Shown here: positions 1-64,000 of the stretch, piece after piece | Numbering within the stretch: position 1 is the stretch's first letter | How the letters are laid out: each line of letters starts with the position of its first letter | NCBI GenBank assembly: GCA_011634665.1 | Contig: WAEK01000007.1 | Location: 2,204,501-2,268,500 of the forward strand | Direction: 5' to 3' | Origin: Mortierella sp. BCC40632 | Taxonomy: Eukaryota > Mortierellomycota > Mortierellomycetes > Mortierellales > Mortierellaceae | Length of the DNA stretch: 64,000 nucleotides | Position numbers and translations under genes: made by a program | Notes under the pieces: model-generated | Told to the model about the DNA's origin: nothing | Seen by the model: the letters and a program-made list of their open reading frames with translations, nothing else | The model's database searches: none

Positions 1-3000
1 ATGGCTGCCAACTTGACTGCCCAGGTGCGAGATATCGCCAATGTCAGTAAAGCTGTTGCCATGGGTGACTTGACCAAGAAGATTTCAGTCGAGGTCAAGG
101 GAGAAATGTTGGATCTCAAGAACACATTCAACATCATGGTGGACCAGCTGCAACAATTTGCCACAGAAGTCACTCGAGTCAGTCTTGAAGTCGGCACAGA
201 AGGAAAGCTCGGTGGACAAGCTCTTGTGAAGGATGTTAGCGGTACCTGGAAAGAACTCACGGACAATGTGAATCTGATGGCGGCGAATCTGACGAATCAG
301 GTTCGAGACATTGCGCAGGTTTGTAAAGCTGTCGCTCAGGGTGATTTGACACAAAAGGTCCGAGTGCCCGTTCAGGGTGAAATCCTGGAGTTGAAGGAGA
401 CGATGAATACGATGGTCGATCAATTGAGGACGTTTGCAGCTGAGGTTACCCGTGTCGCTCGCGAAGTCGGAACCGAAGGAAGACTTGGAGGTCAAGCTGA
501 AGTTGAAGGCGTGGACGGTACTTGGAAGGAGCTGACGGATAACGTCAATACGATGGCAGCCAATCTTACTGCTCAAGTGCGTGATATTGCTAACGTCAGT
601 AAGGCTGTCGCCAAGGGAGACCTAACCAAGAAGATTTCCGTGGATGTCATGGGTGAAATGATGGACCTCAAAAATACTTTCAACATTATGGTAAGGCGTC
701 CCTAATATTCTGAATCGCCATTCCGGGGAAAAGAGAGAGAGCTGTTGTTCAGTGACTAGATTGACGTATTGCATTTGGCGACTTGTTCTCATCCTCACAC
801 GATATCTGTTTTTACTGCTCAAACCAACATAGGTCGACCAACTGCAGGAGTTTGCTACTGAGGTCACGCGTGTGAGTTTGGAAGTCGGCACGATGGGTAA
901 ACTAGGAGGACAAGCCGTTGTCAAAGACGTCAGCGGAACGTGGAAGGTTCTCACAGACAACGTCAACACGATGGCCTCCAACTTGACCACGCAAGTCAGA
1001 TCGATTGCTGAGGTCACCACTGCTGTCGCAGCTGGTGATCTGAGTAAGACCATTGAGGTTGAGGCTCAGGGAGAGATTTTTGAGCTCAAGAAGACTGTCA
1101 ACAAGATGGTGGAGCAGCTCCGTACTTTTGCTGCTGAAGTCACTCGAGTGTCTCGTGAAGTCGGAACAGAAGGAAAGCTTGGAGGACAAGCCTATGTCAA
1201 GGGTGTCGATGGCACGTGGAAGGAACTCACCGACAATGTCAACACAATGGCTGCTAATCTGACTGCTCAGGTACGAGATATCGCCAATGTCAGTAAGGCT
1301 GTCGCCAAAGGAGACCTAAGTAAAAAGATTTCAGTCGAGGTCAAGGGAGAGATGTTGGATCTCAAGAACACATTCAATATCATGGTGGACCAGCTGCAAC
1401 AATTTGCCACAGAAGTCACTCGAGTCAGTCTTGAAGTCGGTACAGACGGAAAGCTTGGAGGTCAGGCCGTTGTCAAGGACGTCAGTGGAACATGGAAGGA
1501 GCTCACGGACAATGTCAACACCATGGCTTCAAATTTGACAACCCAGGTGCGATCGATTGCTGAGGTTACTACAGCTGTCGCAGCTGGAGATCTGAGCAAG
1601 ACCATTGACGTTGCAGCGCGCGGTGAGATCTTCGAGCTGAAGAATACAGTCAACTCGATGGTAGAGCAGCTCCGAACGTTCGCTGCTGAGGTTACTCGTG
1701 TCGCCCGTGAAGTCGGAACCGAAGGCAAGCTGGGTGGTCAGGCCGATGTCAAGGGTGTCGACGGCACGTGGAAAGAACTCACAGACAACGTCAACACCAT
1801 GGCTGCCAACTTGACTGCCCAAGTGAGAGATATTGCTAACGTCAGTAAAGGTGTCGCCAAGGGAGATCTAACCAAGAAGATTTCCGTAGATGTCAAGGGA
1901 GAGATGTTGGATCTCAAGAACACCTTCAACATCATGGTGGACCAGCTCCAAGAGTTCGCCACAGAGGTCACACGTGTGAGTTTGGAAGTCGGTACCATGG
2001 GCAAGCTCGGTGGTCAAGCTGTTGTCAAGGATGTCAGCGGTACATGGAAGGAACTCACGGACAATGTCAACATTATGGCAGCCAACCTCACCACTCAGGT
2101 ACGATCGATTGCCGAAGTCACGACGGCTGTCGCTCAAGGAGACCTGAGTAAGACGATTGATGTTCAGGCTCAAGGAGAGATTTTCGAGCTAAAGAACACG
2201 GTCAACTCCATGGTGGAACAGCTCCGAACGTTCGCTGCTGAGGTCACTCGTGTCGCCCGTGAAGTCGGTACTGAGGGCAAGCTAGGAGGTCAAGCTGAGG
2301 TTGAAGGTGTCGACGGTACATGGCTTGAATTGACAGACAATGTCAACACCATGGCTGCCAACTTGACTCTTCAGGTACGAGATATCGCCGGGGTCAGTAA
2401 AGCTGTCGCTCGAGGTGATCTCACGCAAAAGATTTCTGTGGACGCCAAGGGTGAGATTCTTGAGTTGAAGAACACGATCAATATCATGGTACGTAACTTA
2501 ACAAATGGACAAAATATGTGACTGGATCCCGCTCTTTACTTTTATGCTCAATTTGTGCCCTCTATTCTTGTGTACCACTTAATAGGTGGACCAGTTGTCG
2601 ACCTTCTCTGCAGAAGTCACCCGTGTTGCTCGTGAAGTCGGAACAGAAGGAAGACTTGGTGGTCAGGCTGAGGTCGAAGATGTAGGCGGCACGTGGAAGG
2701 AACTCACGGACAACGTCAACACCATGGCCGCCAACTTGACTGCTCAAGTACGAGATATCGCCAATGTCAGTAAGGCGGTCGCCAAGGGTGACTTGACCAA
2801 GAAGATTTCCGTGGATGTCAAGGGTGAGATGTTGGATCTCAAGAACACCTACAATATCATGATTGACCAGCTCCAAGAGTTCGCCACAGAGGTCACACGT
2901 GTGAGTTTGGAAGTCGGTACCATGGGCAAACTCGGTGGTCAAGCTGTTGTCAAGGATGTCAGCGGTACATGGAAGGAACTCACGGACAATGTCAACATTA

Positions 3001-6000
3001 TGGCAGCCAACCTCACCACTCAGGTACGATCGATTGCCGAAGTCACGACGGCTGTCGCTCAAGGTGACTTGAGTAAGACCATTGACGTAGCCGCTCGTGG
3101 CGAGATCTTTGAACTGAAGAATACAGTCAATTCCATGGTGGAACAACTTCGGACATTTGCCGCTGAAGTAACTCGTGTCGCTCGAGAGGTCGGAACAGAA
3201 GGAAGACTTGGAGGACAGGCTTATGTCAAGGGTGTCGACGGCACGTGGAAGGAACTCACGGACAATGTCAACACCATGGCCGCCAATTTGACTGCTCAAG
3301 TACGTGACATCGCCAATGTCAGTAAGGCTGTAGCCAAGGGAGACTTGACCAAGAAGATTTCCGTGGATGTCAAGGGAGAGATGTTGGATCTCAAGAACAC
3401 CTTCAATATTATGATTGACCAGCTCCAAGAATTCGCCACAGAGGTCACACGTGTGAGTTTGGAAGTCGGTACCATGGGCAAACTCGGTGGTCAGGCCGTT
3501 GTCAAGGATGTCAGCGGTACATGGAAGGAACTCACAGACAATGTCAATATCATGGCAGCCAATCTTACCACTCAGGTACGATCGATTGCTGAGGTCACTA
3601 CAGCCGTAGCAGCTGGTGACCTCAGCAAGACTATTGATGTTACAGCACGTGGCGAGATTGACGAGCTGAAAAATACAGTCAACTCGATGGTAGAGCAGCT
3701 CCGAACGTTTGCTGCCGAGGTAACCCGTGTCGCCCGCGAAGTCGGTACAGAAGGAAGACTTGGAGGACAGGCTTATGTCAAGGGTGTCGATGGTACGTGG
3801 AAGGAACTCACGGACAATGTCAACACCATGGCCGCCAACTTGACTGCTCAAGTACGAGATATCGCCAATGTCAGTAAGGCTGTAGCCAAGGGTGACTTGA
3901 CCAAGAAGATTTCCGTGGATGTCAAGGGTGAGATGTTGGATCTCAAGAACACCTACAATATCATGATTGACCAACTGCAAGAGTTCGCCACAGAGGTCAC
4001 ACGTGTGAGTTTGGAAGTCGGTACCATGGGCAAACTCGGTGGTCAAGCTGTTGTCAAGGATGTCAGCGGTACATGGAAGGAACTCACAGACAATGTCAAC
4101 ATCATGGCTGCTAATCTTACCACGCAGGTACGATCGATTGCCGAAGTCACGACGGCTGTCGCTCAAGGAGACCTGAGTAAGACGATTGATGTTCAGGCTC
4201 AAGGAGAGATTTTCGAACTAAAGAACACAGTCAACTCCATGGTGGAGCAACTTCGGACATTTGCAGCGGAAGTCACAAGAGTGTCCAGAGAAGTCGGAAC
4301 AGAAGGAAAGCTTGGTGGCCAGGCTCACGTCAAGGATGTCGACGGCACGTGGAAGGAACTCACCGACAACGTCAACACCATGGCCGCTAATCTGACTGCT
4401 CAGGTGCGAGATATCGCCAATGTCAGTAAGGCTGTCGCCAAGGGAGACTTGACCAAGAAGATTTCTGTTGAGGTTAAGGGTGAGATGTTGGATCTCAAGA
4501 ACACCTTCAACATCATGGTGGACCAGCTGCAACAGTTCGCCACAGAAGTCACTCGAGTCAGTCTTGAAGTCGGCACAGAGGGAAAGCTTGGAGGTCAGGC
4601 CGTTGTCAAGGACGTCAGTGGTACTTGGAAGGAGCTCACGGACAATGTCAACACCATGGCTTCAAATTTGACAACCCAGGTACGATCAATTGCTGAGGTC
4701 ACTACAGCCGTAGCAGCTGGTGACCTCAGCAAGACCATTGATGTTACAGCACGTGGCGAGATTGACGAGCTGAAGAATACAGTCAATTCCATGGTGGAAC
4801 AGCTCCGAACGTTTGCTGCCGAGGTCACTCGAGTATCTCGTGAAGTCGGTACAGAAGGAAAACTTGGAGGTCAGGCTCATGTCAAGGGCGTCGATGGCAC
4901 CTGGAAGGAACTCACCGACAACGTCAACACCATGGCTGCTAATCTGACTGCTCAGGTGCGAGATATCGCCAATGTCAGTAAGGCTGTCGCCAAGGGAGAT
5001 CTCAGCAAAAAGATTTCCGTAGATGTCAAGGGAGAGATGTTGGATCTCAAGAACACCTTCAATATCATGGTGGATCAGCTCCAAGAGTTTGCTACAGAGG
5101 TCACTCGAGTCAGTCTTGAGGTCGGAACCGAGGGTAATTTGGGAGGTCAGGCCGTTGTCAAAGACGTCAGCGGCACGTGGAAGGAACTCACAGACAACGT
5201 CAACACGATGGCCTCCAACTTGACCACTCAAGTCAGATCGATTGCTGAGGTCACCACTGCTGTCGCAGCTGGTGATCTGAGTAAGACCATTGAGGTTGAG
5301 GCTCAGGGAGAGATTTTTGAGCTCAAGAAGACTGTCAACAAGATGGTGGAGCAGCTCCGTACTTTTGCTGCTGAAGTCACTCGAGTGTCTCGTGAAGTCG
5401 GAACAGAAGGAAAGCTTGGAGGACAAGCCTATGTCAAGGGTGTCGATGGCACGTGGAAGGAACTCACCGACAATGTCAACACAATGGCTGCTAATCTGAC
5501 TGCTCAGGTGCGAGATATCGCTAATGCCAGTAAGGCTGTAGCCAAGGGAGATCTGAGTAAAAAGATTTCAGTCGAGGTCAAGGGAGAGATGTTGGATCTC
5601 AAGAACACATTCAATATCATGGTGGACCAGCTGCAACAATTTGCCACAGAAGTCACTCGAGTCAGTCTTGAAGTCGGTACAGACGGAAAGCTTGGAGGTC
5701 AGGCCGTTGTCAAGGACGTCAGTGGAACATGGAAGGAGCTCACGGACAATGTCAACACCATGGCTTCAAATTTGACAACCCAGGTGCGATCGATTGCTGA
5801 GGTTACTACAGCTGTCGCAGCAGGAGATCTGAGCAAGACCATTGACGTTGCGGCACGTGGCGAGATTGACGAGCTGAAGAATACAGTCAACTCGATGGTA
5901 GAGCAGCTCCGAACGTTCGCTGCTGAGGTCACTCGTGTCGCTCGTGAAGTCGGTACAGAAGGAAGACTTGGAGGACAGGCTTATGTCAAGGGTGTCGACG

Positions 6001-7560
6001 GCACGTGGAAGGAACTCACCGACAATGTCAATACCATGGCCGCTAATCTAACTGCTCAGGTGCGAGATATCGCTAATGTCAGTAAGGCTGTCGCCAAGGG
6101 AGACCTGACCAAGAAGATTTCCGTAGATGTCAAGGGAGAAATGTTGGATCTCAAGAACACCTTCAACATCATGATTGACCAGCTGCAAGAGTTCGCCACA
6201 GAGGTCACACGTGTGAGTTTGGAAGTCGGTACCATGGGTAAGCTCGGTGGTCAGGCTGTTGTCAAGGATGTCAGTGGAACATGGAAGGAACTTACAGACA
6301 ATGTCAATATCATGGCAGCCAACCTCACCACTCAGGTACGATCGATTGCCGAAGTCACAACTGCTGTCGCAGCTGGTGATCTGAGCAAGACCATTGACGT
6401 TGCAGCTCGTGGTGAGATCTATGAACTGAAGAACACGGTCAACTCAATGGTGGAACAGCTCCGAACGTTCGCTGCTGAGGTCACTCGTGTCGCCCGTGAG
6501 GTCGGAACTGAAGGAAGGCTTGGTGGCCAAGCTGAGGTCGAAGATGTAGGCGGTACGTGGAAGGAACTCACGGACAATGTCAATACCATGGCCGCCAACT
6601 TGACTGCTCAAGTACGTGACATCGCCAATGTTAGTAAGGCTGTCGCCAAGGGTGACTTGACCAAGAAGATTTCCGTGGATGTCAAGGGTGAGATGTTGGA
6701 TCTCAAGAACACCTACAATATCATGATTGACCAACTGCAAGAGTTCGCCACAGAGGTCACACGTGTGAGTTTGGAAGTCGGTACCATGGGCAAGCTCGGT
6801 GGTCAAGCTGTTGTCAAGGATGTCAGCGGTACATGGAAGGAACTCACAGACAATGTCAACATCATGGCAGCCAATCTTACCACGCAAGTACGATCGATTG
6901 CCGAAGTCACGACGGCTGTCGCAGCTGGAGATCTGAGCAAGACCATTGATGTTCAAGCCCAAGGAGAAATCTTTGAGCTCAAGAAGACCGTCAATGCCAT
7001 GGTGGAACAACTCCGGACGTTCGCTGCTGAAGTCACTCGTGTCGCCCGTGAGGTCGGAACCGAAGGAAGACTAGGAGGTCAAGCAGAAGTCCAGGATGTC
7101 GGAGGCACGTGGAAGGAACTCACGGACAATGTCAACACCATGGCCGCCAATCTGACAACTCAGGTTCGTGATATCGCCAATGTCAGTAAAGCCGTAGCAA
7201 TGGGAGATCTGACCAAGAAGATTTCCGTGGATGTCAAGGGAGAGATACTGGATCTCAAGAACACGATCAACTCCATGGTAGATCAGTTGTCGATGTTTGC
7301 CAATGAAGTTACTCGAGTCGCCCGCGAGGTCGGAACTGAGGGTAAGCTTGGTGTACAAGCCGAGGTGATGGATGTCCGAGGAACATGGAAGGAAATCACG
7401 TCGAATGTGAACACCATGGCTGCCAACTTGACTGCTCAGGTGCGTGCATTCGCCTCTATCTCGAGTGCTGCCACGGACGGAGACTTTACGCAGTTCATCA
7501 CGGTTGAAGCCTCGGGAGAGATGGATTCACTCAAGACCAAGATCAACCAAATGGTCTACA
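1..7560 (+). repeat. Tandem coding repeat: 276-bp HAMP units
   Basis: The coding sequence is built from 276-bp (92-codon) units. Two kinds mostly alternate: A units reading [16 protein letters not shown] and B units reading [16 protein letters not shown], giving a 552-bp higher-order period. The alternation slips at the 2489-2585 intron, where two A-type units are adjacent. Some blocks are practically identical at the DNA level over more than 200 bp, for example around 1040-1270 and 5277-5507. The last unit, from about 7420, is divergent ([16 protein letters not shown]) and leads into the kinase. Such an array can expand and contract by unequal recombination, so its copy number may vary between strains. 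Confidence 0.9.
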
Positions 7561-9589
7561 ACTTGCGTGAGAGTATTCAAAAGAACACCGCTGCTCGTGA
7601 AGCTGCTGAGCTGGCTAATCGATCCAAGTCCGAGTTCTTGGCCAACATGTCTCATGAGATTCGGTAAGTTTACAATTTGATGCCCTTTTGTTTGGATTAC
7701 ATAGAAGGAAGGTAGTACCAGTATTTCGAGCATATCCTAACCTAACATTCCTCTACTCCTTTTTTTACCTTAGCACACCCATGAACGGCATTATTGGAAT
7801 GACTGGTCTGACTCTCGAGACCGAACTGACGCGTCAACAAAGAGAGAACTTGGTGATTGTCAGCAATTTAGCTCACTCTCTACTAACCATTATCGATGAC
7901 ATTCTGGATATTTCAAAGAGTAAGCAACTAGAAATCTACTGACTGAACATCACTTGTTGGGACTTTGTTCTTCCTGTGGGTACTTGCTAATAATTTACTT
8001 AACAAAAAATCTGCATCTACATCTAATGATAGTCGAGGCAGGAAAGATGACCATTGAACAAGCGCCCTTCTCGCTTCGAACACAGGCCTTTGGTGTTCTC
8101 AAGACCTTGGCCGTGAAAGCCCATCAAAAGAAACTGGATCTGATCTACAATGTTCACAACGATTTCCCGGACCAACTGATCGGCGATCCCCTGAGACTTC
8201 GTCAGGTCATTACCAATTTGATCGGCAACGCGATCAAGTTCACTACTGAGGGAAGTGTTGTCTTGGACTGTGTCTGCAAGAACAAGTCAGATGTTGGTGT
8301 CGAGCTCCAGTTCTGTGTGTCTGATACGGGTATCGGTATCCAAAGTGACAAGATCGAAGTCGTGTTCGATACCTTCTGTCAGGCCGATGGTTCGACTACT
8401 CGTAAATATGGAGGCACTGGTCTTGGTCTCTCAATCTCGAAGCGGTTAGTGACACTGATGGGAGGTGACCTTTGGGTGAACAGTCGATTTGGAAAGGGAT
8501 CTCAATTCTTCTTCACGGTCCGTTTCAACACTGGAATCATGTCTGTGGATCAAATTCATCTCAAGACAAAGCCCTATGTCGGCCGACACATCCTGTACCT
8601 CGGCACGATGAGGGATGAAGCTCTCTCGACTCGGGTTATGAGGACCTTGGAAGAACTGCGATTTAAGGCGACCCTTGCGACTTCGCTGGAGCAGGCGGCA
8701 GCTCTGACTGGTGGATCAAGCCTCGAGAAATCCGCATTTGATGTGGTGATTGTAGAGCGAGTCAAGGACATCAAACGAGTCAAGGACATTGGTTCATTGC
8801 GATTCTTGCCGATTGTTCTCTTCTCATTGACCACGCCCTACATCAGCATGAAGGTTTGCCAGGACTTGGGCATTGCAAGCTACTTCAATCCACCCGTGCA
8901 AGTAGCGGACTTGATGAATGCACTTCTCCCAGCATTCGAGTCTGCATCAGCCCTGCCCTCGGATGCGGAGCATGCTATCCCACTTCATATCTTGTTGGCT
9001 GAGGACAATGTTGTGAACCAAAAGTTGGCAGTCCGAATCCTGGAGAAGTTTGGTCACAAGGTGACGATTGTAGCAAACGGAAAGATGGCTGTTGAGTACT
9101 TTGATTCACACCACTTTGATTTGATTTTGATGGATGTTCAGATGCCAATTATGGGCGGTTTCGAAGCGACCCAGGAGATCCGAAAGCTTGAGCTGCAGAG
9201 GAACAAATCAGAACATCTGCCTATTATTGCTTTAACTGCACACGCAATGATTGGTGATCGCGAGAAGTGTCTCGCTGTTGGAATGGTAAGGACAAGACCC
9301 TATGAATTTTTGACTCGCTGATTCCAATGAAAGCTAGAGGACTGTTGAGGGGAATAGAGTAGTGAAAACTAACGAAACACCTTTTTTTTTTACCCTTCGG
9401 ATCCTTTAGGACGAGTACATTACAAAGCCTCTCCGAATGAACGAGCTGATTGCAACCATCAACCGGTTCCCACCCAAGAACTGTCCTGATATTGCTCAGC
9501 ACGATGCATTCAACGAATACCCGCACATGCGATCGAGCTATAGCCCCACTCAAGATACCAAGTCTCACTTTTTGTACAAGAAACAATAA
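1..9589 (+). CDS. Poly-HAMP hybrid histidine kinase (group III, Nik1/Os-1 type), 5'-partial
   Basis: Cytoplasmic osmosensing kinase of the fungal HOG-type phosphorelay, by family knowledge. The visible exons, all joining in phase, are 1-690, 833-2488, 2586-7663, 7774-7919, 8033-9285 and 9410-9589, about 3,000 residues, and the gene starts upstream of the window. The first about 2,480 residues are about 27 HAMP units of 92 residues, each carrying a [13 protein letters not shown] core. Next come a HisKA domain with the phospho-acceptor His in SHEIRTPMNG, a HATPase_c domain with the N box ([13 protein letters not shown]), G1 (DTGIGI) and G2 (GGTGLGLS), a degenerate receiver-like stretch, and a C-terminal receiver ([13 protein letters not shown] with the phospho-acceptor Asp, ALTAHA, ITKPL). 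Usual Nik1 proteins are about 1,300 residues with five to nine HAMP-type repeats, so this array is strongly expanded. The kinase core shows no lesion. Two introns lie at the same point of the HAMP repeat. Nik1-type kinases are known targets of phenylpyrrole and dicarboximide fungicides. Confidence 0.93.
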
Positions 9590-10727
9590 TCTCCAAGTTT
9601 TTTGTTTTTGAATGAAACGTTATTTTTGTTTGTCTTTTTTTTTTTTTTTTTTTCTCTTTTCTCTTTGTCGCTATTTTCAGTTTTTTTTCTTTTTACTTTT
9701 CTTTTTACTTTTACTTTGCTTTGTCCGCTTTGCCCCTTTTCCTTTCATTTGGTATTCAGTTTGTCTTAACAATTTCATCCAAAGTCATTAAAAAGCAGAG
9801 TAACTATCAAGGAGCCTTTGCGTGTAAAATGCCCAGAATTTCCGCATAGTCACCAATCATTGCCTTTTTTTTTTTTGTCAAAGAGGCCGTTTTTTTTCTC
9901 GTTCTCTCTCTGGTCTGGGGACCTCTGTCATCGTTTTGATTTTTCCTTGAATAGATTTGGTTGATTGACCGACACGTATATGCAAAGGCCCGGCTTGCTG
10001 GATTCATGCAAGATGCTTTGGGGAACTTTTGGCATGATTTGAAAGGGGGGAGGGGGAGGTGAATGGGCCTCAGCCTATTTTTTGTGCATGGTTGCACATC
10101 CTGCATAAAGTATCAGGTAGTGATCCTCAGGAAGGAGGAAAGGAGAGAGTAAGAGAAGGAATAATGCACCATGCTCTCTTGAACCATTTATTCTGCAACT
10201 GTCGATGCTCAGAATGTGAATAGGCCGAGCTCCCTGGTCGATGGTAGTTCATTACAGGTACAAATGGGTTCTTACAGCGATACTTTTAGTGCAGTTCTAT
10301 GAGTTTTCATTATGTGTTACTCTCCTGAATTTCTTCCGCCTCCTCTCCACCCCTCCTCCCCCACCCTCTCCTTTCCCTTTCATCAGCCCCTTTGTTAGCT
10401 CCCTGTTTTTTCTCTTCCGAGATCCTATCGCACACTATTGGCACGCTTCACACAGGTCCTCTGCTTTCTATAGTTCTCTAGATTTTGGAATCTAATGGTC
10501 ACTCCCTTCTCCCTTTCCTGTCTTCCTGTTGAAAAAAAAAAAAAAAAAGGCGATACGTTATTCATCTCAAGCAGAGGGAAGGCTTCGGCAGTCGGACATC
10601 CCAGGATTTCAGTTGGCACAGCCTCACGATACCATGGCGCGTCTGACCCTTTGGGCTTTCGGATAAAGAGATTGAGACCGCGCCTCTAGCTCTCCAAAAT
10701 CAATTAACGACTTCGATTCCTTGGACC
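9590..10727. other. Intergenic region downstream of the kinase
   Basis: No coding region is supported here. The stretch just after the kinase stop is T-rich, with long poly-T tracts near 9635-9655 that would fit a 3' untranslated region. A further A16 tract lies near 10531-10546. Short open frames on both strands have low-complexity translations and no recognisable domain. Confidence 0.6.
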
Positions 10728-10808
10728 CATGACTGCGCCTCATTCGGGTGATCTATAAAATTTGAAGTAACCGAGTTCCGAATTACTCCTCATAGCTCTT
10801 CTCATCCA
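10728..10808 (+). promoter_or_regulatory. Duplicated upstream block of F-box gene copy 1, with TATA-like box
   Basis: These 81 bp immediately upstream of the start codon are identical to 17349-17429 in front of the second F-box copy (constant offset of 6,621 bp). The block contains a TATAAAA motif at 10754-10760, about 50 bp before the ATG, which fits a core promoter or short 5' untranslated region. The identity begins abruptly at 10728, which marks the left edge of the duplicated segment. Confidence 0.6.
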
Positions 10809-12341
10809 ATGTCAAGTCGTTCTTCAAGACTCTCTATCTTCAGTATCCACCACATTGTTGACAACATCACCGACTGGCTCTTCTCTTCCGATATCCGTTC
10901 TTGTCGCCTCGTCTGTCGCTCTTGGAACCAATCCTTCTTCCCATTTTTCCATAAATACCTCTACTTTCCTGCTGAGGCGGTTAGAGGTCCAAGATCCCTC
11001 GATGAGATTGAGCATATTTTCCAGAATGCTCATCAAGTCCGGTCACTGAGGGCAGAAGACAACCTAACTGTCCTTACCCTCAGTAAGGTCAACTATCCCA
11101 ACCTCAAGACATTCGAATACTCTAATAGCGTATGGATTCCGGGGTATATGACACCAGAGGAATTACAGAACTTTTTCAGGTTCATAGGAAACCATCCAAC
11201 TTTGGATCATTTTGTGTTCAAGCCTCAAGGAGTGATTAGACGTTCGGATTTAATACCATTACTCAGTCCCACGTTCCGGAATCTCAACAAACTGAGGACA
11301 CTCGACATTGAGCTTGATAGTGACCAAATCAGCCTCGCGATCATAGCTTACCTTCCGCCCAGTGTCGAGGAACTCACCATTGACTCGACCAATAACTGGT
11401 GTAATCCTTCTATTCTGGAGGACGTGATTTCTGACCCTTTGCCTCAAGTGACATTTTCAATCCAAAGGCTAGTCCTTGGACTCCACTCCGATGCGCTTAC
11501 CCACCCAGTGATAGATCGTCTGCTCAAGAACAGTCCCCGCCTTTGTCAACTCGTGATCACAGCTAATTCTTTGGAAATTCTTGGATCCGACGTTGAATAC
11601 ATGGCCCTCTTTTGGCCATCACTCATCAGTCACTGTTCAACCTCTCTTGAACAACTAGGCTTTTCTAGTAGCTGTTTTATAAGTCCCCACAACCTTGTCA
11701 AGCTTGTCCAGCACTCGCCACGACTTTGGCATGTGATGCAGTTTGAACACAACGTGTGGGACTTTACACCTAATTTATCAATACTCGAGGATCAATTCTT
11801 CTACAAGTCACCATATCAAGTCTCGACCCCTGGAGTGACTCACTCCTTCTCCAGTTCTCTAGCCCCGACGTTAACTACCATCCATATCGATGGCCATTGG
11901 TGCGCCTATCCTGGAATCCCTTTCATTGTCTCGACATGCGTCCACCTAATCGTATTGAATGTTACCCTTCAGAACCAAAAGCTTTGCCCCAACATTACTC
12001 GAATTGGCGTCAGTATCTTGGAACTCAATAGTGTAGAATGGGTTTGCTCTCAACTCAAGTTGCTGGCTTTACCCTTGGTTGCTCAAAGAGTTTCAACTGT
12101 CCGACCTGTCAACATTGAAGATCAAGAACCGATTCCTTTACAAGAGATTGCAATCCATGTTCTAGATCTACTTTACAAGGTTCGCTCGCTTAAACACTTG
12201 AATCGAGTTTCCTTTCAATGGAACCCCAGCCAAGAGTTTGGAGAGTCGCTTGAGGCTGTTCAGGGATATGCCGAGATGGCGGGATACAAACAGAAGATCA
12301 CCAAAGAAGATATAGACTTATTGGGGATCAACTGGCTTTGA
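10809..12341 (+). CDS. F-box / leucine-rich-type protein, copy 1
   Basis: Single-exon protein of 510 residues. The N-terminus (residues about 9-50) is F-box-like: IHHIVDNITDWL followed by DIRSCRLVCRSWNQSF, the pattern that binds Skp1 in SCF ubiquitin ligases. The rest is a run of irregular leucine-rich segments, for example 'HPVIDRLLKNSPRLCQLVI' and 'CPNITRIGVSILELNSVEWV', expected to form an LRR-like substrate-binding arc. The start at 10809 lies just after an upstream block that is also duplicated at the second copy. The frame stops at TGA 12339-12341 after NWL, at a point where copy 2 continues for about 130 more residues, so this copy looks C-terminally truncated by a stop codon. Substrate unknown. 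F-box families are highly expanded in this kind of fungus. Confidence 0.78.
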   Translation: MSSRSSRLSIFSIHHIVDNITDWLFSSDIRSCRLVCRSWNQSFFPFFHKYLYFPAEAVRGPRSLDEIEHIFQNAHQVRSLRAEDNLTVLTLSKVNYPNLKTFEYSNSVWIPGYMTPEELQNFFRFIGNHPTLDHFVFKPQGVIRRSDLIPLLSPTFRNLNKLRTLDIELDSDQISLAIIAYLPPSVEELTIDSTNNWCNPSILEDVISDPLPQVTFSIQRLVLGLHSDALTHPVIDRLLKNSPRLCQLVITANSLEILGSDVEYMALFWPSLISHCSTSLEQLGFSSSCFISPHNLVKLVQHSPRLWHVMQFEHNVWDFTPNLSILEDQFFYKSPYQVSTPGVTHSFSSSLAPTLTTIHIDGHWCAYPGIPFIVSTCVHLIVLNVTLQNQKLCPNITRIGVSILELNSVEWVCSQLKLLALPLVAQRVSTVRPVNIEDQEPIPLQEIAIHVLDLLYKVRSLKHLNRVSFQWNPSQEFGESLEAVQGYAEMAGYKQKITKEDIDLLGINWL

Positions 12342-12725
12342 GATCTGAAGAACGATCGACCATAAACCATAAAAAGAGCAATGTTGACTATCCCCCGGAT
12401 GAAATGGAACTGAAGATTCGTGAAATGAACAACACATAAAGAGACAGAACCAATATCTGAACTGTCGAATAAAATGGTTTAAAATTTATATATATATATA
12501 TAAAGAGTTGACCGTAGCTGCATGTTTATTCAAGCTTTTTTCCTTTGCGAGACGAGGTTTCCCATTGAGTGTGAGAGTTAGGCTATGTGAGTGCCAGCAA
12601 CATCTCTCTGTCTCTCTTCTTTTTTTTTTCTTCTTTTTCTTTTGTAGTAGCCAAATTCGCAAATTGCTGTTATTACCAGTCCCTTCATAGCGGTACCAGA
12701 AAAGAAAATATACGAACATACAGCG
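12342..12725. other. Convergent intergenic region between F-box copy 1 and UBA2
   Basis: 384 bp separate two genes that end toward each other. The stretch holds a short (TA)n tract at about 12488-12502 and a T-rich tract at about 12619-12643. I see no gene. It probably contains both 3' untranslated regions and polyadenylation signals. Confidence 0.5.
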
Positions 12726-15700
12726 CTAATCCAAGATGACAACATTATACGACTCTCCATCGACAACAATCATCTCATCCAAATCAACTGCAGAAGCCCT
12801 TGAAGTCCCGTCTCCAACCCGGTCGGTTTTTCCTTCTTGGTTCTCGTCCTCAACTGATGGGTGAGCCACACCTTCAAGGCTAGTTTTCTTGAGCGGCTTA
12901 TCTTCAGAGCTCTCAGCAGAAGCTGTGGCATCTGAAGAGGACGACTCTTGGAAAGCTGCCAGTTTCCGTTTCCGGTTAGCCTCATCAAGCTCATCTACAT
13001 CCATTGCATGTTGCAACTGTCTCTGGCGAATTACTGCCTTTTCTGAAGCCTCTGCTGCCGCTGCCGCTGCTGCACTTGCCGCTGCTGCCTCATCTGCTGC
13101 CCGGGCTTGCTCCTTCATGACAGTCTGTTGTGAAAGCGCCTCCTCCATGTCGCTCTCAAGCATGTACTTCTTTTGATCCATGTCCGAAGGCTCGCTTTTT
13201 AGCATTAACGTGCAGATAGGGAAAAGATGATGAGGTTAAAAGAAAGGTCTAAGGAAGGAGTAGTCCTAAAGCAATGTAAAGAATCCCGGATAATAGTTCA
13301 CTTACGTGTGCTTGATATAGACAATAATTTTACGGTCATCTTCGTCTATGATTTCCACAAACTTGCCATCAGTCAAATCCAGGCTGACCAGCGTTTTGCC
13401 GACATTATCATCAAAGTCAGGATCAAAGATGATTCTAAAACGTCGAAAGGACTATTGTTAGACTCGCGACTCGAGGATATATTACCATCAAAGAGAGACC
13501 ACTTTTTTTTTTTTATCTTCTCGAGCTGTCCACAAGCGAGGACTGCTCCCCTTTCTTTTCTTTTTTACCTTCCATTCTCTTGGATCTCAACGTCGTTCAT
13601 CGAATGCTCCTCTGCAAGATCGATCAAATCCTGGATAGTGCATGATATCGTATCGATCTTGAGGCCCACGTATGAGTTTCTGCAGATGTAACACTTTGGA
13701 TTAGGCTTGGATAAAGGCTCGTTCACAATCAGCTGTGGACGCTGACGACCATACACCAAGAAGCTCTGGAGGAAGGGAGATGTTCAGGATCAGTCATTAG
13801 GATGGGAAAACTAGCAAAAAAGAACAAGGGGGGAAAGTATTAAGCTAAAAGCTCCTACCGTTTTACAATCGTGCAATTGGCTGTTCAAGATCTTGAATGC
13901 AAGCATTACGATCATTCCAGCAACAATGGCATTTGTAGTTGCGATAGCTGGAATGATATTTCCCGCCATTGCTAATACACAATATCCGTTTGAGAGAAAG
14001 AGATAGGGGAAGGAGAGATCCGACAAAGGTCAACATACACCCTTTTGAATCATAAACTAATTTGGACCTTGTTCTCTATTTGCTGGTGGTTGACAGAGCA
14101 TTGGTTATGTGCAGCAGTAGTTTTTTTACCTTTGACTTGGAACCGAGTCTTTTCTTCAATGCCATAGACATGCGCCCTAAGATTTGATGTCGCCGTTACA
14201 AAGTCAAGACAGTCCTCGTCATCTTTATCGAAATTAATGTTCGCCTCCGCATCCGATTGCCTCATAGACTGAAGTCTATCCGTCAATCGCTCAAGACTAG
14301 GGAAGGATCACAAAAAAAAAACGAGCGGACCTAATTAATGCCTCTTCCATAATTACCTTAAACCTTTACTTTTTGATTCTCTTTTTTGTCTTGATTCCCA
14401 CCATTGCTTCTGGTCACTCATCAGAAGAAAGGAGACTTCTCACGCATCTTACCTTTTGCAAAATACATCAATAGTCTCTTGGAGCGTCCAAGCACGCTGG
14501 TCCTTAAGATTTAAAGCTCCATCCAAAGTAGTAGCTCCCATCGCCAAAGGGAGTTCCTCTGTCCGACGAATGATTTGATCATATTTCAATGGTATAGGCG
14601 CCTTGCGAGTCTTCCACATGTCTTCCATCTTTAACAATCGCTGAACATCTGTGTAAAAGACCTTGTCAAAGACTCGTTGTGCGAACCCACTTGTTCCTGC
14701 AGATGCCAGAATCTCTCTTAAAGCTTGAGATTCGGCAGCAAGAGCCGCAAGCTCTTTAGCTAAAGCACAGATAAAAATGGCCAAAACATTCAGTCCAAGA
14801 TCTACATGTCTCTCAATACGCTAGTATCGAACGAATGTGTTAAAAAAAATTCTCATATGGGACCTGCCTGTTTCCTCGTCATTCTGGTCATCCTTGGTCA
14901 GGACCTCGTCGTCATCATCCTCGGCATTCCCAAAAAGGAGTCCAAACAAATACGATTTAGCCCATACTATGCAGTGAATCGGTGTGCTGGGTGTACTCCG
15001 GATCGTACACACTGGAAAAGTCTTGGGTGTCTCTTTTGGCTGACAATCAAAGCATTCAGTCTGGTCTTTCCGGATTACTGAGACTTGTCCAAGATATCCT
15101 GCAGTTCCAGATTCGATCAAAGGTACGTCGGCTGCTAAGCACATCTTGTTGACATGTCTCCGGGCATCTGTGAACACGAGAAAGGACATAGCTATCAGAC
15201 CACTCTGCGGCTACTTTCTCTTTCCATTCAAATTTCAATAACTGCCTCGTGTTGTCTCTTGCTTACCGAGGTTATCCAATGCATTCATCACAAGATCGAA
15301 TCCTTTGAACCAGTCAACTGAAAGTTCCTGGTCTTTGATATTTTGGTGGCGTGACACAATATTGACATTCGGGTTAAAGGCCAATGCAGAAGCTCTTGCG
15401 ATCTATCCCGATGTGAATTCAGTGGTAGTCCGTAATCTGACCCTGTTAGTCTGGATGCCACCTATGACTCTCTGCTCTGTAGTATCGGAGAAGCCACACT
15501 CTTCGTCATTCCTCAAGTGCTTACATGTGCCTTGGATTTCTTGATGTGCTGTTTTTGGAAGAGGAACTGTCTATTCAGGTTGGAGAGGTCAATTGTGTCG
15601 AGATCGATCTAACAGACGAATGATAGAAGGAGGCGTCAGGTTCAGAACACGGGGCGCAGGTAGTAAGTAAAATTTGACTCTGGGGTTATTGGAGGTAAAG

Positions 15701-15884
15701 AGAAAATAAAGAGCGGGGAAACGGGGACAATTACCACTTCAATGTTCTTGAACCCACTCATCACGAGATTCTTCAACAGCTCGCAGCCAATTCCTCCAGC
15801 GCCGACCATCAGGACTTTTGCATTGGCGATGGTATTGACCAGAGAACTCCCGATGGTCGTCTCAAGATGCGATTCGCGCGGCAT
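12726..15884 (-). CDS. UBA2: SUMO-activating enzyme subunit 2 (UBA2/SAE2)
   Basis: Catalytic subunit of the heterodimeric SUMO E1: it adenylates SUMO with Aos1/SAE1 and carries it as a thioester in the nucleus. Ten exons can be joined in frame: 15884-15735, 15608-15525, 15402-15267, 15167-14868, 14759-14453, 14296-14130, 13971-13859, 13765-13569, 13434-13306 and 13194-12726, giving 683 residues (human 640). Visible landmarks are the nucleotide-binding loop [16 protein letters not shown] near residue 25, [18 protein letters not shown], a zinc CxxC pair near residues 162-165, the catalytic Cys at about residue 177 in [11 protein letters not shown], the [13 protein letters not shown] segment, a second zinc pair in CYICRNS, and a ubiquitin-fold domain. 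The tail is acidic and alanine-rich with an RKRK nuclear-localisation-like patch and ends [11 protein letters not shown]. The fourth intron fits only as a GC-AG intron (14867-14760). Confidence 0.93.
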
Positions 15885-17348
15885 CTTTTTGTCTTTTTTT
15901 TTTAAAAAAATTCCGGGGTAAATGCAACTGAAAGATGAGCTCGATTCCTTGTTCTGACGATATGGCGAAGCCTTTTTGGTTTTTTATTATCTTCTTTATC
16001 CTGAAGAAGAGTCTTGTGGTTGCTTATGCTGGCACAAATGGTCTTTCCAGATGGTGAAACGCTTTATAAAAATAAGATTGAGCAACAGCAAGAAATGTCC
16101 TGTCATGCCAAAATGGATGCATCAGAGTGCGCCCTGAAAAAAAGTGTGTGGCTTGCCTGATCCGCCCATACTCTGGGCTGGTGGCGCTGCTTAAATGTCT
16201 CGGCTTCGCCGGAAACCTTTGTGCCTTCGCCTTCCTTCCTCCCCTCCCCTTCTCCTGCGCCAAGTTAATGGGTCGAACGCTACTTCGAATAGTGAGTGGA
16301 GATCTATTCTCGTTTGGACAGGTCACGAAGGTTAATGCGCTGAAGATATTCGGTAAAGGCTTTCCTTTTCGAACAAGGGGAACAACGGCAACCCGCATAC
16401 CGTTGTGTTGGTCTTCCAAACAACTCTAAAAGTGAAGATCTGGTCGCCAGGTCAGGAAACTAAACATTTGCAATTCACTGCATTCCGTCCAGGACACTAT
16501 CTGACGCTCCACACATATATTTAATGCCTCCGTTTCTGCACACAGCGAGTTTCATAGCCTAGCAGCAAAATGTTGCAAAGAGATGATGCATTGAGACACA
16601 AAAAATTGATCGTTGTTACTCCCACTGCCCGTGCCCAGTTACCTCATAACCCTGCCCACCATAACCAAAAACGAAAGCCAAAAAGTCAACCAGGCTGTCA
16701 ATGATTTAATACTCTTCCTCCAACCCTTTCTGCTCAAAACTGCATTTGAAGATGTAGTAGACTTGTCTAGAAGCTCGAGTGAATGAAAAACCTGAGCTCT
16801 GCAAAAGGACAGTCTATGGTTCACAACAGCTCTTGTGCAACGCCGGTCACATTCCTACCAAACAACACTTACAAAGACACCCAAAATGCAACATCCCAGC
16901 CCCCATTTCTTGTCTGTCATGGTCCTGTACCTCTATGCCTCAACAAAAGATGGAGGCCACGACTACGTAGAAGAAGATGCAAGGGAAACCCCCCCAACAT
17001 CAAGAATCCCGTTCTCGGGTGACAAAAGAGATCACAAAATCAGCTACCTTGCTCCGACGCGCATCTCACGGCAGCTGCTCTTTTCTCCAGAATTGTGAAG
17101 GCCCAGTGGTATTCGCGATTTTTTTTAGAGCCAAGTAAAAATTTCCTCTTTGTCGTCAATGATCAAGTCTCAGAAGCATAGCCGTTGAGCATAAAATTGA
17201 ATGAGCCGGTGCTGCTGCCTGACTGCTGTGAGAGCGTGCTGCCTTAGACGCGACAGAGAACAATAGGAGGCAGCCATATACTGTGGTTCTCACAAACAAC
17301 ATCATACCCTGTCTGTTCGTCTAAAATCATGCTTCGCCTCCTTGGTCT
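15885..17348. other. Intergenic region upstream of UBA2
   Basis: About 1.46 kb between the UBA2 start and the duplicated F-box segment. Small overlapping open frames lie at 16024-16430 and 16779-17098, but none has recognisable domains, start context or splice structure. The UBA2 promoter must lie at the left end. The right edge at 17349 is the start of the F-box duplication block. Confidence 0.5.
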
Positions 17349-17429
17349 CATGACTGCGCCTCATTCGGGTGATCTATAAAATTTGAAGTAACCGAGTTCC
17401 GAATTACTCCTCATAGCTCTTCTCATCCA
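17349..17429 (+). promoter_or_regulatory. Duplicated upstream block of F-box gene copy 2, with TATA-like box
   Basis: Exact counterpart of 10728-10808, including the TATAAAA motif (about 17375-17381). The identity runs on into the coding sequence, so the promoter was duplicated together with the gene. Confidence 0.6.
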
Positions 17430-19319
17430 ATGTCAAGTCGTTCTTCAAGACTCTCTATCTTCAGTATCCACCACATCGTTGACAACATCACCGACTGGCT
17501 CCCCTCTTCCGATATCCGTTCTTGTCGCCTCGTCTGCCGCTTTTGGAACCAATCCTTCTTCCCATTTTTCCACAAATACCTCTACTTTCCTGCTGAGGCG
17601 GTTAGAGGTCCAAGATCCCTCGATGAGATTGAACATATTTTCCAGAATGCTCATCAAGTCCGGTCACTGAGGGCAGAAGACAACCTAGCTGTCCTTACCC
17701 TCAGTAAGGTCAGCTATCCCAACCTCAAGACATTCGAATACCAGCACAACGTATGGCCTTCGACGATTTTACCCCCGGAGAAAAATCAGAGCGTACTCAC
17801 GTTCATAGGAAACCATCCAACTTTGGTTCATCTTGTGTTCAATCCTTTTACATCATTTAGTCATTTGGGTTCGATATCCTTACTTGACTCCATGTTCCAG
17901 AATCTCAATGGACTGAAGACGCTCGAGGTTGGGTTATATAGTGACCAAATCAGCCTAGGGATCATGGCCTACCTTCCGCCAAGTGTCGAGGACCTCTCTC
18001 TCACCTCATATACCAACTTGAGATCCAATACTCCACAGGGGAACCTGTTTATAGACCCTCTGCCTCAAGTGGCGTTCTCGATCCAGAGATTGAAACTCGC
18101 CTTCAATGTGAAAATGTTTATTCACCCGGTGGTACATCGCCTGCTCAAGAACAGCCCCCGCCTCTGCCAATTCAAGATTAGTCCGGATGATGGATACTCG
18201 TACTATGATGATGTCGAGATGATAGAGTCATTCTGGTCGTCCCTCGTCAACCATTGCCCGACTTCCCTCGAACAACTAGTTGTCTTAAGAGCCCCTGACA
18301 TGAGTGCCATGATTCTTATGCAGTTTGCTACGTGCTTTCCACGACTTTGGAATCTGATGCATTTCGATGAGTATGAACACGATTTTTTACCCGGGTCATC
18401 AGCCCCCAAACACCTGCCTCATCCCTTGTTCTCTCAAGTCTCGGCTACGACAATGATTCAACCGCTTCCCATTTCTCCCGCCTCTTCATTGACTATTATC
18501 CGGATCACGGACAACAACGCGACAAATTCTGCAGTCCCGATGATTATTTCGACATGTGTCAATCTGCTAGAACTACATATTGTATCGAGAGGCGTTAGTC
18601 TCTTGGAGTTAGCTCATGCAGAATGGGTTTGCTCCCAACTTGAGGTTCTGGTCGTCCCTGTGGCAGCTCTGAGACGCTCTACCGAGGCAGGCTTCCTAGA
18701 TGACCAACACGAGGCACTCTCTCAACAAGAGATTGTGATTCATGTCTTGGGTTTGCTTCACAAGATCCGACAGCTCAAGAATCTGAATCAAGTCGTCTTT
18801 CAGTAGACTCTGAAAAAGAATTTTGGGATGTCTCTCGAGACTGCTCAAGGACTTGCCAACTTGGCAGGATACGAACAACAGATCACTAAAGGAGATGTAG
18901 AGCTGTTGGGGGTTCGGTGGTTATCTCTTGAAGAGTTGCAGTCGAGAGAGAGGCTGCGGCGGCTGTGCTCTATTGCCGAAGAAAGTCATCCAGGAATGAG
19001 ATTCATTCCCTTGTTGGATGAGGCTGAATACCTACAAAAGCTAGAGAGCTATCGATACAGAAGTGATGTCTATGAAGAATTTTACTTTGAAGGTTGGGAA
19101 GAGGTATCGTACGATGATGGATACTATAGTGGACTGGTCGGGCAACAGCATGGGGTGATACGAGATGATTGTTTTATGGATGGATATCTAGATGGTCAAT
19201 TCGATAGCTACACGTACTTTGAGGATCTAGAAAAGGAGGAAATGATGGAGGATCCGACTTGTGGAAGACCCTTGACTACCAATTGGAAACACTACTCTAG
19301 GCATGGCAAAGTAAAATAA
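17430..19319 (+). pseudogene. F-box / leucine-rich-type protein, copy 2, with in-frame TAG
   Basis: Paralogue of the gene at 10809. The first about 100 codons are nearly identical (F-box DIRSCRLVCRFWNQSF) and the leucine-rich part is diverged. The frame is interrupted by a TAG at 18804-18806, exactly where copy 1 has TGG (Trp) in FQWNPSQ. The same frame then stays open for another 171 codons to 19319, first continuing the homology to copy 1 and then adding a C-terminal extension rich in acidic and aromatic residues (EEFYFEGWEEVSYDDGYYSG). No plausible intron removes the TAG, since a splice around it would be under 30 nt. It is either a recently inactivated gene, a gene coding for a 458-residue shortened protein, or a readthrough case. 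The intact downstream frame argues for a recent change. Confidence 0.75.
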
Positions 19320-19577
19320 AAAAAAATAAAAATTAAAAAATAAAAAAAAAAAATGGGTGGATGGATGGGCACAAGAAAGTGGAAAATCATCTTTCGGTGA
19401 GCGACCTGGTTCGCCCGTTCCTAGGTTTTCAGCTGAAGAGTGATAGAAGGCAAAAGGCATAAAACTACACCTTGCCCTCCCCCCCCCTCCCCCCTTTTTT
19501 TTCTTTTTAACTTTGCTCCGCTCTTTCTTTTCTCCCACAGTCTACTCTTCCTTTCATCAATCTCAAAAGACAACATC

Positions 19578-19896
19578 ATGGCTCCTCAACATGTCGCAAG
19601 TGCAAGTGCATGGCTTAAGCATGCACAAGAACTAGCTCGATTGACTGACGAGAATGGGATCCGAGGCAATCCCGTGGCCCACTTTCTTCATTCCAAGGTC
19701 GTCGATGCCAATGAGGACAATGTCGTCTTTGAGTACACGGTTCAGCCTGAGGATCGAAACTTTACTAACAATTTCCATGGTGGTGCTATCGCTGCCCTGA
19801 TCGACAACCTCTCAACCGCCTCCATGTTCACTCGCGAGAGTAAGAGCAGCTAGTATCTCTCTTTTTTTTTTTTTTTTTTTTTTTTTTGGACACACA

Positions 19897-19943
<47 letters not shown>

Positions 19944-20367
19944 TACCCATTCGAACCGCACTTGTCACTTTGACTCGAAAATTGTTAACCGATTTCGTTT
20001 CTTTGTAGGGAAACATTTCCATATGGCCGGTGTGTCCACGGATCTGCATGTCACGTATGTCGGAGCAAGTGTTGTTGGGGACGTCCTCTTGGTCGAATGT
20101 CAAGTCGTCAAGGTCGGAGCAGGTCTTGCTAATCTCTCGACAATTGTCCGTGATAAGAATTCAGGAAGGATCATTGCCACATCCTCCCATACCAAGTTCA
20201 ATACAGATTCACGATTCCCTCCCGGCTCCAGGATGTTTTTTTTTTTTTTTTTTTTTATGCACGGGATAAACTCTCCCACGAATAAAAAATCATCTCTTGT
20301 TGTTCCCATATCATCTTTCCTTAATGCTTTGCAATGGACACAGTGCATTGTGGGGGGGGCGCTGTAA
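19578..20367 (+). CDS. Hotdog-fold acyl-CoA thioesterase (ACOT13/PaaI type)
   Basis: Two exons, 19578-19839 and 20009 onward, joined in phase across a 169-nt intron that holds a T-run and a CT microsatellite. The protein has the 4HBT hotdog signature NFHGGAIAALIDNLSTASM, with the His-Gly-Gly turn that shapes the active site, followed in exon 2 by the strands STDLHVTYVGASVVGDVL and 'GLANLSTIVRDKNSGRIIAT'. Family members hydrolyse medium- to long-chain acyl-CoA, and ACOT13 homologues are mitochondrial or cytosolic. The domain is complete at about residue 163 (PPGSRM). After that the frame runs through 21 T (seven Phe codons) and 43 residues with no domain character before TAA at 20365-20367. 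The true C-terminus is therefore uncertain, because a one-base error in the T-run changes it. Confidence 0.82.
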
Positions 20368-20760
20368 AACAATAAAGTAGCCATAACAGAATTATATGAA
20401 ATTACTATCCTTTTTTTTTTTTTTGATACAGATATATATTATTTTTTTTTTTTTTTTTTTGTTCGAGGGATGAGGCTATTTACTTGTACAAAGAGACATC
20501 TGGTCCTTCTTTCTCGCTCCATTCCCGTGCTTTCTCCCTGGTAAAAGGGATAGTGAGAGGGTATTCTTCATCAAGAATCACGAGTGGATTGATCCGGGGT
20601 TTTCCAGATTGGTATGAAGTTTTCGGTCCTTTTTTGTTTCTTCCTTTTCTTTTTCTTCTTCTCTTCCTTCTGTCCGATACTGAATGTCCTGCATTCTCTA
20701 GAGCGTTTCCAGTCTCCATTGTCATTGTGTTGGCCCTCTTTGTATACAGTGTAGTTTGGC
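20368..20760. other. Convergent intergenic region, thioesterase to CRAL-TRIO gene
   Basis: 393 bp between two convergent stops, with two poly-T tracts near 20411-20424 and 20441-20460 and a T/C-rich stretch near 20628-20665. No gene is seen. It probably holds the 3' untranslated regions of both neighbours. Confidence 0.5.
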
Positions 20761-21450
20761 TTAGGCGGACTTGACATTATAGGTCCAGTTGACGTTGCCG
20801 TCAACGGAAACACCCCAGCGCTGGTACAAGTTCTTGGCACGGACATAGGGTGTCATGCGAGTGTACTGCTCCCTGAGATCCTTAGCAATGTCGTCACGCT
20901 CCGAGGAGTTCTTGCCATTGATGTTCTTGATCCAGGCACGAGTTGCGGTATCAAAACGGTCCTGGAGAGCACGGCGCTCAGTCAAAAGCTCCTCCTTCTT
21001 GACAGTGTCCTTCTGGGCATCGTTCTCACCAGGAGCAGAGGGGACATACTCGTACTTCCAGTCATCGAGACCATCATAGTGGGTAATGGGGAGACGCTCA
21101 CGAGGAATGACCTTGTGGAGCTCAGCGTTGTTGCGCGTGAAGACGAACTTGGAGGCGACGACGGGGTCGAGCAAAGGCTGGATCAACTTCCAGAGACCCC
21201 AGAAGACAAAAGGTGCACGGTGGACAACGCAGACACCCAAGGTCTCAGGGTAGTAGGACTCGAAGCACTGAACGAACAGACGGACGAAGCCCCAGTCCAT
21301 GTTGTCGAGACCAAAGTTAGAAAGATCAAAGATGACAATGACGGTTTCGGCACCAGGAGGAAGAACCATGCGACCGCACTCCATGGTCTATATTATATAC
21401 AATGGAAAAGCGTGCGAATCGTGTTAGGAGCCCGGATACGAGTGAGAATA

Positions 21451-21488
<38 letters not shown>

Positions 21489-22389
21489 TACCGAGATGCA
21501 CAAAATTAGGTAACAAAAAGAAAGAAGGGATGGACTTACGTAGAGAGTGAAGCGGTGAATGGTCTCTGGGGGCTGGTCGTTCTTGTGGTGGAGACGAGTG
21601 TTGACGACGGACATGGGGCGGTTGAGGGGATCAGCACCACGGAGGTAACCCTTTCCGATCCGCATCTGCTCAATGAACTTGGGGTACTTGGCATCCAACT
21701 CCTCATCCGAGAGCTCGACCAACTCATCCAGGCGCTCGACAATGCGCCACTTGAGGGCGTTCAAGAACATCTTCATGGCATCATCCAAGTTCCACTTGCG
21801 AGCACGGATGAACTAGTAGGTAAGCACACACATGCAGCGACAAAAAAAAAAAAAAAAAGGAGATGTGGAGCGTTAGCCGTCTGCTCTGTGTCGTGTCCGA
21901 AGTACGAGAGAGAAAGAGCGAAATGCTCTCTAGAAATCTTGATCCTCTCTCTTCACTGATCCAGTCGTCGAACTTTCTCCTGTTCTAAAAAAAAAAAGGG
22001 CGGCGGGAGACTACTCCGTGGTCTTCAGTCATCTTTACCTTGAGTACAATCAAATCGGGGTGGTCCATCATCGTCAACTTCCAGAAGGTCTTGTAGAGAT
22101 CAGCACCAGTAAAGCGAGGTGCAGGCTCGCTGACAGCAGTCTCAGCGACAGGGGCAGCAGCCTTGCCACGGCTGAACCAGCCGCCAGACTTTGGAGCCTC
22201 CTTGGCGGGAGCATCCTCATCACGGTTCTGGCCCTTGAAGGAGGAAGGTGCAGTCTGGTCGAAAGTGGTCTTGCCGTCAAAAATGTCGTAGAGGCGAACC
22301 CAGAACTGCTGGAGCTTCTCGGTCTGCTCGGGAGTCAAATGGCCGAGACGGCCATCAGTAACAGGAACGGGCTGGACGTAGGTAGACAT
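20761..22389 (-). CDS. CRAL-TRIO (Sec14-like) lipid-transfer protein, CSR1-type
   Basis: Three exons, 22389-22039, 21812-21540 and 21387-20761, join in phase to give 416 residues. The N-terminus (GRLGHLTPEQTEKLQQFW) is the CRAL-TRIO N-terminal helical domain, interrupted by a low-complexity insert with a GGWFSRGKAAAP-like patch. The core follows: FIRARKWNLDDAMKMF, RGADPLNRPMSVV, VIVIFDLSNFGLDNMDWGF, then FVQCFESYYPETLGVCVVHR, the Sec14 lipid-pocket and gate region. The sequence after the domain is charged and helical. Family members bind phosphatidylinositol or other lipids and link lipid supply to membrane signalling. The exact yeast counterpart (Csr1 or a Pdr16/17 type) is a guess from the N-terminal pattern. 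Intron 2 contains a long poly-A tract near 21451-21486. Confidence 0.88.
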
Positions 22390-25308
22390 GGTTATAGAGT
22401 TTGAATAGGTGTTGCGAGAAGAGGATGAGTTGGATGTGAAAGTGACCGGGGAGGAGGGACGAGCAAGTAATGAGCACGAAGATGGAAAGGTGGGAGAGTC
22501 GGGACAGTTGAAGGTGAACTTGAGGAGAGAAGAAAGAAAAAAGCAAGATTAGGGGAGCGCAATCAGCTCCCTTTTATGCGCGACTGGAGACAGCAAGCAA
22601 AGCGGGCAGACAGGTCGCCGCCTTTTGCCTGTCAGTCAGCCACCACCTCTGTCACGGCTTGGGTGTGCCTGTTGTTCGCAGACACCGAATGTGGGCGTCT
22701 GGCCTTCAGCCAGAGCGAACAATGCACTGCATTAATTTAGAGTTCCTCTGTGCTCACCTGCGTCTTCTCCTCCACTCGCCCTCTTCTGCGGACGGGCCGA
22801 CCCAGCAAGCAAAGAGGCACCGCACCGTTGTGTTTGTCATCCAGAATGCACCCTGTTACTTTAACAGTATCGTGCGGTCTCCGAGGGCACCTCCTTGCTT
22901 TGATGTCTCCGTTTGTATTCTCATGTTGTGGTTGTCCATTAGACCTGCCCCACTCTCAATTTGGTACCAGCTCTCTGGAACCACCTCTCTGTTGTAGATA
23001 GAAGCAGGACGACACTTTATGGATTGTTGCTGGGAGAAGAAAAGGGATCAAAGTGAATGTTGATTGCGCCTCTGCATCCCACTTGGGCTTTGTCAAGAAA
23101 CCGCATTGCCACATGAAATGAACACCTCTGCTGTTCTCCCCTTCCATATGGACGATGGAACTTTTTTTTTTTTTTGCCACCATGCGCTATCACTCTTGCT
23201 GCGTTTTTTTGTGCCCTTGTATCCTGTATTCTGCTATCTGTATCCTTTGCGCGACATACTGCACATGTTCCTCGCTCCCTTCCCTTCTTTCGATGACTGG
23301 AAAAACAAAAAGTCGAGCACAATTACAGAGCGTGAGCATTGTCAGAGATCAACTTTCCCAGCCCGGCTGCATTTGAAGCCTGGATCCTGCTTTTGCATGT
23401 AGTCTACTGTCACATCGCAAAAAGCCGAGCTTCCTGATTTGCACTCGCAGGTCTACTGACACTCTTGCTCTCTCCCTTGCGAACAGTTACCCAAATCGGC
23501 CTATATTTCAAAGGGCGATCGTTGGTACATTTTCCTCTCCACTTATTCCCGTCATGCAATAGCAGGAAAGAGCGTGGGGGAAGGGAGGGAGAAAGAAGGG
23601 AGAACTGGGTGGGGGAGGGGCGTGGAGGGGAGAGGGGTTCACTTCTCCCCCTCTTCCTCTTCCTCTCTCCAAATGAGCAATTCTGCACAAGGTTGTCTCG
23701 TCTGTAGACAGCAGGATAGAGGCTGCAAGCCTGCAGTGGCGCGATAAAGTGCTCATCGAGAGTAAAAAAAAAAAAAAAAAGCCGCCGTTGACCACTAATG
23801 TGTTGTAACACTCCACAGACCCGGCTATTGGCACCCAGACGCTCAGGCACACACGCTCCCACAGGATCGAAGTTCTATTTGATCCTTCTCATTGCTTTCT
23901 ATCCCACATGCTAGCTCTCGCAGCCCTTTCCCTTCTATCTCTCCGCACGCGAACCCCCACATGTCATGAGTCGAACACCGAAAGCCAGCTCCTTCCGCTC
24001 ACCATTTTCGTCCTCTTGTCAAACGTCTACGATATGTTGGGCCATTGAGCATGCAGAACATATTCTCTTCGGCATCGAGATTCTTTTTTTTTTCTAAGAA
24101 GAGCTACATGACCTCAATGCAAGACTATCCTCTCTCAGTACCTTTTTCCCCCAGCATCCCCAACGTTCGTGTCGTCCATTGAATTGGCATGCTATCTGAG
24201 AAACACACACATACACTCTCCCTAATGCTCTCTAAATAGGAGAATTGGGGTGGGGGTGGGGAGGAAGAAGAAGGGGAAGAGGCTGAAGACTGTGCAGGTA
24301 GTAGTGGTAGGATAGCTCAACAAAGTATGAGCACTTTAATCCATGTGCGTTCACTCTTTCGGTCCTTAGTTCTTTAGTTCTGCTCAACCATGTGCAATCC
24401 CCGTCTTTGGTTCAAACCAAAGCGACTCTTCCTCTCGATTTTTTTTTTTTGGTTCGTCATTAACTGATTGCCTTTCTCCTTACTTTACGCTATTCGAGTT
24501 TGAGAATCATACACTTTGCCTTCTGTTCCTTCTTATTCCGATCACTTTAGCAAATGGATCCTAGTTTGTTCCTCCTCTGTCATGAGTCTCAGCAGGGACA
24601 ATCACATAATCCTCTATTTCTCTTTCTCTCTCGCCCTGTTAGCTTCTCCGTTATGCATAACACAGCATATTAGTTCTCGCGCACATCCTTCATTTGCTCT
24701 TTTTCACACTCGTACCTTGGGTTCAGGGTAAATCATGGTCGTGATCTGGCCAACAAACAATTAGCACATGTCCACTGAATTCGATTAGTCCCTTATTGTT
24801 ATTGCCTTTTTTTTTCACGCCTTAGCTTCTCTTGGCTCTCGTATCGGGTACACAACAGGGATACAACCATCTATGAAGCTGCAAAACAGGTATCCTTCAC
24901 GACGACGTGGAATGAGAGAGAGAGAGAAAAAATATGCTGTAGTGACGATAATGACACAAAGTCATGTCGAGTTCTCTTTACTGTCCTTTCCCAAGTGGAA
25001 AGAGAGAGAGAGAGAGAGAAAGTAGCCCAATAACGACCATGTCCGGTTTATTGCTCTGCACGACTACGTGCAGATGCATACGTCTCTTCCTTCATTCCAC
25101 CATTACGATTACTCTCTCTCTCTCTCTCCTCGTTTAAAAATAATATAGTCTATGTGCGCTGGTGCTATGCTGTCTATTATTGATTATCTCGCCACCTCCT
25201 CATGCTTGGACAAGACCCTATCTACTTGAAGGGGGGAGGGAAGAAGAAGAGGGTGACAAGTTTTGGACTAACTTTCATGGTCTACTATTCCTCGGAAAGC
25301 AGAGCCGC

Positions 25309-25346
<38 letters not shown>

Positions 25347-27529
25347 AAAAAGACTGGGTTGCGCTAGGCCATTGAGAGGTATGGTGTCATACCAGCATTT
25401 GGATCAAAATGAAAAGAGAGTGTCTTTGTTGGGAAACGGTCAGGCATAGGCATCAGATGACTGGTGACCCTCTTGGTTGTAAGAGAGCCCTAACTCTCTA
25501 TTTCTCAAACGCCTTTTGAAGCTGAGCTGAGTAAAATAGGGCGCATTTGCAGTGGGCATTAAAGAAAAAAAGGCATTTGGACAAACGTAGGTTGGGCCCG
25601 TGTGTTATGCGTGGAGATGTCTCGATGCAGAGCCGGCGGGTGGTGCTCCTGCCAACCAATGCCCAAGTCCAGAGTGGGGGCGGGAGGGAAGTTGATTCCC
25701 CAAGGTCCATCCAGGAGAGTAAAGTTTACAAGGAGTGGGGTGTGTGAGACAATTTAGCTTTAGGTCCGCTCGCCTTATTTTCATATGACCTCCAAGTAGA
25801 TTGTGGACTGGGAGACTGAGCTAGAAGACTCGGCTCACTCCACATCGTCTGGACTCTCTCAAGAACCAGATGGATCATGCAAATCAAACCTCGGCCGAGG
25901 TGAGGCGAGGCGATGCGAGACGAGCCGAAGGGAAGGTAAAGGAGAAGAAAAAAAAAACGATTAAAGTTCGAGTGGAGAGGAGCCGTGTACTTTAGAGGGC
26001 CAAAGCGACAGCCAGAGATTCTGCAATACAATGAGAGCCGGGAGAAGGGGAAGTGGGAAGGGGGGACCGTCTTCGCAGATCGTCTACTGCGCTTGTCTCT
26101 TGCACTTTGTTTCTTTTTTTTTTTTTTTTTTTTCTGCCCCTTTGCCTTGTGAGATCTGAGGTAATCATCCGACAACATTACCTGCAGTCTACCTACAAAG
26201 AACCAGCACTGCCCAAGTGAATGTGGTCTTCTCAAACCGCGCCCCCGAAAAAGAAAGTGAACAAGCAACTCTCCACTTTTCCGCCTATTGGTCCATGTTA
26301 GTGAAAAAAGAATCTCCCTTTTTTTTTGCGCAGATGCACGGACCTTGAGGATGAATGAACATTTGTCCCTGAGTGCGATTGCCTTCATTTTGTGACAAGG
26401 TATTGGTCTAGTGTACCCACAATTAACTGTTGCCCAGGGACGTGTTCACTAGAAGGTCAAATATTACTTACAGGAAAGGAAAAGTAGATGATATTTTGGG
26501 TTGAAATGGATGGATGTGCATGTGAAGTTTTTTTTTTTTTTTTTTTTTATGCTGTTGTTGTTGTATAACGCTATCCTTCTGCTTCTATGGATAACACAAT
26601 GCTGATGGGCATAGGTCAAGTCAACACAAGCACAGGCAGAGACACGAACACAAACACCTGCTTTGAGTTTCCTCTCTTTCTCTGTGGAGCGCAGACACAG
26701 AGAACACAAACCTCGTTTGAGCTGCTCTCAGAACTTTGGCGGTTTTTCTTTCCTTCTTTTACTCTTCCACTTTGTTCCTTTGCTATCACACAGTTTGAGA
26801 TCTTTTTTCCCCCAAAAACGTTTTCCAGCCCTACCCCACCAAAGGAAGCCCAATGCTCTATCTATGGTAGTCTATCATTTTGTATCTCTTTCTCCGCTCT
26901 ATCACACACACATGTGAGTGATTCTCAAAAACGACTCGGAATCCCCCTCCTGTTGCCCTACATCGTTCACTATTCGTTTCATGTATATCCTCTTTAATCA
27001 ACAAGAGTGACAGTTTGGGAAGTGAACGAGTAGTCAATTATCATGAGGCATTGCATGTATTACCATGGATCATGGGATACAAGAGTCAACTACAAAGAGT
27101 CCTATTAGACTCTTTCCTGCTTAGTATAACGCTAGGTTGGACAGGAAGCGGATGCGTCAATGCTAGTACACAAACCGCCCTCGGCCTCATTCGCATTAAT
27201 AGGAATACTATAAACTCGAACTAAATCTCTTTCCACCTTTCCATTGGTTCAAATGTAGATGGATAGTAAAGATATGCATATACAAGTCGCATCGCCTCAT
27301 ATTGTCGTATGGATGCACTTTCTGATAGAGAGCAGGAAAGGAAATAACCACGTTAGGATCACAATGGAGACGGGTCCACACTCTAATAGAGACCATCCGG
27401 GTTATTGAGGGGGAAAAAAAGAACGAGACATGAATGCGGAGCAAATTCGATTTTCTTTCTCACTCACTTCTTCTAATAACACAGGAGTAGATACATCAAT
27501 AGGGGATTCTCCTTTATATTCTGGGTTCT
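22390..27529. other. Long region with no recognisable gene
   Basis: About 5.1 kb between the CRAL-TRIO gene start and the UCHL5 stop. Open frames on both strands are short and low in complexity, rich in Ser/Phe/Leu or Lys/Arg. None has recognisable domains, splice sites in phase, or homology to other parts of the window. It contains many poly-T and poly-A tracts and GA/CT microsatellites. The left end should hold the CRAL-TRIO promoter. A small hairpin-forming sequence (CTTTGGT, TCAA loop, ACCAAAG) lies near 24403-24420. Non-coding RNA genes cannot be excluded by eye. Confidence 0.5.
25313..25345. repeat. (GA)n microsatellite
   Basis: Sixteen or more uninterrupted GA dinucleotides. Similar but shorter GA/CT tracts occur at about 25001-25019 and 25111-25129 in the same gene-free region. 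Confidence 0.9.
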
Positions 27530-29108
27530 TCAGTCATCACCGAAATAATAATAGTCTAGTTCACCACTCTCTCCAGCAGCCGCCTTTCGTTGCCTCACCG
27601 TTTCGGCTTCAGCTCTAGCTCTCTCCCGTCCTTCTTCGACCAATGCGCTCAGTCGATTCTCTTTAGCAAGGCCTTTCAAAATCTCGTAGATCATGGGCAC
27701 AAAGTTGTGTTTCCTCAATACATTCTCCCGTTGCTGCTTCTTGCGCTTTTCATGCTCCTTGCGAATATCTTCTGTTAGATTGTTCAGCTCTGCGACAAGC
27801 CAAGATCCAGCATCGGGTCCTTCCTTTTCCCGGAGCTCTTCGAGTTGTACCGTGTATTGAAGAATCTTGTCTTCATAGGCGTCGATCCGGTCATTTACCA
27901 CGGCCATCAGGTTAAACCGGATCTCGCCAGATGAGGCGTATTGAGCCATTCGTGATTGGATGATTGGCCCCACTTTCTCAAGCCAAGCATCCTCCCCTTC
28001 ACCACAAGGTCCATGGTTCCGAGGGCCTTCCTGAAGTCCATCGAGCTCGTACAAGTTGCCGTTGATGGGAGTATAGGCAATAAAGTGGAAAAGATCTTCG
28101 TCCTGTGCGGATGGGTCCTGAATGTCATTGATAAAGGGATCCGAACGAGAGAACGAGTTGTGGACAACCCTGATCACCTCCGAGTTGGTAATTGCGTATC
28201 CCTTCAACTAAAGAGGGGGAGGTGAGGTGAAGGGGAAAGAAAAAGATGATTCGCTTGTAAATATATACTGTCTCATGATTCTGCGGTATACAACAACTCT
28301 TTCCTTCACTAGGCTGTCCTGTCTCTTACTTCTGGTGGAAAATCAGATACGAAGGTCTTGAAGTTGGTCAACTCCTCTCCAAGATCAATATTCTTCGAGT
28401 TGAGCAAGATGGAAAGGATGGCTTGAGTCGCACAGGCATTGTTGATAACCTAGATAGGAAGCGTCCAAGAATCAAGGCATCAGACTATTTGTCTACTTGT
28501 AAAAAAAAAAAATACACAGGACTTTTGCTGATGCTAGCAATCATAAAAGAAGCAAGTAGCTGTGGAAACAAAAAAACGGACCTGTTGAGCAAAAAACACG
28601 TCTCCACTATAGTCAATTGGAGCTTGAGAATCTCCGGCTCCTGCATTTGCTGGTCCGCGTCCCTCCCACTTGAACAAGAAGATGAGCCCATGGACTGGCC
28701 TGTTTGGGTTGGTTAAGTGAAGGGGGGTGACGGAAGGATGTCATGGTTAAATCCTGTGCTCAAATATTGAAAGGAAAGGACCACAAGGACATACACACAC
28801 ACACACACACAAAGAAGATTTGCATACTTCAGATCGGCGAGCGTCTCTTGATCGATAGAGTAGATCTCTTCTACTTGAATGCCTGATACGCCTATACCCT
28901 TGATGATTCCCGTAAACACGCCTGATAAATTGGGTTTTGTATTAGGCTTTGGGGAGAAGATCTCCAGCTCCAAAAAGAGTAGAAATGCAGGCGAGTTTTT
29001 TTTTTTTTTTTCTTGACAAGATTAGATCAAAAAGAACAGCCTTCGTCATTCTCAAGACATTTTACCTGGGTCGCTTTCAATGAGACACCAATTTCCTGAG
29101 TCTGACAT
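27530..29108 (-). CDS. Ubiquitin C-terminal hydrolase UCHL5/UCH37
   Basis: Proteasome-associated cysteine deubiquitinase (peptidase C12). Five exons, 29108-29066, 28921-28828, 28699-28582, 28449-28330 and 28207-27530, join in phase to give 350 residues (human 329). The N-terminus NWCLIESDPGVFT and VHGLIFLFKWEGRG are family signatures. The catalytic set is complete: oxyanion Gln at about residue 85 and Cys at about 91 in FFAQQVINNACATQ, His at about 166 in LFHFIAYTPING, and Asp at about 181 in NLYELDG. The C-terminal helices (RENVLRKHNFVPMIYEILKG) form the UCH37-like domain that contacts the proteasome receptor Rpn13 (ADRM1) or INO80 subunits. The third donor is an uncommon GTCCGT. Its start lies only about 230 bp from the end of the Fanzor-like gene on the same strand. 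Confidence 0.93.
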
Positions 29109-29339
29109 CTTTTTCTTTGAGCTTTTTCTTTTTGGTCGAATTACAGGCGCAAGGACTCATTACGCTGATGCCAGCCCCTCTGAGTGTCCTTATGCACTGA
29201 CCACAAGGAACTAATGAAATTGAAAGGAAATAAAGATTTAGTGTGAGCACCCGATCATGATGTGTGCCCATAGGTGTGGAATAGGCCAGTAGCACTTACC
29301 TCTAAACTAATTCTCGTGTTTGTAAACACGCATAAGACT

Positions 29340-29720
29340 CTATTGTCTCTTTGTTGATGGTCCAGCTATGGACTCTGTATCTTGTATCTGCCTCGGAGAC
29401 TCTGCCAAAGATGATCGCCATCCATACGAGCCGTCTCCGTGCACAGGCAAAAGATATCGAGGCCGTTGCTGGCTCTGTAAGTGCTCCCTTACTGCCATTG
29501 TCATATTGCTTGCTGCCAGAACGTCGCGGTGGAATGGCGTCTTGCAGGACTCACAAAATAGCCTGCGAATCGATGCAGACGAGACAAAGTCTAATGGGTC
29601 CCTCCCACTGCGTTGGCATTTTGGGCATCGCTTCGAGGTGTAGTACTCGTTGATTCCGACCACCAGGTAATCGAGCGATCTCGCCTAGAAGTTGGGAATG
29701 CAGAGAAGACTAGTATGTCA

Positions 29721-29755
<35 letters not shown>

Positions 29756-31673
29756 ATCCAAACCTGCGAAACATACTGTACACTTACTTTGGCAATAAAG
29801 TAACTGAGGAATGATCCATGAAGGGACATCAAACCTCTAGGGCTATCAAACGATCCAAGTCCTACAACAACCAAGGCTTTTTTTCGCAGGGGGCTCGACG
29901 CGCGCCAATGCTACCTCCCCAACATTGACAGCAGCCTGTCAGTGACAATCCCATACTCGCCTTCTCGAGCCTTGTTAGCATCCCATCGAGCACGAAGGAA
30001 CTTTGCATTGTGGCCATTGTAGAACTTCCAAAGGTCCTTGCCATGCTCCATCTCTGCCTTGATCCTTCCTCTTGGGTCTTGGTCAAGTGATGGGATACTT
30101 GACTCGATGTCGGCGATGGACACACCAGCTCCGTTCTCTTCATTGTCTTTTCGCTGTTGAAGCTCTTGACGAAACTTGAACGTTGGCTGATAAATAGCCT
30201 TGTTCTTGACTACAAGAGAAAGACCAACCCCTGGGTGATCGGCTCGAACGGCATAGGCTGCAACCGTGCACGCTTGGCCTGGATCCAGGCAAAGAATATC
30301 CACATCTTCTCCTACATCATGTGTCGGTGGACCTGGTCCTTGGCCAAATATTTGTTCCACGCGCTCTTTCGAGTCCAGGACGTTCCGGATCTCTTTCAGG
30401 AATTGGTCGTGACCTTCCTCAGGATCATAAAGTTGATCAGAGCAAGGCACATGTCGCTCCTCGGCCAGGGCGAAGCGTTTACTTCGTCGAATGGATAAAT
30501 TGATAGCCCTTAGATGCAGTTCGACTCCGTTGGTTTGGAAAGAGCCATAGAGAGCATACTTGAAACGAGGTTGGTTGTCCGTGGACTGAACATCTTCCAT
30601 CATGGTCTCATCCGTGGATACAGCCGACTCTCTCCGCACATCTTGGAGTGTAGCGCTGCTTGAACTGTTACTCATTCCATCCAGAATAGCGGCCATCTCG
30701 TCCTTCGTGGTAACCGTAGTGATTTTCGCTAGCCCTTTTCGGCATGATGAGGTGGACCCCACAGGCGAGATGACTTGATTGATCAGCCAGCCAGGGGGGA
30801 GCGTATCCAAGGTCGGCACGATTGACATTTTCTCAGTCTCTGGAAAATGCTCTTGGATAAGGCCACCGAGATATGCGTCCATAGCCTCGCTGTTCTCGCA
30901 AAGTATGTAGAACAGCTCTCGCTCAGACATAGAGATAAACCTGTTGGCAATGGGTGAAAGTGGTAGCTTGGACGGCTTGCCTCGAGTATGATCATGGAAG
31001 AAGCGCTGGTATTCCACAGACATTGTTATCGATACTGAATCAAAAAGGCAATCTGCAGTTTCACCCTTTCTCTTTTTGCTTGGCTCTCTGGTTTTCCGAT
31101 TGGGTGTTTCCGTGAAGACCTCGTAAAAAGAGCTTAGGATCTTTCTGATCAGGGCCTGGTGGGGACTCCGCGCCGATGGTGCGTCTTCGCGGTAATAAAG
31201 ACATCGGAGCAAGGTCAAGAGAAAGCTGGCAGAATTCGGGTCAGAGCCTTCTTCGCCTTCATTGGTATCAGAGTCTTCACCCGTGTCCTTGTCATCATCT
31301 TTGGCCTTATCGACGTCGTCCACAACTTTTTGTGTAGGATTGCTTTCAAGGACTCCAGCTCAGGCGCTGCGCTCGACTTAATGAAAAGGGCGAGAGCCAG
31401 CTGGGCTTCACGCTTGACCGAGTTCGCATCGTCAACACAGTTCCAAATGATTGTCTTGACTACCTCCTGTGAATGGATAGGTAATGCGGTGCGTTTAACG
31501 TTTGTGGTCAGAGCTCCAACTGTCAGTGTTGACATGCGATGTTCTCGAACCATTCTCTTGACAAGCGTACGCTTGTTGGACCCAGAGAACGACTTTGATG
31601 ACCGAGTTGTCGTCTTTTCTTTTCTTGTTCTTTTTCTTTTTGGTTCACGGGGCTCCGTTTCAATGTGAGTGGG
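29340..31673 (-). other. Fanzor/TnpB-like RuvC and zinc-ribbon module of the fusion gene
   Basis: The region resumes in frame at about 31673 after a TAG acceptor. Helical segment 'VVKTIIWNCVDDANSVKREA', acidic loop, 'SVEYQRFFHD' and 'KYALYGSFQTNGVELH' precede RuvC-I (DILCLDPGQACT). RuvC-II cannot be assigned with confidence. The C-terminal exon reads VGINEYYTSKRCPKC, then FCESCKTPFHRDVLAAS: a four-cysteine zinc ribbon followed by the RuvC-III Asp, the order seen in TnpB and Fanzor proteins. Thus both end aspartates of the RuvC site are kept although the frame is interrupted. The gene's last intron (29787-29685) holds a poly-T tract of more than 30 on the plus strand. Confidence 0.75.
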
Positions 31674-32117
31674 CTAGTATTTGGCGTGGTTGCCGTTGTC
31701 TCCTTCATGGGCTTCCATTGACTGCGCCTGAGGGTAGCTGGTCTCTCATATTCCTTTTTACTCTCTCGGTCGTGCGTACGGATGGTGTATCGTGGCCCAG
31801 GTTTTGGTGTTGATAATGGCAATGGGCTTTTGGGGTCAACGTCCATATTTTGTGATAGCAGCGGGCTTGCTAGGGGTGCTCTTGATAGAGTAAAGGCTCT
31901 TTCCACGCGGATGGTTGCACTACTGCATGCAGAAGCATCCATCGGTCGAAACCGATTGTACTCTTGGTTCCTGCTCCTTCGGCGTGTCTGAGTATTCTCT
32001 GAGGATCTGGTAGGGGGGTGGGGGTTATAAAAAAAAAAAAAAAAAAAAAAAAGGTCAGTATCGGACTATAATCATGCAACAGGCTATTTAATAGAGGAAA
32101 GAGGAACGACATCCTAC

Positions 32118-33200
32118 CTCTTTCCAGCCATAACTGACAAGCGCATGGCTTTTGCGGCAACAACCCTGTTCTGTAGACTGAAGACTTCACTGTTCCTGAG
32201 GACCGCCTGGCCATTGGAGATCTTGGCCTCTTCAAGGACACCCATTATCTCTTGACCATGCTCGTACACAAGCAGAGCTTGGGAATAATCGATAGGCCTG
32301 CTTGTATTCTTGCTGACCCTGGATGATCTACCATACGCATCGACTAACTCACCAACGCTTGCTGTAATAAAATAATTGAGTAGCCGATTCATTAGGACTA
32401 GCAAGTCAATGCCATAATGAATGTAGATAATCACCTTGAGTAAGCCCGCGAATGATGCCAAGGTTCGACTTTGTTCCTAGTCCAGGAGCGTTGTCGCTGT
32501 AGTCGTTAAGAGAAACAACCGCCAGAGCTGTCAGCTGTGCCCGGGATAGTCCGAGGGCCTTGGCACAGTCATCGACATCATATCGCTTGAACCTGGAGCC
32601 CGTTGGACGAAATACAACCCCGATGTTGCGATGGGCCAAGAAATCCGAGTCGCCAGACACAACCAACACGGATTGTCCAGACCGTGTTAAACTATCGTGT
32701 CGGAGTCTGACAGCGACGTCAGCCTCACCAGGCGCCCGGTGAGCAATCCAACCGGTTTTCTGAAGTCCTTTGGTGATTTCATCTCTGTCCTCGACTGTCA
32801 GGGAAACCGCCGAATCAGTGATGCGATTAAAAATCTGATGCTTGGTCCGTGAAAGAGGCTTGCCCATTTGGGCTCTTCTCTCCGCTTCGTCAACCAGCTT
32901 GTGGGCTTTCTCAACCTTTTTGTTTACAGCGGCTGTCCTCCGGGCATGAGTTCTTGCTTTGTTCTTTGTTGGATAACCATCCACGAAAATTTCGGTAAGA
33001 TGGGTCTTGGGAAGGCGCTCCGAGAGGAACTTGTCCAGGATCGCGGCTCGTCTCTCGGGATGACATTTGGTGTAAATTTTTTTTATTCTCCAAAAATATG
33101 CTCCAAATAAATCGACGAGTACCCTCGTTCCTTCTGGTACTGTTTCTTCAGGAGCCGTGATAGAGCCATCGATGAGTCTCCATAATCCGGCGACCCCCAT
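32118..33200 (-). other. XPG/FEN1-like nuclease module of the fusion gene
   Basis: N-terminal part of the fusion gene, intact over about 336 residues. It starts MGVAGLWRLI, as in the XPG N-terminal domain. All seven acidic residues that bind the two metal ions in FEN1 have counterparts: Asp30 (VLVDLFG), Asp74 (IFVDGYPTK), Glu159 and Asp161 (GEADVAV), Asp184 and Asp186 (VSGDSDFLAH) and Asp233 (LNDYSDNAPGLG, helix-hairpin-helix region). The spacing is close to human FEN1 (34, 86, 158, 160, 179, 181, 233). The family cuts flaps and branched DNA. No separate stop or promoter lies between this module and the Fanzor module, and exon phases continue into the linker, so one polypeptide is the simplest reading. 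A catalytic nuclease beside an RNA-guided nuclease could process target or donor ends, which is inference. Confidence 0.82.
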
Positions 33201-33533
33201 TGCTAAGCGTGACGGGGACGCGTGTATGAGTGTAAAGGAGGTTTGAAGGGCGAGAAAAAAAAATAAAGTAGGAAGGTTGAGAGTTGAGAAAGAGAGAGAG
33301 AGGAAGAGAGAGAAAGAGAAAATGTTACCACCACAAAGAGAGTCCTAATACGCTCCGCCACCCCCCCTCCCCTCCATTGTTCTACTAATTTTGGGCCGTC
33401 CAATCAGCGTTAGACAAGATCAATGTAGCCAAAAGGCACCAATCTCCTACTATGGATGGAGACTAACCTGTGTCTGAAGGCAAAAAATAAATGTAAATGT
33501 GAAAATTTATTGCTTCTAGTGAGCTTTACTGAA
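33201..33533. other. Spacer between the two Fanzor-like genes
   Basis: 333 bp with a GA-rich tract near 33287-33320 and a C-run near 33361-33368. It is at once the 3' flank of the upstream Fanzor copy and the promoter region of the XPG-Fanzor gene. No open frame of note. In Fanzor loci the guide RNA often lies at or past the 3' end of the gene, so this is one place to look, but no conserved structure is visible by eye. Confidence 0.4.
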
Positions 33534-36500
33534 CTAGCCTAGTTTGCCCTGCGTACCGCAGGGATCCCCCATCGCATCTCTAACTGATGTTGGAGGCATA
33601 GTAAGTTGAGCTATCTCCTGTGAATATGAACAGGTATGTTTGGTGGGACGGATTGTCCTTGTAAATGGCTCCAGTGTATGTCTCTCCAGTGAGAGTAGAG
33701 TCGACCCTCCTGCTATCGCAATACAAACGGCTGCGTTCACATCCCGGGACTTGATCGTATGTCCTCGCTGGACTGACCCGCACTGGCTGTTCGTACACTC
33801 CATTGCTCCATTCACCTGAACCATCTTCTCCTTGCCATCCACAATCCGACGCGACCGTGCCTTCCTCAATTGACCAAAACACTCGGCACACGTCTGGCTC
33901 GTCCTGAATTCATCAGTAAGTCCAACCACTCCGTACCGCATATGCTGCTCTCTCATCTTTCCTCCTCCCCGTCTAGCGTGCCCTCCAATTCTGCTTCCTA
34001 CTCCCGTTCCTCCCCGACCCCACCAGCATCACTGGGATGAGTGATGGACCATTCTTGCGACACCGAGCCAGGTGCTGGTAGTTACCCCAGGTACACGCTA
34101 TATGGTGCCGTTGGCAACCACCACACCATCCATCTGACGGGGATACCTCTAGAACATTAAAAGAAGAAGACTCAGTAAAAATAAAAAAAAAAAAAAAAAA
34201 AAAAGGACATTTTGTTCTGCTCAACTGTACCTGATGGGCTCTCTGACCCAAACGTTTCCAATGCGTGATTCTTCACATACTCCCTCTCTGCTGCCGCCAC
34301 CTTCCCCCCACACCCTTCTTGTGCGAAGTCGCTGGTTATGCAGATCCTTCAACCTTGCCTTGGATTTCTCAAATCCCTTCAATGCTTTGCGTGACTCTCG
34401 ATGCAGCTCATGCGCCCTGTCAATCTCCTCCATCGTCTGTGCTGTCTTCAAAACTTGTTCCTTGTCTGAGAGCTTCTCCAGTGCTTCGCGTACATCACTA
34501 TTCTCCGGTCTCTTAAGTCGCATCTCTCGCCTCTTGGCTACCCGTCGCATCCCTGAAGCTTCATTGAGCTGAGAGGTGCCGTGATCTTGAATGGACGACT
34601 CTGGGGTGTCCATTGTTCTCTAGAGGCAGTTGCCTCTCCTGATGACTCCTCATCCGGAGGTGGTGGCCATGGCTCAGGATTAGAGCTCCCAAAGGTTTCC
34701 TCCGCATCCTCTTCTGTGCCTATTCATCATTAAAAAGCTATTAGATGCGCTGAGCTTGACAGATGACCGACATTATTCCTTACATCTTGCCCATTCAACT
34801 TACCATAAAAAGTACAGCATATCGGTTGATATGCGTCTTGATCTCGCCCAGGGTCTGTGCACATGTTACACTCATCGTTCGAATCCCTGGATCTGTCCCT
34901 GCAAAGACAATTCTGTCCTCTGGCAACTTGGAAATATCGAGGCGCCTCGTTGAATCCTCGACTGTAAAATCCTTCACAGTAGGTGTGGTGTACTCCACCG
35001 CCTTTGAGCCATCCTTGCTCTTTGGGGTCTTTGCTGTAACTACCCTGCGGAGCCCATTCCAGTAACTCCTCTTTTTCCGCAGGCGTCGCAACTGACTCTC
35101 CTGTGGCTGTACAGTTGCTCGAAGAGCTCGCACCTTTCTCCTTGCTTCTTGAAGAACGCGATATGTCTTTTTTTGCTCACTCCCTCTTCCGTCCTCTACA
35201 CTCTGAATATTGCCCTCATTCGTGTCTACACCCCCGATGCCTTCCTTGTTTGCCTTCTCATTCTCTTTTCTGACTGCTGTGCGGTGGTTCTTGGCTGTCA
35301 GGCTTTGATCCGTCTCGAGCACCTTGAGTTCCTTTCGGCCTCGCTTGATTCTACTCTCAAGGTCTTTGATATTGCTCTCTACTCTCTTGATCTCTTCAGC
35401 AATTGTTTCCACTTCCATCTTTTGATACTCTATCTCTTTGGTCCAGTCCATAGTATCAGTCCTGACCTTGGCCTTGACCCGCCTCTCGTAGTGGCTGAAC
35501 AACGGGCGACCTCCACGCTCGGCTCCCTGTGGAATCACTTCACCCAAAATCCGGACTGTGTACCTATCGACGAACATCATTCTGTCCGCAAATCTGAGGC
35601 CATGCTTGCGACACAGCCTTTGAACTTTCTCCAAGTCGAAGAATACCCCAAAGACTGCGTCCTTGTGATGTGGGACTCTTTCTCCGGCTATTAGAGGAGT
35701 GCCTTCAGAGTTCTTGATATCAAAGTGGCCTGGCGTCTTGGCACACAACACCTCGTATAACCCCTTCGCTCCAAGAATCAATGCATGACTGGAAGAAGGT
35801 GATATCTGCGGTGACAAAAGCCGAGTGTGCTGAGGATACCCAGCCGCTCTTTGAATTGCGTTGGCAATGATGGCCATAGGTGCAAGCAAAGTAGCGTGGG
35901 CCAAGGGCGCCCTCGTTCCACCTTGGGGTCTCGTCTCTCGGCTAACTCGACGTTTTGCAACATAGGGTCGAAGTGCGTTGGCCAGCTTGGCTACAACACT
36001 GCATTGCTCCTCGGTGATATCCATTCCGCCGTGTGCTGACTTTCTGACCCAGTTGTTGTCGATTTCCTTCTCGATTCGGGGGTGACTCTAGGAGCATACG
36101 AAGAAGTCTCCTCAAAAAGACAATATGATCGCTCTTGTTGGCTCTTTAGCGAGAGAATCCCCTAATTCGTTTTCTAGTTCTTCCTCCATCTCATCGAGAT
36201 CCCAGTCGTCGAAATCAGACCCTTCGAGATTGTCAGAGTCCTGATCTTTGACAGTTCTCCTTTGGGTCACACCATTGTCCTTGTTGTTCACCTCAACCAC
36301 CGGCTCTTTGACAAAATCTTCCTCCGGTTCTTTAATGTCCCAATCGTCAAAATCAATCCCTTCAAGGTCGTCCGTATTCAGGTCTTCGACGGCTCTCCTT
36401 AGGGCTTGAATACTGGATTCACCGCCCGCCTCGACTGTCGGCTCTTTGACAGGGTCACCCTCCAGTTGGCTAAAATCCCAGTCATCAAAATTGACCCCTC

Positions 36501-38723
36501 CGAAATTGTCCGTATCCAGATGTTCGAGTCGGACATCCAGTGGTTCAAAACATTCCGCCCCAGCGGTTTGGGCTGTGTACTTGTGAGCCAGGATGTATTC
36601 AATCCTGTGCAGGACCGATTGAATCCGTTGCCCATCTCCGGTTGGGTCTTTGTCAAGAGCACGGTTGAGATCATCGCAGAGCACCAGGATTGTCCGTTTC
36701 CATCTACTCTTGCCTACAGTTGCATTCTTGGGATGACTTTTCTTTTTCTCGTGGCCTGACGACTTGAGTTTTTTTCTCTCTGCTTTCGCTCTCTCTCTGG
36801 AGCCAGATGGAGCCGCAATAGAAGCAAGAGAGTGTGATCGAGAAGCTTGTCATACATCTGGCCTCCCCCAAAGGTTCTCGATGTTTGTAGCCATTTGCTT
36901 CAAGTGCTCACTAACAGTACTTGAACGGCCTCCAACATCTACTGAAAACTTGCTTTTGCCCGATGCGAGGTTACCGACCACACTGCTCCAGACCTGTCGC
37001 CTGGCTTTGTTCGCTGCGTTAACTCCTTGAGCTCCGAAGAACCAAGAATACATGAACAGGAGAAAGCTATACGACATTAGAGTTGTCGTGTCGCTCTTTT
37101 CTCTCGGCTTCCAGGTGCTCTGGCAAAAGGTCAGGAAGGGCCGCAACTGGGAGCAAGGACAGGACAGTCTTGTCCCGAAACTCGAATCCTGCCGGAAAGA
37201 CCGACTGGATGTCAAAGGCCATCTTGGTAGATGGATTGATGTAGTGAGTCCCTGATGCGAGCTAAAAAAAAAAAAAAAAAAAAGAGGTGATATTCATTTG
37301 TCAGTAATAGAAAAAAAAAAATAATAAAATAAAATAAAATAAAAATGCAGAGCCATTACCTCATGAACCGCCTTCGTAGCCAGCACCGAGATTTTCCTCA
37401 CAAACCACCGTCATAGCCTCTTGACTTTTCTCTGGGAGAATTCGGATTCTCTCTTTGTCCTCTGTACAAAGATCAGGCCGAAGAACTTGCTGAAGTGTGG
37501 CTGTGCAGGATCGGAGCTGTCTCTGATCGGGTCCAGTCTCTTCCTCCATCTCGTAATCACCATCGCTGCCACCATCATCGCCATCACCGTTTCTTCCGCT
37601 TCCTCTCCTACTACTACTACCTCTTCCTCCTCCTCCACTTGTTCTAGCTGCCGCATCGACTTTATCGTTCGAGTCGGCGCGACCCTTCCTTTTTAGACAG
37701 CTTTTTGGTCTTGGCCTCTTCTTCTGCCTCCCATAGTGACTGAAAGTTTGCTTCGAGGTAGCTGTTCCATTGGTTGACGGTGCCGTCCTTCCCCAATTTT
37801 TGTCCATAGTAGTCCTAGAAAGATCTCGGGCGGCCACGTTGGAGGCTCTTATGGTATCGAAGGCGGACTTTTTGATGCATAGAGGAAGTCTCTTTGTTGC
37901 AATAAGAGACTGGTAGGCTTCCCCTTTGTCTTTGCCCTTTAAGATGCTTCCTTTAATGCGGTTTGCTATGTAGTCATGCCTGCACAGTATCAAGTGGAGA
38001 AGCCATTAGATACACCATGCTTTATGAGGCTATTTCTGCTATCGAGTACTTGAAAAGTACATGTTTAAACATTACCTTGCTTTTTGAAGGCTTCCTGGAT
38101 ATCAGCGTCCGCAGGATCGTCTAACTTCCGTTTTTTAAAACCGCTATAGGTTCTTGGGCCTGTGCGGTAGACCGCCGGGGAGTAGCGGCTATGGTATGGC
38201 TGGGCTGGAGGTTCTCCTGGGGTATGTTGTTGGACCGAGTAGTTCTTGGATGGCACCAATGCCAAACACTCCCTCGTCCCAAGGTAGGAGTCAACGTGTT
38301 GAAGAATACCGATTGACATTGTCGAGTCTTCGCTCCTGAAGACCTTTGTCTTTTTCGGGTGGAGAAGACAAAAATGTCAACGTGTAGCTCTGATGACAAT
38401 AGTCGGAAATGCAGGTTGCTGTGGGGTGGGATGTCAACTGATGTGTCTCCAATGGTAAGAGTGAATAGAGGGTTTCGAGATGCAGTGTTATTGAGAAGAC
38501 TTTGCACGATCGATGTTGTCGCTGGTACCCGAGATGTTTCAAGTGGAGCCATGTCGACGACGATGCCCTGTCGGCAGAGTGTCTCCATCGTACTTGCCCT
38601 GTTTTCCAATTGACAGTGGTCAAGGGACAGAGTACTCTCCAGTCTGGGTGCAAGAGCAGGGTCATGCCTCTCTAGCATGCTCCTCCAGACTCTCAAGAGT
38701 CCTGCGCTGTGATCTCTTTGCAA
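33534..38723 (-). pseudogene. Second Fanzor (TnpB-like) gene, frame-disrupted
   Basis: Minus strand, upstream of the fusion gene and the same orientation. Fragments in order: N-terminal part 38723-38076 (possible internal ATG at 38678; HVDIFVFSTRK, then after a frame change SIGILQHVDSYLGTRECLAL); an exon region 37985-37361 with Lys- and Gly-rich parts; 37264-36850 (THYINPSTKMAFDIQSVFPA and later helices); an acidic repeat region; an intact stretch 36087-34804 of over 420 codons with a coiled coil and RuvC-I VFAGTDPGIRTM (Asp codon 34893-34891); a helical region to 34231; and a C-terminal part 33956-33534 with zinc-ribbon Cys (TCAEC, ECTNSQC) and RuvC-III Asp in SRDVNAAV (33743-33741). The frame must change at least at 38351-38355, 38081-38085, 37797-37801, about 34575 and 34012-34015. 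It differs from the other copy in N-terminal region and has no XPG domain. Confidence 0.75.
36130..36530 (-). repeat. Three 46-residue acidic repeats with FDDWD core
   Basis: Within the second Fanzor-like gene, the motif FDDWD occurs three times at exact 46-residue spacing (NFGGVNFDDWD, DLEGIDFDDWD, NLEGSDFDDWD), each followed by a Glu-rich stretch and, in the first two, VKEP. Such acidic, tryptophan-containing repeats resemble protein-interaction or activation motifs. I know no named domain for them. The frame is intact across all three units, then meets a TGA at 36114-36112. Confidence 0.75.
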
Positions 38724-38864
38724 AAGAATAATTCAGTGTTGACTCCTAAAGAGCAAAACGATGTAGTAAATATTTAGCAAGGTGTCAAGTTGAACTGTTG
38801 GGGGTCCTTTTTGTGCTTTCTTTTATTCTTTGCCCTACCATGATAAAAAGAGGAAGAGAGAGCG

Positions 38865-38965
38865 TGTATGTGTGTAGTAGTGTATGTGTATAGTGTGTAG
38901 TGTGTAGTGTGGATTGTGGATTGTGGATTGTGGATTGTGGAGTGTGGAGTGTGTGTGTGCAAGGA
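38865..38965. repeat. GT-rich short tandem repeats
   Basis: Runs of GTGTAGT units are followed by four GTGGATT units (about 38910-38940), then GTGGAGT and a short GT run. Imperfect and non-coding. Confidence 0.8.
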
Positions 38966-39360
38966 AAGAAAAAGGTCAAGTTCAAGCAGAGCTCTCTTCT
39001 CTCTCTTCTCTCATTGTTGAATCCTCTAGTGCGCTGCACTTTGCATCTTCTCACTTTTAATTTGTCGGTGCCAGAATGGCGCTGGGAAAAAATATGAATC
39101 ATTCTTTTTTCCTCACGCTTCAGGGGGACCATGCGCAGTGCACGGTCTTCAAACTGACATAATCATGAACTGTATGGAGAGAGAGAAAGAGAAGAGGAGA
39201 GAGAGAGAGAGAGCTTTTGAACACACATTCCTCAGACTTAAGCTGTTCGTTACGTAGTAGCTCTATTTTTGCATAGCTAGCTGTGGCACGCAGGACCAAG
39301 CACTTGTATTCAAACTCCTGCCCTTGCTGAATTGAATATTTCTCAAATTGACCTCTTTTC

Positions 39361-39824
39361 TAAACGGTCCTTTTTTCAAATCCTACTTTTCCTCGAAATA
39401 GCCCTTTTTTTCAAATCCTACTTTTCCTCGAAATAGCCCTTTTTTTCAAATCCTACTTTTCCTCGAAATAGTCCTTTTTTTCAAATCCTACTTTTTCTCG
39501 AAATAGTCCTTTTTCTAAATAGTCCTTTTTTTCAAATCCTACTTTTTTCTAAATAGTCTTTTCAAAATCCTACTTTCGAAATAGTCCTTTTTTCAAATCC
39601 CTACTTTTTCGAAATAGTCCTTTTTCAAATCCTACTTTTTCGAAATAGTCCTTTTTCAAATCCTACTTTTTCGAAATAGTCCTTTTTTCAAATCCTACTT
39701 TTTCGAAATAGTCCTTTTTTCAAATCCTACTTTTTCGAAATAGTCCTTTTTTCAAATCCCTACTTTTTCGATATAGTCCTTTTTCAAATACTACTTTTTC
39801 TAAATAGTCCCTTTTTGAAATAGT

Positions 39825-39826
<2 letters not shown>
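39361..39826. repeat. T-rich minisatellite, about 32-bp unit, about 13 copies
   Basis: Tandem units have the consensus CGAAATAGTCC, T5-7, CAAATCCTAC and T4-5, with length variants and truncated units in the middle. The plus strand is almost free of G apart from the AGTCC core. Many units contain the palindrome TTTCGAAA. The right end passes directly into poly-T and (GA)n. No open frame or spacer diversity. Confidence 0.9.
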
Positions 39827-39855
<29 letters not shown>

Positions 39856-39885
39856 GGGTCTGTCCGACCAAAGTGGATGAAATGA

Positions 39886-39888
<3 letters not shown>

Positions 39889-39952
<64 letters not shown>
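39889..39952. repeat. (GA)n microsatellite
   Basis: About 32 uninterrupted GA dinucleotides, the longest such tract in the window, immediately after the minisatellite and poly-T. Confidence 0.95.
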
Positions 39953-39954
<2 letters not shown>

Positions 39955-40252
39955 GACGAATGAGTAGATTCAGAATGCACTCTCTTTATGGTCGGTGCAT
40001 TAGGACACTCAGCCCCTCTCGTGACTGCTCAAAAGATACATCGATGACCTCAGTGAAGTAAGTGTGTGTGGGTGAGCAGTTATTTTTAATAGGACTAAAG
40101 AGGTAAATGGTAGTATCGACAGATGTGGATTCTTTACAAAGACGGATGTATGTAAGGTGAAAAGAGGAAAGACGAAAAGAGAAAGAAAAAATAAAAAAAC
40201 CTAACGACTCTAGTACTTCTCAGAAGGTACAAGCAGATAACCGAAATTTGCC

Positions 40253-42388
40253 TCACTTAAAGTCGGAGCGTGGAGCAACACCCTTCTCGGCCATGATCTC
40301 TTCGATCGAACGTGCCCTCGTCTCTGGGACAAAGAAGAAGGTGTAAGCGAATCCGATCGCTGTGAAGGCTGCGAACAAGATGAAGGTTCCGTTGCCCAAA
40401 CCCTGGTTCAATGAAGGGAAAACGAGACCAATAACAAAGTTGGTGCCCCAGTTCACAGACGTAGCCACACTGGAAGCAGCCGAGAGAGCATACGTAGGCA
40501 ACAGCTCGGAAAGCAACAACCAAGGGATGGGACCCAGACCGATGGCAAAGCTGGCAGTATACAAAAACACGGCCACCACCACAAGGACACCCACATCAGC
40601 ATATGCGCCAATGACCAACAGGATAGAAGAGCCCGAAACGCCTGCAAAGGAGATCAACAACAAGGTACGACGACCGACTCGATCGATCAGGTAGACGGAG
40701 GCCAAGGTTGCGAGCAAGTTGCAGCACGAGACACCGACGGTAATATACTTGGAGTTGCCTGCACCGAAGACATCGCCCAAGAACGATGTTGAGTAGTAGA
40801 TAAGACCGTTGATACCAGAAGCCTGTTGCAAAAAGTGGATCAAGATACCCATAATCGCAAGACCACGGCATTCGGAGGTGAACAAGCGAGCAATGCTATA
40901 CGAGTGGGGGCTTCCATTTCGAGTGGCAGTCTCGGCAACAGCATCAGTTTTGGTCGAGATATCCTCAAAGGCAGAGTCTTGGTTCGTGTTCGCGGGACGG
41001 TTCTCAGTGTTACCCAAGAGCAGCTGGACCATATCAGAGAACTCGTGTTCAATGTTGGTATTGGATCCACGGAGCTTCTGGAGCGCAGAACGGGCCTCTT
41101 CCAATCTGTTCTTCGACACCAAGAAACGTGGGCTCTCGACAATAGAAGGCATCAAGAAGATCTGGATCAGAGGTGGGATACCGTTGATGGCCAAAAGGAT
41201 ACGCCAGCGAGGAGGGTAGCTAAGGCCGAGACCGATGAGGTTCGAGAGCAAGATACCGACGACAATAAGAAGCTGGAACATGGTGCCCATGGTACCACGA
41301 CCTTTGATAGAGGAGATCTCGCCCAGGTACGAAGGAGCAATGACACCTCCGAGGCCACATCCGAAGCCGATGACGATACGACCGACAATGAACTGTGCCT
41401 GGTGATAAGTCAAACCAAGGAGAAGGGCACCGATAATAAAGAAGATGTTGCTAATGAACATGGCTCGGAGACGACCATAAACATTCTGAACAGTGCCTCC
41501 GATCAGACCGCCCGCAAGAGCTCCCAGACAGAAAGAACCGACTGCAAAGCCCTGAGGAGAAGAAAATAAAACAATAAAATAATATAAAAAAAGTCAAGAA
41601 AGACGGTTTTAGTAAGTAAAGAGTCTCAACGTCAAACAGCACGGGTTCACAAGCACGGGCGGTATGTGTGGAGGTATGTTTGTGTGGGGAAAAAAAAAAA
41701 AAAAAAAAAAAAAAAAAAGCCCAAACCAACCCTCCTCGAACAAAGAGAGGAAGGGTGGTGGGGTTTTTAGCACTAAAAGAATAGAAACACGAATCCTGCA
41801 CATGTGGCCACGACAGTGTCAGATCCGGTCGATGACCACCCAACAGGCAACACCCACACAGTAAGGTGCCAAGATCGAATAACACAACAGTGTGATGTGA
41901 GGGCGAGCACAGCTGGGGAGAACTTTTTTTTCTCCTTCTTCTTCTCGCCTCACCAGTACGCTGGTCAGGTCTGTGTTGAACCATGCATAATGTGAGACCA
42001 ACAAAAAATAATCGTCGACACACTTTTTTTTTAAAATCCCCACACTTGTGTTGTCTGATCCTGCTCGTGTGAGTTGTGAAATGAGGAGAGAAAGAAGGCA
42101 CTGGGCAAGGGAAAGAGTTCGAACAAACAAACAAAAAAAAAATGAAAAGAAAGAAAGAAAAAAAAAACAAAGTAAACTTACCCAGAGAAGATCTGCAAAC
42201 TCAAAGCAGTTAGGGAAACCACCTTGGATTGTATATGGATCGGGACCGCAAGCACCGTTCTTGCCTCGGATAGCATTCTCTGGGACGTTGGGCGAGCCGA
42301 TGACATAGCCGCAAGACAGAGCGGTCAACGCACTCACAAGGCCACAGTAGACCATATATTTGGGGAACCCCACTTCTCGGGAGTCCAT
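40253..42388 (-). CDS. MFS sugar (hexose) transporter, SLC2 family
   Basis: Two exons, 42388-42182 and 41551-40253, separated by a 630-nt intron and joined in phase, give 501 residues with about 12 membrane segments. The plasma-membrane sugar-porter signatures are clear: GRLRAMF after TM2, YLGEISSIKGRG after TM4, ESPRFLVSKNR after TM6, the substrate helix QQASGINGLIYYS (TM7), DRVGRRTLLL, GPIPWLLLSELLP (TM10) and VPETRARSIEEI after TM12. The loop between TM3 and TM4 and the first exon (CGYVIGSPNVPE) resemble metazoan GLUT-like facilitators as much as yeast Hxt proteins. Glucose or another hexose is the likely substrate and the exact sugar cannot be told. The intron is unusually long for this window and contains a poly-A of about 27. 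Confidence 0.9.
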
Positions 42389-44546
42389 GCTTGGGAAGGA
42401 TTAGGACCGTGTAGACGATTTAGGTGATAATAGAGTAGGCAATGGAATAAGCCTTTTCTTTTGATAAAAAAATAAAGATAGTGGCCAAAGGGGTGTTGTA
42501 CAATGGTAAAGGAGGAAAGGAAATAGGTGAGGTAGGGAGAGAAAACTGAAGGGAAAAAAATAAAGGTGTCGTGATGGGATTAGGAGAAGGGGCAGAGTCA
42601 GTGGTGTGGGGAGTGGAGGAACAAGAATCGACTAGTGCCTTGTGGGGTTGATGACTGTAAAAAAAAAGAAAGTGTGACGGGGAGGTTGAAAGTAAGAGTG
42701 AGATGGAATGAGAAAACAGGAAGAAAAAAAAAAGGTGGAAGAGGAAAGAAAGAGCGAAAGGAAAAGAAAGAATGAAAGGAAAAAGAGAGATCAGTTTCAA
42801 TGGAAACCGTCGATATCCCGGATATGTATTTATATGCAATATCACGGACTTTTTTTTTTTTTTTTTTTTTTTTTGAGGAAGAAGCCTGTCCTTTCTGGTA
42901 CCCAACTCTCATTCGCTCAAACATCTCCCTCTTTTTCTTTTTTTCTTTTTTTTTTTTTTTTTTTTTTTCTTTTCTTTTTTTCATTCACTCTCATTTCTTT
43001 CTCTGTGGTTGCAGCCGTGTCTGAACTCGAATCTCAGCGGGTGCCTTCTTCTGGCAAGGCAGGGGGGGAGGACGAGGGCTTTGGCTCTCTGTGTCCGTTG
43101 CAGAGTGGAGGCAGACCAGTGTCCCGTGGGGAAGCGATGCTGAGAAAGAAAAGAGACAGAGACCGGGGAGACAAAAAAGCGGTTCAGTCACTATCTTTGG
43201 GCCCGGCTGTCGGAAAAAGGGCATTGCAGCTGGCCGTCTGGGTGTATACGTTATCATCGTTCTGAACGACCCGGTACATCTTTGGATATACCTCCCGTCT
43301 CTTTGGCCTTTGCTCTGGCGGACAAACGAGGCGGTTATCGAAGAACGGTGGGACAGCCGGGGTCTCCATTGTCTACTATTGTCGTCCAAGACTCGTATCG
43401 CTCGCTCTAAGACACTGCGTAACTAAACCCCGACAACGGCCAGATACAGGGGATATATACGTGCCGTTTTCCCTAGCCTGCTGGTGACATCTATCGTGTG
43501 GTATGCATATTGACAGCCAGAGGGCTCTCTCTATCGCGATATCGCCTCCCTCCCCAACTTAATAAGTTGTCCGTGGACATTGGGCACGAGTCTTGGCTAC
43601 CATCTGACAAGTGTGTTAATCCAGTCCAGCAAATTTAATCCTTCTTCCCATACCCTTCTCACTCTTCCACTCTCTCTCTCAGCTCCCACTTGGTTCTTGG
43701 GCGGAGAGGCGGAGGATACAATAGGGGACTCTGTGTTGTTTCTTTCCCCCGTGCAAACAAAGGCAGGATGGACGATCATTATCCCCGATGAATATTCAAA
43801 AGAGTTGTCCAAACGTTTGCGGAACCTGAAAGTAGAAACCGACTTGGGCCTTTGTTAAACAAACACCGGGGCCTACTCTCTCGGTCCAAGGGTCCGGATC
43901 AAATACGGCCAGGAAATGGATTGGCACACGGAATCGGGCAGATTCCCATTTGCAGTTCCGGCGAAGCATTCCGTCAAGACAGACCCAAGGCAACAGGCCA
44001 TCTACTGGCAGAGTCTCATTACATCGGCACGAGCTCTTGCATGTCGTTCAACCCGCGGAAGGGAGGAGGTAAGAAAGAGGAGGGGGGAGAGGACAGTTAC
44101 CCAACCAAACCCGGCCTTACGGAGAACGAATTCCTTCTGTCTTTCACCTTGCCCAACGGTGGCCGAGTGAATGGAGGCGGATCGAGATAGATATTGAATC
44201 GACAAGTAGAATGTACTTTTTCCCAACACCAACAACCCCTTTTCTTTCTTATCCCCCACACTCAAAGTCATATCTCCAAAATCTTCTCCACAAAACCCTC
44301 TACTGAAATCCCTCCACTGTCGAAAGAAGCGGCTCTATCTCTGGCTGTATACTCTCTCTCTGTATACTTAGTGCCTAAATGATGTGCTGTTTGCTTCTAT
44401 ATCAGATGAGACTGTGGGACTCAAGTACAAAGTAAAACTCTACCTTTCCACGGAGCGTCATTCTTTCAGACTAGAAGGAGTGCGATTACGCTCAACACCA
44501 GGCCGGGATTGTTCAACAACAGCCGTTTTGTTCCTTTTACTTTTTC

Positions 44547-44587
44547 TTTTCTTTTCTTTTCTTTTCTTTACTTTACTTTACTTTTTG
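44547..44587. repeat. (CTTTT)n / (CTTTA)n short tandem repeat
   Basis: About five CTTTT units followed by CTTTA units. Simple pyrimidine-rich repeat with no coding potential. Confidence 0.85.
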
Positions 44588-45310
44588 TTGTAGTCTACAT
44601 ACTCCAACTTTTCTGGAGCAAAGGGGAAAGGAGGAAAGGGTTAGCGAGTGAGGTGCAGGGATTGTTCAGCAAGGGCATTTAAGGAGGGAAAAAAAGGTGA
44701 AGTAAGGAAAGATGGACAGTGCTAAGGAAAGAAAAAAAAAAAGCAGTAGGGCAAAAGTAATCGGCAAGGCCAAGGGGTTGGCTAATCCTTGCAACACAGA
44801 CCAGAGTATCTCAACAAAACGGATAAAGCAATCATTAGCCCACCTGCAGTAAAGAAAGCCGAAAAGCCTCTCGCAACCTGAGGGTTCTCTATTTTTTTTT
44901 TTTTTTATTTGAGCAGGGGGGCATCTCGAGGAGACTGATTGCCAAAAAGAGTAGACCTGGACTCTTCGTCATGGGCTCTCGACAGGTCAACCAATCCGAT
45001 CCATAAAGTGAGGCGGAAATGAGCGGACTGTTAGCCATGCGAGATTATGGTCTGTCCTGCATCACCCTGATACAACTCAAAAGGCCAAATCCACATAGAA
45101 GAAGAGGAAGAAGAAAAAAAAATGGCCGGATGAACGATCTGCCTCTATGAGAGGGTTAAACGCCTTCCTCCCCTCCCTTCCCCAATAGAAATCGTCAGAG
45201 CTTTGGAAGTACCCTCCTGTTAAACGTCAGGTCATTTCTTCTAGCTTAAGGGCATGATTCAAGGTTCTCAGACCGTCAGACGACTACGACGAGTAAACAT
45301 GGAGCATCTG

Positions 45311-45343
<33 letters not shown>

Positions 45344-45570
45344 TTGAGGAGTACGCTTGAATTGGTTAAGTCACTCTGGTTTTTATCGGGATCTTGTGTG
45401 GTCTGTGGTGTGCACAGCTCAGAGAACGATAAGATTGTTTGGTGAGAACAAGTGGCAGCTGACTGGCTATTGTCACGATATTCTCTTGATATGAACTATT
45501 TCCTGTCTTTCTCCCTAGTTTGTTTTGTTTGTATGTGTTGCCATGTGCACAGATTGTTCAAGGGGTGTCT

Positions 45571-45571
45571 C

Positions 45572-45604
<33 letters not shown>

Positions 45605-45712
45605 TCCGGACTGGGTTTCATCCTTACCCGCGAAGGAAGAGGGAAGAGGAAGGAAGAGGGAAGAGGGAAGAGGGAAGAGGAAGAGGAAGGGAGAGGGAAG
45701 AGGGAAAAGGTC
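45571..45712. repeat. Poly-A tract followed by purine minisatellite
   Basis: A run of 30 A is followed, about 30 bp later, by imperfect GGAAGAGGGAAGA repeats up to about 45712. Purine-only on the plus strand. Confidence 0.8.
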
Positions 45713-48276
45713 GTCTCTTACAGAATCTGCTCAGACCCCCTCTCTCCAACAAGGTTAACTGGAATGGTCTCCGTAGAAGAATAGTTTAAAGATCTTTGGG
45801 GCTCTTGGGATCCAGACGCGTCTGGCTACGTGCCAATGGGCCTGGGTATCTCTTTTTCTCTCTTTCTTGCTCTCTGTCTCTCCTTTCCTCAGGGCCGAAC
45901 CAGGAGGGAGGAGATCGCCTGATTGCGCCCGTCCAATGAGGAGCCCGGATTTCGCATCCGACGCGAAGTATCTAAAAAGGCTAGAAAGAGGGAGAGAAAT
46001 CCCATGAACACAGAGAAACACGCAGAGACTTTTATACTCTAGGAGTTGACAAGTACGGGCTGTGGGGTGGAGTGATACAGGATCATGCAACTTTGGGCGA
46101 AGAAGAAAAAAATCGGAGGTCGCTTTCACGCCCACAAAACAACAAGACATAATGAGGGGTGAATCAGACCGCGTTCAAGAAAGAAAGAACGAAAGAAGGA
46201 AAGAAGGAATGAAAGAAAGAAAGAAAATAAATAAATAAACGAAAAATTGTCCAAGCGCACAGCCAAAAGACTGCGGGCGATTATCTGGATTGACCAAGAG
46301 ATATGAATCTTGACCATCCCTCGGGCGCGCCTTCTCCATATCGATGGCAATGACTCTGCTGTTGAAGTTGCTCACACATTCAAACTCTCATACTCTCACA
46401 CTCTCACACACGACCTCTCTCATCCACCTACTTATCCAAACTTTTCCTCGCTTCTTTTTCTTCTTTTTCTACCTATGCCCCTTTCGTCGCCCGCGTGCCC
46501 TTTTTCATAGCAGTGACACACAGGGAGTGCGAAGCAATCAGGCGACTCGTTGAGTCTGGGTTCCTGGATGGATATCGTACGATCGCATTTTTTATTTTTC
46601 AACAAGGTCTTAATGCGTGTTTCTATCTCAAGGTTCTTTGTAATGGGAGCCTCTTTAGCTCAAAGTACCAGGGAAAGGAACAGAGTCCAACAGCAGAGTA
46701 GATGGCTGTTGTAATGCTGCATCGGCGGTACAATTTGGATCTAGTCTGTGAATCTAGGCTGTCCAGAACCTCGGCGCAATAGGCGGTGTATGATTCTGGG
46801 GACCATGGAGGGTAGAGAAGAGCACCTGGGTATGCGAGGTGACTGCAAAGTAGAGGGAAGAAGAGAGGGTTTGCTCAAAATGCAAAGCTTATTGTCCCCT
46901 CAACATACATTCTTATCCACGGTAAGGTTGGGGGAGTCTGCCCATGTCATGGAGAGAAGGGAACCACATGTCGGCGTCCCATACACTCGTCGGGTTCGGT
47001 CGAGTCATCCTCATCAGTCTGATGGACCGTGACCGTTGGCACAGCAGTCGCAGTGGCTCGATACTTTCCCCCCTGACTCCCTATCCTCTCCTCGCCTCTC
47101 CTCAAACACACGTAGGCGTGTGGAGTGTGGTGATGTGCAGCACCCGTTGGCGGCAAGCGACCCAAGACAGCTGGCAACAAAAGAGAGAGAGAGAGAGAGA
47201 AAAAAAGAGAGAGAGAGAAAGGAGGGGGTGTGTGTGGACTCGTTTTGGACATCCAGAGCACATGTGTGTAACGCGGCACAAGGGAGGCCAAGCAGAGGGG
47301 ACCATTGTCACAGTGCGCATTGCAGGCGCAGGAGGAATCAGGCCACTTGCCTCACCACACTTGGTTTGGGTCTGCAGTAGCAGCAAGCTTAAAATTTTTT
47401 TATATTTCGCCTGCCGCAGATGTCAGGCCACACGCGGAGAGAGGATTTGGAGATGTGGAAGGTCAGACCATCTTGCCAAAGAAGCGATCTCGCCATGCGT
47501 GTTCATGCTCTGTCATATAAAAGGACTGCTGCAGCCCTTTCTTGTTGCCGCCTCTTTCCCTTCTCTCTCTCTTTCTCTCTTTTCTCTCTCTTTCTCTTTT
47601 TCTTTCATTTTCTCTTTCTCTCTCTCTCTCTCTCCCTCCTTTTACAAACCTTTTGCCGTTACTTTGGCTGCCCACTGTTCTTGATTTTTTTCTTTTCCCG
47701 CCCTCTTTCCTTCTTTCTCGACCTGGGAACCATACCCGCGATCTTGGCAATCAACGCAGCCCAACACGGACGGACAAACTTCTCCACCTCCTCCACAGCC
47801 AAGGTCTGCAGTCATCGATCCTGCAGCCCCCCTTTCCGACGGCTGACACCGCAGCGCAAACGTGATACAAGTCCCCGGCAACACCAGCCCAGCCAACGCA
47901 GCTTTAAAAAAAAAAAGAGAAGAAAAAGACGGCGCCCAACCAAATAGAGTCTACCCCAAACGTAAAACGACAGGGCCGTCAGGAACATCATACGATTTTA
48001 TTTTATTATTCTTCTCCTTGTCTGGCAAATCGATCGTCCGGCAACCGTTTCTCGCACAAACACCTACACATACACAACAACAACAACAGCACACTTTTTT
48101 TTTTCCGGCACCTTCGGCTTCTTGGACTTTGCTGAGGGTCGATTCTCAACCCCCTCCTTTCCAAACGTTGCATGCCCTTCGGCTTCCCCACGACTCGGTC
48201 CCACAAGGCACACGTTTAGATATATTCACTCCGGAGCAGGGTGCACGTCCTCCTGGCCTCGATCTCTCCATCTTAG

Positions 48277-50129
48277 ATGGCTAAGCATTATCATATGACG
48301 GAAGGAAGAGCGTTCGCGAGCATGGTCTCGTCCTCGCCCCGCAAGGACTCGCTGGCCACACATCGTCTGCCCCCTTTGTCTCCTTCTCCTTCTTCTTCTT
48401 CTTCTTCCTCCTCCTCCTTGTCGTCTCCACTCACTTCCACAGCCTCATTCACATCCTTACCCGCCTCCCTGAAAGCCCAACCTCGATCCCCCTCCATCCT
48501 TGACCAGCTCTGGGCCTACCTTCCTTTTTCTGCCTCTGCCAGTCACCCTTCCACTGATCCCAACGACGCCCGACACAACGCCAGCCGTGGGTCTCGATCC
48601 GCCACCCGTCCCTCGTGTTCGACCCAAACCTGCTTTTCTTACTGCTGTTCGCCCAGCCCGTACCTTGACCACGGCTTCGTCGACCGGTCTGCGATCGCCG
48701 CTGCAGCAGCAGCCGCACCATTCCATCTCCGGCCCAAGAGCCATTACTACCCCAAGCGACAGCGACCCATGCCCCATTACTCGGCTTCATCAAGAATCGC
48801 CCATGAAACATCCTCATTCTCAACATCGTCGCCATACTCCGACAGCAATAGCAGCAGTGGTAGTGGCAACGACGATGTTTTGACTGAACCGAGGACGATC
48901 CATCATTCATCCATTGCAAATAGACGTTTGAATTCTAGTCCTGTCAAGACAACAGCATCTGCCGGAGGCAATAGTTCGATCGCTACAACAAGTGTGTCCT
49001 TGTCTTCAACGTCTGCTTCTCATACAGCTTCCAGCTCCAGATCAGGTTCACCCTCTTCACCTTCAGCCGAGTCAAGCAGTGGCGACTCTAGGAACGACAG
49101 GACTATCAGTTCAAATACGATGACAAACAGTAATCACCATCACCATCATCACCACCATCACCCGAGTCAGAACAACACCAGTGGCAACATGCGACGATCT
49201 GCTCTTAGTCTCGCCTCGGATGGACCGTATCTCTTTATTTGTGATGTCGCCGTCTCGTTGTACTATCCTATCCGAGCCATGATTCTGTTTGTTCTTGGAT
49301 TTGTCTTTTCATTGATCATCGATCACTTGCAGGCCCAGCATCAGCTTATGGATTATCCTGGCAGCAACGGTAGTCAGGAGGGAATTCATAGTCATCTTTG
49401 GGACACGGCATCATGGCTTCCTCCGACCTGTGGAGCCTCTGCTGTTCTAGTCGGCACGATCTATCCCTTGGGCGATTATCTCTGGTGGGGCCGACAAGTC
49501 AAGCATAGTGGTCGAGACTGGTCCAGCGTTATGAGGTAAGCTATTGTTTTTTTTTTTTCTTTCTTTTCTTTTCCTTTCCACAATACTCGCACGGTGCTTT
49601 TTGTGGTTTGTTTTTATTGCTATGCCCGAGTCCTTTTCTGATTTTTTGATTCCTATTCTTTCTTTAGATGCATGGGAGGATTCATTGGCGTCAATTATGC
49701 AGCATCCAAGTTGACATGGACGAGCTCTGTTCAAGTCTTTTGCACACTTGCTCTGATCTCTGCGGGACTGTGGTTTCTGTTTGACAGGACTGTCCATGGC
49801 TTTGTGATCTCGTTCACGGTCGCGTCCATGGGCACCGCCGTCGCGTATTTCTTGGTTCTCAACGGATGGTATAGGTAAGCATACTCTTTTTTTTTTTTTT
49901 TTCCTTTCCTCTTTCGATGACAATTCTCGGGAGCCCAGTGGTCCGTTAGTAGTGACTGGGCAGCTTGCCTGGCGAGCCGATCGACTTTTCTTTTTTTTTT
50001 TTTTTTTTACGTTTCAAAAGAACCTTTTGCGTAGTAGCTCTGTAAATCATCTTGGATTTGAGATACCGACCCGCTTTTTCCATGTTGCACAACTCTACTT
50101 TCACTGGGAAGGTTGTGTGGACACTGTGC

Positions 50130-50165
<36 letters not shown>

Positions 50166-50632
50166 GGGATACACTCCCTCTCTTCCCACTTTCCTTCTCC
50201 CTCCTTTCCTCTCTCTTCTTCTTCCTCCTCTTCCTCCTCCTCCCCCCTTTTTCAGCTCTGAGCTTTTCATGTGCCATCCATCCTCCTTTGCGGCTCTCGC
50301 GCTCCTCATTCCTCTTTCGGCTGAGCCTTCCGTAGTGGGAACCTTGAACTGCAATCTTTCTTTTTTTTTTTTTTTTTTTTTTTTTTTGATCCAAAAGAAA
50401 CAAGGACGTTTACTGACTCGGTGTATCTTTCTATCTATCAATTTTTTTTTCTTTCCGTGATAATAATAGTTTCACAAGGGCCGACTTGTTTGGTGTGGGA
50501 TCATGGATTCCATGTATCCTTTATTCTTCCTCGGTTTGTTTTGGTAGCATAGGTCGACAATTGGATGTTGTTCCTGAGACGTGGTATCAATCACAAGCTA
50601 AAAACAATAGGATTCACCTCAAGTCTGAGTAG
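48277..50632 (+). CDS. INSIG-family ER sterol-regulatory protein
   Basis: Three exons, 48277-49535, 49668-49874 and 50470-50632, join in phase to give 542 residues. The N-terminal about 300 residues are Ser/Pro/Thr-rich, low in complexity, and include a run of ten His near 49137-49161. The C-terminal membrane domain matches INSIG: YYPIRAMILFVLGFVFSLII, GTIYPLGDYLW, then the diagnostic CMGGFIGVNYAASKL, VASMGTAVAYFLVLNGWY, and SWIPCILYSSSVCFGSIGRQL. INSIG proteins sit in the ER membrane and control sterol synthesis by retaining SREBP-SCAP or directing HMG-CoA reductase turnover or modification. Which arm operates here cannot be read from sequence. A second in-frame ATG follows at 48295, so the start is uncertain by six codons. 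Intron 2 (595 nt) carries a (GT)n tract at about 50137-50160 and two poly-T tracts. Confidence 0.88.
50137..50160. repeat. (GT)n microsatellite in INSIG intron 2
   Basis: About a dozen GT dinucleotides inside the second intron, followed by a pyrimidine-rich stretch. Confidence 0.85.
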
Positions 50633-50821
50633 AGAGAGAAGAGAGAGGAGAGAGGAGAGAAAGAAAGAAACGATTTTTTTTTTCTTTGTACAATAGACTC
50701 ATTAAAAAAAAAAAAAAAAAAAAAACCCAAATGCCAACCAAGGGTTTCGAAACGCTTCTGCTTACAGCGACGACCTAGTCATGTGATGTGATGTATGTTA
50801 AGCCACATTGATGTTTTCACC

Positions 50822-50855
<34 letters not shown>

Positions 50856-50981
50856 AGAAAAGCCAAAAGCAGTCTTTGTCGCCATTGAATGGGTTGCATT
50901 GAGCCTTGTCCATCTTTACATTCCTCCTCCTCTCTCTCCACCCCACTCTCTCTCTTTCTTCCCATCTTCTCATAATCCACC
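50633..50981. other. Intergenic region upstream of NAT10/Kre33
   Basis: 349 bp with GA-rich sequence, an A-run at 50704-50725, a T-run at 50822-50843 followed by a short GT repeat, and pyrimidine-rich sequence immediately before the start codon. It likely holds the INSIG 3' end and the promoter of the acetyltransferase gene. Confidence 0.5.
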
Positions 50982-53900
50982 ATGGTGAAGAAAGTGATCG
51001 ACTCGCGTATTCACACGCTCATCAAGAATGGAGTTCAGTCAAAGCACCGGACGTTCTTTGTCATTGTCGGTGACAAGGGAAAGGACCAGGTCGTCAACCT
51101 TCACTGGCTTCTCTCTCAGGCCCAGGTCACCGCTCGACCTTCCGTCCTTTGGTGTTACAAGAAGGAACTGGGCTTTAGCAGCCACCGAAAGAAAAGAGAG
51201 GCCAAGATCAAACGTGAAGTGAAACGTGGTATTCGCGAGGTCAACGAGGAAGATCCCTTTGAATTGTTCATCTCGGTGACCAACATCCGATACACGTACT
51301 ACAAGGAAACCCAAAAGATTCTCGGAAATACCTACGGCATGTGCGTTCTCCAGGACTTTGAGGCGTTGACCCCTAATCTGTTGGCAAGGACAATTGAGAC
51401 AGTCGAGGGTGGTGGTATCATCGTCTTGCTTCTCAAGAGCATGTCCTCGCTTAAGCAGCTCTATACAATGACCATGGTAGGTGATCTATCGAACGACTGA
51501 CGGATCTGTGTGTTCAAGACAATTGCCAAGTAACTAGTGACCCATTGAGACCCCCCAACTGACAAGATCTCCGACTTTCCTCCTTCCCCTCCCTACCATA
51601 GGATGTCCACTCTAGATATCGCACGGAATCTCATGATGATGTGGTTGCACGCTTCAACGAACGTTTTATTCTTTCTCTCGGAAGCTGCTCTTCCTGCTTG
51701 GTGGTCGATGACGAACTCAATGTCTTGCCCATCTCTCTTGGAAAGAACGTCAAGCCCCTGCCCATCAAGACGGGTGAGGAGGCTCTCACGGATGCACAGC
51801 GGGATCTGATCAAGATCAAGGAGAGTGTTCAGGATCAACAACCCATGGGCGCCCTTGTCGGCACAGCCAGGACCAAGGACCAGGCCATCGCCGTCATGAA
51901 GTTTATTGAGGCGATCGCAGAAAAGACACTCCGATCGACAGTGACCTTGACAGCATCTCGTGGTCGTGGTAAATCGGCTGCTTTGGGTATTGCAATGGCT
52001 TCTGCAGTCGCCTACGGATACTCCAACATCTTTGTGACTTCACCCAGTCCTGAGAACTTGAAGACTTTGTTCGAGTTTGTGTTCAAGGGATTTGATGCCC
52101 TTGGTTATGAGGAACACATGGATTATGACATTGTTCAGTCAACCAACCCAGCCTTCAACAATGCAATTGTCCGTGTCAACATCTTTAAGCGCGATCACCG
52201 ACAGACGATTCAGTACATTCAACCACAGGACGCTCACACGCTTGGTCAGGCTGAATTGGTGGTCATTGATGAGGCAGCAGCAATTCCCTTGCCATTGGTC
52301 AAGAATTTGCTTGGCCCTTACCTTGTCTTTATGGCTTCGACCATCAACGGTTATGAGGGTACCGGTCGATCGCTCTCCTTGAAGTTGATCCAACAATTGC
52401 GTGAGCAGTCTCGAGGCTTTGTGGGCAAGGAGGCCAATGCGGCCGAGATGGCCAAGAACAAGGCGACTGGTATGGTTGGAGGAGCCAGGACCCTGCGAGA
52501 GATTGAGTTGAAGGAGCCTATTCGTTATGCACCCGAAGATCCAACCGAGAAATGGCTCAACAAATTGCTTTGTCTGGATGCAACGGTGGTTCAAAAGAAC
52601 ATTTCGGGATGTCCTGCCAAGGAGGAGTGTCAACTTTTCTATGTCAACCGGGATACTCTCTTTTCATACCATCCAGTCTCGGAAACGTTTTTGCAAAGGA
52701 TGATGGCCCTCTATGTGGCAAGTCATTACAAGAATACCCCGAACGACTTGCAGTTGTTGAGTGATGCACCCTCACATCATTTGTTTGTGTTGTTGCCACC
52801 GATCAAGGAAGGCGATCGATCCTTGCCTGACCCACTCTGTGTTCTTCAGGTCTGTCTTGAAGGTGAGATCTCGAAACAGACTGTGTTGAACAGCTTGAGT
52901 CGTGGTGTCCGTGCCTCGGGAGATTTGATTCCTTGGCTGATCAGTCAACAATTCCAGGACGATGACTTTGCATCGCTCTCTGGAGCTCGTGTGGTCCGAA
53001 TTGCCACCCACCCTGATTATACCAAGATGGGTTATGGTTCGAGAGCCTTGGAGTTGCTTTCTCAGTTCTATGAAGGTCAATTCTCGATGTTGTCTGAGGA
53101 TGATGACAAGCCCGAGATTAGCATGTCGCGTGTGGATGATTCCGAGTTGGAGGGAGCTTCGTTGATGACGGATGATATCAAGATCAGGGATCCAAAGAAG
53201 ATGCCCCCATTGTTGCTCAAGTTGAGTGAAAAGAAGGCTGAGAAGTTGCATTGGTTGGGTGTCTCGTATGGTTTGACTGCACCTCTTCACAAGTAAGTCC
53301 ATCTACATGATGATTTTTTTTTTATTGACTACAGCAGTCTGTAAATTTCGTCCGCACTCGATTGATTGAGTTCTGACCTTTGGTTTTGCTCTTCTTTTCT
53401 TTTTTGAAACGACAACTCCTTTCACCATTCTTTGTTTAGGTTCTGGACCAAGTCTGGCTATGTTCCCGTCTACCTTCGTCAAACCACCAACGAGTTGACG
53501 GGTGAGCATACATGTGTGATGTTGAAGACACTCGAATCTTCTCTAGTACAGACGCAGTGCGATCCCATGTGGTTGACCTCCTTTGCCAAGGATTTCCAAC
53601 ATCGATTCCAACACTTGCTCTCGTTCCAATTCCGTACATTCCCCGCTCGATTGGCTCTTTCCATTATTGAATCCGCCAAGTCTGCGGCTACCCAGGAAGG
53701 AGAGCAGAAGGATGCAGAGGAGGATGCAGAATCGACTGCCAGTATGAAGTTGGTCAAAAAGTTGAGAGAAGGTCAAATCTCTCGTGAGACTGTCGACTTG
53801 ATGTTCTCGGCTTATGATTTGAAGCGATTGGAGAGTTATTCGAATCAATTGTTGGATTACCATGTGATCTTGGATCTTATTCCACCTGTTGCAGAGCTTT

Positions 53901-54675
53901 GGTTTGAGAACCGGATCCATCGAGCTGATTTCAAATTGACTGCTGTGCAGGCAACTTTGCTTTTGGCCTTGGGTCTGCAGCACAAGACCATTGATGATTT
54001 GGAGGTACGACTTTTTATTCATTTAACTTTATGGAGTAGAGGCTTGAGGGATCTCCATGCTTGACTGTGATAGTGTTTCAACGAAACTAATACTCCTCTT
54101 TTTTGTTCTTTGATCTACTCTATATTGGGGGATCAATTCTATAGAAGGAACTCGAGTTGTCATCCTCGCAATTGTTGGCACTCTTTATCAAGATGGCACG
54201 CAAGTTCTCGGATCTGTTTAAGGAGCTCAAGACTCAGGGATATGCTGAAGACATCAAAGACGACACCCCATCCACATCCACTTCTAAGGCACCAAAGGCA
54301 GCAGCTAGTGCCAAGACAAATAAGATGAAGCGTGACATTACTCGGGACGATCAATGGGATCCCAACACAGAGGACTTGGATGATGAATTGGGCAGAGAAG
54401 GTCGTGAACGACTCCGTGAACTTCAGAGGGCTTCTTTGGGAGATGTTGAAAAGATGTATTCGATCTCCAAGGACGAGTCGATTGATTGGTCGCAAGCTGA
54501 GTCTCAGATTAACAAGAAGGGTACTTCTTCTGTAGTCTCGGTCCGGAACCCAGAGTCCTCCAAGAAGCGAAACATTGTTGCCAGCGGTACTGTTGATGAG
54601 GTTATTTCCAAGGAAGCCAAGGATGTTGCCAAGATCAAGACTGCCAAGCAATCAAGCAAGAGGCGCAAAGTCTAG
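50982..54675 (+). CDS. KRE33: RNA cytidine acetyltransferase (NAT10/Kre33)
   Basis: ATP-dependent enzyme that makes N4-acetylcytidine in 18S rRNA and, with a Tan1-type adaptor, in tRNA. It acts in the nucleolus during small-subunit assembly. Four exons, 50982-51476, 51602-53292, 53440-54004 and 54145-54675, join in phase to give 1,093 residues (yeast 1,056). The N-terminus MVKKVIDSRIHTLIKNGVQ is diagnostic. Then follow the TmcA N-terminal domain, a RecD-like helicase with Walker A SRGRGKSAALG at about residue 288 and DEAAAIPLPLV, the GNAT acetyl-CoA site VRIATHPDYTKMGYGSRALE, and the tRNA-binding-like C-terminal domain (FWTKSGYVPVYLRQT). The last about 120 residues are charged and end in a basic SSKRRKV patch, likely a nucleolar or nuclear signal. 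No lesion is visible. Confidence 0.96.
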
Positions 54676-54965
54676 ACAAAACTAGGGAGAGATTCTCTTT
54701 TCTTTTTCTTTTTTTTTTTTCTATTTTTTTCTTTCTAGAGGAATTAGGGAAGGAGGAGGGGCTAAATAGTTTCCGCCCTTTTACAGCATCTTTTTGTCAG
54801 CGTTTAGTATCATCCACGCTATCATCATCACTATTTCTTTTATTATTCTCATTCATTTTTTTTTTCTTTTAACAGTAAAAAAACAAAAAGGCATAATCTT
54901 TGCAGAGCAATCTAGAAAGTACAATGAATGAACAGAGGTGTATGCTTTATATGCTTTAGAGTATT

Positions 54966-55019
54966 TTTCTTTTCTTTTTCTTTTTCTTTTTCTTTTTCTT
55001 TTTCTTTTTCTTTTTCTTG
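54966..55019. repeat. (CTTTTT)n hexanucleotide repeat
   Basis: About nine CTTTTT units ending directly at the stop codon of the minus-strand transporter gene (TAG at 55023-55021), so the repeat forms the start of that gene's 3' untranslated region. Confidence 0.9.
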
Positions 55020-55020
55020 T

Positions 55021-57564
55021 CTATGAAATATAGATGAATCCTGGGTGCCAATCACACAACTCCTCGCCTTGAGATTCCTTGGCATACTCTTCAGGACTAA
55101 GATTTCTCCGCCGACGGTTCTCACGGACATAAAGGAACTTGAGCAACAGAATAAACAGAAAAGCCGCTGCCAACATCACCAAACAAATCGTATGACCCCG
55201 GTGGAATTGATTGTTTCTGTAAACATAACCACTGATCAATCCACCACAATTGCCAAATGAGATGATGACTCCCGTAGCAACAGCACGCTTGGTGTGTCCA
55301 CCAAAGTTGGAAGAGATCCAGGCGACCATGGCGGGAACGGCCGAAAAGACGCCACTGACTGCAATGGTCAAGGCCACATACCGGACAGAGGTTGAATGGT
55401 TTTCAAGAACGATCAAGAGGGTGAATCCAAGGACACCCAACAGAATTGGGAATGCATAATGAAATCCGCGTTCCCGACGTCGGTCCGAAGAAATGGCTGC
55501 CAAGAGTGTGCACAAACAAGCGACTGCATATGCTGGAGCAGTCATCAATTGTGAAGTGACGGGGCTGTCCAAAACAAGAAAAAAAAAGGGGGGGGATGAA
55601 GATCGTCCATGAACGTTAGACATTTTTTTTCTTGGCAGTAGACATTTGATATAGCACAGCAACAAACCATTTGTTGAAGGGAGGAAAGAAATTTTGCTTA
55701 CTCAAAGTTGAAATCACGGACAAGACTTGGCATGTAAAGTGCCAGGGAATAAAGTGGAGTCATGGTCAAGATATAGGGCATCATATGCATGTACACCTTC
55801 CAGTCCTTGAAGACGTCCCTGAATTGTTTCCAAGAGAATGCTGTCTCCGTGGCTGGGCCAGCATCGATCAACAATCGTTTGACAGCCAAGTCTCGTTCGT
55901 CCTCGGATAGGAATCGAGCTGTTTGAGGATAATCTGGCAAGAACACATAGGATACAAAGCACAATAAAACTGTTGGAATGCCCTCCAGAATAAAAATCCA
56001 TTGCCAACCTATTGAATGAGAATGGTAAGCCATGATTGTCCTTGAGAGTTAGCAAAAAAAAAAAAAAAAAAAAATTGGACCTAGAAGATAAGGCGCGGTA
56101 CTCGATAAAAAAAAAAAAAAAAAGTATGTTACCATGAAGTCCCAGAACGTCGTCCATCTGTGAGATCGCCCAAGCTAGAACACCACCAAAGGCTCCAGCC
56201 ATGGTCGCTGTGCTGAAGAACAGTCCATTGCGAAGGGCTTGTTCGCCTCTTGAGTAAAACAGAGAGATGATAAACACAGCACCGGGGAAGAGTGCCTAGA
56301 ACACGAAGAGCAAACGGCACATTACGGGAAGGAATGCACCCGAAAGAAGAAAAAAAAATCGGTTAATATCTTTGGAACGAATAGGGTACTCCTTGCAGCC
56401 CTACAAGTCACGGTTGAACCAAAAAAAAAAAATGGCACCATTTTTCATTTTTCTCTGGTGAAACCTTTTTTAGGAGGTGGGGTATCTCTGTCAAAAAAAA
56501 GGGATCCCTACCGCTTCAAAGATGCCAAGAAAGAACCGGGTAGCAAAGAGACTAGAGGCCGAGTTACAGGCTGCGAGGAGCATGGTCAAGGTACCCCAGC
56601 AAAGCATACAGAGTGAGATCCATCTTCTTGGTCCTACTTTCTTGAGCTATTTCACATCGGGAGGAGGAGAGAGAGGGAGAGAGGAAGTCCAGTGTCAAGA
56701 TCGGTGTGACAGACGTTAGAAAATAAACAAGAACTTTAAAAAATAAGAGTTTTTTTTTTGTCTTTTCTCACTCCCTTCCTTCGCCTTGTTATGCGCAGTG
56801 CAGGCCAAAACTGCACTTCGCCCGTCCCTGTCTTTTTTTTTTTTTTTTTTTTTTTTTTTGTGTGCCCTGAACTGGGTCAAACTTACCAGCATTTGTGATG
56901 GTGTCTCTGCAAGAATGTACCTGAAGAGTCATTTCGACACCGAGTCCAAAAAAAATAAAAAAAAATAAAAAAATAAGGCACATCAAGTTGGCTTATCAGT
57001 CAGTTTCACTTGAAGATTTTTTTTTTTTTTTTTTGTCAGTCTCCATTTGTCTTTCTCCCCTCAGATGTGTTGAAAAGCAGTTACCCGATAAAGAAGATGG
57101 ACAATGCCCAGTTGTATTCATTTGGTGTCAATCCTATATCCGCTTCCAATCCTGCAACCTTGGCGTTGCCTATTCATTTAACCCATAAGAAAAATCAGCC
57201 CTCCCCCCCCCCAAGGAGGTGAGAGAGTAGATAAAAGGAATGTGAGATAAGATAAAAAGGATTCGATCACAGGTATCATGCAAGTGTAGGACCTCTAATT
57301 AAAAAAAAAAAAGGTCAAAAAAAAAGGCACCTTACCAATGTTGACTCGATCCAAGAAGGAACAGAGGTACATAAGTGATAAGAGTGGCAACAATCGCCAG
57401 TCAATCTTGCGCCTCAGTCGAGCAATCTGAACTGGATCTGGATGGAACCCATGACCGTCGTCCAGCTCGGCAGCAGCAGCGTCGACTGCATGCAATGGTA
57501 CTGGTCCTGCTGCTGCCTTCTCACTGACCCTGCTTTTGGTTCGGAAGATTTTCTCGACTGTCAT
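55021..57564 (-). CDS. MFS transporter, allantoate-permease-like (anion:cation symporter family), paralogue A
   Basis: Seven exons, 57564-57336, 57169-57085, 56920-56887, 56646-56512, 56295-56133, 56008-55702 and 55564-55021, join in phase to give 498 residues. Family marks are the N-terminal RRKIDWRLLPLLSLMYLCSF and DRVNIGNAKVAGLEADIG, LKKVGPRRWISLCMLCWG in TM4, GWQWIFILEGIPTVLL, FLPDYPQTARFLSEDERDLA, SSNFGGHTKRAVATGVIISF and the charged C-terminus SPEEYAKESQGEELCDWHP. By family, this type (Dal5, Tna1 and relatives) imports small organic anions or vitamins such as allantoate, nicotinate or pantothenate across the plasma membrane. The substrate cannot be told. It is divergent with paralogue B, from which 588 bp separate it. 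Confidence 0.92.
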
Positions 57565-58152
57565 ATTTTTAAGGAGTTCTCCCTGGGTTTGTTTGAACAC
57601 GATCCTTGCTGCGAGAAGAAGTAAAATATGGGGCGCTCTTCTCCTGTGTTGGCGGTGGTTGTCCTTGAGAGGGGTGGTGGTGGGGGAGGGGGACGGGTGG
57701 CGGTTGTTGAATATAGCCCCACCAGCGGTTATTTGTCAGACCGAGAGGAGAAAGGAAAAGAGGAGGAGGAGGAGGAAGGACAAAAGGGATGGAGAGAGAG
57801 AGGGCAGTTATGAAAAAACGAAAGAGAAAGTGTGACTGTCAAGATGGTGATCAAAGCCTCTATTCCTCCTCTAGAGCTCTAGGAGAGCAAACTTGGTGCC
57901 TGGCCTACCTCTACCTCAGGCCCTTTTGACTTTTCTTTTTTTTCCTCTGCACAAGGAGGCGAAGGTCCCCCTCACTCCTTCACCCTGCCGTTAAATACGG
58001 CCCATTTCCTTTTCTCTCTACACTTTTCCCGCCCAGGCATCCCTTTCTTCTCGCCCTTGCCTCTTTTTCTTCTTTTTCTTTTTCTTCTTCTTTCATCTGC
58101 CATTCTTCAAACTCTTCCCCGACACCAAACCTCCTTCACGTAGAAGCCCACG
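57565..58152. promoter_or_regulatory. Shared divergent promoter region of transporter paralogues A and B
   Basis: 588 bp between two start codons that face away from each other. The half nearer paralogue B is strongly pyrimidine-rich on the plus strand (58021-58100), typical of fungal promoters and leaders. The other half is G/A-rich. No specific binding site was identified with confidence. Confidence 0.5.
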
Positions 58153-59057
58153 ATGGACACCAACATCCCTGGGCCAGAAAGGTTCCAACAAACTCTTGCG
58201 CCTGCCGCCACCACAACTGAAGGCTCAACCGGATCTTATATCACTACAGCAACACTCCCCTCTGAACTGGAGTCTTCTGAAAAGACAAATGACGTACCAT
58301 CCACTGCATCGCACTCAAAGGGGATGTATGACCAAGGGAGTCTTTCTGAACTGGAGGCTGCACAGGATATGGAGGATGAGTTGGTCATGGTCGACACTAA
58401 TTCGCCTGCAATGAAGAAAGTAGTTCGAAAGATTGACTATCATCTGATGCCCTTGCTCGCGCTTTTTTACCTCTGTTCGTTCCTCGACCGTGTAAATATT
58501 GGTAAGTATGAGGTTTCTTCTTTTTCTTCTCTCTTTCCGTGTTCTCTAGATCATGTCCGTCGTGGTTTCGAAAGCGACATTTGAAGAAGAATAAGAAGAA
58601 GAAAGAGAAGAAGAAATAGAGCTAACCCATTCTAAAACATCTTTCATGGTGGCGTTGGTGGTGGTTCTTTTTTAAAAAGGAAATGCCAAGGTCGCAGGCT
58701 TGGAGGCCGACATTAACATCCCTCCATGGATATACAACCTGTCTATCAGCATTTTCTATATCGGCTACATCATTGGTAAAAAAAATCCTCCCCAACCCTT
58801 TCAAGGAGGAGTAGAATGTCATTTTTTGGAGGTGCTTTCTTTATTCACAAGAGTCTTGTGAGGAACCCTTCTCACCCCTTCCTCTTTTTTTCTTTTCTTG
58901 TGAAATTCTAGGTGAAATCCCTGCTAATCTCGCAGTAGGTTAAAAAAGAACTCTTTTTTTGTGCTTCCTTTTCCTTTTCCTTTTCCCTTGAGATAGGGGT
59001 TGTGATCGCCTACTGTCAAAGCCTTTTCCCTTCTGACACCCCATCCTCCCACTCCTT

Positions 59058-59089
<32 letters not shown>

Positions 59090-59683
59090 TCTTTCTCTTG
59101 GTGCTTTAATGAATTCTAATAGCTCAAGAAACTTGGTCCAAGACTCTGGGTCCCCTTTGTCATGTTGGCCTGGGGCATCGTCTCGATGAGTATGGCGGCT
59201 GTCACGAACGGTTCAGGATTGCTTGCATCCAGGTTCTTCCTGGGTTTGGCAGAGTCGGTGAGTTTGCCCTAAGAGGAAGAAGAAGAAAAAAAATGGGTCA
59301 CCTCCTCATTCCCCAACTTGTGTGTCCCCCCCTCCCCTCTTACTTGATTCTCCTGGTCCTTCACTCTCTCTATCTCTCTCTCTCTCTCTCCTTCCTCCTC
59401 CATCTCTTCTGCCTCCCTCTCTCCCTAGCTCTGACTCCTTCTTCTTATTTTAGCCGACCTTGCAGATCGTTGGTTGTCCCTGAAAGGGCATTTTAGTTGA
59501 TACGCGCGTCCTAACATCCTATCTTTTTTTTTTATTTTCTTTTCTTTCTTTCTTTCTTTAATGGGATACAGGGTTACGCGCCAGCACCAGTCTATGTAAT
59601 GGTCACACAAACAGTTCAGCTTTTAACGCACGCGTTCTGATAGGAACAGGGATTCTGTTGCTTTGTATTTGCTAATCGGACCT

Positions 59684-59719
<36 letters not shown>

Positions 59720-59755
59720 TTATCTCCTTTCCTTTGCTTTCCTCCTTTCTTCCCC

Positions 59756-59794
<39 letters not shown>

Positions 59795-61069
59795 TATCAT
59801 GTCAAAAAAAGATCATCTCGCTCTGGTATCGACGATGTGAACAAGCTCTCCGGATCGGATTCTTTTTTTCCGCTTCCATGATTGCAGGCGCGTTCGGAGG
59901 TCTGGTCGCCTATGTGATTGGGAAAATGCATCATCTCGGTGGTTTGGCTGCCTGGCAATGGATTTTTATTCTTGAGGGCCTTCCGACTCTTGTCTGTGCC
60001 TTTGTCGCCTATTGGATTTTACCTGATTTCCCAGAGACATCTTCTTTTCTGTCCTCGGAGGAACGAGCCATGGTGATTCAAAGGATTCGTTTCGATGTAG
60101 GACCGGCGACCGATCGAAAGTTTACATGGGATCGATTTTGGGCTACTTTTCGTGATTGGAAGATTTATATGCATGCTTTAATTGCCATGTTGCATTCGGT
60201 TACGTTTGCCTCTCTTGGTGTCTTTGTGCCTTCGATCACTCTTGGATTCGGGTTTGAGTAAGTCTTTTTTTCTTTTTCTTTTTTCCTTTTTCTCTCATGC
60301 GCTGTCCCCCCTCCACCAAAAAAAATAGGATGACCAGTATGAGGATCAAATAGACTTGGGCTTTGACCGTGCATCCCTTTCTTCTTCTATTAGCCCAGTC
60401 ATGACCCAACTGATGACGGCACCTATCTATCTCATTGCCTGTGTATTCACGCTTACGATGGCCTTCTCCTCCGATCGACATAAAGAACGAGGTCTCCATG
60501 GAGCATGTGTTGGATTTGTAGCAGCGATCGGGTACTTTCTTCTTGTCATGACTCGGGAATCGTCTGTCACAGCAAGGTACATTAGTCTGATCATCTGTGC
60601 CTGCGGTGTCTTTGGATTTGTTCCAACGCTTTTGAGTTGGCCCTCTTCCAACCTGGGTGGACATACCAAGAAAGCGGTCGGGATTGCATTTGTTATTTCC
60701 GTGGGTCAATGTGGAAGTGTCGTAGGTGGACAACTTTACCGTGCAGACGATGGTAAGTGCTCTCTCTTTCTCTCTTTCTTTCCCGTATTTTTTCTTTTTT
60801 TCTTTTGCTAACAACGGTGGGTTCCTAGGCAAAAACGGCTGACTAATTTTTTTTTTTTTTTTTTTAAAAAAAAAGCTCCACTCTATGTTAGGGGCCATTC
60901 CGTGAGTGCAGGGCTTTCGGTTGTTATGTCTCTCGGAGTGCTGACACTCAGGTTCCTTCTTAGACGCGAAAATAGACGGCGCGATTCTCTCAGTCCTGAA
61001 CAGCACGCGCTCGAATGTGAGCGTGAAGATGCGACTGATCGGCACCCAGACTTTCGATACTTTGAATAA
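58153..61069 (+). CDS. MFS transporter, allantoate-permease-like, paralogue B
   Basis: Eight exons, 58153-58501, 58680-58775, 58912-58934, 59123-59257, 59572-59601, 59812-60257, 60394-60752 and 60876-61069, join in phase to give 543 residues, including exons of 23 and 30 nt. The N-terminal cytosolic tail is longer than in paralogue A and Ser/Thr/Glu-rich. The core shows VVRKIDYHLMPLLALFYLCSF, NAKVAGLEADINIPPWIYNL, LKKLGPRLWVPFVMLAWG, SLWYRRCEQALRIGFFFSAS, AWQWIFILEGLPTLV, GPATDRKFTWDRFWATFRDW and SNLGGHTKKAVGIAFVIS. The C-terminus RRRDSLSPEQHALE and DRHPDFRYFE matches the family ending. Compared with A it lacks the intron before GWQWIF, has an extra phase-0 intron after VYVM, and has shifted the intron near GYIIG by 11 nt. 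Function as for paralogue A; substrate unknown. Confidence 0.9.
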
Positions 61070-61987
61070 GATCGATCAATCACTTGACCGTGGGAAGGAA
61101 GGAGGGAAAGAGGAAAGAAGGAAAAAAGAAGGAAGGAAGAAAGGAAGGAAGAAAGGAAAAAAGGTGGGGCGAAAAGGAAAAGGTTTCTTTTGGACATCTA
61201 GGCGTAGGTCGGATACGCGTGGCGCCGAGGACAAATGGTTGTCTATACACAACAGCCCTTTTTTTTTTTTTTTACACTATTCTACCACACTATCTATATT
61301 ACACACCCAACCTACATTACGCACCCAACTAGTCTTTTAAAAAAAATGAATAATACTACTACCCAGCAAAGCGTAGCCCGGAGAAAAGGAATAGAAGTCT
61401 AGAAGGCAGAAAAAGACTGCCATAATAGTACATGATCCTCTATAGAATTAGCCTATTTGAAAGTACTTTAAAGAAGAGCACCTCATTGTGCGTGTGCGGG
61501 CGTATCTGTGGAGGAATAGGAAGAGAGAAAAAGAGAGAGAAAAAGAAAAAAAAAAAAAAAAAGGATCGTAGGAGATCCAAGTAGAGGAAGAAGAAGAACA
61601 AGAAAAAGAAGAAGAAAAAGACGGAAGAAGGATAAAATAAAAAGGAACAAAGAAACTTTGTTCAAACACGAAGGAACAGCCTGCACATGTGCGCCCATAA
61701 CCATGAAGTGTACATAAGCGAATCACCTCTCGTAGAGTTTTTTTAACCTTTTTGAGTTTTTTTTTTTTTACTTTGTTACAGGTTCACATGTACATACTTG
61801 ATGGAAAGTGGGGCCAAGAAGGAAGTAAAAAAGATATCGGTTTAAGGGGGTAGAGGAGGAATCAAGAGAAACCCCCTCATTAAACCGTCTCCACAAAAGG
61901 GATACGGGACATGGACGGAACCGATGATGCGCGTGATACAGTTTGACGGAAGAGAGAGAGAGAGAAGGGAGAAAGAAAGAAAGATTG

Positions 61988-62023
<36 letters not shown>

Positions 62024-62676
62024 AAAGAAGGATTGGTTAGGAAAGACGTCAAAAAGAACGCCACTCCAAAACAAAGGTGATACAGATCCGTGGATACCTT
62101 TTCGGAATTGGCACCTGGGCGGTTTCTTTCTTCGTTGTTAGTAAAGAGGAGGGAAATTAGACTCTATACCGTCAAGTACACGTTACAGGAACAGCCCTGT
62201 TGAAATTCTCTCTCTCTCTCTCTCTCTCTCTCGCTCTCCTTTGTAGAGAGAGTACATGTGGAGCGGGTGAATATGATTTTTAGTTTTTGGTTTTGCCCTA
62301 GAGTCCATACAAAGTCCCCGAACTAGAAACATACTCTCTCCAGTGAGAGAGCTTGATCCCTTGATGACTGACAACAGGTTTGCTTCTAATCTCAAATTCA
62401 TTTTTATCAGGGGGGAAGAGGAGAGAAGAGGAGAAGATGGTAACAAGGGTCTGCGCTTGTTTGTTTGTTTGTTTGTTTGTTTGATTGATTGTTTTTGTCC
62501 TTCAAGAGATCCATTTAATTATTCAAAACTTAGTGATACACTCTACTTTACAAGCGGATTATGAAGACGGAGAAGAGGAAAGGGTGAAAGAAATTAAAAA
62601 AGAAAAGATAGGAGAGGAGAGAGAGAGAGAGAGAGGGAAAAGAAGAGGGTGGGAAAGTTGTTCTTTTTCTTTTCTT
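61070..62676. other. Convergent intergenic region between transporter paralogues B and C
   Basis: About 1.6 kb with a GGAAGGAAA-type purine tract at 61096-61160, poly-A tracts near 61544-61562 and 61989-62020, a CT tract at 62211-62233, a (TTTG)n tract at 62459-62482 and GA tracts near 62616-62633. No convincing gene on either strand. Confidence 0.55.
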
Positions 62677-64000
62677 TTACGAAAAGTAACGGAAACCTGG
62701 GTGGTTGTCGCAAAGGTCCTCGCCTTCAGCCTCACGAGAGTACTCCTCAGGAGTCAAGTTGTCACGACGCTTGTTCTCACGGATAAGGAGGTACTTCATC
62801 ACAAGAATCAACACTCCCGAGATACCCATCATACAAGCACAAATCGTGTGACCTCGAGCGAATCCATGAGCAGCATCCTCAGCTCTGTAGATCTGACCTC
62901 CAATCGCTCCTCCGATGTTACCAAAGGAAATAATCGCTGCCGTGGCAACACCTCGCTTCGTGTGACCTCCAATGTTGGTCGTGAACCAGGAAAGCATGGC
63001 TGGGACCGAGGAAAAGACACCAGAGGTGGTGATGGTCAAGCAGACATAACGAGCAGCAGTAGACGATTCCTTGGTGACGATCAAGAGAATATAACCAAGA
63101 CAGCCGACAAAGGTTGGGATCGCGTAATGGTAACCACGCTCACGGAATCGGTCAGACGAGAAAGCGGTCAGAATGGTAAAGATACAAGCAATGATATACG
63201 TGGGCGCAGTCATGGCCTGAGTGGTCAGCGTGCTAGAAGAGGAAGAAGAAAGAAAAAAGAAAGAGTAAGGAGAGTAAGTAAAAGGAATAACACATGAGTC
63301 AGAAGTGTCCTATAAGAAACCTTATTCTCACTCAGATCGTTGGAACTCCCCACATTGTCCGCTCGGAGGTGGGGACGTGGGGAGGCGGGGGGAGGCGGGG
63401 GAGAGAAAAAAAATAAAAAGATTCACTTACTCAAAACCAAACTGGACGACGATCGAAGGGATGAAGAGCGAGAGCGAGTAGAGAGGAGTGGCATTGAGGA
63501 TATAGGTGATCATATGCATATACACCTTCCAATCCACAAACACACTCCTGAACTGCTTCCACGAAAAGTTGGTCTCCGTAGCTGGGCCAGCATCAACAAC
63601 CAAACGCTTGACTGCAAGATCTCTCTCGTCCTGGTTCAAGAATGATGCATTGTTGGGGAAATCGGGCAAGAAGAAAAAGACAACGATGGTCAAGAGAACC
63701 GTGGGAAGACCCTCAAGAATAAAGATCCATTGCCAGCCTAAACCGAATCAAAGAAAAGAGGTCGATTAGATAGGGGGGTTCAAGACAGATTGGAGGAAAG
63801 GGGGCATAGAAAGAAAAGAAAAGAAAAGGAGCTCATACCATGAAGACCCTGGATGCCATCCATTTGAGCGATACCGTAGGCAAGGACACCACCAAAGGCA
63901 CCGGCCATGGTTGCTGTACTGAAGAAGAGTCCGTTGCGAAGAGCCTGTTCACTGCGTGTGTACCAGAGCGAGATCAGATAGACAGCACCTGGGAAGAGAC
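62677..64000 (-). CDS. MFS transporter, allantoate-permease-like, paralogue C, 5'-partial
   Basis: The gene runs off the window at 64000. Visible exons are 64000-63839, 63737-63431 and 63232-62677, joining in phase. The first reads SLWYTRSEQALRNGLFFSTA then MAGAFGGVLAYGIAQMDGIQG. The second reads GWQWIFILEGLPTVLLTIV, FLPDFPNNASFLNQDERDLA and GPATETNFSWKQFRSVFVDW, and is 307 nt, the same length as the matching exon of paralogue A. The third reads TTQAMTAPTYIIACIFTILT, TTNIGGHTKRGVATAAIISF and the C-terminus LTPEEYSREAEGEDLCDNHP ending FRYFS. It is closer to A than to B in sequence and intron positions, so A and C look like the more recent pair. Role as for the paralogues: import of a small organic anion or vitamin, substrate unknown. 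Confidence 0.92.

What the first reader, a model, noticed from the sequence alone, without database searches (positions are those of the whole stretch)
29340..33200. An XPG/FEN1-type flap nuclease fused to a Fanzor (eukaryotic TnpB) module
Seen in the sequence: an XPG domain with all seven metal-binding acidic residues in FEN1-like spacing leads, through in-phase exons and a basic linker with no intervening stop-promoter pair, into a module with RuvC-I (CLDPGQ), a four-Cys zinc ribbon and RuvC-III (HRDVLAAS). Known: Fanzors are RNA-guided DNA nucleases, and XPG enzymes cut flaps and branched DNA. Inference: one protein may join guided cutting with end processing, perhaps for transposition or homing. 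I am not aware of a characterised XPG-Fanzor protein, but could not search.
Basis: partly seen in the sequence, partly recalled or inferred. Interest (0 to 1): 0.92.

Follow-up and report, generated by a model that had tools for sequence, protein, structure and literature searches.

The report
XPG flap nuclease fused to Fanzor
A family of mobile-element genes in a Mortierella-like fungus encodes one protein that joins a DNA-flap-cutting nuclease to a Fanzor, the eukaryotic relative of CRISPR nucleases, with the active-site residues of both kept; the copy in this window is itself damaged, and no activity has been tested.

Summary
The fusion is real. In the window (minus strand, 33200-29340) an XPG/FEN1 domain with all seven metal-binding acids leads into a Fanzor module (RuvC-I CLDPGQ, alternative glutamate NEYYTS, four-Cys zinc ribbon, RuvC-III HRD). 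Relatives settle the matter. The same genome holds a six-exon, unbroken paralog (1342 aa) and 20 XPG+RuvC pairs on one strand in that order, none in opposite orientation. Two paralogs have single uninterrupted frames crossing from the XPG domain into the Fanzor. 39 of 56 homologous proteins, from nine genera of Mortierellaceae, carry both halves. AlphaFold of one (1186 aa, pLDDT 84) matches EXO1/FEN1 over residues 2-297 and Fanzor PpFz over 445-1122. One subfamily is a ~6.9-kb element pairing the fusion with a divergent MULE-type transposase. Most likely the Fanzor part makes a guide-RNA R-loop and cut, and the XPG part trims flaps or junctions, helping the element home or persist. Guide RNA, cleavage and expression are untested. 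My searches of an open-access library found no description. New variant of a known kind (Fanzor1).

The parts
32435..33200 (-). Exon 1: XPG/FEN1-type 5'-nuclease domain (MGVAGLWRLID...), all seven metal-binding acids, H2TH-like NDYSDNAPGLG region (H2TH label recalled)
32118..32361 (-). Exon 2: C-terminal part of the XPG domain
   Evidence: in frame between GT-AG introns 32434-32362 and 32117-32007
29788..32006 (-). Exon 3: basic linker, Fanzor REC/WED and RuvC; as read broken by four frame changes (about 31.6, 31.33, 29.92, 29.88 kb)
   Evidence: REC/WED by position relative to the P0008 model
30274..30291 (-). RuvC-I motif CLDPGQ (catalytic D at 30285-30283)
29340..29684 (-). Exon 4: alternative catalytic Glu (GINEYYTSKRC), four-Cys zinc ribbon (TNB), RuvC-III HRD, stop
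   Evidence: Pfam PF07282 E=6e-11
29182..29339 (-). 3' non-coding part of the element, ending in a small hairpin and ...AAGGACACTC; last base shared by five copies with five different flanks; where a guide-RNA scaffold would lie by analogy with SpuFz1
   Evidence: hairpin; analogy PMC10432273
33201..33443 (-). 5' non-coding part of the element; left end set by one copy (C18) only
33533..37500 (-). Neighbouring, different multi-copy element (runs on beyond 37500) with an unfused Fanzor-like protein (TDPGIRT; zinc ribbon at 33.6-34.0 kb); not part of the fusion gene but adjoins it

Best explanation
The window holds a decayed member of a multi-copy mobile-element gene family of a Mortierellaceae-type fungus. 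The intact gene makes one protein of about 1,140-1,360 aa: an N-terminal XPG/FEN1/EXO1-type 5'-nuclease, a basic linker and a C-terminal Fanzor1 (REC, WED, RuvC, zinc ribbon). SHOWN by sequence and predicted structure: the fusion, both folds, conservation of both active sites, dispersal in several subfamilies, and in one subfamily linkage to a divergent MULE-type transposase. INFERRED: the Fanzor part binds a guide RNA made from the element's 3' end, opens an R-loop at a matching site and cuts with RuvC; the tethered XPG nuclease cuts the single-/double-strand junctions and flaps of that R-loop or of the nicked product. The result would be a processed break whose repair copies the element from another allele or restores it after the transposase has excised it (homing or retention).
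Against: The window copy is broken, and of the paralogs only C9 was shown intact. No transcript, guide RNA or cleavage data. The 3' region of the window's subfamily does not fold better than shuffles over 139 nt (z -0.18); its last 45 nt do somewhat (z -2.6; two relatives -1.2 and -1.9), and subfamily C's last 58 nt strongly (z -6.05). FEN1's E160 is Asp in this family. 17 of 56 homologs lack the XPG part, and one locus (BGX26_003973/003974) is annotated as two adjacent genes. 22 of 42 XPG loci had no RuvC match by this query; two of them proved to have a diverged Fanzor half, one is a deletion derivative, 19 were not resolved. The MULE gene was found next to 8 fetched loci, not next to the window's subfamily. 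8-bp target duplications fit at 2 of 4 copies checked, one of them A-rich; no clear terminal inverted repeats. RuvC-I is DPG in only 2 of 53 rows with all three letters, although DPG is near-exclusive in Fanzors (PMC10711439, passages). Clade G failed the spacing test to RD.
Confidence: 0.62

Rival explanations
1. The XPG part works on the transposase's products, not on the Fanzor's: it removes flaps or resolves branched DNA left by MULE transposition, and the fusion merely keeps two element enzymes together.
For: A MULE-type transposase gene lies head-to-head with the fusion gene in subfamilies C and D and at C6 and C9. The XPG fold is closest to EXO1/FEN1, which act on 5' flaps and recessed ends (recalled; also in the titles of the matched structures).
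Against: No MULE gene was found beside window-type (A) copies or subfamily B, whose left end lies about 140 bp before the ATG, yet these keep the fusion and have recent copies (outside the window only about 1-1.5 kb upstream was fetched).
Confidence: 0.2
2. The XPG part has become a structure-specific DNA-binding module that helps the Fanzor find or open targets and no longer cuts.
For: Its sequence has diverged far from known XPG proteins (Pfam XPG_I scores below cut-off in the window exon and in C9).
Against: The metal-binding acids are almost invariant among rows with letters and are present in two deeper clades F and G.
Confidence: 0.1
3. Two separate neighbouring genes, wrongly joined by the reader and by annotation pipelines.
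For: One locus of Mortierella sp. AD094 is annotated as two genes (BGX26_003973 XPG, BGX26_003974 RuvC). No RNA data here.
Against: Uninterrupted frames cross the border in C1 and C7; unbroken C9 model; 39 of 56 homologs hold both halves in one protein (not all independent).
Confidence: 0.03
4. The family no longer serves mobility but has been taken over by the host (for example defence against other elements or repair).
For: Signs of purifying selection on both halves; presence in nine genera.
Against: Recent, dispersed, partly broken copies with shared ends and different flanks, as expected of a transposable element.
Confidence: 0.05

Closest known systems
Fanzor1 (SpuFz1, GtFz1, PpFz1; PDB 9cey/8gkh, 9cer, 9cf0)
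   Same: Same fold over residues 445-1122 of P0008, alternative RuvC-II glutamate six residues before the zinc ribbon, D-X188-TS-..-C4-..-RD spacing in P0008, fungal transposable-element setting.
   Different: About 300 aa of XPG/FEN1 nuclease plus a ~150-aa linker at the N-terminus, about doubling the size (most Fz1 are 600-700 aa, PMC11423790 passages); RuvC-I mostly DLG, not DPG.
FEN1/EXO1/XPG (RAD2) 5'-nucleases
   Different: Low sequence identity (about 15%); tethered to a Fanzor instead of carrying repair-protein-binding tails (the latter recalled).
Fanzor1 elements of the MuDR superfamily in Rhizopus, Phycomyces and Mucor (Bao and Jurka 2013, PMC3627910, passages)
   Same: Fanzor1 gene carried by a Mutator-like element in early-branching fungi.
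   Different: Those elements are said not to encode MuDR transposase and to have TIRs and 9-bp TSDs; here a MULE-type transposase is present in some subfamilies, no clear TIRs were found, 8-bp TSDs fit at 2 of 4, and the Fanzor carries XPG.
PpFz1 with Fanzor RuvC Insertion domain (PMC11423790, passages)
   Same: A Fanzor1 with an extra domain in an early-branching fungus; the only Fanzor among the 50 rows by Z.
   Different: Its extra ~100 aa lie inside RuvC and bind cyclophilin; no nuclease fusion is mentioned in the passages seen.

Membership tests
Fanzor (eukaryotic TnpB) | RuvC D...E...D catalytic triad with the rearranged Glu six residues before the first zinc-ribbon Cys (PMC10711439, passages) | tested here: met
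   Window NEYYTSKRC; alignment D 54/54, E 40/41, D 36/36 of rows with letters; E-x2-[TS][TS]-x2-CxxC in 34 of 56 proteins
Fanzor (eukaryotic TnpB) | D-X(125,275)-[TS][TS]-XX-[C4 zinc finger]-X(5,50)-RD (PMC3627910, passages) | tested here: met
   P0008: D-X188-TS, C4, RD; clade F also, clade G only up to the ribbon; Pfam PF07282 E=6e-11 in window exon 4
Fanzor (eukaryotic TnpB) | DPG at RuvC-I, near-exclusive in Fanzors (PMC10711439, passages) | tested here: inconclusive
   DPG in the window copy and in clades F and G, but DLG 38, DGG 7, DAG 5, DPG 2, DMG 1 among 53 rows with all three letters
Fanzor (eukaryotic TnpB) | Fanzor1 overall fold (REC, WED, RuvC, TNB) | tested here: met
Fanzor (eukaryotic TnpB) | Guide (omega) RNA from the 3' end of the locus and RNA-guided DNA cleavage | not testable with these tools
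   Only structured 3' ends seen in some subfamilies
XPG/FEN1 5'-nuclease superfamily | Seven metal-binding acids in FEN1-like order (FEN1 numbering recalled) | tested here: met
   Window exon 1 and alignment columns; FEN1 E160 is Asp in all 35 rows with letters
XPG/FEN1 5'-nuclease superfamily | FEN1/EXO1 fold | tested here: met
XPG/FEN1 5'-nuclease superfamily | Flap or junction cleavage | not testable with these tools
   no biochemical data
Mutator-like (MULE/MuDR) transposon | MULE transposase in the element | tested here: met
   Subfamily C only: FAR1 0.0016 and MULE 8e-4, both below Pfam cut-off, SWIM 8e-7 above it. Not found in the window
Mutator-like (MULE/MuDR) transposon | 8-11-bp TSD and usually terminal inverted repeats (recalled; 9-bp TSD and TIRs for fungal MuDr in PMC3627910) | tested here: inconclusive
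   8-bp TSD fits at C3 (CCACTACC) and C2 (AAAAAAAG), not at C25 and C4; no clear TIR

The most novel reading that the evidence does not exclude
A single-protein, RNA-guided nuclease with two kinds of active site: the Fanzor RuvC makes the guided R-loop and nick, and the built-in XPG/FEN1 nuclease cuts that R-loop's flap or junction. It would thus make a defined, pre-processed break that a MULE transposon uses for RNA-guided homing or targeted insertion. It would be a third layout beside one-RuvC Cas12/TnpB/Fanzor and two-site Cas9.
Probability: 0.35. Interest if true: 0.94.

Novelty: new variant of a known kind. Interest (0 to 1): 0.85.

Why it matters
Known Fanzors cut with one RuvC site and, as far as I know, leave end processing to the host. 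A natural fusion to a flap/R-loop-junction nuclease, with both sites conserved across a fungal family, would show that evolution has coupled guided cutting to end processing. It makes testable how eukaryotic transposons use Fanzors, because some of the same elements also carry a transposase. It could also be a compact natural source of guided breaks with defined ends.

Tried and rejected
Rejected: (1) two separate genes, because two paralogs have one frame crossing the border. (2) Window copy as an intact gene, because of four frame breaks. (3) The neighbouring element at 33.5 kb onward as a second fusion: a profile scan of window ORFs of 30 aa or more finds no XPG beside its Fanzor. (4) Elements with terminal inverted repeats: none clear. 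Led nowhere: Pfam barely sees the XPG domain. The folding of L069 used the wrong coordinates and strand and is not used. The RuvC-I expression was faulty and was replaced. The PDB search with the RuvC half alone gave only weak hits (LaTranC 3e-4, Mimivirus L79 1.8e-3); the fold search resolved it. No homolog of either half was named outside Mortierellaceae in the rows shown (120 of 195, many of them unnamed; 34 of 34), which is limited by the word-based search. Literature: PubMed Central open library only, no bioRxiv collection, most subscription journals missing. Fanzor+XPG 0 papers, Fanzor+Mortierella 0 (12), TnpB+Mortierella 0 (54), TnpB+XPG 1 (55, passages in 58), TnpB+flap endonuclease+fused 1 (74, listing only), Mortierella+transposable element+XPG 0 (93), Fanzor+flap 15 with 10 listed, listing only (94), Fanzor alone 82 with 40 listed (18), a five-term search needing four, 15 of 24 listed (73). 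Of the papers cited I saw passages, plus outline and abstract of PMC11423790; the start of further abstracts in listings.
Full report
WHAT IS IN THE WINDOW. On the minus strand an ATG at 33200 opens an XPG/FEN1-type domain. Exon 1 runs 33200-32435, exon 2 32361-32118, exon 3 32006-29788 and exon 4 29684-29340, with GT-AG introns between them (read). Exon 1 holds the seven acids (RVLVD, FVDG, GEAD, SGDSD, LNDY). The Fanzor part holds CLDPGQ (RuvC-I), GINEYYTSKRC (the Glu six residues before the first zinc-ribbon Cys), a four-Cys ribbon and FHRDVLAAS. Pfam sees the ribbon (PF07282, E=6e-11) but barely the XPG domain (0.007). The reading frame of exon 3 is broken four times, at about 31.6, 31.33, 29.92 and 29.88 kb, in or near short homopolymer runs. 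The copy is therefore decayed, or the assembly has errors there.

THE FAMILY IN THE SAME GENOME. The window lies in a 49.9-Mb assembly. Searching it with the XPG exon gave 50 matches, and with the RuvC piece 50 (lists capped). Clustered, these are 42 XPG loci and 33 RuvC loci. 20 XPG loci have a RuvC match downstream on the same strand within 5 kb and none has one in the opposite orientation; one RuvC match upstream of an XPG locus belongs to the neighbouring pair. Of the 22 unpaired XPG loci I followed two downstream (C17, C20). Both have a more diverged Fanzor half, with DPG, DEFKTSRQC or NEFRSSITC, and RD, and both keep the seven XPG acids. One more (C19:451 kb) is an internal-deletion derivative. 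The remaining 19 were not resolved. The C9 locus reads as six exons with GT-AG introns into 1342 unbroken residues; other in-frame donors for intron 4 would give 1351 or 1353. At C1 (395 aa) and C7 (402 aa) single open frames align, at 32% identity, to residues 256-639 of the annotated fusion P0008, so the border between the nucleases is crossed without splicing.

OTHER GENOMES. A search with the C9 protein returned 56 proteins. 39 of 56 carry both halves, XPG first in all 39; 17 carry only the RuvC half (several are marked partial). The 39 come from nine genera, and the species named all belong to genera listed under Mortierellaceae. The RuvC-half profile gave 195 hits, of which 120 were shown, and the XPG-half profile 34; the named ones are all of that family, and many metagenome rows are unnamed. 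At one locus the halves are annotated as two adjacent genes (BGX26_003973/003974). Catalytic positions are nearly invariant in rows with letters, and 14 of 56 proteins hold all ten acids. Among 53 rows with all three letters the RuvC-I motif is DLG in 38, DGG in 7, DAG in 5, DPG in 2 and DMG in 1, which departs from the DPG said to be near-exclusive in Fanzors (PMC10711439, passages).

SELECTION AND DECAY. Between the window and C18 copies dN/dS is 0.32 (XPG), 0.15 (RuvC) and 0.09 (ribbon exon); other XPG pairs give 0.28 and 0.32, C18-C26 RuvC 0.17; two very close pairs give 0.56 and 0.90 on few changes. This fits past purifying selection on both halves followed by decay of individual copies. 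dS differs between the halves of the same pair (0.22 against 0.89), which suggests mosaic copies.

MOBILITY. Window-type copies on C7, C12, C18, C19 and C26 end at the same base (window 29182...AAGGACACTC) and then differ; the left end (33443) rests on C18 alone. Subfamily C is an element of about 6.9 kb (C25:175981-182906). Its left end in C25 is shared with five other copies within about 10 bases; four of these run about 20 bases further with a common sequence that C25 and C2 lack. Its right end is exact in four copies with different flanks. Beside the fusion gene it carries, head-to-head, a gene with FAR1, MULE and SWIM matches (E 0.0016, 8e-4, 8e-7; the first two below Pfam's cut-off). tblastn finds the FAR1 part next to eight fetched loci, including the intact C9. 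It finds none in the whole window, nor in the roughly 1-1.5 kb fetched upstream of C18, C12, C19, C1:564 kb or C7:572 kb. Eight-base target duplications fit at C3 (CCACTACC) and C2 (AAAAAAAG) but not at C25 or C4. No clear terminal inverted repeats were found. Fanzor1 genes inside MuDR-type elements of Rhizopus, Phycomyces and Mucor are known, there without a MuDR transposase (PMC3627910, passages).

3' ENDS. In Spizellomyces the Fanzor guide RNA is a conserved stretch of about 75 nt between stop codon and 3' repeat plus 14-15 variable nt beyond it (PMC10432273, passages). The last 58 nt of subfamily C fold far better than shuffles (z -6.05). The last 44-48 nt of three window-type copies form a small hairpin (z -2.6, -1.2, -1.9), but the 139-nt 3' region of the window copy does not stand out (z -0.18), and two 150-nt ends of a further pair (C11, C6) give -2.3 and -1.0. 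No guide RNA is shown.

HOW IT PROBABLY WORKS. Shown: fusion, folds, kept active sites, dispersal. Inferred: the Fanzor makes a guided R-loop and cuts; the XPG nuclease, whose human relative is cited as cutting an R-loop flank (PMC7286691, passages), processes the displaced strand or the nicked product; repair of the resulting break favours the element. The rival that XPG serves the transposase instead is not excluded.

NOVELTY. No held paper contains Fanzor with XPG or with Mortierella, nor TnpB with Mortierella; most subscription journals and the bioRxiv collection could not be searched. The proteins themselves are in public databases, nearly all as hypothetical proteins, one as 'putative transposase' and one also as 'XPG-I domain-containing'. 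I file the family as a new variant of Fanzor1.

Noticed in passing
window 33533 to at least 37500 (-): A second multi-copy element with an unfused Fanzor-like protein (TDPGIRT, zinc ribbon). 22 places, the window's own included, match a 2.85-kb stretch of it over its whole length at 98-100%, and 37 places besides the window and C12 share its 3' end; it stands 89 bp upstream of the XPG-Fanzor element.
   Followed up: partly
window 29182-37500 versus C12:41204-49492: The window and C12 share the XPG-Fanzor copy together with the upstream second element at about 98-99%, but differ right after the XPG-Fanzor 3' end, as if the pair had moved as one unit or by read-through of an element end.
   Followed up: partly
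C17 (L030, L085), C20 (L086) and relatives: Two further, deeply diverged XPG-Fanzor clades, one with several near-identical copies, both with all seven XPG acids and a DPG-type RuvC.
   Followed up: partly
C25:175981-182906 and copies on C1, C2, C3, C4, C15: A MULE-type transposase gene head-to-head with the XPG-Fanzor gene; left flanks of several copies carry a CGGTGACGTAAT-like motif also found near the element's right end.
   Followed up: partly
window copy versus C18: dS is 0.22 in the XPG exon but 0.89 in the RuvC exon of the same pair, suggesting mosaic (recombined) copies.
   Followed up: no
C19:449762-453529 (L008): Internal-deletion derivative: XPG part joined to the 3' end of the element.
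   Followed up: no
window 1-7444: Large array of roughly 550-bp repeats, about 67-90% identical to each other.
   Followed up: no
window 10711-11552 and 17332-18173: An 845-bp duplication at 82% identity.
   Followed up: no
window 27533-28207 (-): Ubiquitin C-terminal hydrolase gene (Peptidase_C12 E=1.6e-21), apparently a host gene downstream of the element.
   Followed up: no
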